Below, piece by piece: positions 1 through 64,000 of a stretch of 64,000 nt of DNA. The notes under the pieces were generated by a model. It did no database searches. It was given only the letters and a program-made list of their open reading frames with translations, and was not told where the DNA came from. Both the position numbers and the translations under genes were made by a program. Position 1 is the first letter of the stretch; each line of letters opens with the position of its first letter. Source of the DNA: Fischerella muscicola PCC 7414 (GTDB lineage: Bacteria; Cyanobacteriota; Cyanobacteriia; Cyanobacteriales; Nostocaceae); contig NZ_AJLK01000131.1 of the NCBI RefSeq assembly GCF_000317205.1, positions 1 through 64,000 of the forward strand, given 5' to 3'.

Positions 1-70
1 GAACTCACCGGCCCCCACTCCCCCAAGGGAGTGGGGATTAGGGGCAGTGGGGAGGTGGGGAGATGGGGAG
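1..70. repeat. C/G-rich composite repeat at window edge
   Basis: This tract has the same parts as several others in the window: a GGGGATTAGGGGCA core, a hairpin of C and G runs, and flanking GGGGAGGTGGGGAGATGGGG units. Related copies lie near 19611-19692, 39895-40015, 51181-51295 and 55130-55240. The left end may be cut by the window. Confidence 0.7.
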
Positions 71-89
71 TAAGTAGTTTAAAGAATAG

Positions 90-131
90 GTAACAACTAA
101 CAACTAACCACTAACAACTAACCACTAACCA
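90..131. repeat. Tandem heptamer tract (AACTAAC/CACTAAC)
   Basis: Head-to-tail heptamers of the AACAACT/AACCACT type form a short tandemly repeated sequence as described for Nostoc. Similar tracts lie between most gene pairs of the window. Confidence 0.75.
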
Positions 132-134
132 CTG

Positions 135-162
135 TACAGACGTGCCATGGCACGTCTGGTAC
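135..162. repeat. Palindrome with GCCATGGC core, copy 1
   Basis: A perfect 22-bp palindrome (137-158) is centred on GCCATGGC. Copies 2 and 3 are at 5531-5560 and 11151-11176. It sits downstream of hisD and is flanked by heptamers. Confidence 0.8.
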
Positions 163-175
163 AACCACTAACCCT

Positions 176-1456
176 TCAACCTAACCTTACCGCCACACTA
201 CCTGCATGGGCTGGTAAACCTTCGGCTTGGGCGAGGCTAATTGCTGCTTTGCCTATGGTTTGTAATGCTTGTTCATCGCATTGCAAAAAAGTAATCCGCT
301 TCATAAAATCGTAGACACTCAAGCCAGAAGCAAAGCGGGCTGAACGTGCTGTTGGTAAGACGTGATTGGGGCCACCGACGTAATCACCAATCGCCTCTGG
401 AGTATGGCGTCCTAAAAACATGCTACCAGCACAGCGAATCTGGTCGGCAAGCTGTTGTGGTTCATCTACGCATAATTCCACATGTTCTGGTGCTAATTGA
501 TTCAGTAGAGGAATGCTTTCGGCTAAATCACTGACAACAATCACCGCACCATGATTTTCCCAACTTTTACTAGCAACAGATTGAGTAGATAGGGTTTTAA
601 GAATTTGTTCAACCGCCGTTATTACAGCTTGGGCAAAAGTTTCTGAGTCAGTAATTAATATAGATTGAGCGCTAGGGTCGTGTTCTGCTTGTGATAGCAA
701 ATCCCAAGCAATCCATTCTGGATGATTCTGATCATCTGCTACTACCAAAATTTCAGATGGGCCAGCAATACTGTCAATACCAACTCTGCCGAATACCTGA
801 CGTTTTGCTTCTGCAACGTAGGCATTGCCAGGCCCGACAATTTTATCAACAGGGGCAAGGCTTTCTGTACCATAAGCGAGAGCTGCGATTGCCTGCGCTC
901 CACCAATACTATATATTTCTGTAACACCTGCTACTTGAGCCGCCGCCAATACTGCTGGATTAATTTCGCCGCCAGGCATTGGCACTGTCATCACAATTCT
1001 CTCCACGCCAGCTATTTTAGCAGGCAGTGCATTCATCAGCAGCGAACTTGGATAACTTGCCCTTCCCCCAGGTACGTAAATTCCAACTGTTGTTAAAGCT
1101 ACCCAATTTAAGCCTAGTTTCACCCCAACTTCATCGGTGTAAGCTATATTTTGTGGTAGCTGTTTTTGATGAAAAGCAGTAATTCTCTCAGCAGCAACTT
1201 CCAACGCCGCCCTGACTTCCTGGAGACATTTGGCAGCTTGCTGAGTAACAAAAGTATCACTCAGACGAAAAGACTCAGGGCTGTAGCGGTCAAAACGAGT
1301 AGTATATTCCTTAACTGCTGCATCACCACGCGCTTTGACATCAGCAATGATTTCTCTGACAGTGCCACTGACATCAACCGTTGCTTCCCTGCGTTCGTTG
1401 ACAAATGCTTGGAATTGGGTGGAAAAATTTTGGTCGGTTGTTTTCAGTAGCTGCAT
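176..1456 (-). CDS. hisD: Histidinol dehydrogenase
   Basis: The enzyme oxidises L-histidinol to L-histidine in two NAD-dependent steps, the last reactions of histidine synthesis, in the cytoplasm. The 426 residues match the usual family length. Visible family signatures are GPGNAYVAEAKR, the SQAEHDPSAQS block, the APEHVEL block with the catalytic Glu-His pair, and the C-terminal HAGS. The start is ATG at 1456. No other his gene is adjacent, as is usual in cyanobacteria where his genes are dispersed. The downstream flank is pure repeat sequence. The assignment is secure. Confidence 0.97.
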   Translation of the reverse strand: MQLLKTTDQNFSTQFQAFVNERREATVDVSGTVREIIADVKARGDAAVKEYTTRFDRYSPESFRLSDTFVTQQAAKCLQEVRAALEVAAERITAFHQKQLPQNIAYTDEVGVKLGLNWVALTTVGIYVPGGRASYPSSLLMNALPAKIAGVERIVMTVPMPGGEINPAVLAAAQVAGVTEIYSIGGAQAIAALAYGTESLAPVDKIVGPGNAYVAEAKRQVFGRVGIDSIAGPSEILVVADDQNHPEWIAWDLLSQAEHDPSAQSILITDSETFAQAVITAVEQILKTLSTQSVASKSWENHGAVIVVSDLAESIPLLNQLAPEHVELCVDEPQQLADQIRCAGSMFLGRHTPEAIGDYVGGPNHVLPTARSARFASGLSVYDFMKRITFLQCDEQALQTIGKAAISLAQAEGLPAHAGSVAVRLG

Positions 1457-1524
1457 GGGAGTCTGATGGTTTGACGGTCATTTTTTAGTTTAATAGAAAT
1501 GCGATCGCCCAAACAGCAACTACT

Positions 1525-1773
1525 TTACTTGCCAGCATAGACTGCGATCACATGAGGTATGGGACGATTCGTAGAAATCAAAGGTTTGCCATCTACAATT
1601 ATTCCAGTACTACCACCACTATCTAACATCGCCTCGGCACTAGCACCAAAGTCTTTCAGTACTTTGGATGCATGGATTTGTCGAGCGTAATTACTCGAAT
1701 ATAACAACACTGTTTCTTGAATGCGATCGCTACTGGTGTAAATTGAGGCATTGGACTGAAAGTTCCACCTCAA
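1525..1773 (-). pseudogene. C-terminal relic of a phosphodiester glycosidase (NAGPA/DUF2233-like)
   Basis: About 82 residues resemble the C-terminal end of the phosphodiester glycosidase family. A LDSGGSTGIIVDG segment corresponds to the family's conserved D-G-G-S-T strand and is followed by a terminal valine-rich strand. The frame opens with a TTG directly after an in-frame TAG, and no N-terminal two-thirds is visible upstream. I read it as a truncated remnant rather than a small gene. The family assignment is from motif recognition only. Confidence 0.55.
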
Positions 1774-1894
1774 CTAGGTTGTCAAAAGATAACTGTTATT
1801 AACAGAGGAGGACAAGAAAGCAATTTTTCTCCCTTGTCTTCCCTCTCTTCTTTGTCTTTCCCTACTAGGAATTTATGAATACTCAACTGGTTTT

Positions 1895-2326
1895 CTAGGT
1901 GCGATCGCCAATTTGTTGATACTCCGCATTCCCAAAAATCGCTTCATAATCACGGTAATACTTAAATTCCATTAAGTTATAAAACGGATCTTCTAAAAAG
2001 AAAGTGGAATGTTCCAGGGGAGTACCAACAAAACGATGTTTAGCTTCTTCTCTAAACGGTAGCTGATACTGTTGCGCTCTCAACAGTAAATATTGCCAAT
2101 CGTCTTCCGAGGTAAAAATTAATCCGAAATGTCTCGGATAAATACCACGTTGGGGTGTGAGGGGTTCCTTGGTAACATGAGCCACCAATTGATGACCGTA
2201 AAGATTGAGAATGAGAGCATGGCGATTTTCTCGACCAGGAATACAGCCTAAACCATTAACGTAGTATGCTTTTGCTTGGGCAATATCAGAAACAGGAAAA
2301 GCAAGATGAAATATAGTTGGATTCAT
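1895..2326 (-). CDS. VOC (glyoxalase/bleomycin-resistance fold) family protein
   Basis: The 143-residue protein is a single vicinal-oxygen-chelate module pair. It begins with an IFHLAFPVSD strand whose His is a typical metal ligand. It ends with HSTFFLEDPFYNLMEFKYY, where a His and the Glu of MEFK occupy the usual second-half ligand positions. VOC proteins include glyoxalases, dioxygenases and antibiotic-binding proteins, and the substrate cannot be told from sequence. The start ATG follows a purine-rich stretch. It is a stand-alone gene, divergent from the MEKHLA gene. Confidence 0.85.
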   Translation of the reverse strand: MNPTIFHLAFPVSDIAQAKAYYVNGLGCIPGRENRHALILNLYGHQLVAHVTKEPLTPQRGIYPRHFGLIFTSEDDWQYLLLRAQQYQLPFREEAKHRFVGTPLEHSTFFLEDPFYNLMEFKYYRDYEAIFGNAEYQQIGDRT

Positions 2327-2431
2327 ATTTAGGGGATAAGAGTGAGGAACTAGAAGCTAGGGTTAAGTAGCCGTATTACTATCTATATATAAATTGCGAA
2401 ATAATCAGGCAATTGTGCAACTGTAATATCT

Positions 2432-2908
2432 ATGACCAATAACATCCAACTTCCTTGGCAGCAAGAAACTGTGATTTGCCACAGCTTACGTCTATTACGT
2501 AGTTTTGAGTATTGGACAGGACGTTCTTTACTAGATGTTAATGGTTCTGCACAAGAAATAGCCCAAGCACTGTTTGCAGCGCCTTTTGTTTTAGTTTCTC
2601 ACGGTACTGAACCAGACCCAATTTTTAACTATGGTAATCGCAAAGCCTTGGAACTATGGGAACTTTCGTGGCACGATTTTACTAGAATGCCTTCACGGAA
2701 AACTACTGAAGAGGTTGTACAAGAGGAACGTAGTCGATTGTTAGCGGAAACGACAAGCAAAGGCTTTAGCAATTATTCTGGTGTTCGGATTAGCAGCACT
2801 GGTAAACGTTTTTATATTAAAGATGGTATTCTTTGGAATTTATTGGATGAGAATGATCGGTATTGTGGTCAAGCTGCTGTTTTCTCTAATTATGAATTTA
2901 TGCTGTGA
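2432..2908 (+). CDS. MEKHLA domain-containing protein
   Basis: The 158-residue protein is one MEKHLA domain, a PAS-like fold found at the end of plant HD-ZIP III factors and as stand-alone bacterial proteins. The hallmark stretch around residues 45-75 (FVLVSHGTEPDPIFNYGN followed by ALELWE) is visible, as is the C-terminal GILWNL. The function in cyanobacteria is unknown; a redox or small-molecule sensor role is inference. It is monocistronic and divergent from the VOC gene. Confidence 0.85.
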   Translation: MTNNIQLPWQQETVICHSLRLLRSFEYWTGRSLLDVNGSAQEIAQALFAAPFVLVSHGTEPDPIFNYGNRKALELWELSWHDFTRMPSRKTTEEVVQEERSRLLAETTSKGFSNYSGVRISSTGKRFYIKDGILWNLLDENDRYCGQAAVFSNYEFML

Positions 2909-2924
2909 CAAAATTTATGTTTTA

Positions 2925-3117
2925 GAAATCGAACACAGATGAACACAGATGAACACCGATGTTTAGCAAGATTGTGGTAAGGTTGCAGGGATGGTAGTTA
3001 TCTTAGACACGCTCATCGGCTTCCCGGAGGGTATACAGATGAGATGCACATGGATACACACAGAGAAAATCCATCTGTGTCATCTGTGTTCATCTGTGTG
3101 TATCGGTGGTCGATTTC
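2925..3117. repeat. Inverted-repeat element with CACAGATGAACA ends (MITE-like)
   Basis: The left end begins GAAATCGAACACAGATG. The right end is its approximate reverse complement and finishes with CGATTTC. The roughly 190-bp unit fills most of the gap between the MEKHLA gene and the Wzc-like gene. Single-arm relatives of the ACACAGATG unit occur near 14238-14290, 24300-24330 and 58060-58090. No ORF is inside. Confidence 0.6.
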
Positions 3118-3286
3118 TCAAAAAATGATTTTTGTACCAGACGCGCTTGTTCATCCCATCTCTATTCAATTCACATCAGGCTGTAACTTAGTACAAAATT
3201 GTATTAATTCATAGCGAAATTCCTGTAGCAAAACTCTGCGGCCCTTTGCGCCTTCCTTTGGGATCCTCTGCGTTTAAAAACGCCAG

Positions 3287-5458
3287 TTAATTTTGCACAG
3301 TCCCAGCAGACACCTCTGCTTTTTCTCCTGATTCTTCCCCAGATGCAGAGACTGATTCTACAAGCTGAGGAACAGAGATATCAGCACCATTGATAATCGC
3401 TCCTACTAACCCTAATTCTGATTCAACCAATTCATCTACAACTTCACAGAGCATGTTTTCCTGTGTATAGTGTGGTCGGGTGACTAGAATGATGCCATCA
3501 CTATAAGGCTGGATTAATAAGGCATCGTTGGATAAACTAATAGGATTAGTATCTATAATTACTAAATCATAACGTTCGCGGGCATCTTCGATTAAGCGGC
3601 GCAATTCACTAGATTCAAGGATAGCAGCAGGCTGCTCTACTGGGCCAGCACTAGGAACTACGTATAAATTTTCTACATCAGGAACCAAGCGGATACACTC
3701 ACTCAAACTACCGTAATAACGCAGGGGTTCTATATTAGCATTGGGGTCAATCGTCACTTTTAGCGATGTACTGCGAGAAGGCGATCGCAAATCTGTTTCA
3801 ATAATTAAGGTACGTTTGCCAGCCCGAGCGGAAGCTATGCCCAGGTTATAAGCACTCACAGTTTTACCTTCGCTGCTACTTACACTAGTAATTAATATTA
3901 CCTTTAAATTTTTGCCACCCAGGCGACGTAGATTACTCCGAAACTTTTCGTAGTACTCCAAATACGGGGAATATACAGAAAGTATTGTTGGCACTTCGTC
4001 TGTGGACAAATCCTCTACTGGCATTAAAGGCAACTCTCCCAATAAGGCGACTTCTCGCTGTTTAAGACTGTTGCGGATATCTTCTTTGGTTTTGAAAGTA
4101 CCTTCTAGGGAGCCTAATAAAAATATCACCCCACCACCAACTATTAATCCCAAAAAACCACCAACTGCAAGGGTAGTTGGCACACTCTTAGGAGGTTTAA
4201 CATCAGCAATAACTACAGGTATTTTTGCTACACTGAGGCTACTGACGGTTTCTGCTTCTGCTGCTTGAGCATCAATCAGCTTTGCCTGCATTTTGTCGTA
4301 GATGCCTTTCTGAAGTAATACCTCTTGTTCTAAACGCGATCGCTCTAGTTGCTTGTTAGGTATCAAAGCGTACATTTGCCGTAATCGTTCTTCGTCTTGC
4401 GTCAAGGAAACTAGCTGTTGTCGCAATGTCTCGTATTGAGTTTGTAAAGCTACTAACTGGTTGGCAAGTTGTTGACGAGCGGGGTCTAAGTTACTTTGGG
4501 AACGAATATCTATAACTGAACCAGCCAGAGGAGCAGCCGCACCCCCACCACCGACTACTTCAATAGCTCGTTGTTGTAATAATTGCTCATAAGCATCTTT
4601 TTGACGCTGCAATTGTACCATTTGGGGTAATTCCGGACGTGCGCCTTGTTTGGCGAGGACTCCCATTTGGCTTTCGACTTGATAGATTTGCGATCGCAAG
4701 TTAGCAATAATAGGGTCAGCACTTAAAGCTGAAGAGATATAAGCTTCGTTACCATTCAACCCCAACTTTTTCTGTAAACTGCGAATTTGGGCATCTACTC
4801 CAGAAAGCGTCAATTGAATTTGTCGTTGTTGACTTTGACTACTGGTAATTGCAGTCAGCAAACTGCCATTTTCCGCAGCAAGTAATGCTGGGCCTTCGAT
4901 GCGATCGTATTGTTCTAATTTCTTCTCTGCTAATTGTAAATCTTGTTTTATCTCGGGAGAGCGTTCGTTGATTTTCTTGATAATTGCATTTAATCGTCTG
5001 GTATTGATTTCGCCACTCAACTTAATCATGGCTTCCATCAATAACTGCACTATTTCCTTAGCACGCTTTTCATTAGAATCTTTATATTTAATTTCAATAA
5101 GTGTGGATGCTGGTTCCTCTCCTGTCTTGCTTTTTTCAGGCACACTCAGAGCCACATTTTGACCAATTTGTTTGGGTTTGACATTGACTTTTGCCGCCAC
5201 AACTTCAATGATTTGGTCTGATAGCAAAGTTTCTTGAGTTAATTCTTGACCTTGCTGTTGAATTTCACCCCCAGTCACAGAAAATAAAACCGGAGGACTA
5301 GAGTAGGTGAGTGCGGCTTCTGCAATGTAACTGGCGGGTGGTTCTGGTTGCATAGCCACCACCGTTGAACCGACTACAACCAAAGTGAAACTGGCTAAGC
5401 CCATCCATTTATACTTTTCAAAAGCTATTAGGTAGCGTTTAACAATCGGTGGCGTCAT
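3287..5458 (-). CDS. Wzz/Wzc-type exopolysaccharide chain-length and ATPase protein
   Basis: The 723-residue inner-membrane protein is of the polysaccharide co-polymerase type. It has an N-terminal membrane helix (about 18-37), a long periplasmic coiled-coil region, a second membrane helix (about 425-450) and a C-terminal cytoplasmic P-loop domain. That domain shows a tyrosine-kinase-like Walker A (SVSSSEGKT), a Walker A' (LIIETDLRSPS) and a Walker B (LVIIDTNP). The C-terminus lacks the tyrosine cluster used for autophosphorylation in BY-kinases, so kinase activity is doubtful. It is last in an operon after the exosortase-associated and Wza-like genes. Start is ATG. Confidence 0.9.
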   Translation of the reverse strand: MTPPIVKRYLIAFEKYKWMGLASFTLVVVGSTVVAMQPEPPASYIAEAALTYSSPPVLFSVTGGEIQQQGQELTQETLLSDQIIEVVAAKVNVKPKQIGQNVALSVPEKSKTGEEPASTLIEIKYKDSNEKRAKEIVQLLMEAMIKLSGEINTRRLNAIIKKINERSPEIKQDLQLAEKKLEQYDRIEGPALLAAENGSLLTAITSSQSQQRQIQLTLSGVDAQIRSLQKKLGLNGNEAYISSALSADPIIANLRSQIYQVESQMGVLAKQGARPELPQMVQLQRQKDAYEQLLQQRAIEVVGGGGAAAPLAGSVIDIRSQSNLDPARQQLANQLVALQTQYETLRQQLVSLTQDEERLRQMYALIPNKQLERSRLEQEVLLQKGIYDKMQAKLIDAQAAEAETVSSLSVAKIPVVIADVKPPKSVPTTLAVGGFLGLIVGGGVIFLLGSLEGTFKTKEDIRNSLKQREVALLGELPLMPVEDLSTDEVPTILSVYSPYLEYYEKFRSNLRRLGGKNLKVILITSVSSSEGKTVSAYNLGIASARAGKRTLIIETDLRSPSRSTSLKVTIDPNANIEPLRYYGSLSECIRLVPDVENLYVVPSAGPVEQPAAILESSELRRLIEDARERYDLVIIDTNPISLSNDALLIQPYSDGIILVTRPHYTQENMLCEVVDELVESELGLVGAIINGADISVPQLVESVSASGEESGEKAEVSAGTVQN

Positions 5459-5460
5459 GA

Positions 5461-5680
5461 CTATGTTGGTTGGTTGTTGGTTGTTGGTTGTTGTTTGGTG
5501 GTTGTTGGTTGGTGGTTAGTAGTTAGTGGTTGTACAGACGTGCCATGGCACGTCTGTACAGTGGTTAGTAGTTAGTGGTTTACTACTCCTCACACCCCTC
5601 ACACTCCCCATCTCCCCACCTCCCCATCTCCCCACCTCCCCATCTCCCCATCTCCCCATCTCCCCATCTCCACCTCTACT
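5461..5680. repeat. Heptamer tract, GCCATGGC palindrome (copy 2) and C-rich tract
   Basis: GTTGGTTG/TTAGTGG heptamers run from about 5463 to 5530 and resume at 5561. A perfect 30-bp palindrome lies at 5531-5560 with centre GCCATGGC. CCCCATCT/CCCCACCT units fill 5600-5672. The tract separates the Wza-like gene from the Wzc-like gene and runs up to the end of the former. Confidence 0.8.
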
Positions 5681-6992
5681 TCCCTCCACTGCTACTACCA
5701 AAAGTCTCAAAGAAGTTGAGAAAATTTTGAATACTGAAGAAGGGTTGAGTAAGAGTATTTATGAGGTTAGTAAGTTTACCAATCAGGTTTCGACCAATAA
5801 CGATAACATCATTATCTTGAAGTGGCACGTTTTGAGTCGCATCTCCGGCCAGGGCCTTTTTGCCGTTTAATCTCTGAGTGATGGCTTTACCTTGTTCTGG
5901 GTCAAAGCGAACCAGGGCAATGTCCCGGATATTGGTAAAATTAGGGTTGACTCCTGACAAAACATCAACAAAATTACTACCATTCGGCAATGTTTGCGTT
6001 ACTAGTCCCCCGGTGGCATAGTTTAACACCCGGACTCGAATCTGGGGTTGAGCTAAAGAAGAACGAGCTATAAGATTGCGATCATAATTGTCATCATTAG
6101 CAAAGTCGCGACGCATGACAACGATCGCATCTCCATCTTGCAAGCGGATGTTAGGTGCGGCCTCACCATTGAGTAAAGGACTATACAAGTCTATATTTTG
6201 GGTAATTATTGAACCATCAATTAACTTGCGCCGCAATTGTACTTGTCGCAGGTCTGCCATCATTGTGGAACCGCCTGCTAGTAGGAGAGCATCAGCAACA
6301 CGAGGCGTTGGCGAACTTATAGGATAAATTCCTGGTCTTGGTACTTCACCACTAATAGTTATTTGTACTGTCCGAGGTGATGCTAATGATACAGCAACAA
6401 CTTGACCTGGTGTAATGCGATCGAGTAATAAGCGGATTTTTTCTTGAGCTTCTTCTAAGCTCAAGCCTTTTAAAGATACTGTGCCAACTTGAGGTAAAAC
6501 AACATTACCTTCTGGATTGATTGCGAGTGAAACATTTAACTCCGGTCGCTGCGACACCAGCGAAAAAGTCACTATAGGATCGATAACATAAGTATTGAAT
6601 AACGAGCGAATCTTATTTTGTGCCTCTGCTAAAGTTAAATTTTGTAGTGATACAGTTCCTAAAAGAGGAACAGTAATCTTTCCTTCGGGATTGACAGAAG
6701 CTTGAAAACCTAAATCTGGAAAACGCTCGATCGCAACGCTAATTACATCTCCTGGCCCTAAACGGTACGGCCCAGGAGGACGTTGAACTTGAAGAGTGAT
6801 GATATCTCCCGAACCCAAAATATAGCGATTCAGTTGAGGTGATATTTCATTGCTACCAACACCCAACTGATTAAATTCAATATCTGTCGCGGAAGCAGGA
6901 GGTGGCGCTTGAGCAACAACAGGCATTGCAGGTGTTGCTAAAAAAATACTGACTTGAAAACTAAATAAGTACAATGTGCTGAATGCACGCAT
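5676..6992 (-). CDS. Polysaccharide export protein with SLBB domains (Wza-like)
   Basis: This is the outer-membrane export component of an exopolysaccharide system. I place the start at the ATG at 6992 (438 residues) because the longer frame begins at a TTG without better support. A signal peptide is evident (hydrophobic stretch ending near PVVAQA). Two polysaccharide export (Poly_export) motifs of the YRLGPGD / VNPEGKITVPLLGTV type are followed by SLBB repeats (ITISGEVPRPGIYPI). The C-terminus is Ser/Gly-rich. The downstream Wzc-like gene completes the export pair. Confidence 0.9.
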   Translation of the reverse strand: MRAFSTLYLFSFQVSIFLATPAMPVVAQAPPPASATDIEFNQLGVGSNEISPQLNRYILGSGDIITLQVQRPPGPYRLGPGDVISVAIERFPDLGFQASVNPEGKITVPLLGTVSLQNLTLAEAQNKIRSLFNTYVIDPIVTFSLVSQRPELNVSLAINPEGNVVLPQVGTVSLKGLSLEEAQEKIRLLLDRITPGQVVAVSLASPRTVQITISGEVPRPGIYPISSPTPRVADALLLAGGSTMMADLRQVQLRRKLIDGSIITQNIDLYSPLLNGEAAPNIRLQDGDAIVVMRRDFANDDNYDRNLIARSSLAQPQIRVRVLNYATGGLVTQTLPNGSNFVDVLSGVNPNFTNIRDIALVRFDPEQGKAITQRLNGKKALAGDATQNVPLQDNDVIVIGRNLIGKLTNLINTLTQPFFSIQNFLNFFETFGSSSGGK

Positions 6993-7156
6993 ATAAACAG
7001 TAGAAATTATCAACAATTAAATTGAAGCTGTGTAGCCATTGTCTGGCTGCAAAGCTGCAAGCGGCTATTTTAACTTAAGATATACGTAATTGTATGTGTA
7101 ATGTATTTTATTTAAAAAGGATTATTGCCATAGTATTAATTCACATTAGGCCTCAT

Positions 7157-7855
7157 TCATAAAACACTTGTCATTAAAGTAGCCTGTACTGTTTCACCAA
7201 TAGACCTGACCTCAGACCAAAGTGTATCAATTTTTCCCAAGGGTTCCATCGGTAAAAGGATACTAACAGCAATCCAGGCAGCACGTTGCTTTTGTAATTG
7301 GGCTAGCTGATCTGCTAACAACCACTGTAAAGTTGAGGGATTGCCACCATAGCGCCAAGCGTACCATTGCAGAACAGCAAAAGTTTGTTCTGTTGTAGCA
7401 GCGCGAAAAAACACAGCTTTTACCTTTGCTGGCGGTTGCTTGACAGTAAATTCCACTAAGCGGTTTTGAGCAATATTCCACTGTCCCCAGCGTGACCGAC
7501 CCCAACTATTAATCTCTGTCCATTCTACTTGTGGCTGCTTTCTTGGGCCATTCTGTGGTAATAACAGTAACACAGCTTCTTTATTGTTATCTTGTTTTTT
7601 AAGTATCTGCAAAGACCATTTTTGTTCGCCAATCGGTTGTTCTGTTTGTTCAATTGTTTGCCAACCAGGAATAGCTAATCCTGTCTGACGTATCTGTTTC
7701 AACTTTTTCAGATTAGTGATAGGTGCGGGTTGTTGCCATTGCCAGTTTCCCTTGAGGTATCCAGGAACTGCCCCTATTACCAATATGAGTAGCAGTAACA
7801 ACAGCGCTACTAGCTGAGCAAAGTAACGCTCCTTAAAAAGCTTGGAATAAATCAT
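7157..7855 (-). CDS. Cyanoexosortase system-associated protein
   Basis: The 232-residue protein has one N-terminal membrane helix (about 13-33) and a soluble EpsI-like domain containing the GWQTIEQ...IGEQKWSLQ segment of proteins that accompany cyanobacterial exosortases. Such proteins occur beside an exosortase transpeptidase and polysaccharide export genes; their molecular job is unclear. It heads the operon leading to the Wza-like and Wzc-like genes. No exosortase gene lies immediately upstream, where one might be expected. Whether it belongs to subtype A or B is not decided. Confidence 0.7.
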   Translation of the reverse strand: MIYSKLFKERYFAQLVALLLLLLILVIGAVPGYLKGNWQWQQPAPITNLKKLKQIRQTGLAIPGWQTIEQTEQPIGEQKWSLQILKKQDNNKEAVLLLLPQNGPRKQPQVEWTEINSWGRSRWGQWNIAQNRLVEFTVKQPPAKVKAVFFRAATTEQTFAVLQWYAWRYGGNPSTLQWLLADQLAQLQKQRAAWIAVSILLPMEPLGKIDTLWSEVRSIGETVQATLMTSVL

Positions 7856-7950
7856 CAGTGAAATTCGCAGAATCTAAAAAAATTTTACACTCGTATTTAT
7901 CTTAGTGAGTTCAGTAATATTATTGATAGTTTTGTTTACTGAGTAAATGC

Positions 7951-8040
7951 GTTTGTAGTGTAGACGCTCTTAAGAGCGGCTTCCCTTAGGGTGGACTTTA
8001 GTCCTCAAATCTTCAAGCACGCTTGGTGCTTACTACAAAC
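7951..8040. repeat. Palindromic dispersed element (TTTGTAGT...ACTACAAA), copy 1
   Basis: The element begins GTTTGTAGT and ends ACTACAAAC. It contains the self-complementary blocks GGACTTTAGTCC and GCACGCTTGGTGC. Related copies are at 41597-41650, 43626-43659 and 45231-45284. It is the only structure I see in the gap at 7856-8149. Confidence 0.7.
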
Positions 8041-8149
8041 CAATCAAGTGGTATCTTGGCTAAACCAATGATTTATCTGTAAAACCCCGGGTGGTTTCAT
8101 ATGACATACTAAAAATCACCAATCCTTATTGTTCTACCCTGTCCTCTCC

Positions 8150-8488
8150 TTACGCCGATAGGGGTGGAGGAAAGCAAATATCCGCACTGAAATGCTCAAC
8201 ATTGGTGCTGCGATGAATTGGTAAAGCATATTCTAAATTTTCATGGGGACGGGGGATAATGTGATAAGAAAGTACTTGGCCGCCATTAACTCGCGATACC
8301 GCCTCTAATCCTGCTGCTACAGCGACATTCACCTCTCCCACATTACCCCGGATCAGCACGGTAATGCGTCCCAAATCAGTATTTTCATACCCGACAAGAG
8401 TGACGCGGGCTGCTTTACACATGGCGTCTCCCGCTTCTAGTGCAGCGGGAACGCCATAAACTTCAATCATGCCAAGTGCAAATGTCAT
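8150..8488 (-). CDS. CcmK-type carboxysome shell protein (BMC domain)
   Basis: The 112-residue protein is a single bacterial microcompartment domain. Signature blocks are [29 protein letters not shown] and [17 protein letters not shown], with [15 protein letters not shown] at the C-terminus. Such proteins form the hexameric facets of the beta-carboxysome shell. The residue at the pore loop (RGNVGEV) differs from the usual RGDVSEV of CcmK1/K2, which suggests a minor CcmK paralogue (K3-K6 class). It stands alone, far from any ccm operon. The exact subclass is not determined. Confidence 0.88.
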
Positions 8489-8581
8489 TCCAAGTACTGA
8501 TTGTTAAAAAGAACTCAGTTGTTAGAACTCAGAATACATCCCTATAACTAGCAACTTACGTTAATAGTTTATAGCAAGCTA

Positions 8582-8740
8582 TGCATTTACTCCCAACTCA
8601 AAACTTGTTCCTTCAGCGAGGTGGCGGCGATGATTGAAGAGGTGCTGCGCCATTGTACAAACATGAAAGTAGAAAAGCACAAAGTGAAGTAGCTTTTGCT
8701 TTGCACGTCAACCAATGACAGCAAAAACGAGTGGATTAAA
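8582..8740 (+). mobile_element. Tn3-family transposase relic
   Basis: Frame 8582 onward reads CIYSQLKTC then [15 protein letters not shown], a strongly recognisable segment of the Tn3-family transposase catalytic domain. It is followed within a few codons by a stop. After a short deletion and frame change the next conserved block (QSEVAFA) appears near 8675-8710. No other part of the transposase, no terminal repeats and no resolvase are visible. It is a decayed fragment just upstream of hetI. Confidence 0.7.
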
Positions 8741-8893
8741 CAGATTGAGCCAATCGCATTAGAATGGTATCGGCAACAAAGCAACCAACCCGCAATTTCA
8801 TCCACTATTGGAAAAATGATGGTGATCGATAAATTTACAGAACTTATACTCAACCTCTGGTTTCCCAATCCAAAATCCTGTTAGGGTATTAAG

Positions 8894-9616
8894 ATGGGGT
8901 CTGAGACTAATCATTTGTGGTTAACCGCACCAACCAATTTAACCTTGTTGCCTGATGAAATGCATATCTGGCGAATTGAACTGGCGCGACCAGCACCAGA
9001 ATTGCAAGCTTTACAAACAACCCTCTCGAGTGATGAAATTGCTCGCGCTCAAAGGTTTTACTTTGAGCAACATCGACAGCGTTTTATTACAGGTCGGGGT
9101 ATCCTCCGCACCATCTTGGGTCGTTACTTGGGTGTGGAACCGCAAGCGGTACAATTTACATATGAACCTCGGGGAAAACCAGTATTAGCTGATACATACA
9201 GTTATAGTAGTCTGTCGTTTAACTTGTCCCATTCTCAGGATTTGGCTTTATGTGCTGTCAGTAGTAACCGTCAGGTTGGTATAGATATAGAACACATGCG
9301 GTCAGTGAGTGATGTCGAAGCCCTTGCCGAAAGGTTCTTTGCACCCAGAGAATATGCAGTGGTGCGATCGCTTCCCCCAGAACAACAAAAGCAAGTATTT
9401 TTCCGCTACTGGACTTGTAAAGAAGCTTATTTAAAAGCAATAGGAGTAGGACTAGTTCAATTAGAAAAAGTAGAGATTTCTTTAACTCCAGAACAACCAG
9501 CAAAACTAATGACTGACGAAAAGTGGAGTTTAATTGAACTATTACCTGCTAGTAATTATGTTGGTGCAGTTGCCGTAGCAGGTCAAAACTTACATTTAAA
9601 GTGCTGGCAGTATTAA
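8894..9616 (+). CDS. hetI: 4'-phosphopantetheinyl transferase HetI
   Basis: HetI is an Sfp-type transferase that moves 4'-phosphopantetheine from CoA to carrier-protein serines. The 240-residue length fits. The magnesium-binding and catalytic motifs are visible: VGIDIEHM near residue 133 and the FFRYWTCKEAYLKAIGVGL block near residue 170. In Anabaena hetI lies at the end of the hgl cluster beyond hglB and hetN; here hglB lies 4.7 kb away with other genes between. Likely substrates are the ACPs of HglE and HglB. The start ATG at 8894 follows a repeat-poor gap holding a transposase relic. Confidence 0.92.
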   Translation: MGSETNHLWLTAPTNLTLLPDEMHIWRIELARPAPELQALQTTLSSDEIARAQRFYFEQHRQRFITGRGILRTILGRYLGVEPQAVQFTYEPRGKPVLADTYSYSSLSFNLSHSQDLALCAVSSNRQVGIDIEHMRSVSDVEALAERFFAPREYAVVRSLPPEQQKQVFFRYWTCKEAYLKAIGVGLVQLEKVEISLTPEQPAKLMTDEKWSLIELLPASNYVGAVAVAGQNLHLKCWQY

Positions 9617-9622
9617 AATTTG

Positions 9623-10234
9623 TTAGTGGGAAGAAGCAGGTGTTTTTTGGATGATGTTGTCAACTAAACCGTAGGCTTTTGCTTCTTCAGCACTCATAAC
9701 AAAATCTCTTTCAGAATCGAGTTTAATTCTCTCTTCCGGTTGACCAGTGTTAGCAGCTATTATCCTATTCATAGTTTCTCTGAGATACACAATTTCTCTA
9801 GCTGCTACCTCAATTTCAGTTGCTTTTCCCTCGGTGCTTCCTGATGGTTGGCGAATTGTAATTCGCGCGTTTGGAAGAGCATGTCTTTTTCCTTTAGTAC
9901 CAGAAGAAAGCAAGAATGCTGCTGTAGCAGCCGCAGTACCAATGCATACAGTACACATGTCTGTACGCAGCTGAGTCATAGTGTCATATATAGCCAAGGC
10001 TGCTGTTAAGGAACCTCCAGAACTATTGATATACAATGTAATATCTTGCTCTGGGTCTTTCGCATCAAGAAATAGCATTTGTGCCACGATTAAATTCGCT
10101 ATTTCTTCTGTTAATTCCCCACGTATAAAGATAATTCTTTCTGCCAACAATCGGGAATAAATATCAAGCGGCATTTCTCCTTGTTGAGATGGTTGAATAA
10201 TAGTTGCAAAGCCGATTTGAGAAGAAGATTTCAT
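9623..10234 (-). CDS. ClpP-family protein lacking catalytic Ser and His (putative pseudoprotease)
   Basis: The 203-residue protein has a clear ClpP/crotonase fold: YINSSGGSLTAALAIYDTM, then CIGTAAATAAFLLSSGTKGKR, then the C-terminal SERD and AKAYGLVDNII. The nucleophile motif, normally A-A-S-M-G, reads A-A-A-T-A. The catalytic His, normally in M-I-H-Q-P, is replaced by Arg in ITIRQPSG. The third-residue region (SERDFVMS) is kept. It is not the standard cyanobacterial ClpR type, whose sequence differs around these motifs. I chose the ATG at 10234, with GGAG upstream, over a TTG at 10249. It ends 6 bp from the end of convergent hetI. Confidence 0.88.
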   Translation of the reverse strand: MKSSSQIGFATIIQPSQQGEMPLDIYSRLLAERIIFIRGELTEEIANLIVAQMLFLDAKDPEQDITLYINSSGGSLTAALAIYDTMTQLRTDMCTVCIGTAAATAAFLLSSGTKGKRHALPNARITIRQPSGSTEGKATEIEVAAREIVYLRETMNRIIAANTGQPEERIKLDSERDFVMSAEEAKAYGLVDNIIQKTPASSH

Positions 10235-10409
10235 AGCTACTATCTCCAAAAGGTAAGATTTGATTTTTAATAAACCACAGAGAACACAGAGAACGCGGAG
10301 GAAGAGTATTACTGCTAGTGGCAGTATTTGTGTTCCCGGAAATTGCTCAACTTATAGCCAGTGTTTATTGTTTGTATCAATAAAATTTTGTTCGACCATA
10401 TTTGATTTC

Positions 10410-10910
10410 CTAAGTATGAAATTTATCTGACCAGAGTTTGTAATACTGCCAAGCTTCTGTTGTATCCACCTCTGGCATATGCTTTTCCACTAGGGCAAAT
10501 GTTTCCTCTATCAATTCACCCAGCTGGTTAACCGCTAACTGAGGTTCTTCACAAAAAATCTGCTTGAGACGAAATGAGAGATTTTTAGGAGCGATCACCA
10601 ACTCGATGGTGATATGACCAAAATCACACTTGACGCCTTGAACAAAGTATTGTTCGACAATGTATCCTGCTTGGCGATCGCTAGCATGAAGTCTATAATC
10701 TGACCCCTGGTTGTATTCATACGCTGCTTTCAGTTCTTCATCAGATGGTAGTTCCCAGTAATAAATGCTCATGTCAATATCTGAGTAGGTATCAGCTTGT
10801 CCACGAGCAACAGAACCAGCGATACCAATAGCCCTAACTTTCGGATTAACTAGGTAGCTAACTGCGTTGCTGCGCGCCAAAGCAAGCAGTTGTTTGCTGG
10901 CGTCGTTCAT
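10410..10910 (-). CDS. Nucleotidyltransferase-domain protein
   Basis: The 166-residue protein opens with a pol-beta-type nucleotidyltransferase domain. The motif GSVARGQADTYSDIDM near residues 32-47 supplies the G-S and D-x-D residues that hold metal and NTP. Similar domains occur in aminoglycoside adenylyltransferases and MNT toxin-antitoxin proteins. The protein is short compared with stand-alone transferases of this group, so loss of a C-terminal domain is possible. No HEPN partner gene is adjacent. The target is unknown. Confidence 0.8.
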   Translation of the reverse strand: MNDASKQLLALARSNAVSYLVNPKVRAIGIAGSVARGQADTYSDIDMSIYYWELPSDEELKAAYEYNQGSDYRLHASDRQAGYIVEQYFVQGVKCDFGHITIELVIAPKNLSFRLKQIFCEEPQLAVNQLGELIEETFALVEKHMPEVDTTEAWQYYKLWSDKFHT

Positions 10911-10931
10911 TTTTCTCTTTCAGTAAATCTG

Positions 10932-11510
10932 CTATTTATTGTTACTAACAAGACTAACTAAGACCTTTGGCATTGTTTCATTTAGCCTATAGTCCCACCC
11001 ACCATTGAGAAAGGAACTGAGAATTACACTATCAAATGCTTCATACCTGCCAACAGGTATAGGCGATAACACGGTAGTGTGAGTAGTTCCTGCTGTAGAC
11101 TCATGCATAAAACGACCTTGCCAAGGTTGAGAAAGGCCCATTTGTTCATGACCAGACGCGCCATGGCGCGTCTGGTTAGGTTCTTGGCTCAATCCTTTAT
11201 GCTCAAGTTGCAGTTGAGTACCTCCATCTACAGGTTTTAATGTCCAAATCACAATTGAAGGCCGATGCATCATACTATCCTGCCAAGTGAAGGAAAGGCG
11301 CTTTGGTTCATCGAGTTCAATCACCTCACAATCAATGCTTTCACCTAGTCCTGCTAGTGATGGGTACAGAAATCGAAATTTATGTCCCACACGTGGCTCA
11401 AAGTCGTTTTCCATCAGCCATGCAGCAAGAGTGTGGCGGTTGGTGAGTACCTGCCAAACTCGTTGGGGAGGATAGGGATAGAAAACTTCCTTTTTCAAGT
11501 CTCGGAGCAT
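10932..11510 (-). CDS. SRPBCC (AHSA1-like) protein with palindrome insertion
   Basis: The 192-residue START/Bet v1-fold protein begins KEVFYPYPPQRVWQVLTN, typical of activator-of-Hsp90-ATPase-like SRPBCC proteins. It contains LSFTWQD and ends GWDYRLNETMPKVL. It overlaps the upstream ArsR gene by 16 bp, the usual ArsR-SRPBCC pairing. The coding frame runs through a perfect palindrome at 11151-11176, which encodes a short extra segment (NQTRHGASG) between two GLSQ motifs. The frame is kept, so the protein may still fold. The ligand is unknown. Confidence 0.85.
   Translation of the reverse strand: MLRDLKKEVFYPYPPQRVWQVLTNRHTLAAWLMENDFEPRVGHKFRFLYPSLAGLGESIDCEVIELDEPKRLSFTWQDSMMHRPSIVIWTLKPVDGGTQLQLEHKGLSQEPNQTRHGASGHEQMGLSQPWQGRFMHESTAGTTHTTVLSPIPVGRYEAFDSVILSSFLNGGWDYRLNETMPKVLVSLVSNNK
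11151..11176. repeat. GCCATGGC-core palindrome inside a CDS, copy 3
   Basis: A perfect 26-bp palindrome centred on GCCATGGC lies within the SRPBCC coding frame. It is related to the intergenic copies at 137-158 and 5531-5560, with CG in place of TG next to the core. Confidence 0.85.
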
Positions 11511-11830
11511 TGATTTTCCTCCAAATAGTTGCCAAGGGCATCTAGTTTTTCTTGCCAGAACTGCTCGTAAGTAGCGATCCAGTCAGATATCTGCTTCAGT
11601 GGCTCCGGGTTCAGCCGATACAGGCGCTGTCGCCCTGCTTTTCGCATTTGTACTAAGCCTGCTTCGCAAAGAACCTGCAAGTGCTGAGAAATGGCTGGCA
11701 AGCTCATCGCAAATGGCTCAGCCAGTTGTTTTACTGGTTGCTCGCCAGTACGTAACAGATCCAATAGCGCCCTGCGTGTGGGATCTGCGATCGCCACAAA
11801 TACATCGGCACTAGCAGCAGGTCTACTCAT
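11495..11830 (-). CDS. ArsR-family transcriptional regulator
   Basis: The 111-residue winged-helix repressor has the family blocks ADPTRRALLDLLRTGEQPV and LAEPFAMSLPAISQHLQVL (recognition helix region), then AGLVQMRKAGRQRLYRLN. It lacks the ELCVC-type metal box, so it belongs to the autorepressor-like group often paired with SRPBCC genes rather than to metal sensors. It heads the operon with the SRPBCC gene. Two inverted repeats in its promoter suggest autoregulation. Confidence 0.92.
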   Translation of the reverse strand: MSRPAASADVFVAIADPTRRALLDLLRTGEQPVKQLAEPFAMSLPAISQHLQVLCEAGLVQMRKAGRQRLYRLNPEPLKQISDWIATYEQFWQEKLDALGNYLEENQCSET

Positions 11831-11847
11831 TCAGATTAACCATATAT

Positions 11848-11901
11848 TTAAGCAAACGCTTAACTATTTCTATAATATATAAGCAATTGCTTAAATGTCA
11901 A
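11848..11901 (-). promoter_or_regulatory. Promoter with two ArsR-type operators
   Basis: On the minus strand a TTGACA (11901-11896) is followed after 18 bp by TATTAT (11877-11872). One inverted repeat, ATAAGC-AATT-GCTTAA (11879-11894), fills the spacer between them. A second, TTAAGC-N4-GCTTAA (11848-11863), lies between the -10 box and the arsR start. The layout fits repression by the adjacent ArsR protein. Confidence 0.7.
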
Positions 11902-12128
11902 CTCTTCAGCACATGTTCAGGTATTGGTAAAATTGGGAACTCTTGCCACAACTAAGGAAAGTATGGAAAAAAGGTCAAATTAACTCTTTCATTGAGCAGA
12001 TCCCTAAATTTAACATCACCTTCCATTAGCCAGAGGTAAGGCAATTTTGGGCTTTCTAGGATCGGTGAAGACACTCATGCATTTAACTACTAATCGCTTT
12101 CTGAAACAGTACATTTGTAAAATCCGAT

Positions 12129-12758
12129 ATGAAGGTTCCACCAGAAATTACTTATCGCAACGTAGATAAAACAGATGCTCTTGATGCTCTAGTTAATGAA
12201 AAAATAGGCAAGCTGGAACAAGTTTGTGATTACATCAGTAGCTGTCACATCGTAATTGAAAAAATTCACGATCGCCCCCGTTCTGGATCGCCGTACCGAG
12301 TGCGAATTGATATGACAGTACCCCCCGGTCATGAACTTGTAGCGGAAAGCAATCCACCAGATGTTAACCAGTATCCACCTTTGGAGTCGGTAATTCGAGA
12401 TGCTTTTCATGCAGCTACTCGCCAGTTGCGAGAACTCGCTAGGCAACAGCGTGAAAGTGATAAATCCAGAACCAACGATAGCGCCCAACAAACAACGGCA
12501 CTTGTCATCAAGTTATTTCCAGAACAGGGTTACGGCTTCCTCAAAACCTTGGATGGTGAGGAAGTCTACTTCCACCGTAATAGTGTACTTCATGATGACT
12601 TTGACCGTTTAGAAATTGGTACGGGTGTGCATTGCTTTGTGGAACTCGGTGAAGAAGGACCCCAAGCCAGCACGGTGAAGATAGTTGACAAACCCGGCGT
12701 TAGTGCTGGGAAGGCAGAACAAACGATTGTTGAACCCCCATTGGGGTGGCAAGAGTGA
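12129..12758 (+). CDS. HPF/RaiA ribosome-associated protein with cold-shock domain
   Basis: The 209-residue protein is a fusion. Residues 1-100 form an HPF/RaiA (S30AE) domain (VPPEITYRNVDKTDALDALV, then SCHIVIEK). Residues 120-190 are a cold-shock OB fold (VIKLFPEQGYGFLKTLDG, then EVYFHRNSV) with the RNP-like aromatic motifs. The first domain binds the 30S mRNA channel in related hibernation factors and the second binds single-stranded nucleic acid. Such fusions occur in several bacterial groups. It is monocistronic and followed by a hairpin terminator. Confidence 0.88.
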   Translation: MKVPPEITYRNVDKTDALDALVNEKIGKLEQVCDYISSCHIVIEKIHDRPRSGSPYRVRIDMTVPPGHELVAESNPPDVNQYPPLESVIRDAFHAATRQLRELARQQRESDKSRTNDSAQQTTALVIKLFPEQGYGFLKTLDGEEVYFHRNSVLHDDFDRLEIGTGVHCFVELGEEGPQASTVKIVDKPGVSAGKAEQTIVEPPLGWQE

Positions 12759-12815
12759 CACCGTTGATAAATCAGTGAACAGTGATCAGTGAACAGTTAT
12801 CAGTTATTAAGACCC

Positions 12816-12849
12816 AGATCCCCGACTTCTCATCAGAAGTCAGGGATCT
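12816..12849 (+). terminator. Hairpin of the AGATCCCCGACTT family, possible terminator
   Basis: Arms AGATCCCCGACTTCT and AGAAGTCAGGGATCT enclose a CATC loop. They are followed by TGTCTTTT, which could end the raiA-type transcript. The same hairpin occurs at 49214-49250, 57857-57889 and 60626-60658, so it is also a dispersed repeat. Confidence 0.55.
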
Positions 12850-12887
12850 TGTCTTTTACGAATGATTTAGGAATGCTATATTTCCTT

Positions 12888-13892
12888 TTAGTTATTTGAG
12901 GTCTGGTTATCCGTGTCTTCTAGCCATTCCCGTATAGATTCCATACCTTCTTCTAGTGTTATTTTCGGTTCATATCCTAGCTGGGTTTGTGCTTTTTTGA
13001 TGGAGTAAGCATGAGGACTGGTGGAAAAATCTACAGCTGCTGGAAAAATAACAGGTTGTTTACCCAAAATTCTCATTCTTAACCACTCTAAGCGAATTAG
13101 AGATTTGACAATTGGTGCTGGTAGAGACAATGGCGGGGGTACATTTCCAGCTTTAGCCAAACGTGTGTAGTATTCTTTCCAAGAAGTTTCCTGTCCATCA
13201 GAAATATTGAAAGCATCTCCGTACGCCTCTTTTTCTATAGCAAGGAAGATTCCGTCGATTAAATTATCTATATATAAATGATTCATAACTCCCCCTCCAG
13301 CATCTGGTATGACAAATCTTTTTTGGCGCATTAGTGAAAGGGGACGGACAACCCAAGGGTTGCTTCTTGGCCCATAAACAGCCGTCGGTCTGATAATGAT
13401 CACCCCAAAATCTGGTGGTGCGTTCAGCTTCAAGATTTCTGCTTCACTTTCTATTTTCGTCAAAGAATAAGGATTATTTTCGCTGCGGAGTGGCCCTTCT
13501 TCTGTAATTTGATTGGCATAGGTGAAGCCATATACTATGACGCTTGAAAGATGGACAAAAGTCTTGACACCAGCGTTTATGGCTGCTCTGGCTATATTAA
13601 GAGTACCACCAACATTGACATTACGAAACTCCTCGAGCGATCCTCCTTCTTTGACAAGGGCGGCTGTATGCAGAATAATATCTACTCCTTGACAAGCCTC
13701 CTGTGCGACAACCGGATCACAGATGCTACCAACAATCACTGTTGCGCCTAGACTCTCGGCTATTTTGGCGTTATCAGGATCATTTTCTATTCCTCTAACA
13801 TGCATTCCTCGTGCGATCGCGAGTTCTGTAGTTCGCAAGCCAATAAATCCACCTATTCCTGTGATCAGGATGGTTTTATTTGTGAGGTTCAT
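12888..13892 (-). CDS. NAD-dependent epimerase/dehydratase (HgdA paralogue)
   Basis: This extended-SDR sugar-nucleotide epimerase-like protein has 334 residues from the ATG at 13892, which has an AGGA box upstream; the longer frame adds an unsupported leader. It has the Rossmann motif TGIGGFIG, the active-site HLSSVIVYG and YSLTKIESE (Tyr-x3-Lys), and a C-terminal substrate domain. It is closely related along its whole length to the hgdA product at 36699-37706. It lies just downstream of hglB, separated by a terminator. The natural substrate is not known; a glycolipid sugar role is inference. Confidence 0.88.
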   Translation of the reverse strand: MNLTNKTILITGIGGFIGLRTTELAIARGMHVRGIENDPDNAKIAESLGATVIVGSICDPVVAQEACQGVDIILHTAALVKEGGSLEEFRNVNVGGTLNIARAAINAGVKTFVHLSSVIVYGFTYANQITEEGPLRSENNPYSLTKIESEAEILKLNAPPDFGVIIIRPTAVYGPRSNPWVVRPLSLMRQKRFVIPDAGGGVMNHLYIDNLIDGIFLAIEKEAYGDAFNISDGQETSWKEYYTRLAKAGNVPPPLSLPAPIVKSLIRLEWLRMRILGKQPVIFPAAVDFSTSPHAYSIKKAQTQLGYEPKITLEEGMESIREWLEDTDNQTSNN

Positions 13893-14314
13893 AAATTTAG
13901 ATATCCTTTGTGAAAAAAGAGAGTATTTGTTCTTAATCTCATGAACAAATATTCTAGATGTCAATTTCTAAGTATTTTTTTGCAGGGAATGAGACACGTA
14001 AAATTTGAGTAGAAGTGAAATTTTTTTGTCCTCCTACTCATGTTAAAGAGACCTCAAATTAATGCAATCTGTCAGGTGGCATATCTCTTGAATAGGTTTT
14101 TAGAAAATATGCTCACGAGAACATTTTATTGATTTTAATAAGTATTTAAATTCACATATTTTTATTAATTAGCTAAATATAAAAACCCGTTGAAGCGGGT
14201 TTGAAATATTAATAAAACTATGAGCAAAATCATTGTTTTTGAAATCGAACACAGATGCACACAGATAAACACTGATAGACGCAGATAGATTATCTGTATG
14301 CATTTGTAGATTTG
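13893..14314. other. Gap between hglB and the epimerase gene
   Basis: This AT-rich gap holds the hgl operon terminator (14176-14202) and one arm of the CACAGATG element near 14238-14290. I see no gene in it. In Anabaena the hetN gene lies on this side of hglB, and it is absent here. Confidence 0.6.
14176..14202 (-). terminator. Rho-independent terminator of the hgl operon
   Basis: On the minus strand AAACCCG and CGGGTTT form a 7-bp stem with a 6-nt loop, followed by TTTTT-type residues. It lies about 110 bp after the hglB stop. Confidence 0.75.
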
Positions 14315-15823
14315 TTATGCTACATTCAGGAAGCCATTCTGAAGCAAGTAAGTAGAATAGGTCATAAACAATTGTGTATCCATTGGTGGGCAAACAATAC
14401 CACTACCAGCTAGTGCATTTAGTGTTGCTTCACAATTAATGATTGGTCTTCTACTTTGCAGGTACAAATCGGGGATTGTGATTTGTTCTTCTGACCAACG
14501 TTCTAATAAGAAAGGCCGTAGGGTATATAAAGGATTTTCTGCTGAAGAGATATCATTAATTAACTTAGCTTGCCATTCTTGATAAGGAATTGCTTCAATA
14601 GCAAAACCAAGAGAATGCATCCAGTCAAGTAAATTAGATAAGGGAACAGATGCGGGATGCTGGAGGTGAAAAGCTTTGCCTAGAGATTCTTTTTGTTTGG
14701 ATAAATAAACAATAGCTTTACTGACATAATCAACAGGTGATGCATCCAATCTATAATCTACGTCTGGGAAGTATCCCATCTGGATACAACCTTTAATGAC
14801 TAAGTTAATAAAATCATCTGTATTGCAAGCACCTGTTTTGCTATCTCCTGCAATTAAAGGTGGTCTGTGGATAGTTACGGGAAGACCTCTGTCACGCGCA
14901 ATTGTGACTAATTTTTCTGCTACCCATTTCGTTTGAGAATAACCCAGAAAAATGCCTTGCCAATGCTCAAAGCTATCATCTTCTTTGACAACTTTGCCAG
15001 CATAAAATGGCGATTCAAATACTGCGACACTGGAAACATAATGCACTGGTTTGACTTTAAAAAGACATGCCAAGCGTAATACTTCTTGTGTTCCTAAAAC
15101 ATTCGGTGTTTTGAGTGCAGAATAGGGATATACATAGTTTAGTGTTGCCGCACTGTGATAAATACTATCAAGATTAGCAGCTAGCATTTCAAAGGCTTCT
15201 TTGCTAATTCCTAATAGTGGTTGAGATAAATCACCGATAACTGGGATAATTCTGGGACGGAAAACTTCATTCCAAAGTCCATAACTTTGTAAGTTTTTCT
15301 TGAGTTTTTGCTTACCTTCTTCTGGATGAGAAGCACGTACTAAACAATAAATATCAGCATTGGTTTGTTGTAGAAGTTCATAGATTAAAAAAGCTCCTAA
15401 AAAGCCTGTTCCACCAGTTAAAAATACGTTCTTTGGTTCAGTTGTAAACACAAAAGAACTAGATGTAGGGCAAATATTTGAGTCGAGAACTGCTTCAGCA
15501 CTTAAATCTAAAACAGGAGTAGTATTTTTAACCGCTACAGTGTCTTCTAAATCTGCTGCTAATTCTTGTGATTCTTCAGCTAAACGCTGTGATAACGATG
15601 CAATAGTTGGATAATGCCATAATAGTGTCGGAGCTACTTTAAATCCGAGCATTTTTTCTGCTTTGGTGACAAGTAGCATCGCCTGAGTAGAATCTAAACC
15701 ATAGGTATCTAATGGTTGTTCTACATCAATTTGACTTGGTTCTGTTTTGATAACTTCAGCAAGATTAGATAGCAACCAAGCTTGAATTTCTGGTGCTGTT
15801 AAAGATTTTTTTGATATCATCAT
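14315..15823 (-). CDS. hglB: Heterocyst glycolipid synthase HglB (HetM): ACP plus thioester reductase
   Basis: The 502-residue protein has an N-terminal acyl carrier domain (about 10-90; phosphopantetheine site [11 protein letters not shown]). A thioester-reductase SDR domain covers about 130-490 ([19 protein letters not shown], then [10 protein letters not shown], and a Y-x3-K pair in [12 protein letters not shown]). In Anabaena HglB/HetM is needed for heterocyst glycolipids. The domain logic is reductive release of the very long hydroxy-acyl chain as a fatty alcohol. Its start lies 2 bp past the stop of the PfaD-type gene, so translation is probably coupled. It is the last gene of the operon. 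Confidence 0.93.
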
Positions 15824-15825
15824 AT

Positions 15826-17487
15826 TTAAACTTCCAATGTAGAATTAACAGGAGTATATTGACTGTAGTAATTTGGAATTTGTAGCCCTTGATTTTTCAA
15901 AGTTTGAATTCGGTATAAGTAGGCAGTTCCGATCATGATGTGGTTAGCAACATCCACGACACGACGATTATTTGGATCTGCTAGATAGGATCCACGTACC
16001 CAGTCATTAAAGCTACCGATTGCTGGTCCACACCAAATTTGGTAATCAACTTCTCGACCTTTTTCTCCAGAATGAGACCAACGAGAAGATAACCCTAAAT
16101 ACCAGCGAAAAATTAACGCCATTTTCAATTTGGGATTATTGACAGCCTTCCCCAATTTTTCAGGATTTTTTTGGGATAAATATGTGACTGTTTCTTCCCA
16201 AACTTGAGCAAGCGGCTTGCGAAAAATTTGTTTTTCTAGCTTCTCTCTTTCCTGACTAGGAATCTCGTCAATTGAATTATAATTCCTGTAAATTTCATAT
16301 AATTTTTGGGCGCGCAGAGGAAACATTGTACCGCGTTTGAGGACTTGCAGTTTGACTCCCATTTCAAACATATCTGCGGCTGGGGCCATCATCACATCAG
16401 CCATATCTGCTTGTGCTAACAATTGCTTAGTATGCTGACAACTTCCGGCTTCAATACATGATTGATTAATTGAACCAGTTACCACATATGCAGCACCCAT
16501 CATAAAAGCAGCTAGTGCAGATTGTGGTGTAGCAATTCCACCTGCAACTCCAACTCGAATCGGTTTTTCGTAGTTGCACTGTGCTTGAATTTCATCCCGT
16601 AAAGCAACAATTGAAGGTAACAAACAAACCAAAGGACGATTATCAGTATGACCACCAGAATCTGCTTCTGCTGTAATATCATCAGCAAGAGGAATTTTGG
16701 TTGCTAAATTTGCTTGTAATTCACTGATTAATTCTTGTGCAACCAATTCTTGCAGCATTTTTTTCGGTGCTGGTTGCATGAATTTACTAGCAACTTCACG
16801 GCGGGAAATTTTAGCAATGATTTTGTTTTTTATTTCAATTTCATTCGCTGAATTTAAACCCAATCCTGCTGCACGATAATAAACAATGTTGGGAGTAATA
16901 TCTAAAAATGCCGAAGCTTCTATAGTTCTTACCCCATATTTGAGGTATAAATCTACTGCGCCGCGTTCAAGCGCAGGTTCATTAGGACTGTGAATTAAAT
17001 TGAAAGCATAAGGCCCATTAGGCAAGGCGTATTGGATACGGTTAATAGCTATCTCCAAGCGATTTAGCGGTAAACCACCTGCACCAAAGGAACCCAAAAT
17101 TCCCTCTTTTCCTAAAGCAATGATCATTTCTTCTGAAGCGATACCACCAGCCATCGCGCCGGTAGTATAGGCATATTTAGTACCATGAAAAGCGAGAAAA
17201 TTGGGATCTCCCAATTGTTGCAGTCTTATGGGTGGAATCACCATCAAAAGTTCAATTTGTCCTGTTTTTACATTATCAAGAGGAGACAAATAACCGTCGT
17301 TTGTTACACCAATTTTGCCGTTAACTTTAACGATATAACAAGGTTGATCTAATGTCAGGAGTTTTTCTTTAATTCTGCTGGCTTCAAAGGCTACGCAATC
17401 TAAGGAACCTTTCCATACTTGATTGAAGTTGCAAGGAGAACCATAAAATTCAAGACCGTTCTCTATTACTACATCTACTGTTTTCAC
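15826..17487 (-). CDS. PfaD-type enoyl reductase (nitropropane dioxygenase-like)
   Basis: The 553-residue FMN-dependent protein belongs to the PfaD/FabK-like family, the trans-acting enoyl reductases of polyunsaturated-fatty-acid and hgl-type synthases. Visible are [39 protein letters not shown] (FMN phosphate site) and the C-terminal [16 protein letters not shown] block typical of PfaD. It starts at GTG (17487) with AGGAA upstream. It lies between the KS-CLF-AT gene and hglB, and probably reduces the growing chain to the saturated level. Confidence 0.9.
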
Positions 17488-17669
17488 CGTAGTGATTCCT
17501 CGAAATAGTTATTAGTAGTTGATTTATATTGCAATCCTAGTTGAGAGTATTTTTGAATTAACCGCAGAGTACGCAGAGTACGCAGAGGAAAGAGGGGAGA
17601 GGGAGTAGATATGGAATAATTTCGTTGTTATAATTCCTCTCTCTGTGTTCTCTGCGCCTCTGCGGTTTT

Positions 17670-20600
17670 TTACTCATTCAACAAATTTTCAGCACAAGCG
17701 AGTTGTAGTTGAATTAGTTCGCTGATTTGTTTGCTAAATTCTTGACGAGATTGTAAGAAGGCGTCATGGGTTTTATGAACTCGGAAGTTATTGGCGTTCA
17801 GTTGTTGGTAATGAGACTGACTGAGGATGGTAATGGGTTGGGTTGACTCAACAAATTGTACTTCTGCTTTTGGCTCTAAGCTGTTATCCATGATATTTTG
17901 TATTGGCATTTCTTCTGGTTGAGTCGCAGGAGGATTAATGGGTTCGGATTTTTTGGTAGTTGTGGAGATGTTGCGGAAGAGTTGTTTGTTTTCTTGGGTT
18001 AAAATTTTGTCGGTGATGCTTTGTCCACCCAAGGTGACTTTTTTGGGGGTGAGTTTGGATTTTTTATTAGTTTCTGTTACTTGGGTGTAGAGTGGTGAGA
18101 GGTCAACTGATACTTGATGGCTGACGAGTTTTGCTAGTGCTTTGACGATACCAGAATGGTCGTCTAAACCTCTGCGATTGAGGGATATGGTAATGTGTTC
18201 TTTATTGGCAAGATTTTTATCTATCCAACGTGAACAAATGTTACCTGCACCAGTTTCGATAAAGATTCTTGCCCCATCGTCGTAGACTCGGTTGACTAGG
18301 CGGGGAAAATCTAGTTGTTGGGATAAACCTGTGGCGATACTGTTAGCGATCGCCCCACTCTCTATTTTCACGGGACCGTACTCAGCAGCAGAGTAGAGAG
18401 TAACATTTGGTAGGTTTTTCTGGATGGGTAGGGTGTTGACTCTGGCGATTTCGTTGTATTCGGAACCCATCGCCTCGCAGTGAATGACGTGATCGAAGGG
18501 GGCGCGGAAGGCGTTGCAACCTAGAATTTGAATGATTCTTTCACAAGCTGCTGGTTGACCGGCAATGACGACTTCTTCTGGTGTGTTGATTTGGGTGAGG
18601 AAGGCGCGCTTCTCATGTTTGAGGTATTCTCTGACTTGGGATGGGGTTGTCATGAGGACGTAGTTCGCCCAGAGGTTATTGTCTTGGGTTGGTGGTAGTT
18701 GCCAATACTCGCGGACGGCGTTTTTTGCACCAGATAATCTGTCGGCGAATAGGGGGGAGGCGTGGAGGGCGCGGATTCCTTGGGTGAAGTTATCCCAGAC
18801 ACCGATAGCAGACATCATACTGGTTTCGCCCAAGCTATAACCAAAGACGAATTCGGGTTTGACTTGGAATTGATCACGGATAATTTGGGTGATGAATCTG
18901 GTGAACAGCATATCTACATCGAAGATGGCTAGAGGATCATCGAGAAATTGCTGTTCGAGGGTTTCGAGTTGACGGGATGAAAGTTTGTTTAAGCTTCTGG
19001 GGAAGACGACGCGGGAGATATCGGCGACGAGGTTTTGTAGTTCTTTAATGGCGATGTCGTCGAGGATGTTGGGGAATAAGCGGAAGAGGTTACGGGCGAT
19101 ACCTAGATAGGAGTTGACTGCTGCTGGGTAGACGTAAGCTACTCCGCTGCGTTTACCGAGGGGTTTGGCTGTGAAGTAACTGCCTAGTGGTGTTTGCCAA
19201 TCTTCTTGTTTGGCAAAGGCGTTGTCTATACCTTTTCTCGCGGCTGCGATTTCTCTGGTAAGTTCGTTTTGGTTGTGTGCCAGAATTACTAAGATGTAGT
19301 TGGCACTGGCATCGAGTTTATAGTTAGCAAAAGCTAAGTTAGCAGCGTTGGCAAGGGAAGTACCGTTATTTACGGTGTTTTCAAGGGTATCAAGTTGGGT
19401 GAGTAAATCAGTGCGATCGCGTCCGGTGATCGGGAATAAATAGAATGGAGTTTGCTGTAAAAATCTGCTGCTGCGTTCTTGTTGTTCTGGTTCTTCTGAT
19501 AAGATGACGTGGGCGTAAGTACCATCTATTCCAATGCTATTGATAGCAGCAATTCTTTTTGTAGCTTGTTTGTCGAGAAACCAAGGTCTTGATTCTGTCG
19601 CAACATAGAAGGGAGATGGGGAACTCGGGGCCCCCACGACCGACAGGGAGTGGGGATTAGGGGCAATGGGGAGATGGGGAGATGGGGAGATGAGTTCTCT
19701 GCTTTGCCAAAGTTCTTTACCTTTGACTCCAGTCCAATTGGGTGTAGCTGGAATATATCTGTAATAAAGACACAGGGCTGTTTTGATTAAACTAGCAATT
19801 CCCGATGCGGTGTATGTATGACCGATATTGGCTTTGATACTGCCAATTGCACAGTTTAAATCATTGGCATTTCCTGGATAAGCCTGAAGCAAACCTGCAA
19901 TTTCGGCTGCATCTTCTTCTTTGTTGCCACTGCCGTAAACTTCTAAATAATTGACCTCAGATGGTTTAATACCCGCCATTAACAAAGCTTGCTGACAAAC
20001 TTGATGAACAGCTTTGGCATTACTTTTACCCAAACTATCTTGGACAAAACTGATGGCATCAACGGCTGCGTAAATGCGACCGCTTGCTTTTTTAGCAGTT
20101 TCATGTAACTTTAATACTACTGCGCCTGCGCCTTCTCCAACCATCCAGCCATTGACTTTTTGGTCGTAGCTGAGAGTATTTGCACCAGAATTAATTGCTG
20201 TTCTTTGATTTCGCAACAATACATTTTCCATCCCGCCAGCTAAATCAATTGCACCCACAAGTACAGCATCTGCTTCCCCGGTTGTAAGTAAATGTTGGGC
20301 GACTTCTAAAACTTTGAAAGTGGAATTTTCGCCCGCAGTGATAGTAAAAACAGGTGCAGTGAAATCCCACAGTGAAGAAATGCGACTCGCCATAATATTG
20401 GCGATGTAACTTACATATTCGCTGCTTTCAACGGGATGGTGAATACCATCTTTAACGATGGTTTCTAATTGGTCAACTTTATCAGTTGGTAGAGAAATTT
20501 CTCCAGCAATTAAGCCTTCTTTTATCTGCCAATCTAAATTCCATCTTTGCTGTAAATGATGTGCAGAAAATTCCGTTTCTGCGGCAATGATTACTGCTAC

Positions 20601-22328
20601 ATTTGTACCTTCTTTAATGCCTGCATCTTTTAAGGCACGTTCGGCAACTTTCAATAATAATAATTGTTGTTGATTGAGTTTTTCGAGTTCATTCGGTGGA
20701 ATCTTACTGGAAACTGTATCAATTTCAAAGTCTGTAATGTATGCGCCTAATGGTGGTTTGCCGTCAGCTAAACCGTATTTTTTCAATAACTCTGTTTGCT
20801 TTTCTACCCCATACCATCTCTGAGGAGGTAGAGGAATAAAATGTTGTCTACCTTCGTAAATACTGCGTTCAAAAGCATCTAAACCATCGCAGCCACCAAA
20901 AAAGGCATCCATCCCGACAATTGCAAGCTTGGCTGGGTGTAAGGCTTCTTCTGGTATAACTGGTTCTGTTGTATTTCCTTGTTCTAAAATCATGTGGGCA
21001 TTAGTTCCACCCAAACCAAACGCACTGATAGCAGCGCGTTTTACTGGTTTATTTCCCGGCCAATTGGTGGTGCTGGTGACAATTTGTTGCGGTGAGACAA
21101 CACTGTTGCCGGCACCCATCGGTTCTGTAATATTGATTGTGGCTGGAATCACACCATTAGACATGCTCATCAGCACTTTAATTAAGCTAACGCTGCCGGC
21201 AGCTGTGAGCAAGTGACCGACGTTAGATTTCACAGAACCGAGTAAAGGTGTGGCTTGGTATTTACCGAAGAAAGTTTCTATAGATTGGAACTCGGTGGTA
21301 TCGCCTAACAATGTCCCCGTAGCATGGCACTCCATGTAATCAATGTTGTTAGGACTGATTTGTGCTTCTTGGTAGGCGCGTTCAAAAGCAAGAGTTTGTC
21401 CTTTAGAATTGGGACTAAGTAGGTGTTTACCCCGGCCATCATTAGAAAGACCATTGCCTGTGATGGTAGCATAAATGCGATCGCCATCTCTTTTGGCATC
21501 ACTATATCGCTTCAGCACAACCATCCCTACACCTTCCGCAGTCAGCATCCCCCGCGATAATTTATCTAAGGGACGACTGATATCATTATTTTCGGGGTAT
21601 CCTTGAATACCGGAAAATAACATGCGTATGAATAATGGATCTGCACAGCTGATACCACCTGCTAACATCAAATCAGCTTTGTGTGTCCACAGATAGTGGG
21701 ATGCCAGCCTGATAGCATACTGTGGCGATGAACAGGCAGCATCGATACAAAAATGTATATTTGATAGTGAGAAAGCTTGAGCGATGATTGCTGCGGGTAA
21801 GCCTGATATCATCGCATTATAGAATGAGGCTTGATCAGATGAATTTAAAGTAGCTAAATCGAAATCTTGCTGTTGGATGAGTTCTCTGATTGCTGGTGTG
21901 AGAATTTGCCGATAAATGGGTGCAAATAGTTGATTAGATGCTTTGGTAGGAAGGGAGAGTGTACCTAATATGACTCCACATTGAGAGAGAATAGATTCTT
22001 GATTTAAGTAACCGCTATGTTGCAAAGCTTGTTTGGCAACATGCAATGACCATTTAAAAGTATTATCTAGTTTTTCTAGTAATTCTGCTGGTAGTTTGTA
22101 ACCTGTAGAATCAAATTGGAAATCACGGATAAATCCACCTTTGAGGGAGTAGACTTTATCTGGTTTGCCTTTGGTTGGTTCGTAAAATATTTTTGGATCT
22201 ACCCCTAGTTCTTCAGAAGTTATGGATGATGTGGAGTCTTTTTTTTGGATAAGATTTTGCCAGAATTCTTCAGGATTTTTGGCGTCGGGAAATAGGCATG
22301 AGAATCCGATGATGGCGATTTTTTCCAC
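17670..22328 (-). CDS. hglC: Heterocyst glycolipid polyketide synthase, KS-CLF-AT (HglC/HglD region)
   Basis: I place the start at GTG 22328: AGGAG lies 8 bp upstream and the ketosynthase begins at once (EKIAIIGFSCLFPDA); the longer frame only adds translated repeat. Of 1552 residues, about 1-470 are a KS (Cys in DAACSS near 196; ECHATGT; SNVGH). About 490-960 are a second KS-like chain-length factor whose Cys position reads ITAGENST. About 1020-1380 are an acyltransferase (GYSLGE near 1165). The C-terminus is helical. This is the PfaC-like set and appears to cover what is annotated in Anabaena as hglD and hglC. A C-rich repeat encodes the CLF linker at 19611-19692. Confidence 0.88.
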   Translation of the reverse strand: MEKIAIIGFSCLFPDAKNPEEFWQNLIQKKDSTSSITSEELGVDPKIFYEPTKGKPDKVYSLKGGFIRDFQFDSTGYKLPAELLEKLDNTFKWSLHVAKQALQHSGYLNQESILSQCGVILGTLSLPTKASNQLFAPIYRQILTPAIRELIQQQDFDLATLNSSDQASFYNAMISGLPAAIIAQAFSLSNIHFCIDAACSSPQYAIRLASHYLWTHKADLMLAGGISCADPLFIRMLFSGIQGYPENNDISRPLDKLSRGMLTAEGVGMVVLKRYSDAKRDGDRIYATITGNGLSNDGRGKHLLSPNSKGQTLAFERAYQEAQISPNNIDYMECHATGTLLGDTTEFQSIETFFGKYQATPLLGSVKSNVGHLLTAAGSVSLIKVLMSMSNGVIPATINITEPMGAGNSVVSPQQIVTSTTNWPGNKPVKRAAISAFGLGGTNAHMILEQGNTTEPVIPEEALHPAKLAIVGMDAFFGGCDGLDAFERSIYEGRQHFIPLPPQRWYGVEKQTELLKKYGLADGKPPLGAYITDFEIDTVSSKIPPNELEKLNQQQLLLLKVAERALKDAGIKEGTNVAVIIAAETEFSAHHLQQRWNLDWQIKEGLIAGEISLPTDKVDQLETIVKDGIHHPVESSEYVSYIANIMASRISSLWDFTAPVFTITAGENSTFKVLEVAQHLLTTGEADAVLVGAIDLAGGMENVLLRNQRTAINSGANTLSYDQKVNGWMVGEGAGAVVLKLHETAKKASGRIYAAVDAISFVQDSLGKSNAKAVHQVCQQALLMAGIKPSEVNYLEVYGSGNKEEDAAEIAGLLQAYPGNANDLNCAIGSIKANIGHTYTASGIASLIKTALCLYYRYIPATPNWTGVKGKELWQSRELISPSPHLPIAPNPHSLSVVGAPSSPSPFYVATESRPWFLDKQATKRIAAINSIGIDGTYAHVILSEEPEQQERSSRFLQQTPFYLFPITGRDRTDLLTQLDTLENTVNNGTSLANAANLAFANYKLDASANYILVILAHNQNELTREIAAARKGIDNAFAKQEDWQTPLGSYFTAKPLGKRSGVAYVYPAAVNSYLGIARNLFRLFPNILDDIAIKELQNLVADISRVVFPRSLNKLSSRQLETLEQQFLDDPLAIFDVDMLFTRFITQIIRDQFQVKPEFVFGYSLGETSMMSAIGVWDNFTQGIRALHASPLFADRLSGAKNAVREYWQLPPTQDNNLWANYVLMTTPSQVREYLKHEKRAFLTQINTPEEVVIAGQPAACERIIQILGCNAFRAPFDHVIHCEAMGSEYNEIARVNTLPIQKNLPNVTLYSAAEYGPVKIESGAIANSIATGLSQQLDFPRLVNRVYDDGARIFIETGAGNICSRWIDKNLANKEHITISLNRRGLDDHSGIVKALAKLVSHQVSVDLSPLYTQVTETNKKSKLTPKKVTLGGQSITDKILTQENKQLFRNISTTTKKSEPINPPATQPEEMPIQNIMDNSLEPKAEVQFVESTQPITILSQSHYQQLNANNFRVHKTHDAFLQSRQEFSKQISELIQLQLACAENLLNE
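19611..19692. repeat. C/G-rich composite repeat inside the KS-CLF-AT gene
   Basis: The tract has the GGGGATTAGGGGCA core and GGGGAGAT units of the intergenic family. In the minus frame it encodes a Pro/Ser-rich insert (SPSPHLPIAPNPHSL) near the end of the chain-length-factor domain. The frame stays open. Confidence 0.8.
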
Positions 22329-22442
22329 GGGGAAACTCCTAAGATTTAATGCTTTAAACGCAGAGGTACGCAGAGGTTGGCGCAGAGAGAAGTTTGAGCG
22401 CCGGTTTCCGGCGATCAAAGCTTCGGTGGGTACGCAGAGTTT
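22329..22442. repeat. Short spacer with CGCAGAG repeats
   Basis: GTACGCAGAG-type units lie between the KR-DH gene and the KS-CLF-AT gene. The ribosome-binding site of the latter (AGGAG in minus sense) is at about 22337-22341. Similar CGCAGAG units occur at 17559-17583 and 10267-10305. Confidence 0.6.
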
Positions 22443-24182
22443 TTATGCCTTCGGTTGCATTAATTTGGCTGGGAAGATGATGCCTTTGCCTCCGAGAAGT
22501 TGTGAGTAGATTTTTCCTTGTTTGTCGTGTACGAAGAAATCGGCAATGACGCCTGTTTGGGTTTTACTTTTAACTTCACAGGAGACGTAGAAGGGTTGGT
22601 TATAGGGTATTTTGGCAAATTGTTCGTATTTTTCTTGTTGTCCTGGTAAGCAAATTTCTTGATAGTAATGATGTAGCCAAATCCATAAGGGATGGGTACT
22701 CAGATCGGTTGTGAATCCATTTATCCAATAGGCTGGAAATTGACCTTGTTTGGTTTTGTCGATTTCTTGCCAAAAACATTCGACGGTGATTTTTTCAGGA
22801 GTAATATTGATGACTCTTTTGAGTTGTTGAAAAGCTGGGCCATGAAATAATGCTGATTCTCCTGTTTGATAAAAGTCTTTACCTGTGGTGGTGATGATGT
22901 TATCTTCAGTCAAGTTCAGTTTTTCGTAGATGGGGGCGGGAGGAATATCACGCAGGAGTTTCACTTGGGTACTGAAGTGATATATGGTTTTACTTTCTGG
23001 TGTTTTACTCCAGATTTTACATAGGAAGTTTATTTCGTGATGATCGATATTTTTGGATGTTTCTTGTAAGTCGAGAATGTATTCATCAGCTAAGGTTTCG
23101 TTAAAGGTAATTCCTTTGAAGATGCGGAAATCTGTGCTACTGAATGCTTTGTATCCTGGATATAATTTTTCACAAACATCGGACATCCATGACACTGCAC
23201 AGGTTGCTGGTAAAACCGGATTTCCAGCGATGACATGATCCTGTAAAAAGGGATTGGCTGCAAGTGTCAGTTTACGACGGATGCGATAGGTACGAAGTTC
23301 AGAATCTAGAGGCGCAGCAGGTGTGGGCATGGGGCTGCCGATCACAAGTTGTGTGGTATTGTGATGAGCAGGATGCAGTTCTCTAACTAACATTTGTGTC
23401 CCTGCTTCTACTGGAATAATATCGATTCCCCGACGCGCAAATTCTTTTTTCAATTCTGGTGTCACCATACCGCTATCCCAACCTCCCCAATTGATGGCGA
23501 CGACGTGACATTGGGGATATTTTTGCTTGAATAAGTGGGCTGATTTGTTGAGAATTTCGTTAGCGATCGCGTAATCAGATTGTCCGATGTTACCGTAAAA
23601 ACCAGTTACGGAAGAGAACAAAACTAAATGTTCTATCTGGCTAGGTTTGACACAAGCTAAAATATTTTCTAGCCCTTGAACTTTGGCTGTGTAAACTTTT
23701 TCAAAATCCTGTTCTGTTTTCTTTTCAATCAATTTATCGGCCAAATTACCAGCACCATGAATTATGCCTGTAATTTCACCCATGCGTTCAACAGTAGCAG
23801 TAAGTTTTTGATTCAAAGCTAAAGTATCAGTGACATCTACACTAATATATTCAGCTTGTCTACCTGCTTGGTGAATTGCTGCTAATGTTTCTTTAATTTC
23901 TCGACTTGATGCTAGTTGATTATATATTTTTTGTACACTCATAGGTGTGGGTTTCTCTCCAGTGGAAAGAAGATATTCCATGATGCGTTTTTTTAATGTT
24001 GCTTCATCAAAACAATTTTGAGCAAAATCAGGTTCTGTTTCTAAAAGTTCCGAACGTCCCAGCAAAATAAACTTACAAGGATGCTGCTGTGCTAATTTAA
24101 TGACACACTTAGCTGTAATTCCTTTAGCACCACCACTAACAATAAAAACAGATGCAGGGCGAATCTGAGTTGCTGTAATCAT
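22443..24182 (-). CDS. Ketoreductase catalytic half plus dehydratase-like domain (hgl PKS)
   Basis: The 579-residue protein starts with the NADPH-binding motif VSGGAKGITAKCV. The catalytic FSSVTGFYGNIGQSDYAIAN stretch (Ser, Tyr, Asn) follows, so residues about 1-270 are the catalytic subdomain of a PKS ketoreductase without its preceding structural half. Residues about 300-570 resemble a PKS product-template/dehydratase hot-dog domain, with HVIAGNPVLPAT as the HxxxGxxxxP site. It lies between hglE and the KS-CLF-AT gene in the same direction. It would reduce, and probably dehydrate, beta-keto intermediates carried by HglE. The structural half is encoded at the end of hglE. Confidence 0.85.
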   Translation of the reverse strand: MITATQIRPASVFIVSGGAKGITAKCVIKLAQQHPCKFILLGRSELLETEPDFAQNCFDEATLKKRIMEYLLSTGEKPTPMSVQKIYNQLASSREIKETLAAIHQAGRQAEYISVDVTDTLALNQKLTATVERMGEITGIIHGAGNLADKLIEKKTEQDFEKVYTAKVQGLENILACVKPSQIEHLVLFSSVTGFYGNIGQSDYAIANEILNKSAHLFKQKYPQCHVVAINWGGWDSGMVTPELKKEFARRGIDIIPVEAGTQMLVRELHPAHHNTTQLVIGSPMPTPAAPLDSELRTYRIRRKLTLAANPFLQDHVIAGNPVLPATCAVSWMSDVCEKLYPGYKAFSSTDFRIFKGITFNETLADEYILDLQETSKNIDHHEINFLCKIWSKTPESKTIYHFSTQVKLLRDIPPAPIYEKLNLTEDNIITTTGKDFYQTGESALFHGPAFQQLKRVINITPEKITVECFWQEIDKTKQGQFPAYWINGFTTDLSTHPLWIWLHHYYQEICLPGQQEKYEQFAKIPYNQPFYVSCEVKSKTQTGVIADFFVHDKQGKIYSQLLGGKGIIFPAKLMQPKA

Positions 24183-24358
24183 AAATTATCCTCTCGCAGA
24201 GATTAACCAATTAAAAATTATGAATTATGAATTAGAAATTATTGAATAGTAAAAATTGCATCTCAACTACTTACCAATCAACAATCTAATAACACTGGTC
24301 AAATATCTGTGTTCCATGAGTGTGCATCGGTGTTCGCATAACATCAAAAATTTAAATG

Positions 24359-24847
24359 CTAATAGATATGACTAACCGTATTACGCCTATTAACTGGGCT
24401 TTTTTGAGGTGAAGGTTTAAAAGCGATCGCCATCATGAAAAACATCACCATCATGATCGCTATGATTATTGGTAAAGGAACAAAACTATTCTCTGGAGAT
24501 TTGGAAGTCAAACTTGAGCTTACAGTCTCACTTGATTTGAGATTAGAAGATGAACTCAAATTAGAATTAATATCAACCAACCTAATATCACCAAGGTCTT
24601 TTTGTTTTGGTGATAATTTCATGAAAGAGTTATAATTTTTATAACCATTGGCTTGAATAGATAATTGAGCCTGCAATGAATTACTGTTATTAAAGTTAAC
24701 AATTAATCGATATATTCCTTCTAAATCTGTGTAGGTAATCACGGTATTACCTTCATAGGTTAATAAAACTTTTGCCCTACTAATTGGGGCTTGTTTTTTT
24801 TGGTCAAGAACACGGCCAAGATAGGTAATTGTTTGATGCTTGGACAT
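24359..24847 (-). CDS. Small membrane protein with carboxypeptidase-regulatory-like domain
   Basis: From the ATG at 24847 the protein has 162 residues; the longer frame translates a C-rich repeat and is rejected. Residues 1-90 look like a carboxypeptidase-D-regulatory-like beta sandwich (TYLGRVLDQKKQAPISRAKV, then YTDLEGIYRLIV). A Ser-rich linker and one C-terminal membrane helix (VPLPIIIAIMMVMFFMMAIAF) follow. It lies inside the hgl operon, exactly between the two halves of the ketoreductase. The function is unknown; tethering or a structural role near the membrane is speculation. Confidence 0.7.
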   Translation of the reverse strand: MSKHQTITYLGRVLDQKKQAPISRAKVLLTYEGNTVITYTDLEGIYRLIVNFNNSNSLQAQLSIQANGYKNYNSFMKLSPKQKDLGDIRLVDINSNLSSSSNLKSSETVSSSLTSKSPENSFVPLPIIIAIMMVMFFMMAIAFKPSPQKSPVNRRNTVSHIY

Positions 24848-25009
24848 ATCTTTAGTGGGAGTGGGGGAGTGGGGGAGTGTGAGGAGTGGGGGGAGTGGGG
24901 GAAGTGTGAGGAGTAAGAGAAATATTTTATCCTTGTAATTCTCATACCTCTCATACCCCACCCTACGGGAAGCCACTTGCGTGTCTACACACCTCTCACA
25001 CCCCATGTC

Positions 25010-26160
25010 TTATCTATCGGGTATGCTAACCAGAGTTACTCTTCCCTGGGAACCATAGGCTACTTCGGTAAGATAACGATTGGGGTCGTGAAGTTCAGCA
25101 ACGATGTGCTGTGCTGATGTTTCGGCGCTAAGATCAGGACTAAGGTCTATTGCCCGACAATATACTTTTGGCCATTCCCAAATCATGGTTTTGGTTAATC
25201 CAAATAAACCTGCACCAATCGCCCCGAAGTTAACTTTGTGTTCTACTCCAAAAGCCCCATCTAAACGTGCTACGGTACAGAAACAACTGCGTCCGTGATT
25301 GGCTGCTGCATTGAGAGATTTTTTTCAGGTGTTTGGCTATGAAGAAGACTTGCTTAATAATCGCTTTTTCTTCTGGGAAATAGGCAACACTACTATTATG
25401 GTTCGCCTGGAAGACGGGGTGAATGTGAATAAATGCGCCGACGTTACCGTAATGAGTAGCGATCGCTGCTAATTGTTGTTGTAGATGTTCCTCGGTTGCA
25501 TCTTGTAAGGTAACGCGATTTACACCTGCTGGTAAGGGTGATTTTTCGGGAACGAGGGACGGAGGTAAGTTTAAGACTACTACTTTCCATCCCCGTTGAC
25601 TCAGTAATTCTGCAACTTTGGTGGTGGTGAGGGAACCATCGTCGGTGATGAGGGCGATGTGTCCCTCTGGTATGGGGAATTCCCAAAAGTCGGGTGGAGG
25701 CAGAATTTGTAGCTTGGCTGGACGACGTTGGACGTTGGGTACTGACTCGTCTAGCTGGTTAATAGATTCATGCTGCTGCTTTTTTTTTTCAGCCCCAGCT
25801 AGTTTCTGGAGGTACTCAACTATTTGACCGATGGTGCGTAGTTCTGCTAGTTCTTCTACATTACTTGGTTTCGGTAGATCGGGGTATTTTTCTTGTAACG
25901 CCCCCATGATTTCTACCCGTTTGATTGAGTCAATTCCCAAGTCTGCTTCCATGTCCATGTCGAGTTCTAACATCTCGACTGGATAACCTGTTTTTTCGCT
26001 AGTAATAGCTAACAGAGTTTCAGCTAAGTTACTTAAGTCAACCTCTGCTGTGGAAGTTGCTGTTTCGGTAACGCTGATGATTGGTTCGGCGGCGACTGCG
26101 ACACTTTCGCTAACTGCGGTGGAGTCGTTACTGAATTCAGGTACACCAGAGGAGAGGTCG
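25010..26160 (-). pseudogene. hglE: 3' part of hglE (second ACP and structural half of KR), out of frame
   Basis: The frame continues HglE after a +1 shift inside the C-rich linker (about 26155-26265). It encodes a second ACP (GIDSIKRVEIM, near-identical to the first) and the structural, non-catalytic half of a PKS ketoreductase (HIALITDDGSLTTTKVAELL). At 25319-25325 a run of seven A (minus sense) shifts the frame again. With six A it reads LKKSLNAAANHGRSCF and on to a TAA at 25010. In the sequence as given the uninterrupted piece is 25230-25973. Either hglE is a pseudogene or the two shifts are sequencing errors or slippage sites. Confidence 0.75.
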
Positions 26161-29100
26161 GGTGTGGGGGGATAGGGAGGTGGGGAGGTGGGGAGATGGG
26201 GAGGTGGGGGGAGTGGGGGGAGTGGGAGGGGTGTGAGGGGTAAGGGAGGTAAAAATACTTTCTATGTAATCTCCCTTGTCTTCCTTGTCTCCCTTGTCCC
26301 CCTTGTCTCCCTTGTCCTCCACTAACGCGGGGGTAAAAACTAACGATTGTAGATACTGGACGATTTGACCGATGGTACGTAGTTCGGCCAGTTCTTCTAC
26401 ATTACTTGGCTTGGGTAAGTCGGGGTATTTTTCTTGCAACGCACCCATGATTTCTACTCGTTTGATCGAGTCAATTCCCAAGTCTGCTTCCATGTCCATA
26501 TCGAGTTCTAACATCTCGATGGGATAACCAGTTTTTTCACTGGTGATGGCTAGCAGAGTTTGATCTAAATCAGATAGATCAATGGTTGGTGCTGGTGTTG
26601 CTGGTGGTGTGCTGACGGTCGGTGTTGGAGAGGTGGGGGGAGTGTGAGGGGTGGGGGAAGATAGAGAGGTGTTTTCTTGTGTTGTTTCTTTGACTGGTTT
26701 GACTTCTGTTACTTGTGTGACTTCTTTGATAATTTTAACTTCTTCTGGTGTCCCTATTTTCCCATTTGTAGAAATTACTGGTTGAGTAGTTGCACCTTCG
26801 TTGATGAGTTGGGAGTATTCTTGCTGAAGGAGTTGGAAAAAGTTTTTGGTGTATTCTACCTGATCTTTGAGATATTGTTCATGAATGCGTAGGGTTTCAC
26901 CTTGTTGGGCGTGAAACTGCATCATACTACGGTCTAAGCTTTCGATGATGCTTGGTTTCAACTGGGCTGCATCTGGTGAATGTTTGCCGTTAGCAAGCAG
27001 GAAATTCTGCTGCTGCATCAGTTGGAAAAAGGTTTTGGCATATTCCACCTGATGACTGAGATAGTGGGAATGAACTTGTAAATTCTCGCTTTGATTTTGT
27101 TGAAATTGTGTCAGGACGTATTCTAAGCTTTCTAAAACTTTTTGGTAATTTACAAGTTTGTCTGGGATTTCTGGCTGCATTGGGGATCGGGAAGCGGGGA
27201 ACTCGGGAATGGGGAGATGGGGAGTGTGGGAGGTAGGGATTAGAGATTGGGAATTACCGTTACCGTTACTTTTTATTTCTTTCCCTTTAACCATCTGAAC
27301 TGTGTCTTTTACTGAGTGCGGTTGTTTGCTGTGTCCGTTAGTGCCGTTAGTTTGTGGTAATGCGATCGCAGGAGTGGGAACAGGAGTAGAATGTACAGTT
27401 ATGGTTGTTTCACTGGGTTGCAATTTCACTGTTTGCCCATTCTGCAAAGCTTGCTCAAATGCCATTTTCGTTTTGTCTGATACGTAGTTACTACCGCATA
27501 ATTTAACGTTCAAAGCTTTGTTTTTCGGCGGTTCAGCAATTACTGGTGGTAGTTGGTAGGGGTCGAGGTTTTTCAGAGACATACCCGCAACGCGAAGTTG
27601 TACGGCGGCTTCGCGCACAGAACGATCGCTGTTCTTTTGGGCGCTGGGGTTGAGTGCGATCGCCATATGGGGGCGATCGCCTAATATGTCTTTGATGAGG
27701 TTGGTGAGAATGTTTCTGGGGCCAAATTCCACAAAGCAGTAACCCCCAGCTGCGTAGATATTTTCGATCTCTTGCTTGAATAGTACGGAGTTAGAGAGGT
27801 GGGTTTCGAGGGTTTTTTGAATTAATGCTGGTTCTTTGGGATATTCCTTACCTGTGACGTTGGTGTAAACAGGGATTTGGGGTATTTGGAAGTTAACGTT
27901 TTTAATGGCGATCGCAAAGGATTTTTGAGCAAAGGCAATTAACGGTGTATGGAATGCTGCGGATACTGGTAGGGAAACGGCTGCATATCCTTGTTTGTGT
28001 AATGCATCCCGCACTTGGGTAATGGCATTGGTGGGGCCTGCTAATACGACTTGGCGGGGTGAATTAAAGTTAGCGATCGCTACCTGGGGATAATTCCTGA
28101 TTACAGCTTCTACCTTACTCAGGTCTTCTTTGACCGCCAGCATCGCTCCTGTATCATAATTGGGATCTTGGGGTGCTGCCATTGCTTGTCCCCGTGCTTT
28201 CACAAGGAAACAGTAATCTGCATCACTCAACACTCCCGCCGCCCACAATGCTGTCAGTTCACCAAAACTGTGTCCAGCAACGAAATCTGCCTTAAATCCA
28301 GATTGTTGCAGAATTTTATACATCCCTGCACTCAACATCCCAATTGCAGGTTGAGCATATTGTGTCCGTTGTAATGCCGCAACTTGGGCATTCTTTTCTG
28401 TCTCTTCAAATACGGGATGGGGAAAAACGATCTCAGATAGTGGCTGTAAGTTATCTTTGCGTAACAAGCTATCCATGTAGCCATAGAGATTCCGCATTTC
28501 CGGGAAATTCATGACTAATTCCCGACCCATATTTAAGTATTGTGAACCCTGCCCGGAAAATAAAGCTACTACTTTTCCGGCTAATTCCATACCAGAAGCG
28601 CGGTAGTAAACACCTTGGGGATGTTCCCAGGATGTTGCAGTCGGTTTGTTTTTCAGCAAGTCAATACTAATTTGCAGTAACTTGCAGGCTTCAGCACTAT
28701 TCTCAGCTACAAAACCAACCCTAGCAGCACCTTGGGGAATTTCTTTGGTTTTGCAAGCTTCGACCAATTCTACATAATTCTTATTACCCACCTCAGACTG
28801 CAATTGAGCTAAAGTTTCCTGACAACTGCTTAATAACTCCTCCGGAGTTTGAGCAAACAGGACTACTTCACTAGGCGCAGTGTGCAAGCGATAAGCTTGG
28901 TTGTGTTCGCCTTCGTATTCTTCCAAGACGACATGGTAGTTTGTACCACCAAAGCCAAAGGAACTGACACCCGCCCGTCTTGGCGCTTCCCCTTCTGAGC
29001 GAATCCATGGTCTTGTTTCCGTGTTCAAATAAAAGGGGGAATTCTTGATGTTAAGTTTGGGGTTGGGTTCAGTGACATTAATTGTGGCTGGTAGAATCTT

Positions 29101-30438
29101 GTGGTGGAGTGCCAAAGCTGTTTTGATTAAACTCGCCGCACCAGCCGCTGCTTTTGTATGCCCAATTTGGGATTTGACTGTACCAAGGGCGATGTGATGT
29201 CTTTTAGAGTTGTTTTCGGTAAAAAATTCTCGTAAAGAGCTAAATTCGGTTGGGTCACCCGCCATAGTCCCTGTACCGTGGGCTTCAATTAAACCGACAG
29301 TTTCTGGCGGAAACCCTGCATCTTCATAAGCACGACGCAATGCTTGTACTTGCCCTTCCTGGCGAGGAGCGTAAATACTTTTATAGCGTCCATCGCTGGA
29401 TGTACCAATGCCCTTGATGACTGCATAGATTTTATCGTTGTCTCGGACTGCATCTTCTAAGCGTTTGAGAACAACTATACCGATACCTTCACCCAACATC
29501 ATGCCATCGGATTGAGCATCGAAAGGTCTCACAGTCCCACTGGGAGTCACCGCCGGGGTTTTGCTAAAACTGATATAAGCTGTGATAGAGTTATCAGTGT
29601 CAACACCGCCAGTCAGCATCATGTCACAGCGATGCTCAACTAACTCGCTAATTGCCATTTTTAAGGCGGCGAAGGAACTAGCACAAGCAGCGTCAACTGT
29701 ACAATTTATCCCGCCTAAATTCAAACGGTTGGCAATACGTCCGGATATGACGTTCGCTAACATACCGGGGAAAGCGTTTTCATCCCACTTGACGTAAGCA
29801 CTTTTGATTTTCTCAATCACTTTTTGGGTATCTTCATCAGATAAGCCACTGCTTTTGAGGGCTTTTTTCCAAATTGGATATTGTAGACGGGCAGAAAGAG
29901 GAATTCCTAATTTGAGGGCTGCTGATCCTAAAATAACGCCAACAGTCTCGCGACTAAATTCCCGGCTTTCGCTGTAGCCAGCATCTTCCATTGCTTGTTT
30001 GGCAACTAGCAAGCTCAATAGTTGCGAAACATCTGTAACTTCCAAGATATTTGGCGGAATCCCAAAATCCATTGGGTTAAAATCAACATGGGGGAGAAAT
30101 CCGCCTCTTTTGCAATAGGTTTTGTCTTCTGGTGTTCTGGGGTTTGGGTCGTAGTAATCTTCCACACTCCAGTGTGTGGGTGGAATGTCGGTTATACAGT
30201 CAAATTTATTAACAATATTTTGCCAATATTCCCGCAAGTTTTTAGCTTGGGGAAACAAAGAAGCCATACCAATAATAGCAATAGGATTATGCTGCAATTT
30301 TCTGTTTATTTTTTCGATTCCCATAGAATTATCCGACATCCTTTTTTTGACCTCAAGAAACCTCGTCACTGCCTTTTCGCAATTGTTTATCTGTTCTTCC
30401 AATTGCGCTAAGGCAATCTCAATTGAATGAGCAGACAT
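26137..30438 (-). CDS. hglE: Heterocyst glycolipid polyketide synthase HglE (KS-AT-ACP)
   Basis: The first open segment has 1433 residues. KS is about 50-510 (Cys in VDAACASS near 252, EAHGTGT, KSQIGH). AT is about 610-930 (FSGQGSQ, GHSFGE near 724). Two helical repeats with VHxxYLxxQVEYxKxFFQL lie at about 1097-1143 and 1163-1208. One ACP is about 1280-1355 (LGIDSIKRVEI). A tail of nine-base DKG-coding repeats and Pro-rich C tract ends out of frame. The order matches PfaA-like iterative synthases. HglE is the first enzyme of heterocyst glycolipid chain building and would be activated by HetI. It is first in the operon; start is ATG. Confidence 0.93.
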   Translation of the reverse strand: MSAHSIEIALAQLEEQINNCEKAVTRFLEVKKRMSDNSMGIEKINRKLQHNPIAIIGMASLFPQAKNLREYWQNIVNKFDCITDIPPTHWSVEDYYDPNPRTPEDKTYCKRGGFLPHVDFNPMDFGIPPNILEVTDVSQLLSLLVAKQAMEDAGYSESREFSRETVGVILGSAALKLGIPLSARLQYPIWKKALKSSGLSDEDTQKVIEKIKSAYVKWDENAFPGMLANVISGRIANRLNLGGINCTVDAACASSFAALKMAISELVEHRCDMMLTGGVDTDNSITAYISFSKTPAVTPSGTVRPFDAQSDGMMLGEGIGIVVLKRLEDAVRDNDKIYAVIKGIGTSSDGRYKSIYAPRQEGQVQALRRAYEDAGFPPETVGLIEAHGTGTMAGDPTEFSSLREFFTENNSKRHHIALGTVKSQIGHTKAAAGAASLIKTALALHHKILPATINVTEPNPKLNIKNSPFYLNTETRPWIRSEGEAPRRAGVSSFGFGGTNYHVVLEEYEGEHNQAYRLHTAPSEVVLFAQTPEELLSSCQETLAQLQSEVGNKNYVELVEACKTKEIPQGAARVGFVAENSAEACKLLQISIDLLKNKPTATSWEHPQGVYYRASGMELAGKVVALFSGQGSQYLNMGRELVMNFPEMRNLYGYMDSLLRKDNLQPLSEIVFPHPVFEETEKNAQVAALQRTQYAQPAIGMLSAGMYKILQQSGFKADFVAGHSFGELTALWAAGVLSDADYCFLVKARGQAMAAPQDPNYDTGAMLAVKEDLSKVEAVIRNYPQVAIANFNSPRQVVLAGPTNAITQVRDALHKQGYAAVSLPVSAAFHTPLIAFAQKSFAIAIKNVNFQIPQIPVYTNVTGKEYPKEPALIQKTLETHLSNSVLFKQEIENIYAAGGYCFVEFGPRNILTNLIKDILGDRPHMAIALNPSAQKNSDRSVREAAVQLRVAGMSLKNLDPYQLPPVIAEPPKNKALNVKLCGSNYVSDKTKMAFEQALQNGQTVKLQPSETTITVHSTPVPTPAIALPQTNGTNGHSKQPHSVKDTVQMVKGKEIKSNGNGNSQSLIPTSHTPHLPIPEFPASRSPMQPEIPDKLVNYQKVLESLEYVLTQFQQNQSENLQVHSHYLSHQVEYAKTFFQLMQQQNFLLANGKHSPDAAQLKPSIIESLDRSMMQFHAQQGETLRIHEQYLKDQVEYTKNFFQLLQQEYSQLINEGATTQPVISTNGKIGTPEEVKIIKEVTQVTEVKPVKETTQENTSLSSPTPHTPPTSPTPTVSTPPATPAPTIDLSDLDQTLLAITSEKTGYPIEMLELDMDMEADLGIDSIKRVEIMGALQEKYPDLPKPSNVEELAELRTIGQIVQYLQSLVFTPALVEDKGDKGDKGDKEDKGDYIESIFTSLTPHTPPTPPTPPTSPSPHLPTSLSPHTRPLLWCT
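26161..26335. repeat. Nine-base (GACAAGGGA) and C-rich tandem repeats in hglE
   Basis: In minus sense GACAAGGGA units repeat about five times (26275-26320) and CCCACT/CCCCAC units follow to 26165. The tract links the two ACPs, and the reading frame changes within it. Confidence 0.8.
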
Positions 30439-30715
30439 AGAAGATAGATTAATTTTTGGTAATGTGGATGATAGAACTGCTACAATTTCTGTAGCGAATT
30501 AATGCAGCAGTTATCCTATGCACAAGAGCTAAATACTTGTATGGACATCAGCACCCAATAGCAAATGTCACCCTGAGAATTTTGGATTTTGGATTTTGGA
30601 TTTTGGATTAATAGTTTTCGGAACATCAATTCTAAAATCGCAAATCTAAAATCTCAAATCGGTTCGTTAAATGAAAATAATTTTGCTTGCGTCTGTTGCA
30701 ATTAAAACCAAAATA

Positions 30716-30994
30716 TTACACAACGCTCGACTCCTGAGATTGTGGTAATAAGTCGATGACGTTGTTGTAACTAGTAAAGTAGTCTTGTAGCGCGTTAGCA
30801 GCCTGACCTGTGAACTCTATCCATTCGTAATTATGGAGATTGGGGGAGATGCTCTCACACTGGAATAGTGGAAACTTAGGAGTAACTAAGAGGACAGAAA
30901 CGCTTTTTACTTCTGAGCCAGTTTGATTATCTAGCTTAACTGCGGCAATGTAATTTGTGTTAATAATAACGTTCTGAATCTTGATGAATGCCAT
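30716..30994 (-). CDS. Small conserved-looking protein upstream of hglE
   Basis: From the ATG at 30994 it has 92 residues (MAFIKIQNVIINTNYIAAV); the longer frame starts at TTG. It is soluble, with an F-T-G-Q-A-A and Y-F-T-S-Y-N segment near the end, and I recognise no domain. The opening resembles short beta-sheet proteins that begin FIKIQNxIINxxxI. It is transcribed toward hglE, about 280 bp ahead of it, so it could be co-transcribed. The function is unknown. Confidence 0.6.
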   Translation of the reverse strand: MAFIKIQNVIINTNYIAAVKLDNQTGSEVKSVSVLLVTPKFPLFQCESISPNLHNYEWIEFTGQAANALQDYFTSYNNVIDLLPQSQESSVV

Positions 30995-31033
30995 AGCAGT
31001 TTCGACTTCCAAGATAATATATTCTATGAATTT

Positions 31034-31056
31034 TGTCAAACATTATTTGACAAATT
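31034..31056. promoter_or_regulatory. Inverted repeat TTTGTCAA-N7-TTGACAAA
   Basis: A perfect 8-bp inverted repeat with a 7-bp spacer lies about 40 bp upstream of the small gene. In minus sense its distal arm holds TTGACA, followed 17 bp later by TATCTT, a possible promoter. The element could be an operator, but no regulator is identified. Confidence 0.4.
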
Positions 31057-31912
31057 TGTTACAGAAAAACACCTCTTTTCATCTAAATTCATAAGCCACT
31101 TGTACAAATGATTGAACTAAGTAGAAGGCAGTATCTCTGAAACAAGTTTCACCGCCAGGCATGAACAAAAACCTCACCTCCAGCCCCTCTCCTGGCTAAG
31201 GAGAGGGGTGTCCGATACGGGGTGAGGTTACTTTGAAGTCAGAAGACAGAAGAAAAAAGCTGCTTCTTGATTTGATTTCAATAGTTGGCATTTTACGTTT
31301 AATTATGTCCACTTACTGAATCATTAATGATGGCATTGGAGCTTTTTTAGTGATTAGTTATTTACTCTCAATAAATTAATTATTAACTCACTAATAAGCT
31401 TTATTGCCTAAAAGAATGACAATTAATACCAAGATTAGCATAAGCAGCATGAACTGGATTGTTCGTAGAAGGCAATTTTGCAAAAAATCTCATCTAAACT
31501 TGAAAAATTATCAAAAAGTAGCATTTATTACTATTGAAGAAAAGAGGAAGTAGAAAGCTATTATGAGTTAGAGATAAATTTGGTGATTAAATTTATAAAT
31601 TTCCTCAATAACTATTGGTTTGGAAATTAAATTAACAAGGTTATTAATTATTTTTTGTAGGTGATGAACATCAGTATATTTTTCATGACAAGCTGATGAT
31701 TCAGCTAGACATGATGCTGTTTTTTTAATAAAAATCAACTAGACATATTAAGAGGTTATTTAAGTCAATATTTATTTACATTATTGGGATTGGTTAGTGG
31801 TTAGTTGTTGGTTGTTAGTAGTTAGTGGTTAGTAGTTAGTGGTTAGTAGTTATTGCGTTACTACTCCTCACACTCCACCTTGTCCCCCTTGTCTTCCTTC
31901 CCCATCACCCCA
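31057..31912. other. Long AT-rich gap with repeat elements
   Basis: A 60-bp inverted-repeat element with ACCTCACC/GGTGAGGT ends lies at 31170-31229. Heptamers (TTAGTAG/TTAGTGG) fill about 31795-31858, followed by C-rich units before the ParB stop. Between them I see only AT-rich sequence with no supportable gene. Confidence 0.55.
31170..31229. repeat. 60-bp inverted-repeat element
   Basis: The ends AACCTCACC and GGTGAGGTT pair, and inside CCCCTCTCC pairs with GGAGAGGGG. It resembles a common dispersed Nostoc hairpin element. Confidence 0.65.
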
Positions 31913-33262
31913 TCACCCCATTACCCCACCTCTGCTGGCTTTTTTCCCAGTCCACTTTTCCCAACGGATAATTTCGCGACTGACTAATTCTGGGTTTTGA
32001 TCTCCGATAAAACAGATACGCCCCATCCTTTCACAAGCATTTAGAATTTCACCATTTCCCATAAATGGCGCAATGACAAATTGATCTTTGTGACTTGTAT
32101 AAAGATTGATGAGGTAATTGATTATTCCCTCTATACCTTCAATATGAATTGGTGTTTGTGGCTTTGATATTGATTGATGAGAAAAGATGCCAATATACAT
32201 GTTACTAATGATCAATTCATACTGATATGGCATTCGAGTTTGGCTGCAAAACTCATAAATGTTATCTTGGGAACGTATCACCGCCACAATTCTTGCTTCA
32301 TCGACCAAGTAATCATGGTTCCAAGTAGGTGATAGAGTAGCGATCGCTAAAGCTGCATTTGAGGGTAATAGTTGTCTAAAACCTTGACTACTGGTATCGC
32401 CACAATAAACTAAATGTCTACCCAGTATGAATTCATCACCAACTTTTACTTCCGGTTCTTTAAGAATAATGTTTGCTTTGTGATCTATCTGTTCTACCCG
32501 ATTTGGCACTTTTTTCACAGCTGACTTCGCTTGTTTTTGGGCGATCGCACTTTTGAAAGCTAATAATTGTAACTCTTTTTGCTTGGCTCGTGCTTGCGCT
32601 GCTAATTGTGCTTGTCGTTCGGCTTCTTGTTCTTCTCCCTTGGCTTTGGCTAATAGTGCAGCTTCTTCCGCTTTTTCTGCTAAGGTACGTTCAGCAGTGG
32701 CAGTTCTGGCTATTTCTAGCTGTGCTGTAGTACTTTTAGCCAATGGTGTGTCTTTAATAAGCTGTTTTACCTCTGGATGAATCGCCTTAGCGATTTGTAA
32801 ACCTTGCTGCAAAGTACGTTCAGAGAAACCTGTTTGTTTTGCGATGTCCCGGGTAGTTTTGGCTGGTGGTGAAATGGTTGCACTACCTTTGAGGGTATAT
32901 TGATTATCTCCTGGTTTCGCCCTCAGTCCCATACGCTGGAGAATCTGTTCCCGTTCTAACCACAACTCATTACGTTCTAAAGGTTCTAGCTCATTGCGAA
33001 TCAAATTTTCGTCTATTTCCGCTAGACGAGATTGTTCCGCATCTTCATAATTAACAACATTGCACTCAATTTCCTCTAAACCCAGCATCTGGCACGCCGT
33101 CAAACGGTGCAGCCCAGCAATCAAGTTATGATTTTGATCTACTGTGATTGGGTTTAAAAGCCCATTTGCCTGAATCGATTCTTTTAAATCCTTAACTTTT
33201 TCGCCATTTAATGGACGACGATTCACACCAATTTTGATTTTTGCTATAGGTATTTTAGGCAT
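31913..33262 (-). CDS. ParB-domain protein fused to a degenerate DNA methylase
   Basis: The 449-residue protein begins with a ParB/sulfiredoxin-like domain (about 1-95: IAKIKIGVNRRP, then LIAGLHRLTACQMLG) and an HTH region (TRDIAKQTGFSERTLQ). An Ala/Glu/Lys-rich helical linker follows. The C-terminal 180 residues look like the methylase half of phage-type ParB-methyltransferases: GDEFILGRHLVYCGDTSS at the start and ERMGRICFIGDQNPE plus RWEKWTGKKA at the end. The catalytic D-P-P-Y site reads LSPTW, and the FxGxG motif reads PFMGNGE. Enzyme activity is therefore unlikely; DNA binding may remain. Confidence 0.8.
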   Translation of the reverse strand: MPKIPIAKIKIGVNRRPLNGEKVKDLKESIQANGLLNPITVDQNHNLIAGLHRLTACQMLGLEEIECNVVNYEDAEQSRLAEIDENLIRNELEPLERNELWLEREQILQRMGLRAKPGDNQYTLKGSATISPPAKTTRDIAKQTGFSERTLQQGLQIAKAIHPEVKQLIKDTPLAKSTTAQLEIARTATAERTLAEKAEEAALLAKAKGEEQEAERQAQLAAQARAKQKELQLLAFKSAIAQKQAKSAVKKVPNRVEQIDHKANIILKEPEVKVGDEFILGRHLVYCGDTSSQGFRQLLPSNAALAIATLSPTWNHDYLVDEARIVAVIRSQDNIYEFCSQTRMPYQYELIISNMYIGIFSHQSISKPQTPIHIEGIEGIINYLINLYTSHKDQFVIAPFMGNGEILNACERMGRICFIGDQNPELVSREIIRWEKWTGKKASRGGVMG

Positions 33263-33470
33263 AATTGCTGTTTTTCTAAGTCGTCAGTGAGAATACCCGC
33301 AAGACGATAAACCTGATTTTATTCCACTAGTGTGATCACAAACATAAATTTTGTAAGAACTCTGATGAGGATGTCTTATGATTCATGGACATTTGATTTT
33401 GGATTGATTCCACAGATAAATTTGGGGGTTGTATCCTTCTTCCTACGACCTTATTGAAGCCAATAATCCG

Positions 33471-33497
33471 AAAAAAGTTCCCCATAGGAACTTTTAG
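33471..33497 (-). terminator. Hairpin with T-run in minus sense
   Basis: AAAGTTCC (33474-33481) pairs with GGAACTTT (33487-33494) around a 5-nt loop. In minus sense the stem is followed by a T run. It may be a leftover of a lost minus-strand gene. Confidence 0.45.
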
Positions 33498-33552
33498 TTA
33501 ATAAAGAAAATTGATAATGAGGTGTGGGGAGATGGAGAGTGTGGAGAGTAAT

Positions 33553-33577
33553 GTAGAGACGCGATGAATCGCGTCTG
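33553..33577. repeat. GACGCGAT palindrome, copy a
   Basis: AGACGCGAT and ATCGCGTCT pair around GA. The palindrome sits between two copies of a GAGTGTGG-AGAGTAAT sequence. Relatives are at 34045-34074, 37889-37920 and 43558-43583. Confidence 0.65.
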
Positions 33578-33678
33578 GGAGTGTGGGGAGAGTAATATAG
33601 TAACTAATTCTCCTTGTCCTCCTTGTCTCCCCTGTCCCCTTCCCCGATTCTCAATCCCCAATTACTAGCTTGACAAAA

Positions 33679-33816
33679 TCAAACTTTTTTGCCATATTGG
33701 GAGGCAAGTTTTTTGATGCCCATACCATTGCCGCTTCGTTTTAATTTCAGTTTCTGTTTGGACTTAAAGTTTTTTAGTTTAGTTTTATATTGTTCAGGGG
33801 TTACTTTACCTGTTGT
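33679..33816 (-). pseudogene. C-terminal relic of an unidentified basic protein
   Basis: After an in-frame stop, 46 codons run TTGKVTPEQYKTKLKNF through GMGIKKLASQYGKKV to a TGA. There is no start codon at the front. The composition is strongly basic, like the tail of a small nucleic-acid-binding protein. I do not recognise the family. Confidence 0.3.
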
Positions 33817-34119
33817 CTAGCAAGAGTAAAATTGAGAAAATTTTGGTGTAAAGCTGCTGTTGATTGTGCAAACAATTACATTTATACCAAAACAGTATTC
33901 TTGTATTGTTGGGTTTCTCAATTAATTCAGTGAACAGTGATCAATAACTAATAACTGATATTTCTCGCAGTCATTGTTAATGGATAGTGGTTAATGGTTA
34001 GTGTTAAAGAACTACCTACTAACTACTAACTACTAACTACTAATGTACAGACGCGATGTTCCTCTCGTCTCTACTAACTACTAACTACCATCAACTATTA
34101 ACTATCAACCAACAAAAAT

Positions 34120-35319
34120 ATGACAGTAGACAAGAAAAACTTGTTCTTCGCAAAACCTGTAACTATGTGGGGAATTTTTTTGACGGTTTCTATTGCTTTT
34201 GCTACTGGCTTAGTGTCTTTCTTCAGTTTGTTCTTGCTTCGTTCTCAAGTTCAAACTGAACCACAAAAGCTTACTAAGGCTGCGCCCGCAAGAGTTGCAG
34301 TGACTGCTTTAGGGCGGATAGTACCTGATGGCGAAATCACTCAACTGTCTGCTCCGAGTTCATTAACTGGTGTACGAGTAGAAAAACTGTTAGTGAAAGA
34401 AGGAGATCAAGTAAAAGCAGGTCAAGTAATAGCATTGCTGGAAGGATACACCCGTACTCTTGTAGCTGTACAACAAGCCTTAGACAGTGTAACGGTTGCT
34501 CAAGCTAAGCTAGCACAGGTAAAAGCTGGGGCGAAAACAGGTGATATTGATGCCCAAAAAGCAGCGATCGCTCAAGTAGAATGGCAATTACAAGGAGAAG
34601 TCAACACTCAGCAAGCAGCGATCGCTAGTCTTCAAGCCCAAGTACAAAATGCTGAAACCGAAAATAATCGCTATCAACAACTATATAGAGAAGGTGCTAT
34701 TTCCGCGTCTACAGCAGAGAGCAAAGCTTTACAACTCAAAACATTGCAACAACAACTAGCTGAAGGTAAAGCAGCCCTAACCCGCACTGTTGATACTCTC
34801 CAAGAACAACTAAGAGAATCTAAAGCCAGACTAGGAAGTATAAAAGAGGTACGTCCCACAGACGTACGATTAGCAGAAGCCGAACTCAAGAGTGCAATGT
34901 CTGCTGTGAAACAAGCACAAGCCCAACATGAACTAACTTACGTAAAATCTCCTGTAAGTGGTAAAGTTTTGAAAACTCACGCCAAATCAGGAGAAGTAGT
35001 CGCCACTAGCGGTATTGTAGAGATAGGCAAAACTTCTCAAATGTGCGCGATCGCAGAAGTTTACCAAACAGATATTCAGAAAGTACGTATAGGTCAAAAA
35101 GCGACCATTACCAGCACCGCCTTCCCTGGTAAAAAATTGCAAGGAACCGTTAGCGAAATCGGTTTACTTGTTGACAGACAAAATATCTTAAGTATTAATC
35201 CAGGCGCAGATACAGACCGCAGAGTCGTGCAAGTAAAAATTCGCATTGATAACCCAGCAGATAGTCAACTAGTCTCTGGTTTAACTAACTTACAGGTAGA
35301 TGTGGCTATTAAAATTTAG
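34120..35319 (+). CDS. hgdB: Membrane fusion protein HgdB (DevB-like)
   Basis: The 399-residue periplasmic adaptor of an ABC exporter has an N-terminal membrane anchor (about 13-35) and a lipoyl/barrel-sandwich segment (VRVEKLLVKEGDQVKAGQVIALLEG). A long alpha-hairpin coiled coil covers about 115-260. The second half-motif reads LTYVKSPVSGKVLKTHAKSGEVV. The order hgdB-hgdC-hgdA, divergent from hglE, matches the Anabaena locus where HgdB and HgdC affect the heterocyst glycolipid layer. It probably links HgdC to a TolC-type channel. Confidence 0.85.
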   Translation: MTVDKKNLFFAKPVTMWGIFLTVSIAFATGLVSFFSLFLLRSQVQTEPQKLTKAAPARVAVTALGRIVPDGEITQLSAPSSLTGVRVEKLLVKEGDQVKAGQVIALLEGYTRTLVAVQQALDSVTVAQAKLAQVKAGAKTGDIDAQKAAIAQVEWQLQGEVNTQQAAIASLQAQVQNAETENNRYQQLYREGAISASTAESKALQLKTLQQQLAEGKAALTRTVDTLQEQLRESKARLGSIKEVRPTDVRLAEAELKSAMSAVKQAQAQHELTYVKSPVSGKVLKTHAKSGEVVATSGIVEIGKTSQMCAIAEVYQTDIQKVRIGQKATITSTAFPGKKLQGTVSEIGLLVDRQNILSINPGADTDRRVVQVKIRIDNPADSQLVSGLTNLQVDVAIKI

Positions 35320-35375
35320 CTACTCCCAGCAGTTAAATCACCCAAAAAACAAAGTAGCTAAGCTGGTTTTTTACT

Positions 35376-35424
35376 ACCGACCACTAACCACTAACTACCA
35401 ATTACCAATTACCAATTACCAAAT
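35376..35424. repeat. ATTACCA heptamer tract before hgdC
   Basis: ACTAACC and ATTACCA heptamers occupy the whole spacer between hgdB and the hgdC start. Confidence 0.75.
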
Positions 35425-35425
35425 C

Positions 35426-36604
35426 ATGGTGTTTAAAATTCCTCTGGCATGGTTGCAACTAGTCAGAAACAGAATTCGTTCTCTAGTAGCTGTGGCTGGC
35501 ATTGGTTTTATTGTGATTTTGATGTTTATGCAGCTTGGATTTCAAGATGCTCTTTACTCCAGTGCTACCCAAGTGCATCGTAATCTCCAAGGCGATTTAT
35601 TTTTAGTCAGCTCTCAATATAAATCTTTGACAGCAATCCAAAGCTTCTTTCGGACTAGATTGTATCAAGCTTTGGGTTTTGATGGTGTAGAGTCAGTTAG
35701 CCCCATATACTTGGGATTTGCTAAATTTAAAAACCCCGAAAACGGTGAGAAATATTCAATTTATGTGATTGGTTTTGAACCAGGAAGACCAATCATGAAC
35801 ATGCCAGAGGTGGAGAAGAATATCGATAAAATTAAAGTGCCTGACGTTGTACTTTTTGACCGTAATTCCCGCCCAGAATTTGGGCCAGTTGCCCAGAAAT
35901 TTGTTCAGGAAAATACCGAACAGATACTAGAAATATTTCCCTTTGATTCATTAAGAGGTTATAGAGTTAGAGTTGGTGGCTTATTCGGTTTAGGTCCATC
36001 CTTCGGTGTGGATGGAAACTTGATAGTCAGTGACACAACTTTTTTGAGGATATTTCCTAACAGCCGTCCCTCAGAAATGATTGATGTAGGTGTGATTTCA
36101 CTGCAACCAGGTGCTAATCCCCAAAAGGTAAAAGCAGAATTGCGAAGTAATTTACCTGACGACGTGAAACTTTTTACTCACCAAGAGTTTATTGATTTCG
36201 AGAAAGAATATTGGGCGACAAGAACACCAATTGGTTTCATCCTCAATCTTATGCTTTCAATGGCTTCAGTTGTTGGTATTGTGATTGTTTATCAAATTCT
36301 TTACAGTAATATCTCCACTCAACTCGTCGCTTATGCAACATTAAAAGCCATCGGCTATGAAAATAATTACTTATTGAATGTTGTATTTCAACAAGCTTTC
36401 ATATTATCAGTACTGGGTTATATTCCAGGGTTTTTTATCTCCATCTTCTTATATGATTTTGCTATGGAAGCAACTAAACTACCCATTATGATGAGTACTC
36501 AAAATGCAGTAATTGTTTTCATTTCAACAATATTAATGTGTATGACATCTGGTGCATTAGCTATTAACAAACTCCGCTCCACAGACCCAGCAGATATTTT
36601 TTAA
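35426..36604 (+). CDS. hgdC: ABC exporter permease HgdC (DevC-like)
   Basis: From the ATG at 35426 it has 392 residues; the longer frame translates the heptamer tract. It has an N-terminal membrane helix (about 17-38), a large extracytoplasmic domain, and three C-terminal helices typical of FtsX/MacB-type permeases (FILNLMLSMASVVGIVIVYQ and two more). It pairs with HgdB. No ATPase gene (DevA type) follows, so the energising subunit must be encoded elsewhere. The role inferred from Anabaena is glycolipid-layer assembly. Confidence 0.87.
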   Translation: MVFKIPLAWLQLVRNRIRSLVAVAGIGFIVILMFMQLGFQDALYSSATQVHRNLQGDLFLVSSQYKSLTAIQSFFRTRLYQALGFDGVESVSPIYLGFAKFKNPENGEKYSIYVIGFEPGRPIMNMPEVEKNIDKIKVPDVVLFDRNSRPEFGPVAQKFVQENTEQILEIFPFDSLRGYRVRVGGLFGLGPSFGVDGNLIVSDTTFLRIFPNSRPSEMIDVGVISLQPGANPQKVKAELRSNLPDDVKLFTHQEFIDFEKEYWATRTPIGFILNLMLSMASVVGIVIVYQILYSNISTQLVAYATLKAIGYENNYLLNVVFQQAFILSVLGYIPGFFISIFLYDFAMEATKLPIMMSTQNAVIVFISTILMCMTSGALAINKLRSTDPADIF

Positions 36605-36698
36605 ATTGGTAATGGGTAATGGGTAATTGGTAATTGGTAAAAATCATTAACCACCAATAACCAGCATTCACAAAATTGACAACATTCACAGGATTAAC

Positions 36699-37706
36699 AT
36701 GGATCTCAAGCATAAAACTATCCTCATCACAGGAATTGGTGAATTTATTGGTTTGCGTACTGCTCAATTAGCGATCGCGAAAGAAATGAAAGTCTGTGGA
36801 ATGCAAAGTTCCGCAGATAAAGCTAAAAAAGCACAGAATTTAGGCGCTAAAGTCATCATTGGTAATATCACCGATTCGGCTAGTGCTGAATTAGCTTGCC
36901 AGGGAGTAGATATAGTTGTACACACAGATGAAATTGCTAAAGAAGGTGGTTCACTAGAAGAATTTCGCAAAGTAAATGTTGATGGTACTCTCAACATAGC
37001 TAAAGCAGCCAAAAGTGCTGGTGTCAAGACCTTTGTTTATATCTCCAGTGCCTTAGTTTATGGCTTTAATTATCCGAAAAACATCACAGAAGAAGGGCCA
37101 CTCTCAGGCGACAATAATCCTTATTGTCAGACAAAAATAGAAGCTGAAAAAGCACTTTTGGAACTGAATAATCCACCCGATTTTGGCACCATTATTCTGA
37201 GAGCAGGTGATGTTTACGGCCCAGGTAGTATTCCTTGGATAGTCCGACCATTACTAATGATGCGGCAAAAATTATTTGCCTATGCAGGTGATGGCATGGG
37301 AGTAATCAATCACGTATATATTGATAACCTAGTCACAGCCATATTTTTGGCAATAGAAAAAGAAACCCACGGCGAAATCTTTAACATCACCGACGGGCAA
37401 GAAACTACTTGGAAAGAATATTTTACTCGCCTAGCAGAAATGGCAGGTTTACCTGCACCTTTCTCACTACCAAAAGACGAACTCAAACTATTTCTCAAGC
37501 TACGCTACCAGGGACAGAAACTCTTTCGCAAACAGGCTGATATTTTACCAGAAGCTGTAGATTTTATGACTCGTCCCTATGCTTATTCAATTGAAAAAGC
37601 GCGCAAAAAACTAAGCTATGAACCCAAAATTAACTTAGAAGAAGGAATGTGTTTAACCCAAGAATGGCTGAGAAAAACAGACCTTAAGAAAATGGTTAAT
37701 AGTTAG
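36699..37706 (+). CDS. hgdA: Epimerase HgdA (UDP-galactose 4-epimerase-like)
   Basis: The 335-residue extended-SDR protein has the Rossmann motif TGIGEFIG, a serine in YISSALVYG and YCQTKIEAE (Tyr-x3-Lys), followed by a sugar-binding C-terminal half. In Anabaena HgdA is an epimerase needed for normal heterocyst glycolipid composition. It follows hgdC after a heptamer spacer. A close paralogue lies at 12888-13892 at the other end of the hgl cluster. The third Rossmann glycine position reads E-F (GIGEFIG) against GGF in the paralogue, a modest difference. Confidence 0.85.
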   Translation: MDLKHKTILITGIGEFIGLRTAQLAIAKEMKVCGMQSSADKAKKAQNLGAKVIIGNITDSASAELACQGVDIVVHTDEIAKEGGSLEEFRKVNVDGTLNIAKAAKSAGVKTFVYISSALVYGFNYPKNITEEGPLSGDNNPYCQTKIEAEKALLELNNPPDFGTIILRAGDVYGPGSIPWIVRPLLMMRQKLFAYAGDGMGVINHVYIDNLVTAIFLAIEKETHGEIFNITDGQETTWKEYFTRLAEMAGLPAPFSLPKDELKLFLKLRYQGQKLFRKQADILPEAVDFMTRPYAYSIEKARKKLSYEPKINLEEGMCLTQEWLRKTDLKKMVNS

Positions 37707-37888
37707 TAGTTAGTGGTTAGCAGTGAAACTCTTAAGAAACACAGGGGGTATAGGGGTGTAAGGGTGTAAGAGAAAAATTGTGTTTTTTCTATATTTTGCG
37801 GCACGCTACGCGAACGCCGCTAGTGGTCGGCTTAGATCTTGCACATAGATCTGGCGCGAATAAAACAAATCTATTGACATTTAAACTC

Positions 37889-37920
37889 TGTAGAGAAGCG
37901 CTGTTTGAAGCGTCTCTACA
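37889..37920. repeat. TGTAGAGA...TCTCTACA palindrome
   Basis: The 8-bp outer arms pair perfectly. The inner part (AGCGCT, AAGCGT) is a diverged member of the GACGCGAT palindrome family. Heptamers follow at 37921-37955. Confidence 0.6.
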
Positions 37921-37980
37921 GCCTAACCACTAACCACTAACCACTAACCACTAACAGTCATTACGAACAATATATTTATC

Positions 37981-38463
37981 ATGGCAAAAACAATGTTAGC
38001 GAAAGCCTCTAAAGTTTTGACATTTTTACTTCCAAGTTTGGTAAGTATTAGTCTATCTAATATAGTACGGGCAGAACCTACAACTACACTGACTGTAGTA
38101 GTAAATGGTATCAAACACCAAAAAGGTCAGATTTGCCTGAAAGTATATGCCAATGAAAAAGGATTTCCTCTCAGTGAAACTAGCGGAATACAAAGTGGCT
38201 GTATCAAAATCACAGGAAGTTCTGTAAAAAAACAATTTTTTGGTTTGAAACCGGGAAATTATGCAGTTGCTGTAGTTGATGATCAAAATGGAGATTACAA
38301 ACTTAACCGAGATTTTTTAGGCATTCCCCAGGAAGGTTTTGGGCTTTCCAATAATCCAACTATATCAGTCATAACTGGTACACCAAAATTTAATAAGGCG
38401 AGTTTTCCATTGCAGAAAAATACAACTATCAACATCGAAATGAAGTATGGACTAGATCCATAA
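37981..38463 (+). CDS. Secreted DUF2141-type protein
   Basis: The 160-residue protein has a signal peptide (hydrophobic stretch to about residue 30, cleavage near VRAEP). A DUF2141 beta-sandwich follows: VVVNGIKHQKGQICLKVY, GLKPGNYAVAVVDDQNGD and LNRDFLGIPQEGFGLSNN are the family blocks. The function is unknown. It sits between hgdA and two glycosyltransferase genes on the same strand, so a periplasmic role in glycolipid-layer deposition is a reasonable guess. Confidence 0.85.
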   Translation: MAKTMLAKASKVLTFLLPSLVSISLSNIVRAEPTTTLTVVVNGIKHQKGQICLKVYANEKGFPLSETSGIQSGCIKITGSSVKKQFFGLKPGNYAVAVVDDQNGDYKLNRDFLGIPQEGFGLSNNPTISVITGTPKFNKASFPLQKNTTINIEMKYGLDP

Positions 38464-38573
38464 AATATTTGTTGTTAGTTAGTGGTTAGTAGTTAGTAGT
38501 AATTCCTCGACTCCTCACACCCCCCCCACTCCTCACACTCCCCCCACTCCTCACACCCCCCCACTCCTCACAA

Positions 38574-39833
38574 ATGAAAGAATTGGCGATATCTCTGTCT
38601 AGAATGTTGCTAAGTTGGCTGGTCATTCAAACATTGGTTGCACTAGCTTTTTTATGGACATTAAAAACCCATCGCAGAAATTCCTTGCCAGATGAACAAC
38701 TTCCCAAAACAGCAGTTATTCTTTGTCTACGGGGAGGCGATCCTTTTCTAGCCAATTGTTTAGAATCACTTCTGCAACAAAATTATCCAAGATATGATTT
38801 AAACATAGTTATTGATAACCGTGAAGATCCAGCTTGGAAAATTGCCAGCGAGACGATAGCTGCGCTAGGTGCAACCAACGTCCAAATTAGCCCTTTGAGT
38901 ATCAGACGATATAACTGTAGCCTCAAATGCAGTTCTATAGTGCAAGCTGTCTCAGAATTGGATGAATCCTACAAAGTAGTTGCATTAGTAGATGCCGATG
39001 CAGTGGTTCATCCCAACTGGTTACGCGAATTAGTCAGTCCTCTAGCTGATCCAAAAGTAGGGGCAACTACTGGTAATCGCTGGTACTTACCCACAGGTAA
39101 ATATTGGGGTTCGCTGTTGCGGTATTTCTGGAATTCCTCTGCTGTGGTGCAAATGAGTCTCTACCACATTCCTTGGGGGGGTAGTTTGGCACTGAAAACA
39201 GAAGTGATTCGCGAAACCGAACTACTAGAAAGATGGGCAAGATCATATGCTGACGATACTATAATCCGCACAGTTCTGGCAAATTATGGATTCCAGGTAA
39301 AGTTTGTACCATCTCTGTTGATTCTCAATCGTGAAGAGTGCGACTTACCAAGACTATTTGACTGGATGAAACGTCAAATGTTATCTTCGCGCCTGTATCA
39401 TCCTCAATGGTGGGCGGTAATTGCTGACGCATTGCAAACAGTACTACTTCCAAATCTGCTGTTGGTGTTGTCTGTAGCTGCATTATGGACGCAACAATGG
39501 GATGCTGCTACTCTAGCTTTTGCTAGCTATAGTGGCTATATAGTAGCATTGATGTTGTTGGCGATCGCTCTCGAAATTGGCGCAAAACCTATAATTCAGC
39601 ACAACGCCAAGGTCAAAACCAAACTATCACCAGCCACGATCATCAGAATGCTATTTGGCATACCTCTAACACACTGGTTTTATGGGTTGGCATTAATATT
39701 GTCTTTTTGGATGCCAAAAGTTACCTGGCGCGGCGTCACCTACCAAATTAAAGGGCCTTGGCACATCCGCCTCATTCAATACCGCCCCTATCAAAAATTA
39801 GATCAACCCATTGATAGCAAAGTATCTCTTTGA
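38574..39833 (+). CDS. GT2/GT21-like membrane glycosyltransferase
   Basis: The 419-residue protein has an N-terminal membrane helix (about 10-30). The GT-A catalytic core has DNREDPAW, VALVDADAVVHPNW (D-x-D) and YADDTIIR as the acidic motifs, with KRQML near the R/QxxRW position. Three or four C-terminal membrane helices follow. The layout resembles ceramide glucosyltransferases. It is a second transferase in the hglT neighbourhood. The acceptor is unknown; it could act on the same long-chain diols or on another envelope lipid. Its start follows a C-rich tract directly. Confidence 0.85.
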   Translation: MKELAISLSRMLLSWLVIQTLVALAFLWTLKTHRRNSLPDEQLPKTAVILCLRGGDPFLANCLESLLQQNYPRYDLNIVIDNREDPAWKIASETIAALGATNVQISPLSIRRYNCSLKCSSIVQAVSELDESYKVVALVDADAVVHPNWLRELVSPLADPKVGATTGNRWYLPTGKYWGSLLRYFWNSSAVVQMSLYHIPWGGSLALKTEVIRETELLERWARSYADDTIIRTVLANYGFQVKFVPSLLILNREECDLPRLFDWMKRQMLSSRLYHPQWWAVIADALQTVLLPNLLLVLSVAALWTQQWDAATLAFASYSGYIVALMLLAIALEIGAKPIIQHNAKVKTKLSPATIIRMLFGIPLTHWFYGLALILSFWMPKVTWRGVTYQIKGPWHIRLIQYRPYQKLDQPIDSKVSL

Positions 39834-39841
39834 ACATCTAA

Positions 39842-40015
39842 CTGGTTAGTCGTTAGTGGTTAGTTGTTAGTTGTTACCTATTCTTTAAACTACTTACTCC
39901 CCACCTCCCCACCTCCCCATCTCCCCATCTCCCCATCTCCCCATCTCCCCATCACCCCATCACCCCACAGCCCCTAATCCCCAGAGGGGGCCCCGAGTTC
40001 CCCATCTCCCCATCC
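39842..40015. repeat. Heptamers and C/G-rich composite repeat before hglT
   Basis: TTAGTGG-type heptamers run to about 39875. CCCCATCT units and the CCCCTAATCCCCAGAGGGG hairpin core then fill the gap up to hglT. Confidence 0.75.
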
Positions 40016-40035
40016 CTCCAAATACTCCCTTAACT

Positions 40036-41307
40036 ATGAAAAAACAACCTCTTCGCATTGCACTCATTACAGGATTGTATGCGCCATTTTTGACAGGGGT
40101 TTCCATCGCCGTACACCAACGGGTGCGCTGGTTACTACAACAAGGACACGAAGTATTTCTTATCCACCCAGAAATCAACGACCAGTATCCTGAAGAGGTT
40201 GGTAGTCGTCCGATGGCGGGACTCAAAGAACTCCAATCTTTCCCCAAATTTTCTTCCTATGCATTTCCCACCCAACCACTGATATTTTATAAATCTCTTC
40301 CCCAACCATTACATTATCGCCATTGGAGCGATACCAAATTATTGGAGAACTTTAAACCAGATATCGTGGTAGTTGAAGAAGCACCACAAATGCGAGGATT
40401 TTACTCACTTTATTTACAAGGTTACGGTCGCCCTGTAGGTATTGAATACGCTAAAAAAACTGGCACACCAATCATATCCCTATTCCACACCGATATCGTT
40501 GCTTATATTCGCTATTACATGGGCAATCAATTTTTTAGCTTTATTCGTCCCATGTTACCCATGTTAATCAAGCAATTCAGTGAAGCTTACGACTATAACT
40601 TCTTTCCTTCCCGGGAACAGCTTGAGAAATACAAAAACTTGAAATCCCAACGCAGCGAATACTTACCTTATCAAGGCATAGATTGCCAAAAATTTAATCC
40701 TGCCAATATCAGCTACAATCCCATCCCCAACGATAATCGTCCCACCCTTTTGTTCGTTGGACGCATTGCTCCCGAAAAGAGTGTCATTCAACTTCTAGAT
40801 ATATACCCAATCGTCGCTGCTAAAATACCTGATGCCCATCTAGTGATCGTCGGTAGTGGCCCCCAGCAAGAAGAAATCCGTCAACGTGCAGCTAAATTTG
40901 GCAAAGGTGTAACTGTTTGGGGAGAATCCCACGGTACAGAACTATTGGGATGGTATGCACGAGCCGATGTTTTTGTCAATCCATCCGCTACCGAAAACTT
41001 CTGCACCTCCACCAACGAAGCCTTAGCCTCGGGAACTCCCGTAGTTGCAGTCAAAGCACCCTCAACCTCAGAACAAGTAGTCCCTGGGCGCAACGGCTTT
41101 TTAGCTCAACCGAATAGTCCTTGGGATTTTGCCAACAAAGTAATTAGAATTTTAGAAAATCCCGACCTCAAAGAAGAAATGTCTCTCCACGCTCGCTTTT
41201 CCGTTCTCGAATATGATTGGTCTGTATGTATGCAAAAGTTTGAACAGAGACTATATCAGATAGTGGAAAAATCAAATAATTTAGCAGCAACACCTATTTC
41301 AAGTTAG
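40036..41307 (+). CDS. hglT: Heterocyst glycolipid glycosyltransferase HglT (GT4)
   Basis: The 423-residue group 1 (GT4) transferase has an N-terminal acceptor domain (LRIALITGLYAPFLTGVS). A C-terminal nucleotide-sugar domain has LLFVGRIAPEKSV and ATENFCTSTNEALASGTPVVA with the second Glu of the EX7E motif. In Anabaena hglT lies in this gene order after hgdBCA and adds glucose to the heterocyst alcohols. The protein has no membrane segment and probably acts at the cytoplasmic face. Of the two transferases here, the GT4 type and position make this the better hglT candidate. Confidence 0.8.
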   Translation: MKKQPLRIALITGLYAPFLTGVSIAVHQRVRWLLQQGHEVFLIHPEINDQYPEEVGSRPMAGLKELQSFPKFSSYAFPTQPLIFYKSLPQPLHYRHWSDTKLLENFKPDIVVVEEAPQMRGFYSLYLQGYGRPVGIEYAKKTGTPIISLFHTDIVAYIRYYMGNQFFSFIRPMLPMLIKQFSEAYDYNFFPSREQLEKYKNLKSQRSEYLPYQGIDCQKFNPANISYNPIPNDNRPTLLFVGRIAPEKSVIQLLDIYPIVAAKIPDAHLVIVGSGPQQEEIRQRAAKFGKGVTVWGESHGTELLGWYARADVFVNPSATENFCTSTNEALASGTPVVAVKAPSTSEQVVPGRNGFLAQPNSPWDFANKVIRILENPDLKEEMSLHARFSVLEYDWSVCMQKFEQRLYQIVEKSNNLAATPISS

Positions 41308-41380
41308 CTAAAGCTAAATTGAACAAAAAAATTAACCCAATGGAAAAGGGTTTCAGCTTTACAGCATTGGAATTTAGAGA

Positions 41381-41527
41381 ATTGCACCGCTGCGATCGCC
41401 AAAACGGTTGGAGATTATTCCCAAAGCCACCCATTTATTTGGAGAACCAGGCGCACTTGAAGAAGTAGCGCGACTGGCGAGTCAATGGTTCACACGTTAC
41501 CTCAATTATGAAGCATGGGGTCAATGA
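41381..41527 (+). pseudogene. C-terminal relic of a dienelactone-hydrolase-like alpha/beta hydrolase
   Basis: The frame reads KRLEIIPKATHLF, GEPGALEEVARLASQWF and ends at TGA 41525-41527. This is the typical last helix and catalytic-His loop (ATHLF) of alpha/beta hydrolases found fused to phosphoribosyltransferases. Nothing of the N-terminal part is visible. It is a remnant between hglT and the GMC gene. Confidence 0.6.
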
Positions 41528-41596
41528 ACTGTGGCAGTATTCCCTTTGCTTTGACTGGTGGAGTGCCTATTAAAAATGTCCGTAGAAATACAGGTT

Positions 41597-41650
41597 CGTA
41601 GTAAGGACTTTAGTCCTTAAATCTTCAAGCACTAAAGTGCTTACTACTAA
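41597..41650. repeat. Palindromic dispersed element, copy 2
   Basis: The element contains GTAGTAAGGACTTTAGTCCT and GCACTAAAGTGC followed by TTACTAC. It is related to the copies at 7951-8040, 43626-43659 and 45231-45284. Confidence 0.7.
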
Positions 41651-41653
41651 CCA

Positions 41654-43195
41654 CTAACCCATCCTTTCCAACAAATGCTTACCGACTCGTAATGCATTTG
41701 CCATAATCGTCAGTGATGGATTCACAGCAGAACTTGAGGGGAAAAAGCTACTATCAACAACATAAAGATTATCGACATCGTGGGTGCGACAATTAAGATC
41801 AAGTACAGAATTTCTAGGGTGTTCACCAAAACGACAAGTCCCACATTGATGTCCAACTTCTTTCAAAGTCATTTTTTGAGGGAAGACAACAGAAATATGT
41901 CCTTGATGAGATGGTAGTTTTATTGATTGTAAAACTGCAACCCAGCGTTTCATGAAACGATTAAAGGTTTGTTCATTATTCTTGGTATAATCAATATAAA
42001 TTTGCTCACCTTTAACATATACACGGTTATTAGGATTTGGTAAATCTTCAGTAATTAGCAACCAAGAAATAGAATGGGTTGCTACTGCTTGGGCAATAAA
42101 TTTGGGTGTTAAAGGTGGTGCATAAGCAGCAACTCTATTTGTAGTGACATTCCCTAGCAATTGGACGCTTCCCATAGGGAAAGGGAAACCTTTTTCACCC
42201 CAATAAAAGTCATTGACAGCTATTGTTTTGGGAAAAACTGTAGGATTAAATTTTGTAGATAAGGCCATGACTACCCCAAATTTATGAGCCATGTAATTTC
42301 GCCCTACTAGATTAGAGCTATTGGCTAATCCATTGGGATGTCGATCATTGGCAGATTGCAGTAATAATACTGCTGAGTTGACTGCACCACAAGCGAGAAC
42401 AACAATATCTCCCGAAAAAATATGTCGTTTACCTGCAATTTCTGCTACTACTCCGTTAACTTCTCGACCTGATGCACTTGTATGCAGACGTAAGACTTTG
42501 GCTTGAGTAATTAAAGTCACTTTTTGATTAGCTATGGCTGGACGCACACAGTTAATATCAGCATCAGCTTTAGCATTTATAAAACATGGAAAACCATCAC
42601 AAGTATCACAACGAATACAAGTACTTAAAAAACGATTAGTTTCATTGAGCTTAATACCAAGGGGTAGATAAAACGGATGTAAGCCTTTGTCTTTTAAACC
42701 ATTATTAATTTCTTGAATGTATGGTTCGTGGCTAATAGGAGGAAAGGGATAGTCTTCACTGATTTGAGGTTCGGTAGGATCTAGATGTCGTTGACCATGT
42801 ACTTCGTATAGTTTTTCAGCTTCTGTATAATATGGGGCAAAATCTTGATATTTTAATGGCCATTCGGGAGAGATACCATCTTGATGAAAAACTCTATTAA
42901 AGTCGTGTTCACGAAATCTAAATAATGCTCCACCATAAAATTTAGTGTTACCACCAACATAGTAGTGTGTGACTGGACGAATTACTTTACCATGTTTGTC
43001 GTACCAAACTTCCTGGGGGCGATAACATTCTTTTTGAAAAATTAGCCGAGAATCCCAATTTGCTTTTTCTTTAGGTACGAAAGAGCCTCTTTCTAGCAGC
43101 AAAATTTTCTTTCCACTTGCTGCTAATTTATATGCTAGCGTTCCACCACCAGCACCCGTACCAATGATGATGACATCATAATGACTATCAGCCAT
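41654..43195 (-). CDS. GMC-family FAD-dependent oxidoreductase
   Basis: The 513-residue flavoprotein starts with the ADP-binding motif IIIGTGAGGGTLAYKLA. It has the substrate-domain CIRCDTCDGFPCF cysteines, and ends with GHQCGTCRFGEHP and the SSFFPSSSAVNPSLTIMANA block of the GMC C-terminal domain. GMC enzymes oxidise alcohols, sterols or sugars. It is convergent with hglT. Heterocyst glycolipids include keto-ols as well as diols, so oxidation of a chain hydroxyl is a testable idea. The start is ATG at 43195. Confidence 0.88.
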   Translation of the reverse strand: MADSHYDVIIIGTGAGGGTLAYKLAASGKKILLLERGSFVPKEKANWDSRLIFQKECYRPQEVWYDKHGKVIRPVTHYYVGGNTKFYGGALFRFREHDFNRVFHQDGISPEWPLKYQDFAPYYTEAEKLYEVHGQRHLDPTEPQISEDYPFPPISHEPYIQEINNGLKDKGLHPFYLPLGIKLNETNRFLSTCIRCDTCDGFPCFINAKADADINCVRPAIANQKVTLITQAKVLRLHTSASGREVNGVVAEIAGKRHIFSGDIVVLACGAVNSAVLLLQSANDRHPNGLANSSNLVGRNYMAHKFGVVMALSTKFNPTVFPKTIAVNDFYWGEKGFPFPMGSVQLLGNVTTNRVAAYAPPLTPKFIAQAVATHSISWLLITEDLPNPNNRVYVKGEQIYIDYTKNNEQTFNRFMKRWVAVLQSIKLPSHQGHISVVFPQKMTLKEVGHQCGTCRFGEHPRNSVLDLNCRTHDVDNLYVVDSSFFPSSSAVNPSLTIMANALRVGKHLLERMG

Positions 43196-43557
43196 TTTTT
43201 CTCCGTCGGTTGAGTTCGTGGTAATGCATCAGGTGTGAGGAGAGAAGAGAATAATAATAAACAACGCTAAATAAAAAACATGATGACAAGTATAAATAGC
43301 AGCCATATGAGTTATTTCAGCATCTTTATAAAGATGACATACTGCTAATTATGTTTGTCAAGTGTAATCTATCAAGAGAAGTAAATTTATAAAAAATCAA
43401 ATAATCAGAATTTTCAGTGAGGAATTTTGCAGTTTTAATGTAAAAAATATGATTTTTATTCAACTTTTATTAAATACGCTGCTCAAGACATTAAAAACTT
43501 GATATCAAATGTATGTAATACCAATTCGCCAAAAGAATGCGACAGATGGGCCATCTT

Positions 43558-43583
43558 GTAGAGACGCGATTCATCGCGTCTTT
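43558..43583. repeat. GACGCGAT palindrome, copy b
   Basis: AGACGCGAT and ATCGCGTCT pair around TC; preceded by GTAG. It is related to 33553-33577. Confidence 0.65.
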
Positions 43584-43625
43584 ATCCAAGGATGTGTTGC
43601 TATCATTAATTGAATTGGTATAAGG

Positions 43626-43659
43626 GTTTGTAGTAAGCACTAAAGTGCTTACTACAAAC
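43626..43659. repeat. Palindromic dispersed element, copy 3 (short)
   Basis: GTTTGTAGTAAGCAC and GTGCTTACTACAAAC pair around TAAA. It is the minimal form of the family, lacking the GGACTTTAGTCC block. Confidence 0.75.
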
Positions 43660-43684
43660 AATTGAAAGTTGGTGTAAAAGAATA

Positions 43685-44518
43685 CTACTGATGTGAACGT
43701 CTTTCGGCTAGCATTTGATTTTCTGCACAGGTTTGATTGAGATTGGTTAAACCAATCCAACGGTAAATAGCATCTCCAAATTCTGGAAAAAGTTGTACAT
43801 TAGAAAATAGAAGTCTTGTGAGTAACCCGTCAAGGATTACTTCTGCTTTGTTGTTTTTGATGGCATCTATAACTGCGATCGCTACGGTTTTTGGTTCAGA
43901 AACACGCGCTAATTTGGGTGCTGGTAAGCCAAATTTCAAATACATCCCTGCTTTTGTATATCCTGGACAAATCACAGAAACGCCTACGTTAGTATCAATT
44001 AATTCCTGCCGCATCGCGTCTGTCCACATAATTAAACCAGCTTTACTGGCAGAATAAATGCTGTTATAAGGGGCTCCCTTTTTTCCAGAACCAGAGGAAA
44101 TATTGACAATGTGACCACTATTACGTTCTAACATATTCGGCAATACTAACCGAGTTAATTCCATTCCTGCTAGCAGATTAGTTATTAGTATTGACTGGAT
44201 ATCTTGGAGAGAGTAATTTTGAAAAGGTCGGTATTTTTCAATTGCAGCATTATTAATCAAAACATCAATTCGACCTGCATTTTGATTAATTTGCTGGACA
44301 AGTAATGGTAATTCTTCTAATTTGCTGATATCAAAGGGAATGCTAATGTATGTACCACCAGCAACTTCTACTTCAGCACGGATATTTTCTAATTTTTCTT
44401 GGGAACGAGAAACACCAACTACAGTTGCTTTTTCTTTCGCTAGCGCCCGAGCAATAAATGCTCCTATACCACCCGCAGCACCAGTTAAAACTACTGTCTT
44501 ACCTGCAAGATTTTTCAT
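43685..44518 (-). CDS. HetN-like short-chain dehydrogenase/ketoreductase
   Basis: From the ATG at 44518 it has 277 residues; the longer frame translates a repeat. It is a classical SDR with TGAAGGIGAFIARALAKE (cofactor site), NNAAIE, a catalytic serine in NISSGSG and YSASK (Tyr-x3-Lys). Across its length it resembles HetN, the heterocyst-pattern SDR, including the C-terminal IYRWIGLTNLNQ. The HetN inhibitory pentapeptide RGSGR at about residue 132-136 here reads RNSGH. It may be a fatty-acyl ketoreductase of the glycolipid pathway or a diverged HetN. It is the only hetN-type gene in the window. Confidence 0.85.
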   Translation of the reverse strand: MKNLAGKTVVLTGAAGGIGAFIARALAKEKATVVGVSRSQEKLENIRAEVEVAGGTYISIPFDISKLEELPLLVQQINQNAGRIDVLINNAAIEKYRPFQNYSLQDIQSILITNLLAGMELTRLVLPNMLERNSGHIVNISSGSGKKGAPYNSIYSASKAGLIMWTDAMRQELIDTNVGVSVICPGYTKAGMYLKFGLPAPKLARVSEPKTVAIAVIDAIKNNKAEVILDGLLTRLLFSNVQLFPEFGDAIYRWIGLTNLNQTCAENQMLAERRSHQ

Positions 44519-45284
44519 GATTAGTTGATAATTGTTGATTGTTGATGGTTGGTTGTTGGTTGTTTTTATCTTGAAATCTTGCACCAACCTAATCTTCCGC
44601 CAATAAATAAATTTCTTGGCTCAGAGTTCAAGTTCACTCAAGTGGACTCAAATCTATGCCAACAAAAGACAAGAAATAACTCTGCCCTACTTCACTTCAG
44701 TAGAACATTCATCATCAATAATTATCTATACTCTGAGAGCATATGCAATTAACAACAAATTTAGTGTCTTATTACGCTTACTTCCCCTAAACGCTCTCAG
44801 CACACTTTTTGAAGTTGACACTCTTCTGGCTATTAATTGCTAATTTAATTTAATTAAAACACAAGTCTCATTATTTTTACACTTTTTTATGCAATATTTT
44901 AAATTATGAAAAATTCCATATATATAGATAAAAAAAGGCATCAATTTAAGGTTTATATACCTTTTAAATTACTTAAATTAATCATTAATTCTTGACAAAA
45001 AATAAGTTAAATAAAGATAGCAAACTTGACAGCAAACTGCATCGGTAAAAAGAGAGAGTGACTAGGTATAGTAGGACAGCATAAATAATTAATATCAATT
45101 TCGGCTAATTGATTACGATATTATACTTCGCTTTTGGTCATTGGTTTTTCCCATTACCTATTACCAATTACCAATTACCTATTACCAGCCTACGCGACAG
45201 TATAAGTATTCAAGCAAACATGATATAAAGATTTGTAGTGAGGACTTTAGTCCTCAAAAAAAGGCTAAAACCCTTACTACAAAG
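44519..45284. other. AT-rich upstream region of the SDR gene
   Basis: It contains heptamers near 45141-45187 (CCAATTA/CCTATTA) and the palindromic element at 45231-45284. The rest is AT-rich with several TTGACA-like hexamers, none with a convincing partner. I see no gene. Confidence 0.5.
45231..45284. repeat. Palindromic dispersed element, copy 4
   Basis: TTTGTAGTGAGGACTTTAGT begins the element and CTTACTACAAAG ends it. The inner second block is degenerate. It overlaps the end of the gap before the TPR gene. Confidence 0.65.
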
Positions 45285-46520
45285 TTATTGTGGAATTTGT
45301 CCCGAAAGTTTTTGAATTTGTCCAGAAAAGTAATCTTCTTCGTACTTTAATTGTTGGGCTACTTCCAACCCTTTTTGGAAAGCATTTAGTGCTTGCGGAT
45401 ACTCTTTGCGTTCCAAGTGCATTTTTCCGATTAGATCATAAGCATTCATCAAACCATAAAAATTCGAGGCTAATTGTTGAGTCTGTACAAGAATTTCGCT
45501 AGCTTGTAACGCCTCTTGTATTTGTCCTTGGGAACGGTAGAGCGCGATTAATTTTTGCAAAGCTTCACCTGCACGCACATATTGTTGTGATTGCCAAGCA
45601 ATTGTGTAAGCTTGTTGATAGTTATTGAAAGCTTCTTGGAGAAGATTAGGATTTTCCTTTGCCAAGGATTCATAATCTGAACCGATCGCTAGTTTTAAAG
45701 CTGGTAGTTGAGTCGGATTATTCTGTCTTTGGTATATTTCTGTGAGTCGGTTGTGTATTTCTATTGCTTGCTGGGGTTGTTTCCCTTGTTCGTAAATGTA
45801 GGCTAATTTTTGCAAGTATACTAGCTCATTGACACTATCACCCCTAGCAGTAGCTAATTTTAACAACTCCCGATAAGTTGCTCCTGCTTTGCTGTAATCA
45901 AACCAACTCAGATGTACTTCCCCGATAGTCTGTAAAATTTGTACTTCTTTAGCTGTATCTTGCTGCTGTCGCGCCGCAGCTAAAACTTGCTCATAAACTT
46001 CCACTGCATTTTGAGGCGAGCGCACTTGTCGGTAAGCTAATCCTAGTGCTTGCAATAACTCTAAATCATTAGTTTTTTGAGACTGTACCTGCTTTTGAAT
46101 TGCTTGTAATCGCTGAGTAATGTATTGTACCTCTGGGCGATTGCTTTTTTGATAAGCTACAGCACCCACCCTTCCTAGTGCTTGCACCTCTTTCACAGCA
46201 CCCAAATATCGACGCAACCGCAGTTCCCGGTTCCAGATATCAAATGCTCCCACCTCATCACCTGCTTGCAATTTCGCCGTAGCTTGTTGATTCAACTTAT
46301 CCAACTCCACCTCCAACTGTTGCTGTTCACTTACAGATAACGGCTGTTTGTCTTTGTCTGGATTCCGTGGCAACAGTGGATCGGGTGTGGTAATTTCTAA
46401 GGGTGATGGCGGAAACTCATCTGGTGGTTGAGGCTTTTTAGTAGCCGCCATAGTTAAGGAAGTGCCAAATAACCACAAAGCAGTAGTAGCAGTAATTGTC
46501 ACACTTAAGCGTTTGAGCAT
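45285..46520 (-). CDS. Secreted tetratricopeptide-repeat protein
   Basis: The 411-residue protein has a signal peptide (hydrophobic stretch ending near SLTMA), a Pro-rich segment (EFPPSPLEITTPDPLLPRNP) and then about seven TPR-like helical pairs (for example LGLAYRQVRSPQNAVEVYEQ and LIGKMHLERKEYPQALNAFQ). TPR proteins act as assembly scaffolds. Partners cannot be read from the context. The start is ATG at 46520; upstream sequence carries an ACAGAGGCACAGAGGACA repeat. Confidence 0.85.
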   Translation of the reverse strand: MLKRLSVTITATTALWLFGTSLTMAATKKPQPPDEFPPSPLEITTPDPLLPRNPDKDKQPLSVSEQQQLEVELDKLNQQATAKLQAGDEVGAFDIWNRELRLRRYLGAVKEVQALGRVGAVAYQKSNRPEVQYITQRLQAIQKQVQSQKTNDLELLQALGLAYRQVRSPQNAVEVYEQVLAAARQQQDTAKEVQILQTIGEVHLSWFDYSKAGATYRELLKLATARGDSVNELVYLQKLAYIYEQGKQPQQAIEIHNRLTEIYQRQNNPTQLPALKLAIGSDYESLAKENPNLLQEAFNNYQQAYTIAWQSQQYVRAGEALQKLIALYRSQGQIQEALQASEILVQTQQLASNFYGLMNAYDLIGKMHLERKEYPQALNAFQKGLEVAQQLKYEEDYFSGQIQKLSGQIPQ

Positions 46521-46743
46521 AGTTGTTAATAGTTGATTGTTGATTGTTCATAGCCATTAGCCATATTTGACGATCATCGCTCAAAAATTCTCCTGCAAAA
46601 CCAGCCCCTTCAAGGTGGGTGAAAAAAATGTAAATAAGACTTACGCACTAATCACGGAAGAATAAAACCACAGAGGCACAGAGGACACGGAGGAATAAGA
46701 GTTGGAGAGGTATTTTGCGTAAGTCCTGGTAAAGTAATAATAA

Positions 46744-46813
46744 GGCGATGGAGCTCGCCATAACCGCCTTTTAGTGATATTTAACACTTAATTAAAAGGC
46801 TGATGGCTCCTAC
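46744..46813 (+). promoter_or_regulatory. Fluoride riboswitch (crcB motif)
   Basis: The aptamer shows the class consensus: GGCGATGGAGCTCGCC forms P1 and the ligand loop, ATAACCGCC follows, an AAAAGGC arm closes P2, and TGATGGCTCCTAC ends it with the conserved pseudoknot partner. A variable loop at 46768-46794 is AT-rich. It precedes an antiporter-USP gene and crcB, both typical fluoride-response genes. Confidence 0.92.
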
Positions 46814-46821
46814 TTCTCCGG

Positions 46822-46869
46822 CTTGCTACGGAAGAGTAGGGCTGTTTGTCTTTATCTTCCGTCAGCAAG
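46822..46869 (+). promoter_or_regulatory. Probable expression-platform hairpin of the riboswitch
   Basis: CTTGCTACGGAAG (46822-46834) pairs with CTTCCGTCAGCAAG (46856-46869) with one bulged base. No U-run follows, so control may be by a rho-dependent or translational route. Confidence 0.45.
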
Positions 46870-46905
46870 TCACGCTTGCTCTTGATATTGTTCTCAAGCT
46901 GCGTG

Positions 46906-48537
46906 ATGTTAGAAAGTATTCTGTGGATCTTGCTGATGGGCTTTTTCGTGGGGCAGATTGCCCGGCGGTTGCAAGCCCCTGCACTGGTAGGTATGGTTTT
47001 GGTGGGAATTATACTGGGGCCTCAAGTTGCCGATGCTATTAGCCCTAATGTACTGGCTGCGTCTGCTCCCTTACGAGCGATCGCTGTCATGGTAATTTTG
47101 ATGAAGGCTGGGTTGGGGTTAGACCGAGAAAAATTGATACAGCAAGGAACAGTAGCATTACGATTAGGCTTTTTGCCTGCGGCGTGTGAAGCTTTGCTCA
47201 TTGCCCTAGCTGCTATGTGGATTTTCAAGTTTGATTTTCCTACGGGACTGTTGTTAGGTTGCATTATTGGGGCAGAGTCACCCGCAGTAATTGTACCGGG
47301 AATGCTGCGGCTAAAAAGCTTGGGTTGGGGAGTTACTAAGGGGATTCCTGATGCAATTCTTACTGGCAGCGCTTTGTCAGATGTGTTACTACTGCTAGTG
47401 TTTAGTTTGTTGCTGAGCTTTTTAGTACAGGGGGCAACTTCCGGGGTGACATTGCCTTTTGGCTTCAGCTTCAGTGTGGTTCAACTGCTTCCGATTCAGA
47501 TTGTTTGTCAGATTGTTTTTGGAGTTGTGCTGGGTTTCGCGACAGCGCGTCTTGTGGTTTTATTGCTGGCGAAGCAGAACTGGACTCAAAATGCAGTGCA
47601 GGATACTTTGGTTGCAGCAAGTTTGGCGTTGTTGCTGGTGGTGCTAGCAGAGAAGTTCCCCTTCTTCTCTGGCTATCTAGCAGTGATGGCGACGGGATTT
47701 TTCTTGATTGAGTTGGATGCTCCTTTAGCACGACGGTTGCGTTCTGGCTTCGACAGCTTGTGGACTGTAGCAGAAATCGTTTTGTTTGTGTTGCTAGGGG
47801 CAAGTATTCAACTACAAGTGTTAGAAAAAACTCTGCTTCCAGGATTGGTGATTCTGGTAATTGGGACGCTGATTGGACGCGCTCTCGGATGGTATTTATC
47901 TACATTGGGGAGTAACTGGAATTGGCGAGAGCGGCTGTTTTTGCTACCAGGGAACTCTGCTAAAGCCACTGTTCAAGCAGCAATTGGGGCGATTCCCTTG
48001 ACACAGGGTATTCAGGGTGGAGAGACGATTCTAGCGATCGCTGCCTTATCTATCTTAGTCACTGCGCCTTTGGGAGCCTGGGCAATCCCTACCTTTGCAC
48101 CCAAATTGCTAGAGCGAGGCGAAGTTGATCCAACCAAGGTAGCGATCGCTCGTCGCCTTGTGCTGCTAGCCGCCGTTGATACCTCCCCTTTAGCTAGTCA
48201 GGTGTTGACTAAAGCTGCTGATCTTGCTCGTCGTAGTGATGGTGAGGTGATTGTATTACACGTTATCCGCACAAATGATCCCAGGGGAGTAGAGCATTTG
48301 CGAGAAAAATCTCAACGACTTCTAGCAGACATTCGCCATAAGTTCATTACCATCACAGGCTCGGTTCCAGAGGAAATAGTTCGTGTTGCTCAGGAATATC
48401 GAGTTGCTGATATTGTCATTGGCAAGCGAGGACATCAACCTTGGGATGAGGTTTTAGTGGGTTCAGTTTCCCAAGCAGTCCTGGAATCAAGTCCAATTCC
48501 CGTCATCTTAGTTGAAGATGGGCGTATCCGTAAATAA
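46906..48537 (+). CDS. Cation:proton antiporter with C-terminal USP domain
   Basis: From the ATG at 46906 it has 543 residues. Residues about 1-390 are a CPA2-type antiporter with some 12 membrane helices (VGQIARRLQAPALVGMVLVG is the signature start). Residues about 410-540 are a universal stress protein domain (RLVLLAAVDTSPLASQVLTK, then GSVSQAVLESSPIPVILVED). Placed behind a fluoride riboswitch and ahead of crcB, it belongs to the fluoride-associated antiporters. Whether it moves fluoride or restores ion balance is not shown by sequence. Confidence 0.88.
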   Translation: MLESILWILLMGFFVGQIARRLQAPALVGMVLVGIILGPQVADAISPNVLAASAPLRAIAVMVILMKAGLGLDREKLIQQGTVALRLGFLPAACEALLIALAAMWIFKFDFPTGLLLGCIIGAESPAVIVPGMLRLKSLGWGVTKGIPDAILTGSALSDVLLLLVFSLLLSFLVQGATSGVTLPFGFSFSVVQLLPIQIVCQIVFGVVLGFATARLVVLLLAKQNWTQNAVQDTLVAASLALLLVVLAEKFPFFSGYLAVMATGFFLIELDAPLARRLRSGFDSLWTVAEIVLFVLLGASIQLQVLEKTLLPGLVILVIGTLIGRALGWYLSTLGSNWNWRERLFLLPGNSAKATVQAAIGAIPLTQGIQGGETILAIAALSILVTAPLGAWAIPTFAPKLLERGEVDPTKVAIARRLVLLAAVDTSPLASQVLTKAADLARRSDGEVIVLHVIRTNDPRGVEHLREKSQRLLADIRHKFITITGSVPEEIVRVAQEYRVADIVIGKRGHQPWDEVLVGSVSQAVLESSPIPVILVEDGRIRK

Positions 48538-48561
48538 CCTAATTTCCTTGAACTACTTACC

Positions 48562-48975
48562 ATGCTGCAAAATCCTGCGGTTCGTACCCCTGTTGGTATC
48601 AGTATCGGTGCAATTGCTGGCGCGCTCTCGCGTTATTATCTCGGTTTGTGGTTTACTAAGCTTTTTGGTACAGAGTTTCCCTACAGCACACTGATTATTA
48701 ATGTTAGTGGATGTTTTGTCATGGGTTTTTTTACGACGCTGACACTGGGACGATTCATCGCGATTCATCCTGATATCCGGCTATTAGTGACCACAGGATT
48801 TTTAGGATCTTATACTACTTTCTCAACTTATGAGTTAGATACAGCCAAGTTGTTCCAAGAACAAAGCTTAGAAGTTGATTTGGTTTACTGGCTTGGTAGT
48901 GCTTTTTTGGCACTCCTCAGCCTGCTGTTAGGGAATGCTCTGGCTGAATTTATCCGGATCAAGGAGGAATCTTGA
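48562..48975 (+). CDS. crcB: Fluoride channel CrcB/Fluc
   Basis: The 137-residue protein has four membrane helices. Signature blocks are NVSGCFVMGF and TGFLGSYTTFSTYELD, the second bearing the Phe-box and Thr residues of the fluoride pore. It works as a dual-topology dimer that lets fluoride leave the cell. It lies 24 bp after the antiporter gene, in the same riboswitch-led operon. Confidence 0.95.
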   Translation: MLQNPAVRTPVGISIGAIAGALSRYYLGLWFTKLFGTEFPYSTLIINVSGCFVMGFFTTLTLGRFIAIHPDIRLLVTTGFLGSYTTFSTYELDTAKLFQEQSLEVDLVYWLGSAFLALLSLLLGNALAEFIRIKEES

Positions 48976-49595
48976 CAATCACCACAAGCAACTCAATATT
49001 TACTTAACTCCTAACTTGCACCTCGCCCTGAGTATGCCTTGAACTTTAGTTCAAGGCTTATAGCCCAAGTCCGTTAAAACGGACTCAAATGTATATCCAG
49101 TAAACTTTAGCTTACTTGAGCTTTGAGCCAAGACATTTATTTCTTAGCGGACGAAAAAGTAGGTGCAAAATCTAAGTTAACAATGTGCTGAGTTGTAAAC
49201 AATCACATCGCCCAGATCCCCGACTTTTCTCAAAAGTCGGGGATATTGTTTTTCTTGCCATAGCATTTTTGATACTAGTTAAAAGACACTTTGCGTAATT
49301 TCACTAGAGCAAAATTTTGGTAACAATTGCCCTTACTAGTGCATCTAAATATAAAAGTATCAAAGTTTGAAATCCAAATGCTTGGTTTTGGACTGTGAAA
49401 TGATCATGTACTCCATTGGGCTGATGTCGGTTATCCCTCAGATAAGTTGGGTGATTTGGGGTTGTAAAATAAAGTGATTGCTGGAATTAATTATTGGTTA
49501 ACTATTTTATGAAATACTCAGCAATATATAAAATTCCCAACCCAAGATAGAGGATTTTTCACGGTTTTAATTGTTTATCATATAATTAGTAAAAA
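48976..49595. other. Gap with hairpin repeats
   Basis: It holds CTTGAACTTTAGTTCAAGG and CCGTTAAAACGG palindromes (about 49037-49085) and the AGATCCCCGACTT hairpin at 49214-49250. The rest is AT-rich with no gene visible. Confidence 0.55.
49214..49250 (+). terminator. AGATCCCCGACTT-family hairpin
   Basis: GATCCCCGACTTTT and AAAAGTCGGGGAT pair around CTC, with TTGTTTTTCTT following. It may terminate in plus sense, but it is more than 200 bp after crcB and belongs to a dispersed family. Confidence 0.5.
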
Positions 49596-49628
49596 ATGAT
49601 ATACGGTTATATTATTCGAGTTGGAGAA

Positions 49629-50444
49629 ATGAACCTCTTTCACAAACCACAAAGTACACAAAGTACACAAAGGAAGGAAGATTTTTCTCGTTTGCCTAAG
49701 AAATTAAATAAAGGTCTTTCTTTGATACTGGGTTTAGGAAGCGCTGCAAGTGTAGGATTATCTGCTCCGAAACCTGCGGAAGCGCTTCCATTTCAGGATT
49801 TAATTGTTCCGGGAATCCAATATTTTCAACTTTCTAATTTATCAACCAAGCAAAAGGTTGAATTGGGCAGTAATATACATCAACAGGTACGTGGAAATTA
49901 TAGAGTTGGTACGAATGCAACTGTTACTAGAATTGGTCAAAGATTAGCACGAGTTAGTAGCTGTTCTCAAACTCCTTTTAAATTTTATGTAGTTCAAGAT
50001 CCAAGCATTAATGCTTTTGCCACTACTGGTGGTTATGTTTATGTCCACACTGGTTTGATCAATGCCGCGGATAATGAAGATCAGTTGGCGTCGGTAATCG
50101 CACACGAAATCGCTCACATTTGTAATGACGATTTGGTGAAAAGACTTAGACAAACGCAGTTAGCTCAAGGTGCAGCTTCTCTTGCTGGTTTGGATAGAAG
50201 TAAGTTAGCTGCCATAGCTTATCAGTTGGCTATAGACTTACCTAACAGCCGCGAGGCTGAGTTTAACGCTGATGCTAAGGGATTGCAGTATCTGCAACAG
50301 GCTGGTTATGATCCTAATGCTATGCCTGCTTTCTTAAAGAAATTAGCGTCTCGTCCTTCTCCACCAGAGTTTTTTAGTACTCACCCAAACCCACGGGAAC
50401 GGATTGCGGCTTTAGAGAGAAGAATAGCTGATAGTCGTCGTTAG
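49629..50444 (+). CDS. M48-family zinc metallopeptidase
   Basis: From the ATG at 49629 it has 271 residues; a longer start at 49596 is possible. A hydrophobic stretch ending near KPAEALP suggests export. The zinc motif HEIAH (in SVIAHEIAHICNDDL) and the downstream SREAEFNADAKG Glu are intact. The tail THPNPRERIAALERR is typical of M48C proteins (YfgC/BepA-like). It probably degrades or helps fold envelope proteins. The N-terminus contains an ACACAAAGT direct repeat coding QSTQSTQ. Confidence 0.85.
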   Translation: MNLFHKPQSTQSTQRKEDFSRLPKKLNKGLSLILGLGSAASVGLSAPKPAEALPFQDLIVPGIQYFQLSNLSTKQKVELGSNIHQQVRGNYRVGTNATVTRIGQRLARVSSCSQTPFKFYVVQDPSINAFATTGGYVYVHTGLINAADNEDQLASVIAHEIAHICNDDLVKRLRQTQLAQGAASLAGLDRSKLAAIAYQLAIDLPNSREAEFNADAKGLQYLQQAGYDPNAMPAFLKKLASRPSPPEFFSTHPNPRERIAALERRIADSRR

Positions 50445-52415
50445 GTTACTGTAGATTAATGATCGCCTGATCAGTGTGTTACGCCTAAATCCTTGCTCTC
50501 CATTAACTCTAGAATCACTGTAACTAACTCGGTTGGTTCTACTGGTTTGGCAATATGGCTCAAAGCCTGCGCTGATTGCTCGGTTTTTATCTTCTTCTCT
50601 AGCATAAGCAGTCAGAGCGATCGCTGGAATTTTTCCTCCCTGTTCTTGCTTCATCTGGCGAATTTTCCGGACTAATGTGTAACCGTCTGTTTCTGGCGTA
50701 CCTATATCACTAAGCAAAACATCTGGTTTAAAGGTATGCAGTGCTTGCAGTGCTTGCTCGGCTGAAGAAACCGCCATTGGCACTGCTCCATATTCTTCTA
50801 GAGCAAAAACCAAAAATTCCCGGCTATCTAACTCATCATCAACAACAAGTACTCGTAAGCCAGCCAGAGGAAATTGGGAGATGGGGTGATGGGGTGATTG
50901 GGTGATGGGGCAATGGGGAGATGGGGCAGTAGGAAGCAGAGGTAGTCTGACTGTAAACGTGGCTCCCTGTCCTTCTCCTGGACTTTCTGCACTGACTGTC
51001 CCACCGTGTAGTTCTACTATATGGCGCGTGATTGCCAAACCTAAACCTAATCCACCATGATTTCTGGTAATCGAGCCATCAGCTTGGCGAAAATAATCAA
51101 ATACGTGGGGGAGAAACTGCGGTTTGATGCCAATGCCTGTATCTTTGACTGTGATTTGGGCGTAGCGGTTTTTGTGATCGAGCGATGGGGTGGTGGGGTG
51201 GTGGGGAGAGTTTGATTCTACTTTCTCCCCATTGCCCCTAATCTCCACTCCCTTGGCGGAATGGGGACCCCGAGTTTCCCATCTCCCCATCTGCCAATCG
51301 TTGACTACTTCTAGGCGCACTTCCACCCTACCGCCATTGGGGGTAAATTTGATGGCGTTGGCAAGTAAATTCCAAACTACTTGCTGGAGGCGGCTGGCAT
51401 CACCTAATACTAAGCCTACAGTCGGGTCTAATACTGATTTGATTTGAATTGATTTTGATTGAGCAGCTAAGGACATCGTATCAATTGCTGCTTCTATTGA
51501 TACAGTGAGGTTAACTGGACAAACATTCAGACGTAACTTGCCTTGGAGAATGCGGGAAACATCTAGTAAGTCTCCAATGAGTTGAGTTTGCAAACGGGCA
51601 TTGCGCTCGATTGTTTCTAAGGCTCGCCTGGTTGCTGCTGGTTCTAACTGGCGAGACAGTAACAATTTTGACCAACCTAGAATCGCGTTGAGAGGCGATC
51701 GCAATTCATGGGAGAGGATGGCGAGAAACTCATCTTTGACGCGATTGGCTTGTTGAGATTCTTCGTAAAGCCGGGCGTTATCAATGGCTGCTCCTACCAT
51801 GTGTCCTAGTTGCGCCAAAATGTTTTCGTCTTCTTCCGTAAATTCACCCTCGTACTTATCAGAAAGCTGGATAATTCCCAAGCTTTTACCATTCACAAAA
51901 GTAACTGGTGCGGCTAGCCAGCCTCGCAGAGGAGGGTGTTTGCTTGCGGCTTTGCCAAAAGAATGCCAAGCAGGATGGGCTTCTAGTTGTGCTTGTGTCA
52001 ACCTCATGGGTTGTTGGTTTTGGCAGACGATGTGATAGATACCAGAACCATCCAGAGATGCTTGGTAGTCGCGCCATTGAGCGTATTTTTTTGAGAGAGA
52101 AATCTTACTATTGGCACTTGTCCAGTTCCCATCTAGGGTAATATGTACGATCGCCATATGTGCTTCGATAATTTCCCTAGATTTGTCTGCAATCAACTGT
52201 AGCAAATTATCAAGAGATAGGGTGGAATTAATCAAAGGCGAGGCTGCTGTTAGTTGTTTGAGGCGATTGAGATATCTGCGTTCTCTTGCTTCTGCTTGTT
52301 TACGGGCAGTAATATCCATTGCAACGCCAGACATCTGCAATGGCTGACCAGATGCATCAAAACTGACTTGGCCTTTGTCATACAACCATACAATCGAGCC
52401 ATCCGGGCGCAACAT
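50412..52415 (-). CDS. Hybrid sensor kinase, C-terminal part (PAS-GAF-HisKA-HATPase-REC), damaged
   Basis: This open segment has 667 residues. It holds the end of a PAS domain, GAF (about 50-220), HisKA (LSHELRSPLNAILGW), HATPase (NLLANAIKF, DTGIGIK, GGLGLGLAI) and REC (VLVVDDE). It is the in-frame continuation of 52425-53075 beyond a TAA. Near 50556 a one-base shift breaks the REC domain: the other frame reads HIAKPVEPTELVTVILELM to a TGA at 50471, whereas this frame runs on to 50412 with unrelated residues. A C-rich repeat lies inside the ATPase domain at 51181-51295. Probably a pseudogene or misread gene. Confidence 0.8.
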   Translation of the reverse strand: MLRPDGSIVWLYDKGQVSFDASGQPLQMSGVAMDITARKQAEARERRYLNRLKQLTAASPLINSTLSLDNLLQLIADKSREIIEAHMAIVHITLDGNWTSANSKISLSKKYAQWRDYQASLDGSGIYHIVCQNQQPMRLTQAQLEAHPAWHSFGKAASKHPPLRGWLAAPVTFVNGKSLGIIQLSDKYEGEFTEEDENILAQLGHMVGAAIDNARLYEESQQANRVKDEFLAILSHELRSPLNAILGWSKLLLSRQLEPAATRRALETIERNARLQTQLIGDLLDVSRILQGKLRLNVCPVNLTVSIEAAIDTMSLAAQSKSIQIKSVLDPTVGLVLGDASRLQQVVWNLLANAIKFTPNGGRVEVRLEVVNDWQMGRWETRGPHSAKGVEIRGNGEKVESNSPHHPTTPSLDHKNRYAQITVKDTGIGIKPQFLPHVFDYFRQADGSITRNHGGLGLGLAITRHIVELHGGTVSAESPGEGQGATFTVRLPLLPTAPSPHCPITQSPHHPISQFPLAGLRVLVVDDELDSREFLVFALEEYGAVPMAVSSAEQALQALHTFKPDVLLSDIGTPETDGYTLVRKIRQMKQEQGGKIPAIALTAYAREEDKNRAISAGFEPYCQTSRTNRVSYSDSRVNGEQGFRRNTLIRRSLIYSNLTTTISYSSL
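51181..51295. repeat. C/G-rich composite repeat inside kinase ATPase domain
   Basis: GGGGTGGT units, a CCCCTAATCTCCACTCCC core and CCCATCTCCCCATCT units match the intergenic family. The tract encodes about 40 residues between the N-box region (VEVRLEVV) and the G1 box (DTGIGI). Confidence 0.75.
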
Positions 52416-52424
52416 CCGATATTC

Positions 52425-53075
52425 TTACTCGTAGGGTGTGCCTTGTTCTAGGGCAGTTCTGATATTTTCTTGAAAGCGATCGCGATCTTCTGGGTGAACT
52501 AAATTTAGAGTTGCTTGAAATGAGGTAGTATAACTTTCCTCTGGCTTTAAACCGATGATTTGATCTGCATTGAGCGATCGGCGTACTTCTCCTGTTTGAA
52601 TATTCCAGTTAAAGGCAATGATATTGCCAGCTTCTAAGGCAAAGCGTAAGTTTTCCTCTGAAACTCTCACTTTTTCAATAGCATTGGCATACTCTTGCCG
52701 TAATCTTTGCTTTTCCAAACTTTCACGCACGGCAATAGTTAAACGGTGTATATGATTTCGCTTCTTGAGTACGTAGTCACTCAAACCCGCTTTCATGCCT
52801 TGCACTGCTATTTCTTCGCTACCACTATCGGTAAACATAATCACTGGACAGTCTGGGTAGATGGCTTTCACTGCTGCTAACACTTGCAAGCCATTAGTCC
52901 AACGCAGTTGATAGTCAGTGATTACTATATCAAAACCACCTGTGGTCAATGCTTGTTGAAGCGAATCAGCATCGAACACACAGACAACTTCGAGATCGGC
53001 AAAACTCCGCCTCAGTTCCTGCATGACGATGAGGCGATCATTAGGATTGTCATCTACGAGGAGAATATGTAGCAT
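52425..53075 (-). CDS. Sensor kinase N-terminal part (REC-PAS) ended by an in-frame stop
   Basis: The 216 residues form a receiver domain (VDDNPNDRLIVMQEL; DYQLRW with phospho-Asp; KK near the end) followed by the first two-thirds of a PAS domain (LEAGNIIAFNWNIQTGEVRR, LVHPEDRDRF). The frame ends TPYE-stop, and beyond the stop the same frame continues EYRMLRPDGSIVWLYDKG, the normal PAS continuation. So one TAA at 52425-52427 splits a REC-PAS-GAF-HK-REC protein. The N-terminal piece could still be made. Confidence 0.8.
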   Translation of the reverse strand: MLHILLVDDNPNDRLIVMQELRRSFADLEVVCVFDADSLQQALTTGGFDIVITDYQLRWTNGLQVLAAVKAIYPDCPVIMFTDSGSEEIAVQGMKAGLSDYVLKKRNHIHRLTIAVRESLEKQRLRQEYANAIEKVRVSEENLRFALEAGNIIAFNWNIQTGEVRRSLNADQIIGLKPEESYTTSFQATLNLVHPEDRDRFQENIRTALEQGTPYE

Positions 53076-53091
53076 TAATCGAGTTTTGCCC

Positions 53092-53436
53092 TTAAGCTTT
53101 GCTTAATTGTATCCAAAATCGACTGCCTTGATTTAAGCGAGACTCGACACCGACTCGACCACCCATACGTTCTACTCCTTTATTGACAATCGCCAAACCT
53201 ATACCAGTGCCAGGATAGGTTTCTTCTCCGTGTAAACGCTCAAAAACACCAAAAATTTGCTGTTGATATTTTTCAGGAATTCCAATACCGTTGTCTTCTA
53301 TCCACAGGCGAATAAATTGGGAGGGGGGAGTGGGAAGGTGGGGTGATGGGGTGATGGGGTGGTGGGGAGTGGGAAGGTGGGGTGATGGGGTGATGGGGAG
53401 GTGGGGTGATGCGGCTGTAGTCGAGTAAGTTTTCAA
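53092..53436 (-). pseudogene. Sensor kinase HATPase C-terminal fragment
   Basis: After a Pro-rich repeat translation, residues from SQFIRLWIEDNGIGIPEKYQ (G1 box) to TGIGLAIVNKGVERMGG and the end form the back half of a HATPase domain. It is out of frame with the preceding HisKA piece, and the N-box region is missing altogether. The fragment belongs with 53273-54160 and 54141-54440. Confidence 0.75.
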
Positions 53437-54160
53437 TTAAGGTATTCATTAGCACCGCAGCACGGCGGATACGGTCTAAGTAATTCTGTCCACTAGCATC
53501 CAATTGAGTTCTGTAACTATCCAACAAAATCTGAGCAAATGATTCAATTGCTCGCAAAGGCGCACGCAAATCGTGAGAAACTGAGTAAGCAAATGCCTCT
53601 AGCTGGGAATTGACATCTTCTAATTCGCCTGTACGTTGTTGAACTCGTAATTCAAGAGTTTCATTGAGTTGACGCAGAGCTAATTCTGCTTGCTTAAGAG
53701 CGGTGATATCTTCAACTATGGCATCAATAACACCTTCATCGTCGTTAGTATTTAAGTATTGCGTCAAGAGTACCCATTTGGATTGCCCATCAGTTTGGGG
53801 GATGCGGATTTCTTGTGCTTTTTGTGACTTCCCTCTGCTGACTTCGGTGCTGGTAAGTAGAGGTGTTCCAGGCGGAGAAAGCTGGGAACATAGTTGGCGC
53901 AAATTTACTGCTTGCGCTTCTGTTAAATTATTTACACTTAGTAAATTCAAAAAAGCTTGGTTACTTTCTAACAAATAACCATCAAGAGTCGAGGAAAAAA
54001 CCCCAACGTTAAGATTTTCAAGTAATAATTGTAACCTATTTTCTAACCGTGCTACCTGACGTCGAGCAGCTACTCGTTCCAAAGCACCCTGAACCGCGAC
54101 TCGTAAGCGAACAAAGTGTCGAGGCGATTTGACGATGTAGTCATCCAGTCCAGCTTTCAT
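53273..54160 (-). CDS. Sensor kinase middle fragment (REC end, PAS, HisKA)
   Basis: The 295-residue frame begins with the last part of a receiver (MKAGLDDYIVKSP). A PAS domain follows (LLENLNVGVFSSTLDGYLLE) with its PAC (VDAIVEDITALKQAE), then a phytochrome-type HisKA (AYSVSHDLRAPLRAIESF). Directly after ENLLDYSRI the sequence becomes translated C-rich repeat, and the ATP-binding N-box expected here is absent. It lost frame from 54141-54440 through one extra G at about 54166. Not expected to work as a kinase. Confidence 0.75.
   Translation of the reverse strand: MKAGLDDYIVKSPRHFVRLRVAVQGALERVAARRQVARLENRLQLLLENLNVGVFSSTLDGYLLESNQAFLNLLSVNNLTEAQAVNLRQLCSQLSPPGTPLLTSTEVSRGKSQKAQEIRIPQTDGQSKWVLLTQYLNTNDDEGVIDAIVEDITALKQAELALRQLNETLELRVQQRTGELEDVNSQLEAFAYSVSHDLRAPLRAIESFAQILLDSYRTQLDASGQNYLDRIRRAAVLMNTLIENLLDYSRITPPPHHPITPPSHSPPPHHPITPPSHSPLPIYSPVDRRQRYWNS
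53325..53412. repeat. C-rich tandem repeat at a kinase deletion point
   Basis: GGTGATGGGGTGATGGGG units are present, with a roughly 32-bp block occurring twice. It replaces the coding sequence between HisKA and the G1 box of the ATPase domain. Confidence 0.75.
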
Positions 54161-54440
54161 CGCTGCCTACAGCAATTTCTTCGTTACCAGAGTTGGTAAA
54201 CATAATTACAGGGCAATCTGGGTAACGAGATTTAATGGCTGTGAGAATTTCTAAACCATTAGTCCAACGTAGCTGGTAATCTGTGACGACAAGAGCGAAA
54301 CTTTTGTTGGCGATCGCATGAAAAAATTCTTTGTGATCTGCAACTTCTGTAACTTGTAATTCTGGGATTTCTTGCTCTAGTTCCCGTCTAACGAGCAGGC
54401 GATCAGTTGGGTTATCGTCAACAATGAGAATATGTAGCAC
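54141..54440 (-). CDS. Sensor kinase N-terminal fragment (receiver domain)
   Basis: The 99-residue frame starts at GTG 54440. It encodes most of a receiver domain (ILIVDDNPTDRLLVRREL; DYQLRWTNGLEIL; PVIMFTNSGNEEIAV) and then shifts out of frame. Without the extra G near 54166 it would read IAVAAMKAGLDDY and join 53273-54160. The receiver resembles that of 52425-53075 closely, which suggests an ancient tandem duplication. Confidence 0.75.
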   Translation of the reverse strand: MLHILIVDDNPTDRLLVRRELEQEIPELQVTEVADHKEFFHAIANKSFALVVTDYQLRWTNGLEILTAIKSRYPDCPVIMFTNSGNEEIAVGSDESWTG

Positions 54441-54562
54441 AAGTTCTATACTAAGTTATTTATAAAAGCAAAAAAGTTATATTAGCTTTCATTATATATT
54501 TTGATATAAAAGCACGAATATACATATTAGCGTTTTAATTTCGTAGTAAAATTAACAAAAAA

Positions 54563-55012
54563 TTAAAATTCCAACAAAAGTTCTGGTGGCTCATTAATTC
54601 TTAGCCAATAGTCGCTGAAACTTTTGATCATCTCTGACAGTGCAGCAAACTTGACTGGCTTTACCAAATATGAATTAACTCCTAATTCATAAGCCTGATT
54701 TACATCTACTTTCTGTCGAGAAGAAGTCAGAATAATCACAGGCAAAAGTTTCAATTCTGGCTGCTGCTTAATCCATGCCAAAACTTCATGCCCAGAACGA
54801 CGGGGTAATTTTAAGTCCAGTAAAATAATGCTTGGTAGAGGGTAACGAGTGCGATCGCCATACTCCCCTGCCCCACTCAGGTACGAAACCGCTGTATCTC
54901 CATCTTTAACAATTTGCAGTGAAATATGTGCTAATTCTTCATTGCGAAAAGCTCGTTGGATTAACAAAATGTCAGTAGGATTGTCTTCGATCAATAAAAT
55001 TGTGTTTGTCAT
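54563..55012 (-). CDS. Rcp1-like response regulator
   Basis: The 149-residue single receiver domain has ILLIEDNPTDILLIQRAF (acidic pocket), IILLDLKLPRRSGHEVL (phospho-Asp) and SYLVKPVKF (Lys). The length and the LDLKLPR sequence are typical of cyanobacterial phytochrome partners of the Rcp1 type. It lies between the kinase fragments and the CHASE3 kinase on the same strand and is the only intact signalling gene of the group. Confidence 0.92.
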   Translation of the reverse strand: MTNTILLIEDNPTDILLIQRAFRNEELAHISLQIVKDGDTAVSYLSGAGEYGDRTRYPLPSIILLDLKLPRRSGHEVLAWIKQQPELKLLPVIILTSSRQKVDVNQAYELGVNSYLVKPVKFAALSEMIKSFSDYWLRINEPPELLLEF

Positions 55013-55020
55013 TTGTCATT

Positions 55021-55240
55021 GGTTGGTGGTTGTTTGTTGTTTGTTGTTTGTTGTTTGTTAGTGGTTGGTTGTTAGTTGTTTAATACTTACTCCTCACACT
55101 CCTCACACTCCTCACACTCCTCACACTCCTCACACTCCCATCACCCCACCGCCCCTAATCCCCAGAGGGGACCCCGAGTTCCCCATCACCCCACCTCCCC
55201 ACCTCCCCACCTCCCCATCACCCCACCTCCTCCAACTACC
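55021..55240. repeat. Heptamers, TCACACTCC units and C/G-rich composite repeat
   Basis: TTTGTTG heptamers (55027-55085) are followed by five TCACACTCC units, then CCCCATCACC units with the CCCCTAATCCCCAGAGGGG core up to the kinase fragment. Confidence 0.8.
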
Positions 55241-55550
55241 TAACACTTTTTAACTGAATCCAAAATCGGCTACCTTTTCCTAATTGAGATTCAACTCCAA
55301 CTAGGCCTCCCATTCGTTCGACTCCTTTGTAGACAATTGCTAATCCAATCCCTGTTCCTGGGTAAGCTTCTACTCCGTGTAAGCGTTCAAAAACGCGAAA
55401 AATACGTTTTTGATGTTCTGGAGAAATGCCAATACCGTTGTCGGCTACCCAGAGGCGAATAAATTTCGACGGAGGGGTGTTAGTTGGTTGTTGATTGTTG
55501 GTTGTTAGCTGTTGGTGAGACCAGCCCCCCAAAAAGGCGGTCTCCGTCAC
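55236..55550 (-). pseudogene. Sensor kinase HATPase C-terminal fragment (CHASE3 kinase)
   Basis: From SKFIRLWVADNGIGISPEHQ to YPGTGIGLAIVYKGVERMGG and the end this is the back half of the ATPase domain that belongs to 55567-57744. The front 25 residues are translated repeat sequence. It is one frame away from the N-terminal part. Confidence 0.75.
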
Positions 55551-55775
55551 GTAGACACGAAGTGGCTTAAGGTAAGGGTAGGGGGACTGGCGAACCCGTA
55601 GACACGTAGTGGCTTAAGGTAAGGGTAGGGTTGGTGGTTAGTAGTTGGTGGTTGGTTGTTGATGGTTGACTATGTAGTTGTTTCCAATGCCCACTTCCCA
55701 CACTCCCCCCTCTCCCTTGTCCTCCTTGTCTTCCTTGTCCTCCTAGTCCCCCTTGTCCCCTTGTCAACCTGTCCT
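55478..55775. repeat. Composite repeat insertion in kinase ATPase domain
   Basis: The block has GTTGGTTG heptamers, two copies of a roughly 33-bp unit with TTAAGGTAAGGGTAGGG (at about 55570 and 55615) and CCTTGTCCTCC units. It separates the N-box and G1-box halves of the CHASE3 kinase and introduces a stop. Confidence 0.75.
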
Positions 55776-57744
55776 CTTCCACTGCTTCTGCCCAGATTTG
55801 AATTTGCGGTTCTACACCGACTGCAACAAATTTTATGGCATTACTGAGTAAATTTGTTATGACTTGTATGAGCGTAGTACGATGAGCTTGTACCAAGGGC
55901 AGGGGCGATCGCACTGTGATGTTAGCGTGTGGATATTTTGGTTCGGTTGCTACTTGGCTAATGGCTTCTTCTACGACTGCGTTTAAATCTACAGGTTGCA
56001 GCTTTAATTCGGCACGACTAAGGCGGCTGTATGCTAGTAAGTCTTCGATCAGTTCTTCTAATTGTTCACTTGAATTAATGATATGTTGGGCATATTCCCG
56101 ACCAAGTTCATCAAGTTGATTGCCATAGTCTTCTAACAGTGCCTCAGATAATCCCTGCATTCCCCGCAGGGGCGCACGCAAATCATGAGCGACAGAATAA
56201 GCAAAACCTTCTAGTTCCTCGTTAGCTTCTTGTAGCTGGGCTGTGCGTTCTGCTACTCGTTGTTCTAGGGTAGCGTTAAGTTGGAGAATTTCTGCTTCTG
56301 CTTGCTTGCGTTCTGTAATATCAATAGCTGTACTAATTACTAAGCTTCTACCATCAGAGAGTTTACCTAAAGGAGCAGAATAAAATTCCCAAATTCGTGT
56401 TTTGCCGGTGGCTGTGGTAATTGTGTACTCACCTTCAGATATTCTTTTGTCTAATTTGTGCAATCGCTCAATGTCGTCTCTTACTAGGACTTTGCGATTA
56501 CCGTAGGCTTTTTCTGTCCAATCCTCAATTGTGGAAATGTCTGAATGAGTGTAGCCTGTGAGTTCTTCCCAAGTGTGATTTATTTGTAATACCTCTCCGT
56601 CTTCGGTATGAAGCATAATTGGCAATGGGGCATCAAGTACAGCACGCCGGAACCGTTCTTCACTTTGTTGGATTACTAATTCTGCCTGCTTTTGTTGTGT
56701 AATATCAGTATGGATGCCTACCCACTCGCGGATTTCCCCGTTGTCATCTAAAACGGGTACAGCCCGGACATTAAAGTATCGATAGGAACCATCGGCTACC
56801 TGAACGCGATGCTCATTTTCATAAACACTCTTGGTGGCGATCGCATTTCGCCACGATTGTAAGGCTTGCTCTCGCTCTTCGGGGTGAATGACTCCCAAAA
56901 AGCCGCTGTTTTTGAATTCTGCTTCATTTTGCCCTGTGAGCGATCGCCAAGAGGGGATATCTTCAACTATTTCTCCTTGGGCATTTGTTGTCCAAACTGC
57001 TTGGGCGGTGGCAGTTACTAAGGAACGATAACGGGCTTCGCTTTGCCTAATTTGTTGCTGTTCTTGTTGTAGCTGCATCAGCAGTTGATTCTGTTTGTCT
57101 GCTTCTTGCTGACGCTGAAATATATCTCGCCTGATCAAATAATATATGGCTGCCAACAACAGTAAACTGACACAGGTAGCAATGGTGAAAGTGAATACTG
57201 TTCGGCGAATGCTGGCTTGAGATTCTTTTATCCTCTGGCTTAAAAGCTGATTTTCCTTGGCTTGCATCTGGGCTATTTTTTGCCGGATCTCATCCATCGT
57301 TTGCTTGCCTTTGTCGGTTTCCACTACTCGCAAGGCAGCAGCCAAACTCTGCTGTCGTCGCAAATCGATGGTTCGTTGCGAGATCGCCAGTCTAACAGCA
57401 ATTAACTTTTCTAATTCTTGAATTCGTGCCTGTTGTTGGGGATTATCGGCAGTCAGTCGCCGTAATCTACCCAATTGTTCATTGATATGAGCGATCGCTG
57501 TTTGATAAGGTTCTAAATATTTTTCTTTTCCTGTCAACAGATAACCGCGCTGTCCGGTTTCTGCGTCTTTTATAGTTGACAGGGTTTTTTCCAATTCAGT
57601 TAAAACCTGGTATGTATGGCTTACCCACTGCTCATTTTCAATGATTTTCCGAGTATTGTGATAAGAGATGACTGCATTGGCAACTAGCAGTATCAACCCT
57701 ACACCTAACCCAATAGTGAGTTGCTGAAGCAATGGGCGTTTCAT
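55567..57744 (-). CDS. CHASE3-PAS-PAS histidine kinase, truncated in ATPase domain
   Basis: From the ATG at 57744 the open segment has 725 residues. A membrane helix (about 8-28), CHASE3 sensor (IIENEQWVSHTYQVLTELEK; DAETGQRGYLLTG) and second helix (about 180-205) are followed by two PAS/PAC domains and a coiled coil. HisKA (AYSVAHDLRAPLRGMQG) and the front of the HATPase (NLLSNAIKFVAVGVEP) come next, and it ends in translated repeat with a stop. The G1-G2 part follows at 55236-55550 in another frame. The intact protein would be a typical membrane-bound phytochrome-like kinase. As read it lacks an ATP lid. Confidence 0.8.
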   Translation of the reverse strand: MKRPLLQQLTIGLGVGLILLVANAVISYHNTRKIIENEQWVSHTYQVLTELEKTLSTIKDAETGQRGYLLTGKEKYLEPYQTAIAHINEQLGRLRRLTADNPQQQARIQELEKLIAVRLAISQRTIDLRRQQSLAAALRVVETDKGKQTMDEIRQKIAQMQAKENQLLSQRIKESQASIRRTVFTFTIATCVSLLLLAAIYYLIRRDIFQRQQEADKQNQLLMQLQQEQQQIRQSEARYRSLVTATAQAVWTTNAQGEIVEDIPSWRSLTGQNEAEFKNSGFLGVIHPEEREQALQSWRNAIATKSVYENEHRVQVADGSYRYFNVRAVPVLDDNGEIREWVGIHTDITQQKQAELVIQQSEERFRRAVLDAPLPIMLHTEDGEVLQINHTWEELTGYTHSDISTIEDWTEKAYGNRKVLVRDDIERLHKLDKRISEGEYTITTATGKTRIWEFYSAPLGKLSDGRSLVISTAIDITERKQAEAEILQLNATLEQRVAERTAQLQEANEELEGFAYSVAHDLRAPLRGMQGLSEALLEDYGNQLDELGREYAQHIINSSEQLEELIEDLLAYSRLSRAELKLQPVDLNAVVEEAISQVATEPKYPHANITVRSPLPLVQAHRTTLIQVITNLLSNAIKFVAVGVEPQIQIWAEAVEEDRLTRGQGGLGGQGRQGGQGRGGSVGSGHWKQLHSQPSTTNHQLLTTNPTLTLSHYVSTGSPVPLPLP

Positions 57745-57750
57745 AAGCAC

Positions 57751-58127
57751 AGGTGAATCAGGGAGTGAAAACAGATGGATACAAAAACAGTTTAGCTAGA
57801 ACTGAAGCTTGAAAATGGGTGTAGTAGTTCACCAAATTGATTTTGATCGGTTAGCCAGATCCCCGACTTTTTAAAAAAGTCGGGGATCTGACTCCTCACA
57901 AAGAGTTAAAACTTATGTGGTCGAGTAGTAGGGGCAATAAGGTTTGGTTAAGGGGGAAAGGGCAAAGGGTAAAGGAGGAAAAATAAGCATTTTCCCCTTT
58001 TTCCTTTAAACTTTTCCCTACTCTTGCAAAAGGTACTTTTGCAAGAGGTCTAGTAAACGAACACCGATGCACACTGATGCACACAGATGGATTATGAGTT
58101 TGCTGCTGGGTTAATCCCCGATCCCCT
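57751..58127. other. Gap with AGATCCCCGACTT hairpin
   Basis: A perfect hairpin lies at 57857-57889 and an ACCGATGCACACTGATG unit at about 58060-58090. The remaining ORFs overlap the WD40 gene or are repeat translation. I see no gene. Confidence 0.55.
57857..57889. repeat. AGATCCCCGACTT-family hairpin
   Basis: AGATCCCCGACTTTTT pairs with AAAAAGTCGGGGATCT. Relatives are at 12816-12849, 49214-49250 and 60626-60658, with a half copy at 63940-63956. Confidence 0.75.
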
Positions 58128-59885
58128 TCAACTTCGTTGCCAAATTTTAATCGTCTTATCCAAACTCCCACTTACTAAAATTTCTCCAGAAGTACTAAAT
58201 GCTACTGCTGTTACTGTGTGATGATGACCAGTAAACGTACCGAGTAATTCACCCGTTTGTAAGTGCCATAATTTAATTGTTTTGTCGGCGCTACCACTGG
58301 CAATTGTTTGTCCATCGGGACTCAGGGCGATCGCATGAACTCCATCTCTATGTCCTTTGAGGGTATGTAGCAATTCTCCTGTCTCTAGTTGCCAAATTTT
58401 TATGGTTTTATCCCGACTCCCACTGACAAGAATTTTGCGATCGCTACTCATCGCTAAAGAACACACAATATGACTATGCCCTGTCAGAGTATTTAACAAT
58501 TGGGCATTGGGAGTTTTACCCTCTTGTTGGCAAACTCGCCATACCTTAATTTTGCGGTAACTGCCTGTAACTAAAATTTCTCCGTCTTGGCTCAAAGCTA
58601 GAGAATGAGCAGCAGTATCATCCAAAGAGAGGGCAACTATAACGCGGCGTTGCATTAAGTCCCAAAAGCAAATTGTTCTGTCGTCTCCTCCTGTTGCCAA
58701 CAGGCGTCCGTCTGGAGTAAAAGCAACACAGCGCACCATGCCATTGTGTTTGTGCAGAATATCGATCAAATCCCTGGCACCGACATGCCACATCTTAATC
58801 GTAGAGTCTGCACCTGCACTGACTAAAGTATGCCCGTCTGGACTAAAAGCAAGGGCGTTTACTTCATCTACTAGTCCAGACAACATCCAGGGATGCTCAG
58901 ATAAAGTACCTACTAGTTCTCCCTTTGTCAAATCCCACAATTTTGTTTCTCCGCGACTTCCACTGGCTACTAAAGTAGAATTGCTGCTATTTTTGCTTCC
59001 CGGATAGAATGCAAGACAGTTTATGCCTCTACTATGCCCTTTGAGTGTTTGCCAACATTCCCAATCGCCGATTATGGCTTTAAGAGGATGTTCTGGTGGC
59101 ACAGTTTGAGTTTTTTCTGGCACAAACGTTTCATCAAATAATGATGGCGTCTCTTGTTTGCTTATGCCTGTTGCTAAATACCAACTCAATCCACCCGCAT
59201 ACAGCAAGTTACTGGGGGATACATAAATTTTTGGTTCACTAAATTCAATTTGATTTGTTGGTAAAAAGCCAGTAACTATTGCTTGTTTCTCGTAACCTCT
59301 CTCACCATTAAATGGATAAAACAAACAGACAAAAATCAATACTCTGTAATCTCTTAAATCTTCTTGAGTGACTGACCATTTAATTTTATCTTTTTTAATT
59401 CCATTAAAACTTTCTCCATCAGCCACACAAACAAGAATTTTATTTCTCGGATTGTCGACTAATAAATAAGGAAATTTGCTTTCACCTCGTAAATTTCCTT
59501 CATCATCTAAAACCATACTTTTTACAGCATCTTGTGGTAATTTTTTCACAGATTTACCCAAGCGTTGAAACATGACTTGATCAACTATTTGCTCTCGCAA
59601 AATATAATCTTCTACTTGCTGTTGAAAGTATGCTGAAAAGGGTATATTCCAATCGGAAAATTCTGGATAATCAGGTGGTGTGGGAGGTGGATTTTTACCA
59701 AGAATTTCTGCTTGTTGGCAAGCAACTGTCAACATTTTTTCCAGTGCTTCGCCCGAAAATGCCATGATTTCAGTGTGGCAACCTCTAACTTGAGTTTCCA
59801 GCAAAGATACGTCATGAGTTCTTGGTTTTTTCACCCGTTGAAGGAAATCAGCTTGTTGAGCTTTGAGTAAGCTAATCCAATCCAT
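58128..59885 (-). CDS. WD40-repeat protein
   Basis: The 585-residue protein has an N-terminal region (about 1-270) without a recognised domain, followed by seven WD40 repeats forming one propeller. Examples are TLKGHRDGVHAIALSPDGQT, IASGSADKTIKLW and VSGSLDKTIKIW. Cyanobacteria carry many such proteins, usually as interaction platforms. The N-terminal part (YLLVDNPRNKILVCVADGES) may bind an unknown partner. No neighbouring gene suggests a pathway. The start is ATG at 59885. Confidence 0.9.
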   Translation of the reverse strand: MDWISLLKAQQADFLQRVKKPRTHDVSLLETQVRGCHTEIMAFSGEALEKMLTVACQQAEILGKNPPPTPPDYPEFSDWNIPFSAYFQQQVEDYILREQIVDQVMFQRLGKSVKKLPQDAVKSMVLDDEGNLRGESKFPYLLVDNPRNKILVCVADGESFNGIKKDKIKWSVTQEDLRDYRVLIFVCLFYPFNGERGYEKQAIVTGFLPTNQIEFSEPKIYVSPSNLLYAGGLSWYLATGISKQETPSLFDETFVPEKTQTVPPEHPLKAIIGDWECWQTLKGHSRGINCLAFYPGSKNSSNSTLVASGSRGETKLWDLTKGELVGTLSEHPWMLSGLVDEVNALAFSPDGHTLVSAGADSTIKMWHVGARDLIDILHKHNGMVRCVAFTPDGRLLATGGDDRTICFWDLMQRRVIVALSLDDTAAHSLALSQDGEILVTGSYRKIKVWRVCQQEGKTPNAQLLNTLTGHSHIVCSLAMSSDRKILVSGSRDKTIKIWQLETGELLHTLKGHRDGVHAIALSPDGQTIASGSADKTIKLWHLQTGELLGTFTGHHHTVTAVAFSTSGEILVSGSLDKTIKIWQRS

Positions 59886-60759
59886 CGAAAACCTCGCAAG
59901 GGTACTGCAACCTTATAGCGCCAGCAATTAGTTGTGCAGAGAATTTGAATGAAATCAGAAGGAAGAATAAATCATAAATAAGCAAGTTCCATAACTTTAG
60001 TTATGAAATTTGAAATAGATTTTTTGTTATTCCATGAATCTAATAACTTGATATTATCAATCAAATTAATTTTCTCCACAAAAATAATCACGATTTGTAT
60101 CTCCAGGTAACTTAATTAAAGATCGGTATATGGCACCCCTTGAAGGTTAAATTTTAATCTGTCAATTTGGACACAGGCTTTTCGATGCTAATTCATAAAA
60201 AAACTACTGCATATCTACGTTAGGCTATACTGAGCCAACAGTTCAAGTTGATTAACTAGAGTTAACAACTAGTCAATCATATTATTGGTATGCATGGACA
60301 AACACAACTACTCACCAGACATTGATATCGTAGGTGACAAATTCCGGCTAAATGAGAAGAAATTAGCTGATAGCAGTTTATTCTACCGAACCAGGAAAAG
60401 AAAATACTGTTAGCACAGAAGCAGTTGCCCTTGGAAAAATGGTGAGACGCGATCGCTTGATTTTACTTTGACCTGAGGGGAGTGCGATCGGACATTGGAT
60501 CACTATTCACAAAATAGGGCATCGTCGAGATATTTATAATTAATTTTGCATAATGCGATCGCATATATTCACCTCAAACATCATATTGCTAAAACAGGTG
60601 TGCGATCGCTTTAGCACTAGAAACAAGATCCCCGACTTTTCTAAAAAGTCGGGGATCTATGTTCCCCAAAAAATAACGTCTTAACATGCGATTAAGATTA
60701 TGAAAAGCAATCTCTACAATGTGAATATATCTGTGTGAAATAACACAGAGGACAAAAGC
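59886..60759. other. Long gap with short decayed ORFs
   Basis: A 41-codon ATG frame at 60294 (MDKHNYSPDIDIVGDKF) ends quickly. A second short frame follows near 60390, so the stretch could be a gene relic, but I recognise nothing. An AGATCCCCGACTT hairpin is at 60626-60658, and three HIP1-like GCGATCGC sites are present. Confidence 0.45.
60626..60658. repeat. AGATCCCCGACTT-family hairpin
   Basis: AGATCCCCGACTTTT pairs with AAAAGTCGGGGATCT around a 3-nt loop. No obvious function. Confidence 0.75.
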
Positions 60760-61968
60760 ATGGAACAAAATCCAAAAATCATGACTCAGCCAAAAATTTT
60801 GTGGCTGCAAGTTTGGAGTTTGGCTGGAGTGCAAGGAGCAATTATCATCTGTTGGCTGATTTATAACCTGTACTTACCCAAACTGTTGGTTGGGTTTGGC
60901 TTCCCTGAGTCTTTGGCAGTAGGAATAATTATTTTAGAAAATGCCTTGGCGGTAGTCATGGAACCACTCATGGGTGCGCTTTGTGATCAAGCCAAGTATC
61001 GAGTCGGAAGTAGTTACCCTTTTATTACCCTGGGAGTTATCCTCTCCTCGGTTTTGTTTATTGCTATCCCTTGTATCGTCACTTTTGTACCACCTTCAGA
61101 TGTGACAAAATTACTGTTACCTATAGCATTGGTGGCGTGGGCGTTAGCAATGACGGTATTTCGTAGCCCAATCTTTGCATTATTAGTTTACTACGCAATA
61201 CCACCTCAGTTACCTTCAGCACTCAGCGTTGTAATTTTCGTCGGTGGAGTCGCAGGTGCGTTTCGAGGAGTAGCCAGTAACTTTATTCTCACTTTAGGGC
61301 CAATTTTTACCTTTGCAATTGGTTCTTTTATTCTTTTAGGGGCGGCGGCAACATTACGCTTGTTTAACCCGCCAAATACACCTGTAGATCAAACACAAAC
61401 ATGGACAAAACCAGAACATTTCCTCCGCTCATTAGCTTTAATTTTATGTACTGGTGTTGGTGTAGCTTTGGGTTCCCGGTTATTGATGGATGCTTTGAGT
61501 AAACTGCTCAAAGTTAATTTAAATACTGATAATGTTGATGGCTTAATGTTGTTCATCAACCTGGCAATAGCGTTTGCATTTATACCAGCAGGTTCATTAG
61601 CTGTAAAAATAGGTAATCGTGTAGCTATGATTATTGGTGTTGGTATCGCTACTATATTTTTGATGATGATTTTATATTTAGGCACATATGTTCCCGTAAT
61701 TATACTAGGTGTGTGTGGATTTAGTTTAATAGTCAACGGTGGCATTCCCTTTGCTTTTTCGCTGGTGCGTCCTCGTTGGGCAGGATTAGCGGTAGGAATG
61801 TATTTTGCGGGATTTGCGTTAGTAGGAAGCTTATTTCCGGTAGTATTTCCCCAACCACAATTAATTACACCAGAAATAGGCGTTTGGGTAAGTGCGATCG
61901 CATTTGTGTTTACGGGTATATGTGTCGCCTCAAGTCGCACACCAAGCGAAGAATTAGAAGATCGGTAA
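60760..61968 (+). CDS. MFS-type transporter
   Basis: The 402-residue membrane protein has about 12 helices. Family features are VVMEPLMGALCDQAKYRVG, the loop 2-3 signature D-x3-R of the sugar/BT1-like major facilitator branch, and AGLAVGMYFAGFALVG in the second half. The substrate is unknown; BT1, GPH and PucC-like carriers share this layout. It is monocistronic; heptamers of the GGGTAAT type follow the stop. Confidence 0.82.
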   Translation: MEQNPKIMTQPKILWLQVWSLAGVQGAIIICWLIYNLYLPKLLVGFGFPESLAVGIIILENALAVVMEPLMGALCDQAKYRVGSSYPFITLGVILSSVLFIAIPCIVTFVPPSDVTKLLLPIALVAWALAMTVFRSPIFALLVYYAIPPQLPSALSVVIFVGGVAGAFRGVASNFILTLGPIFTFAIGSFILLGAAATLRLFNPPNTPVDQTQTWTKPEHFLRSLALILCTGVGVALGSRLLMDALSKLLKVNLNTDNVDGLMLFINLAIAFAFIPAGSLAVKIGNRVAMIIGVGIATIFLMMILYLGTYVPVIILGVCGFSLIVNGGIPFAFSLVRPRWAGLAVGMYFAGFALVGSLFPVVFPQPQLITPEIGVWVSAIAFVFTGICVASSRTPSEELEDR

Positions 61969-61989
61969 TGGGTAATGGATAATGGGTAA

Positions 61990-62961
61990 TTAAGATATTG
62001 ATGATTTTCCCATGCCCAATGCCCGGTGCCCAAGCTTTATACTTTCAAGTCTAGTAGGGGAATGATTGCCGAAATTAGTTAATTTGCGATCAAACCACTC
62101 TTGGTATGTTTTCTGGTGTTCCTCATCTTCCACAATGATTGTTACTTGCACCCCATTACATCCGTGATTTTGCTCCAGAGCGATCGCATTTAAAAGTAAA
62201 CTAGCAATTTTAGGCGAAGTAAATTCACCGCTTAGAGTCAAACCACTCTCAAAACTTGCTTGTTTGGGTGTTTTTCCTGCAATCGATTCAACATTGGAAA
62301 TTTCTTCTAACCCCAAATCTATCTGTGCCAGCTGTTTGTGTTCTGGACTAACTTGTTCCACAACCAGTTTCTCACATCTGATTGGAACCTCTACCATCCG
62401 AGTTTCAATTTGTTTGCGAACAATCACTTCACCAACTTTACGTTTACTACGATCAATTACTAATCTTTCTGCTAGCAAACGAATAATCTTTTGTACCGTA
62501 TCCTCCACTTCTTCAGAAACTACTGGTTCTATTTGTATATTTGTATCGTTCGCTTTTGTGGGAACTAGTGTGGTGTCGTGGGTATTTGCTTCCTGAGTGT
62601 TTGAAGTTAGTTCAATTTCCCCGACTTGGCTTTCTCTGTCGAGATATTCAGGTAAATACTCTATTTCTGATTTATCTATCTTTGTTAAAATATGTCGATT
62701 CTGTGAATCAATTTTTTCAACTAGCTTGCTATTTAATAGAAAGAAGCGATCGCTTTGTTGATTTTGAGATTCACAGACTACAAAATCTAGCCGATGTTCA
62801 GCATCTACAATTAAATCTTTGACCTCACCAACCAGCTGTTCTTGCCTATCCAGAACAGCATAATCTTTCACTTTATCCCTTAAATTTTCCAGCTTAGCCG
62901 TAAGTTTTACAGTTCTTTGGTTTGACTGTTCAGTATCTCTATTAACTGTTATGTTAGTCAT
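61990..62961 (-). CDS. DUF2382 (YsnF/AvaK-type) protein
   Basis: Of 323 residues, the first 110 look like a PRC-barrel-type domain (RDKVKDYAVLDRQEQLVGEV and VVCESQNQQSDRFFLLNS). The middle (about 155-220) is a DUF2382 domain (VIDRSKRKVGEVIVRKQIET, VPIRCEKLVVEQVSPE). The C-terminal 90 residues (LLLNAIALEQNHGCNGVQVTI) are a second conserved part. Such proteins are linked to stress and desiccation responses in cyanobacteria. It precedes the LEA-like gene in the other order on the same strand, with a 280-bp gap. Confidence 0.82.
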   Translation of the reverse strand: MTNITVNRDTEQSNQRTVKLTAKLENLRDKVKDYAVLDRQEQLVGEVKDLIVDAEHRLDFVVCESQNQQSDRFFLLNSKLVEKIDSQNRHILTKIDKSEIEYLPEYLDRESQVGEIELTSNTQEANTHDTTLVPTKANDTNIQIEPVVSEEVEDTVQKIIRLLAERLVIDRSKRKVGEVIVRKQIETRMVEVPIRCEKLVVEQVSPEHKQLAQIDLGLEEISNVESIAGKTPKQASFESGLTLSGEFTSPKIASLLLNAIALEQNHGCNGVQVTIIVEDEEHQKTYQEWFDRKLTNFGNHSPTRLESIKLGHRALGMGKSSIS

Positions 62962-63238
62962 GGTTATAAAATTGATAACTGTTTTGCTAAAGAAATCAAA
63001 GTATTTAATAAGCTTTTTTTCTCCGCTGACATTTTAAAATCAACGGAGAAACCAGAGGCAAAGCCTCTAGATTTATTTTTGTATGCAGGAATTTGGAAGA
63101 TAAATCAAGTAGTCTTGAATTATTAACATTCTTCAATTGAAAGACCCGAAATCTCCACATCCAATTCTTCTTGACGAATTGTGTGTTGGGCTTCTACTGT
63201 GTTCTATTCCACCACCATCTCAAATTACTGTAAACAAC

Positions 63239-63841
63239 TCACTCCTGGTTGTCTATTGGGACTATCAGCAAACCCATCTGACTATTAGGTATGTTGATGT
63301 TCTGACTACCAGTTGGCGTTGCATCCTCAGTTGCTGCACTCTTAGCAATGTCCACTTTGCTCTTAACAGTCTTGTTAATACCTTGAGTTGCACCTTTAAC
63401 AATATCCACTGTATTTTGCATAGTATCGTTCACATTTACAGCTGTTGCCGCCACAGTATCTACTGTATCTTTGACAGTATCGTTAATGTCTATAGCTGTA
63501 TCCCTAACAGCCTTTCCTACATCTTGTGTGGTATCGTTAACACCATTAGCTACAGTTTTGATTGTGTTACCTACAGTTTTTACATTTTCGTTAAAACTAG
63601 AAGCTGTATTCTTGATCGTGTTTCCTACATTCTTTACAGTTTGGTTAACTCTTTGGGCTGTACCCTTGATAGCTAAAGCACCAGCGATCGCGCCCAAAGT
63701 AGCACCAATCAATGCTCCAAGGGCTACTTTTGCTAACCCATTCTCTGTGTCTTGCTCTACTGTATTAGCATTAGATTCCTCGGTAAGGAGCTTAATATTG
63801 CCGTCAGGCTGATCCAAGAACTCCTGGTTATTAGTCATCAT
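63239..63841 (-). CDS. LEA-like repetitive protein with glycine-zipper helix
   Basis: The 200-residue protein has an acidic N-terminus and a small-residue membrane or glycine-zipper segment (about 38-60: ALGALIGATLGAIAGALAI). A region follows (about 65-170) of imperfect 11-residue amphipathic repeats such as VKNVGNTIKNT, VKTVGNTIKTV and VNDTMQNTVDI. The repeats resemble group 3 LEA or YtxH-type stress proteins. It may protect membranes on drying or salt stress; this is inference. The start may be either of two adjacent ATGs at 63841/63838. Confidence 0.75.
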   Translation of the reverse strand: MMTNNQEFLDQPDGNIKLLTEESNANTVEQDTENGLAKVALGALIGATLGAIAGALAIKGTAQRVNQTVKNVGNTIKNTASSFNENVKTVGNTIKTVANGVNDTTQDVGKAVRDTAIDINDTVKDTVDTVAATAVNVNDTMQNTVDIVKGATQGINKTVKSKVDIAKSAATEDATPTGSQNINIPNSQMGLLIVPIDNQE

Positions 63842-63939
63842 AATCGTCTCCTTAATTTTTGAATTGGTATAACCTTACAACCTTAAATATTCAGGTCTAT
63901 GACTCGACCACATAAGTTCTTAGGGGTTGCGAGGGGCCA

Positions 63940-63956
63940 GATCCCCGACTTTTTTT
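63940..63956. repeat. Half copy of AGATCCCCGACTT hairpin
   Basis: AGATCCCCGACTTTTTT is present without its return arm. Confidence 0.6.
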
Positions 63957-64000
63957 ATGCTACCTGCTATTGTCATACTTATTATTGCTTTAGGTTTGAT
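63957..64000 (+). CDS. Possible start of a membrane protein cut by the window
   Basis: An ATG opens a hydrophobic frame, MLPAIVILIIALGL, that runs to the window edge. Only 14 residues are visible, so this is a weak call. Confidence 0.25.
   Translation, partial: MLPAIVILIIALGL

Follow-up and report, generated by a model that had tools for sequence, protein, structure and literature searches.

Heterocyst glycolipids serve as geological markers of nitrogen fixation. A stretch of 64,000 nucleotides from Fischerella muscicola PCC 7414 (hereafter the window) contains genes of the hgl island and, beyond a glycosyltransferase gene that we read as hglT, a gene for an SDR (SDR1, Table 1). A preliminary description presented this SDR as the best HetN-like protein, with R-N-S-G-H at the position of the inhibitory pentapeptide RGSGR, and concluded that either pattern maintenance works without HetN in this organism or the protein has only an enzymatic role. 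Is SDR1 then a HetN that has lost its signal, or is it a different enzyme? We consider it probable that SDR1 is a classical SDR oxidoreductase from a clade sister to HetN, which acts together with an adjacent GMC-family dehydrogenase on a heterocyst glycolipid and does not supply a HetR-inhibiting peptide.

Table 1. Positions of the features discussed in the text (window coordinates unless a contig or locus is given)
Feature	Position	Strand	Remarks
HetI (4'-phosphopantetheinyl transferase)	8894..9616	+
hglB-hetI interval, without hetN	9623..13964	.	six annotated genes: ClpP, nucleotidyltransferase, AHSA1, ArsR, RaiA/cold-shock, epimerase
HglB (ACP + thioester reductase)	14315..15823	-	TIGR01746
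DevB/DevC-like exporter genes	34120..36604	+	HlyD-type 34120-35319, FtsX/MacB-type 35300-36604
Epimerase/dehydratase	36699..37706	+	hgl island
DUF2141 protein	37981..38463	+	hgl island
Family-2 glycosyltransferase-like protein	38574..39833	+	hgl island
Glycosyltransferase group 1 (orf40036), read as hglT	40036..41307	+	reading from family and position
GMC-family FAD dehydrogenase	41654..43195	-	conserved partner downstream of SDR1; sequence match; Cys 193, 196, 199, 204
SDR1 (HetN-sister SDR), 277 aa	43685..44518	-	translation, PF00106, tree placement
Codons for R132-N133-S134-G135-H136	44111..44125	-	turn between predicted helix 104-132 and strand 135-140
TPR protein	45285..46520	-	frequent SDR1 neighbour (within 9.5 kb of 32/59)
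Three PatS-like micro-ORFs, 12-22 aa, ending RGSGR-stop	C37:24154-24171; C131:74259-74276; C167:69628-69645	+; -; +
SDR2 - glycosyltransferase - SDR1 - GMC - UDP-galactopyranose mutase - methyltransferase - two glycosyltransferases	L141:2614-16906; L069:909-10603		same order in Hydrococcus sp. Prado102 (L069) and a member of the window's family (L141)

SDR1 and the HetN clade

The translated gene reads E131-R132-N133-S134-G135-H136 (ERNSGH), as the preliminary description had reported for residues 132–136. The protein matches PF00106 (adh_short) with an E value of 5.8e-56 and contains the TGxxxGxG and N-S-Y-K signatures of classical SDRs. The same description held that hetN is missing between hglB and hetI, and that an epimerase, RaiA, ArsR and other genes fill this space; our survey of genes and adh_short matches agrees, since none of the 42 adh_short places in the genome falls into the interval.

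In a survey of the family, 94 of 192 genomes contained a match to SDR1 at E ≤ 1e-60, with the best 13 candidates per genome scored. From these, 128 proteins from 93 genomes (128 of 129 places; a G017 fragment covering residues 137–276 was left out) entered a tree built by a "quick" method, with SH-aLRT as the only support value. A scan of named genomes with narrow peptide patterns returned 40 loci, of which 16 (L056–L070, L087) are HetN-like with at least 54% identity and the rest are distant SDRs. Since the HetN of PCC 7120 did not come up among these 40 loci, HetN was defined by hglB-hetI synteny and the tree was calculated without the PCC 7120 protein. No HetN model appeared among the best 25 NCBIfam families listed.

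An SDR tree had been proposed in the preliminary description, and it places SDR1 in a clade of its own: 59 proteins form one branch (SH-aLRT 100), and the sister of this branch is a clade of 46 rows (SH-aLRT 99) that holds every HetI-linked gene of the tree and is called the HetN clade here. The two are united at SH-aLRT 94, below the star level. Removal of the six motif columns leaves the 59-row split at SH-aLRT 100. One protein, L213, is an SDR1 by best BLAST match, yet the tree places it outside the clade; in the split of 59 versus 69 rows it belongs to the 69. Residues G13, G17, G19, N114, S142, Y155 and K159 are invariant in all 59 rows, and the dN/dS of the SDR1 gene (0.08–0.12 versus seven relatives) shows purifying selection at the protein level. 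Most likely, therefore, SDR1 is to be classed as a classical SDR of the HetN-sister clade and not as HetN.

The motif RGSGR occurs in 16 of the 128 rows, none of them in the SDR1 clade and all 16 among the 46 rows of the HetN clade. HetI is encoded within 9.5 kb of each of these 16 rows, and four further HetI-linked rows are without RGSGR. In the stretches examined, none of the 59 SDR1 rows has HetI or HglB within the same distance. The smallest clade with all RGSGR rows comprises 21 proteins, and the five without the motif read ERRSGH, ERGSGH, ERGNGH and, in two cases, KRDSGH. On the tree the trait needs three changes, a count that fits gain or loss alike. Residue 136 in the HetN clade is His in 29, Arg in 16 and Lys in one of the 46 rows.

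SDR1 resembles the HetN of Anabaena sp. PCC 7120 in being a classical SDR, here from the sister clade, in having glycolipid genes around it and in the position of the turn; the hetI-linked RGSGR relatives are about 54–60% identical to it. From the HetN type as defined by synteny, SDR1 differs in its separate clade, in its place outside the hglB-hetI interval, in the absence of RGSGR and in the GMC gene downstream.

A candidate redox pair with a GMC dehydrogenase

In 56 of the 59 SDR1 loci, including the window, a GMC gene on the same strand lies downstream at a distance of up to 2.5 kb. Among the three loci without it, 31 bases separate the L104 gene from the end of its contig, and L109 and L146 have room. 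The GMC loci were chosen via their SDRs, so all of these counts refer to GMC genes beside SDR1 candidates. By sequence, the closest solved relatives of the GMC protein are the FAD glucose and fructose dehydrogenases: it aligns with the former (PDB) along almost the whole protein (E 1.3e-37), and it matches the latter at E ~5e-26. The four cysteines listed in Table 1 are conserved in 95% or more of the 58 GMC rows, of which 57 are distinct because the window's protein is present twice; they lie in a segment that aligns with the Cys-rich stretch of FAD glucose dehydrogenase. This likeness, which is one of sequence match, suggests that the segment may bind an Fe-S cluster.

The hglT-like gene is found within 9.5 kb of 39 of the 59 SDR1 loci versus one of the 69 other rows, with some loci on short contigs. 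From this gene neighbourhood, a role of SDR1 as a glycolipid enzyme appears most likely, within the limits set by a link of 39 in 59 and by the two loci that have room for a GMC gene but lack one. One of the two enzymes, SDR1 or the GMC protein, would turn a hydroxyl group on the heterocyst glycolipid or its precursor into a ketone, and the other would reduce a ketone; in this way the pair would set the keto/alcohol state or the stereochemistry of the chain or of the sugar moiety. We infer the substrate, the direction of each reaction and the absence of a patterning role for SDR1. The pair is thus a candidate for the keto/alcohol or headgroup variation of heterocyst glycolipids.

A lipid-linked sugar epimerase of this kind exists in mycobacteria, where the flavin oxidoreductase DprE1 and the SDR reductase DprE2 work in series via a keto sugar on the lipid. 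DprE1 belongs to another flavoprotein family than the GMC partner. As a more speculative extension, which we hold only tentatively, SDR1 and the GMC protein might oxidise and re-reduce a glycolipid hydroxyl (on sugar or chain) in the DprE1/DprE2 manner, the GMC enzyme being oxygen-independent and possibly an Fe-S protein, the pair being shared with a second glycolipid cluster, and SDR1 remaining an enzyme whereas its sister HetN would have been recruited separately to supply a peptide. An oxygen-independent, possibly Fe-S-containing GMC dehydrogenase would, if true, suit the microoxic heterocyst.

The second cluster suggests a different reading, namely that the SDR1-GMC pair acts on a secondary metabolite or glycolipid that has nothing to do with heterocysts, and owes its place beside hglT to history alone. 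In L141, a ketosynthase is followed by a TubC_N protein, SDR2, an MGDG-synthase-like glycosyltransferase, SDR1, GMC, UDP-galactopyranose mutase, a methyltransferase and two glycosyltransferases. Hydrococcus sp. Prado102 (L069) has the order of L141 from SDR2 to the last two glycosyltransferases, and the stretch examined begins just before. This cluster contains the same SDR1-GMC pair as the window, with its SDR2 two genes upstream of SDR1; it differs in not lying beside hglT, in encoding the mutase and the methyltransferase, and in an SDR1 that belongs to a subgroup apart from that of the window. A survey of the class, with the best six candidates per genome scored, found matches at E ≤ 1e-60 in 14 of 388 genomes, six of these outside the family. 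In the enlarged tree, the SDR1 clade grows to 61 rows (SH-aLRT 100), taking in the second SDR of L069 and also L305. Both have a GMC gene beside them and group with the seven rows from the family whose SDR1 lies in this type of cluster (SH-aLRT 98), apart from the rest. This grouping favours a role outside heterocysts. Against it stands the hglT-like gene near 39 of the 59 SDR1 loci, the window among them, and we judge this reading unlikely. The six other added rows from outside the family form a separate group (SH-aLRT 98), and an HglB-like gene is present at L310.

We also considered from the Hydrococcus cluster whether the SDR1-GMC pair is older than heterocysts. This idea was dropped, as the Hydrococcus SDR1 and L305 nest among the seven SDR1 rows (98); for the second cluster, the sequences make transfer between lineages appear as likely as an old origin.

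The published HetN of Fischerella

According to PMC5812504, RGSGR is present only in a subset of HetN homologues, all from Section IV, and the HetN of branching cyanobacteria is without it; the Fischerella group presumably counts among the branching forms of Section V. In PMC9284123, the HetN of UU774 and PCC 9339 reads DQGNGH and that of Fischerella sp. NIES-3754 (BAU07447) reads ERNSGH, and the altered motif, along with a patS that was not found, is tied to the irregular heterocysts of hot-spring strains. PMC11804610 reports 13 of 19 queried hgl-island genes as conserved, with hetN among the variable ones; it also found that the gene content of the island is not directly related to which glycolipids predominate, a point against the role proposed here for SDR1. 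PMC12756182 describes patS and hetN as unconserved across heterocyst-forming cyanobacteria, while PatX goes with HetR. The missing RGSGR and the missing hetN in the hgl island are thus already known. In the open literature we did not find the ERNSGH protein described as a HetN paralogue, nor its separate clade and GMC partner.

These reports bear on a further interpretation, by which SDR1 represents the lineage's orthologue of HetN, relocated beside hglT and deprived of RGSGR, so that pattern maintenance is weakened or HetN-free, which is how the hot-spring strains are read in PMC9284123. The NIES-3754 protein fits this interpretation, since it was published as a HetN with a lost motif and reads the same ERNSGH. 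It is also consistent with F. thermalis PCC 7521 (G008), in which the SDR1 gene is the sole match at E ≤ 1e-60 (best 13 candidates scored), so that a best-match search for HetN would pick SDR1. G008, one of two genomes of the window's genus in the set, was matched to the record of this strain through L097, all 63 of whose sampled 60-mers recur in L062. From its hexapeptide, however, the NIES-3754 protein is probably an SDR1 orthologue, and the tree points to the sister clade. Moreover, 15 genomes contain members of both clades, four of these with an RGSGR HetN. Because the two types co-occur, SDR1 and HetN are paralogues. Together with the separate clade and the presence of both genes in the genome of PCC 7414, this co-occurrence largely refutes SDR1 as the HetN orthologue, which we regard as improbable. 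The published ERNSGH "HetN" of Fischerella is most likely a different paralogue, and its turn then says nothing on the loss of pattern control.

The HetN-clade gene of PCC 7414 lies at C178:9721-10542, is 59% identical to SDR1 and reads ERGNGH. The description of SDR1 as the best HetN-like protein thus holds within the window but not for the genome, in which the C178 gene is a member of the HetN clade. Twenty-six places of the genome match SDR1 at E ≤ 1e-10, and a six-frame search of these loci for R[GN][ST]G[RHKQ] recovered RNSGH and, in a different frame, a single RGSGQ, but no RGSGR. A HetN with RGSGR elsewhere in the genome, a possibility raised in the preliminary description, was accordingly not found at these loci. 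In a genus mate (L163, G060), the HetN-clade gene reads ERGSGH, one residue off ERGSGR. The C178 gene is located (C178:1-11808, L164) near a tryptophan-halogenase-like protein, a TubC_N protein and two PapA/condensation-type proteins, perhaps parts of a halogenated lipid pathway; the epimerase and DUF2141 genes also occur a second time in this stretch.

The turn at residues 132–136 and other possible sources of RGSGR

In a structure model of SDR1 (mean pLDDT 78, from 16 sequences only), residues 132–136 make up the turn that connects a helix to the following strand (Table 1). The alignment for this model took 15 of the 16 HetN-like loci from the named-genome scan, with L066 excluded. When the 26 SDR places of the genome, SDR1 included, are aligned, Gly occupies position 135 in every sequence, while position 136 is Arg in ten and His in six, 16 of the 26 in total. 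A likeness to RGSGR is therefore what one would predict for an SDR, and taken alone it is no sign of a lost signal: the RxSG[HR] appearance of SDR1 is not special, and R-N-S-G-H is a normal SDR helix-to-strand turn. As this position is an ordinary SDR turn and SDR1 belongs to a separate clade, the view that RNSGH is a changed RGSGR does not hold. It is highly improbable that SDR1 still signals through an excised RNSGH recognised by a co-evolved local HetR: the turn is fairly conserved in the SDR1 clade (R132 and N133 in 47, S134 in 51 and H136 in 56 of 59 rows), but other SDRs of this genome share its G-[HR]-I-x-N look, and canonical RGSGR peptides appear to be encoded still, with no obvious change of the HetR ligand.

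Such peptides would come from other frames. One PatX-like frame (C201:27885-27901, minus strand, L317) is 104 codons long, has a hydrophobic N-terminus and contains PYRGSGR, in agreement with the proline-preceded Y/HRGSGR that PMC5812504 describes for "alternative PatS", called PatX in later papers. Three PatS-like micro-ORFs end in RGSGR followed by a stop (Table 1); they are unusually short compared with the Section V PatS of mostly 65–115 aa in the same paper, and the search for patS in related strains came out negative in PMC9284123. Over some 100 bases, the stretch on C37 is 77% similar to that on C131, and relatives of all three are present in both genus mates. A frameshift upstream of RGSGR in the C167-type frame of F. 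thermalis PCC 7521 (L292) separates its ATG from ERGSGR. The TCCGGA promoter motif was found once each near two of the micro-ORFs and not upstream of the third.

As a plain pattern, RGSGR is uninformative in this genome (142 matches versus 157 for the reversed control), and 100 of these matches were listed and about 70 read, so that the RGSGR frames reported here are a lower bound. The pattern that includes the stop gave 20 matches versus 12 in the control, and that with a leading Tyr two versus none. With a leading His there were five versus seven, and no RG(S/T/A)GR frame among the five. The other RGSGR-stop frames (L253, L258, L259 and L261) were set aside by judgement, for want of a near in-frame ATG or on account of repeat-like DNA.

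These observations make PatX-like and PatS-like frames the more likely origin of inhibitory RGSGR peptides in this organism. Since the PatX-like frame and the three micro-ORFs carry putative RGSGR signals, pattern control can probably do without RGSGR from HetN. SDR1 in turn most likely has only an enzymatic role, because it belongs to a sister clade with no RGSGR in 59 rows, is intact at the catalytic residues checked and keeps its GMC neighbour. Of the two alternatives offered in the preliminary description, pattern maintenance without HetN or a purely enzymatic SDR, both thus look likely, although the reason given for them, a changed RGSGR, fails.

The C131 micro-ORF lies 10 kb to the right of the window. 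Within the window, the 14-mer CGGGGATCTGGGCG at 49209-49222 (minus strand) is found at six of the 100 plain-pattern RGSGR matches listed for this genome and is probably part of a dispersed repeat. Several sensor-kinase/response-regulator frames between 53092 and 57750 look broken or overlap, beside stretches that code for repeated sequence of the type P-H-H-P-I-T-P-S-P-H-L-P.
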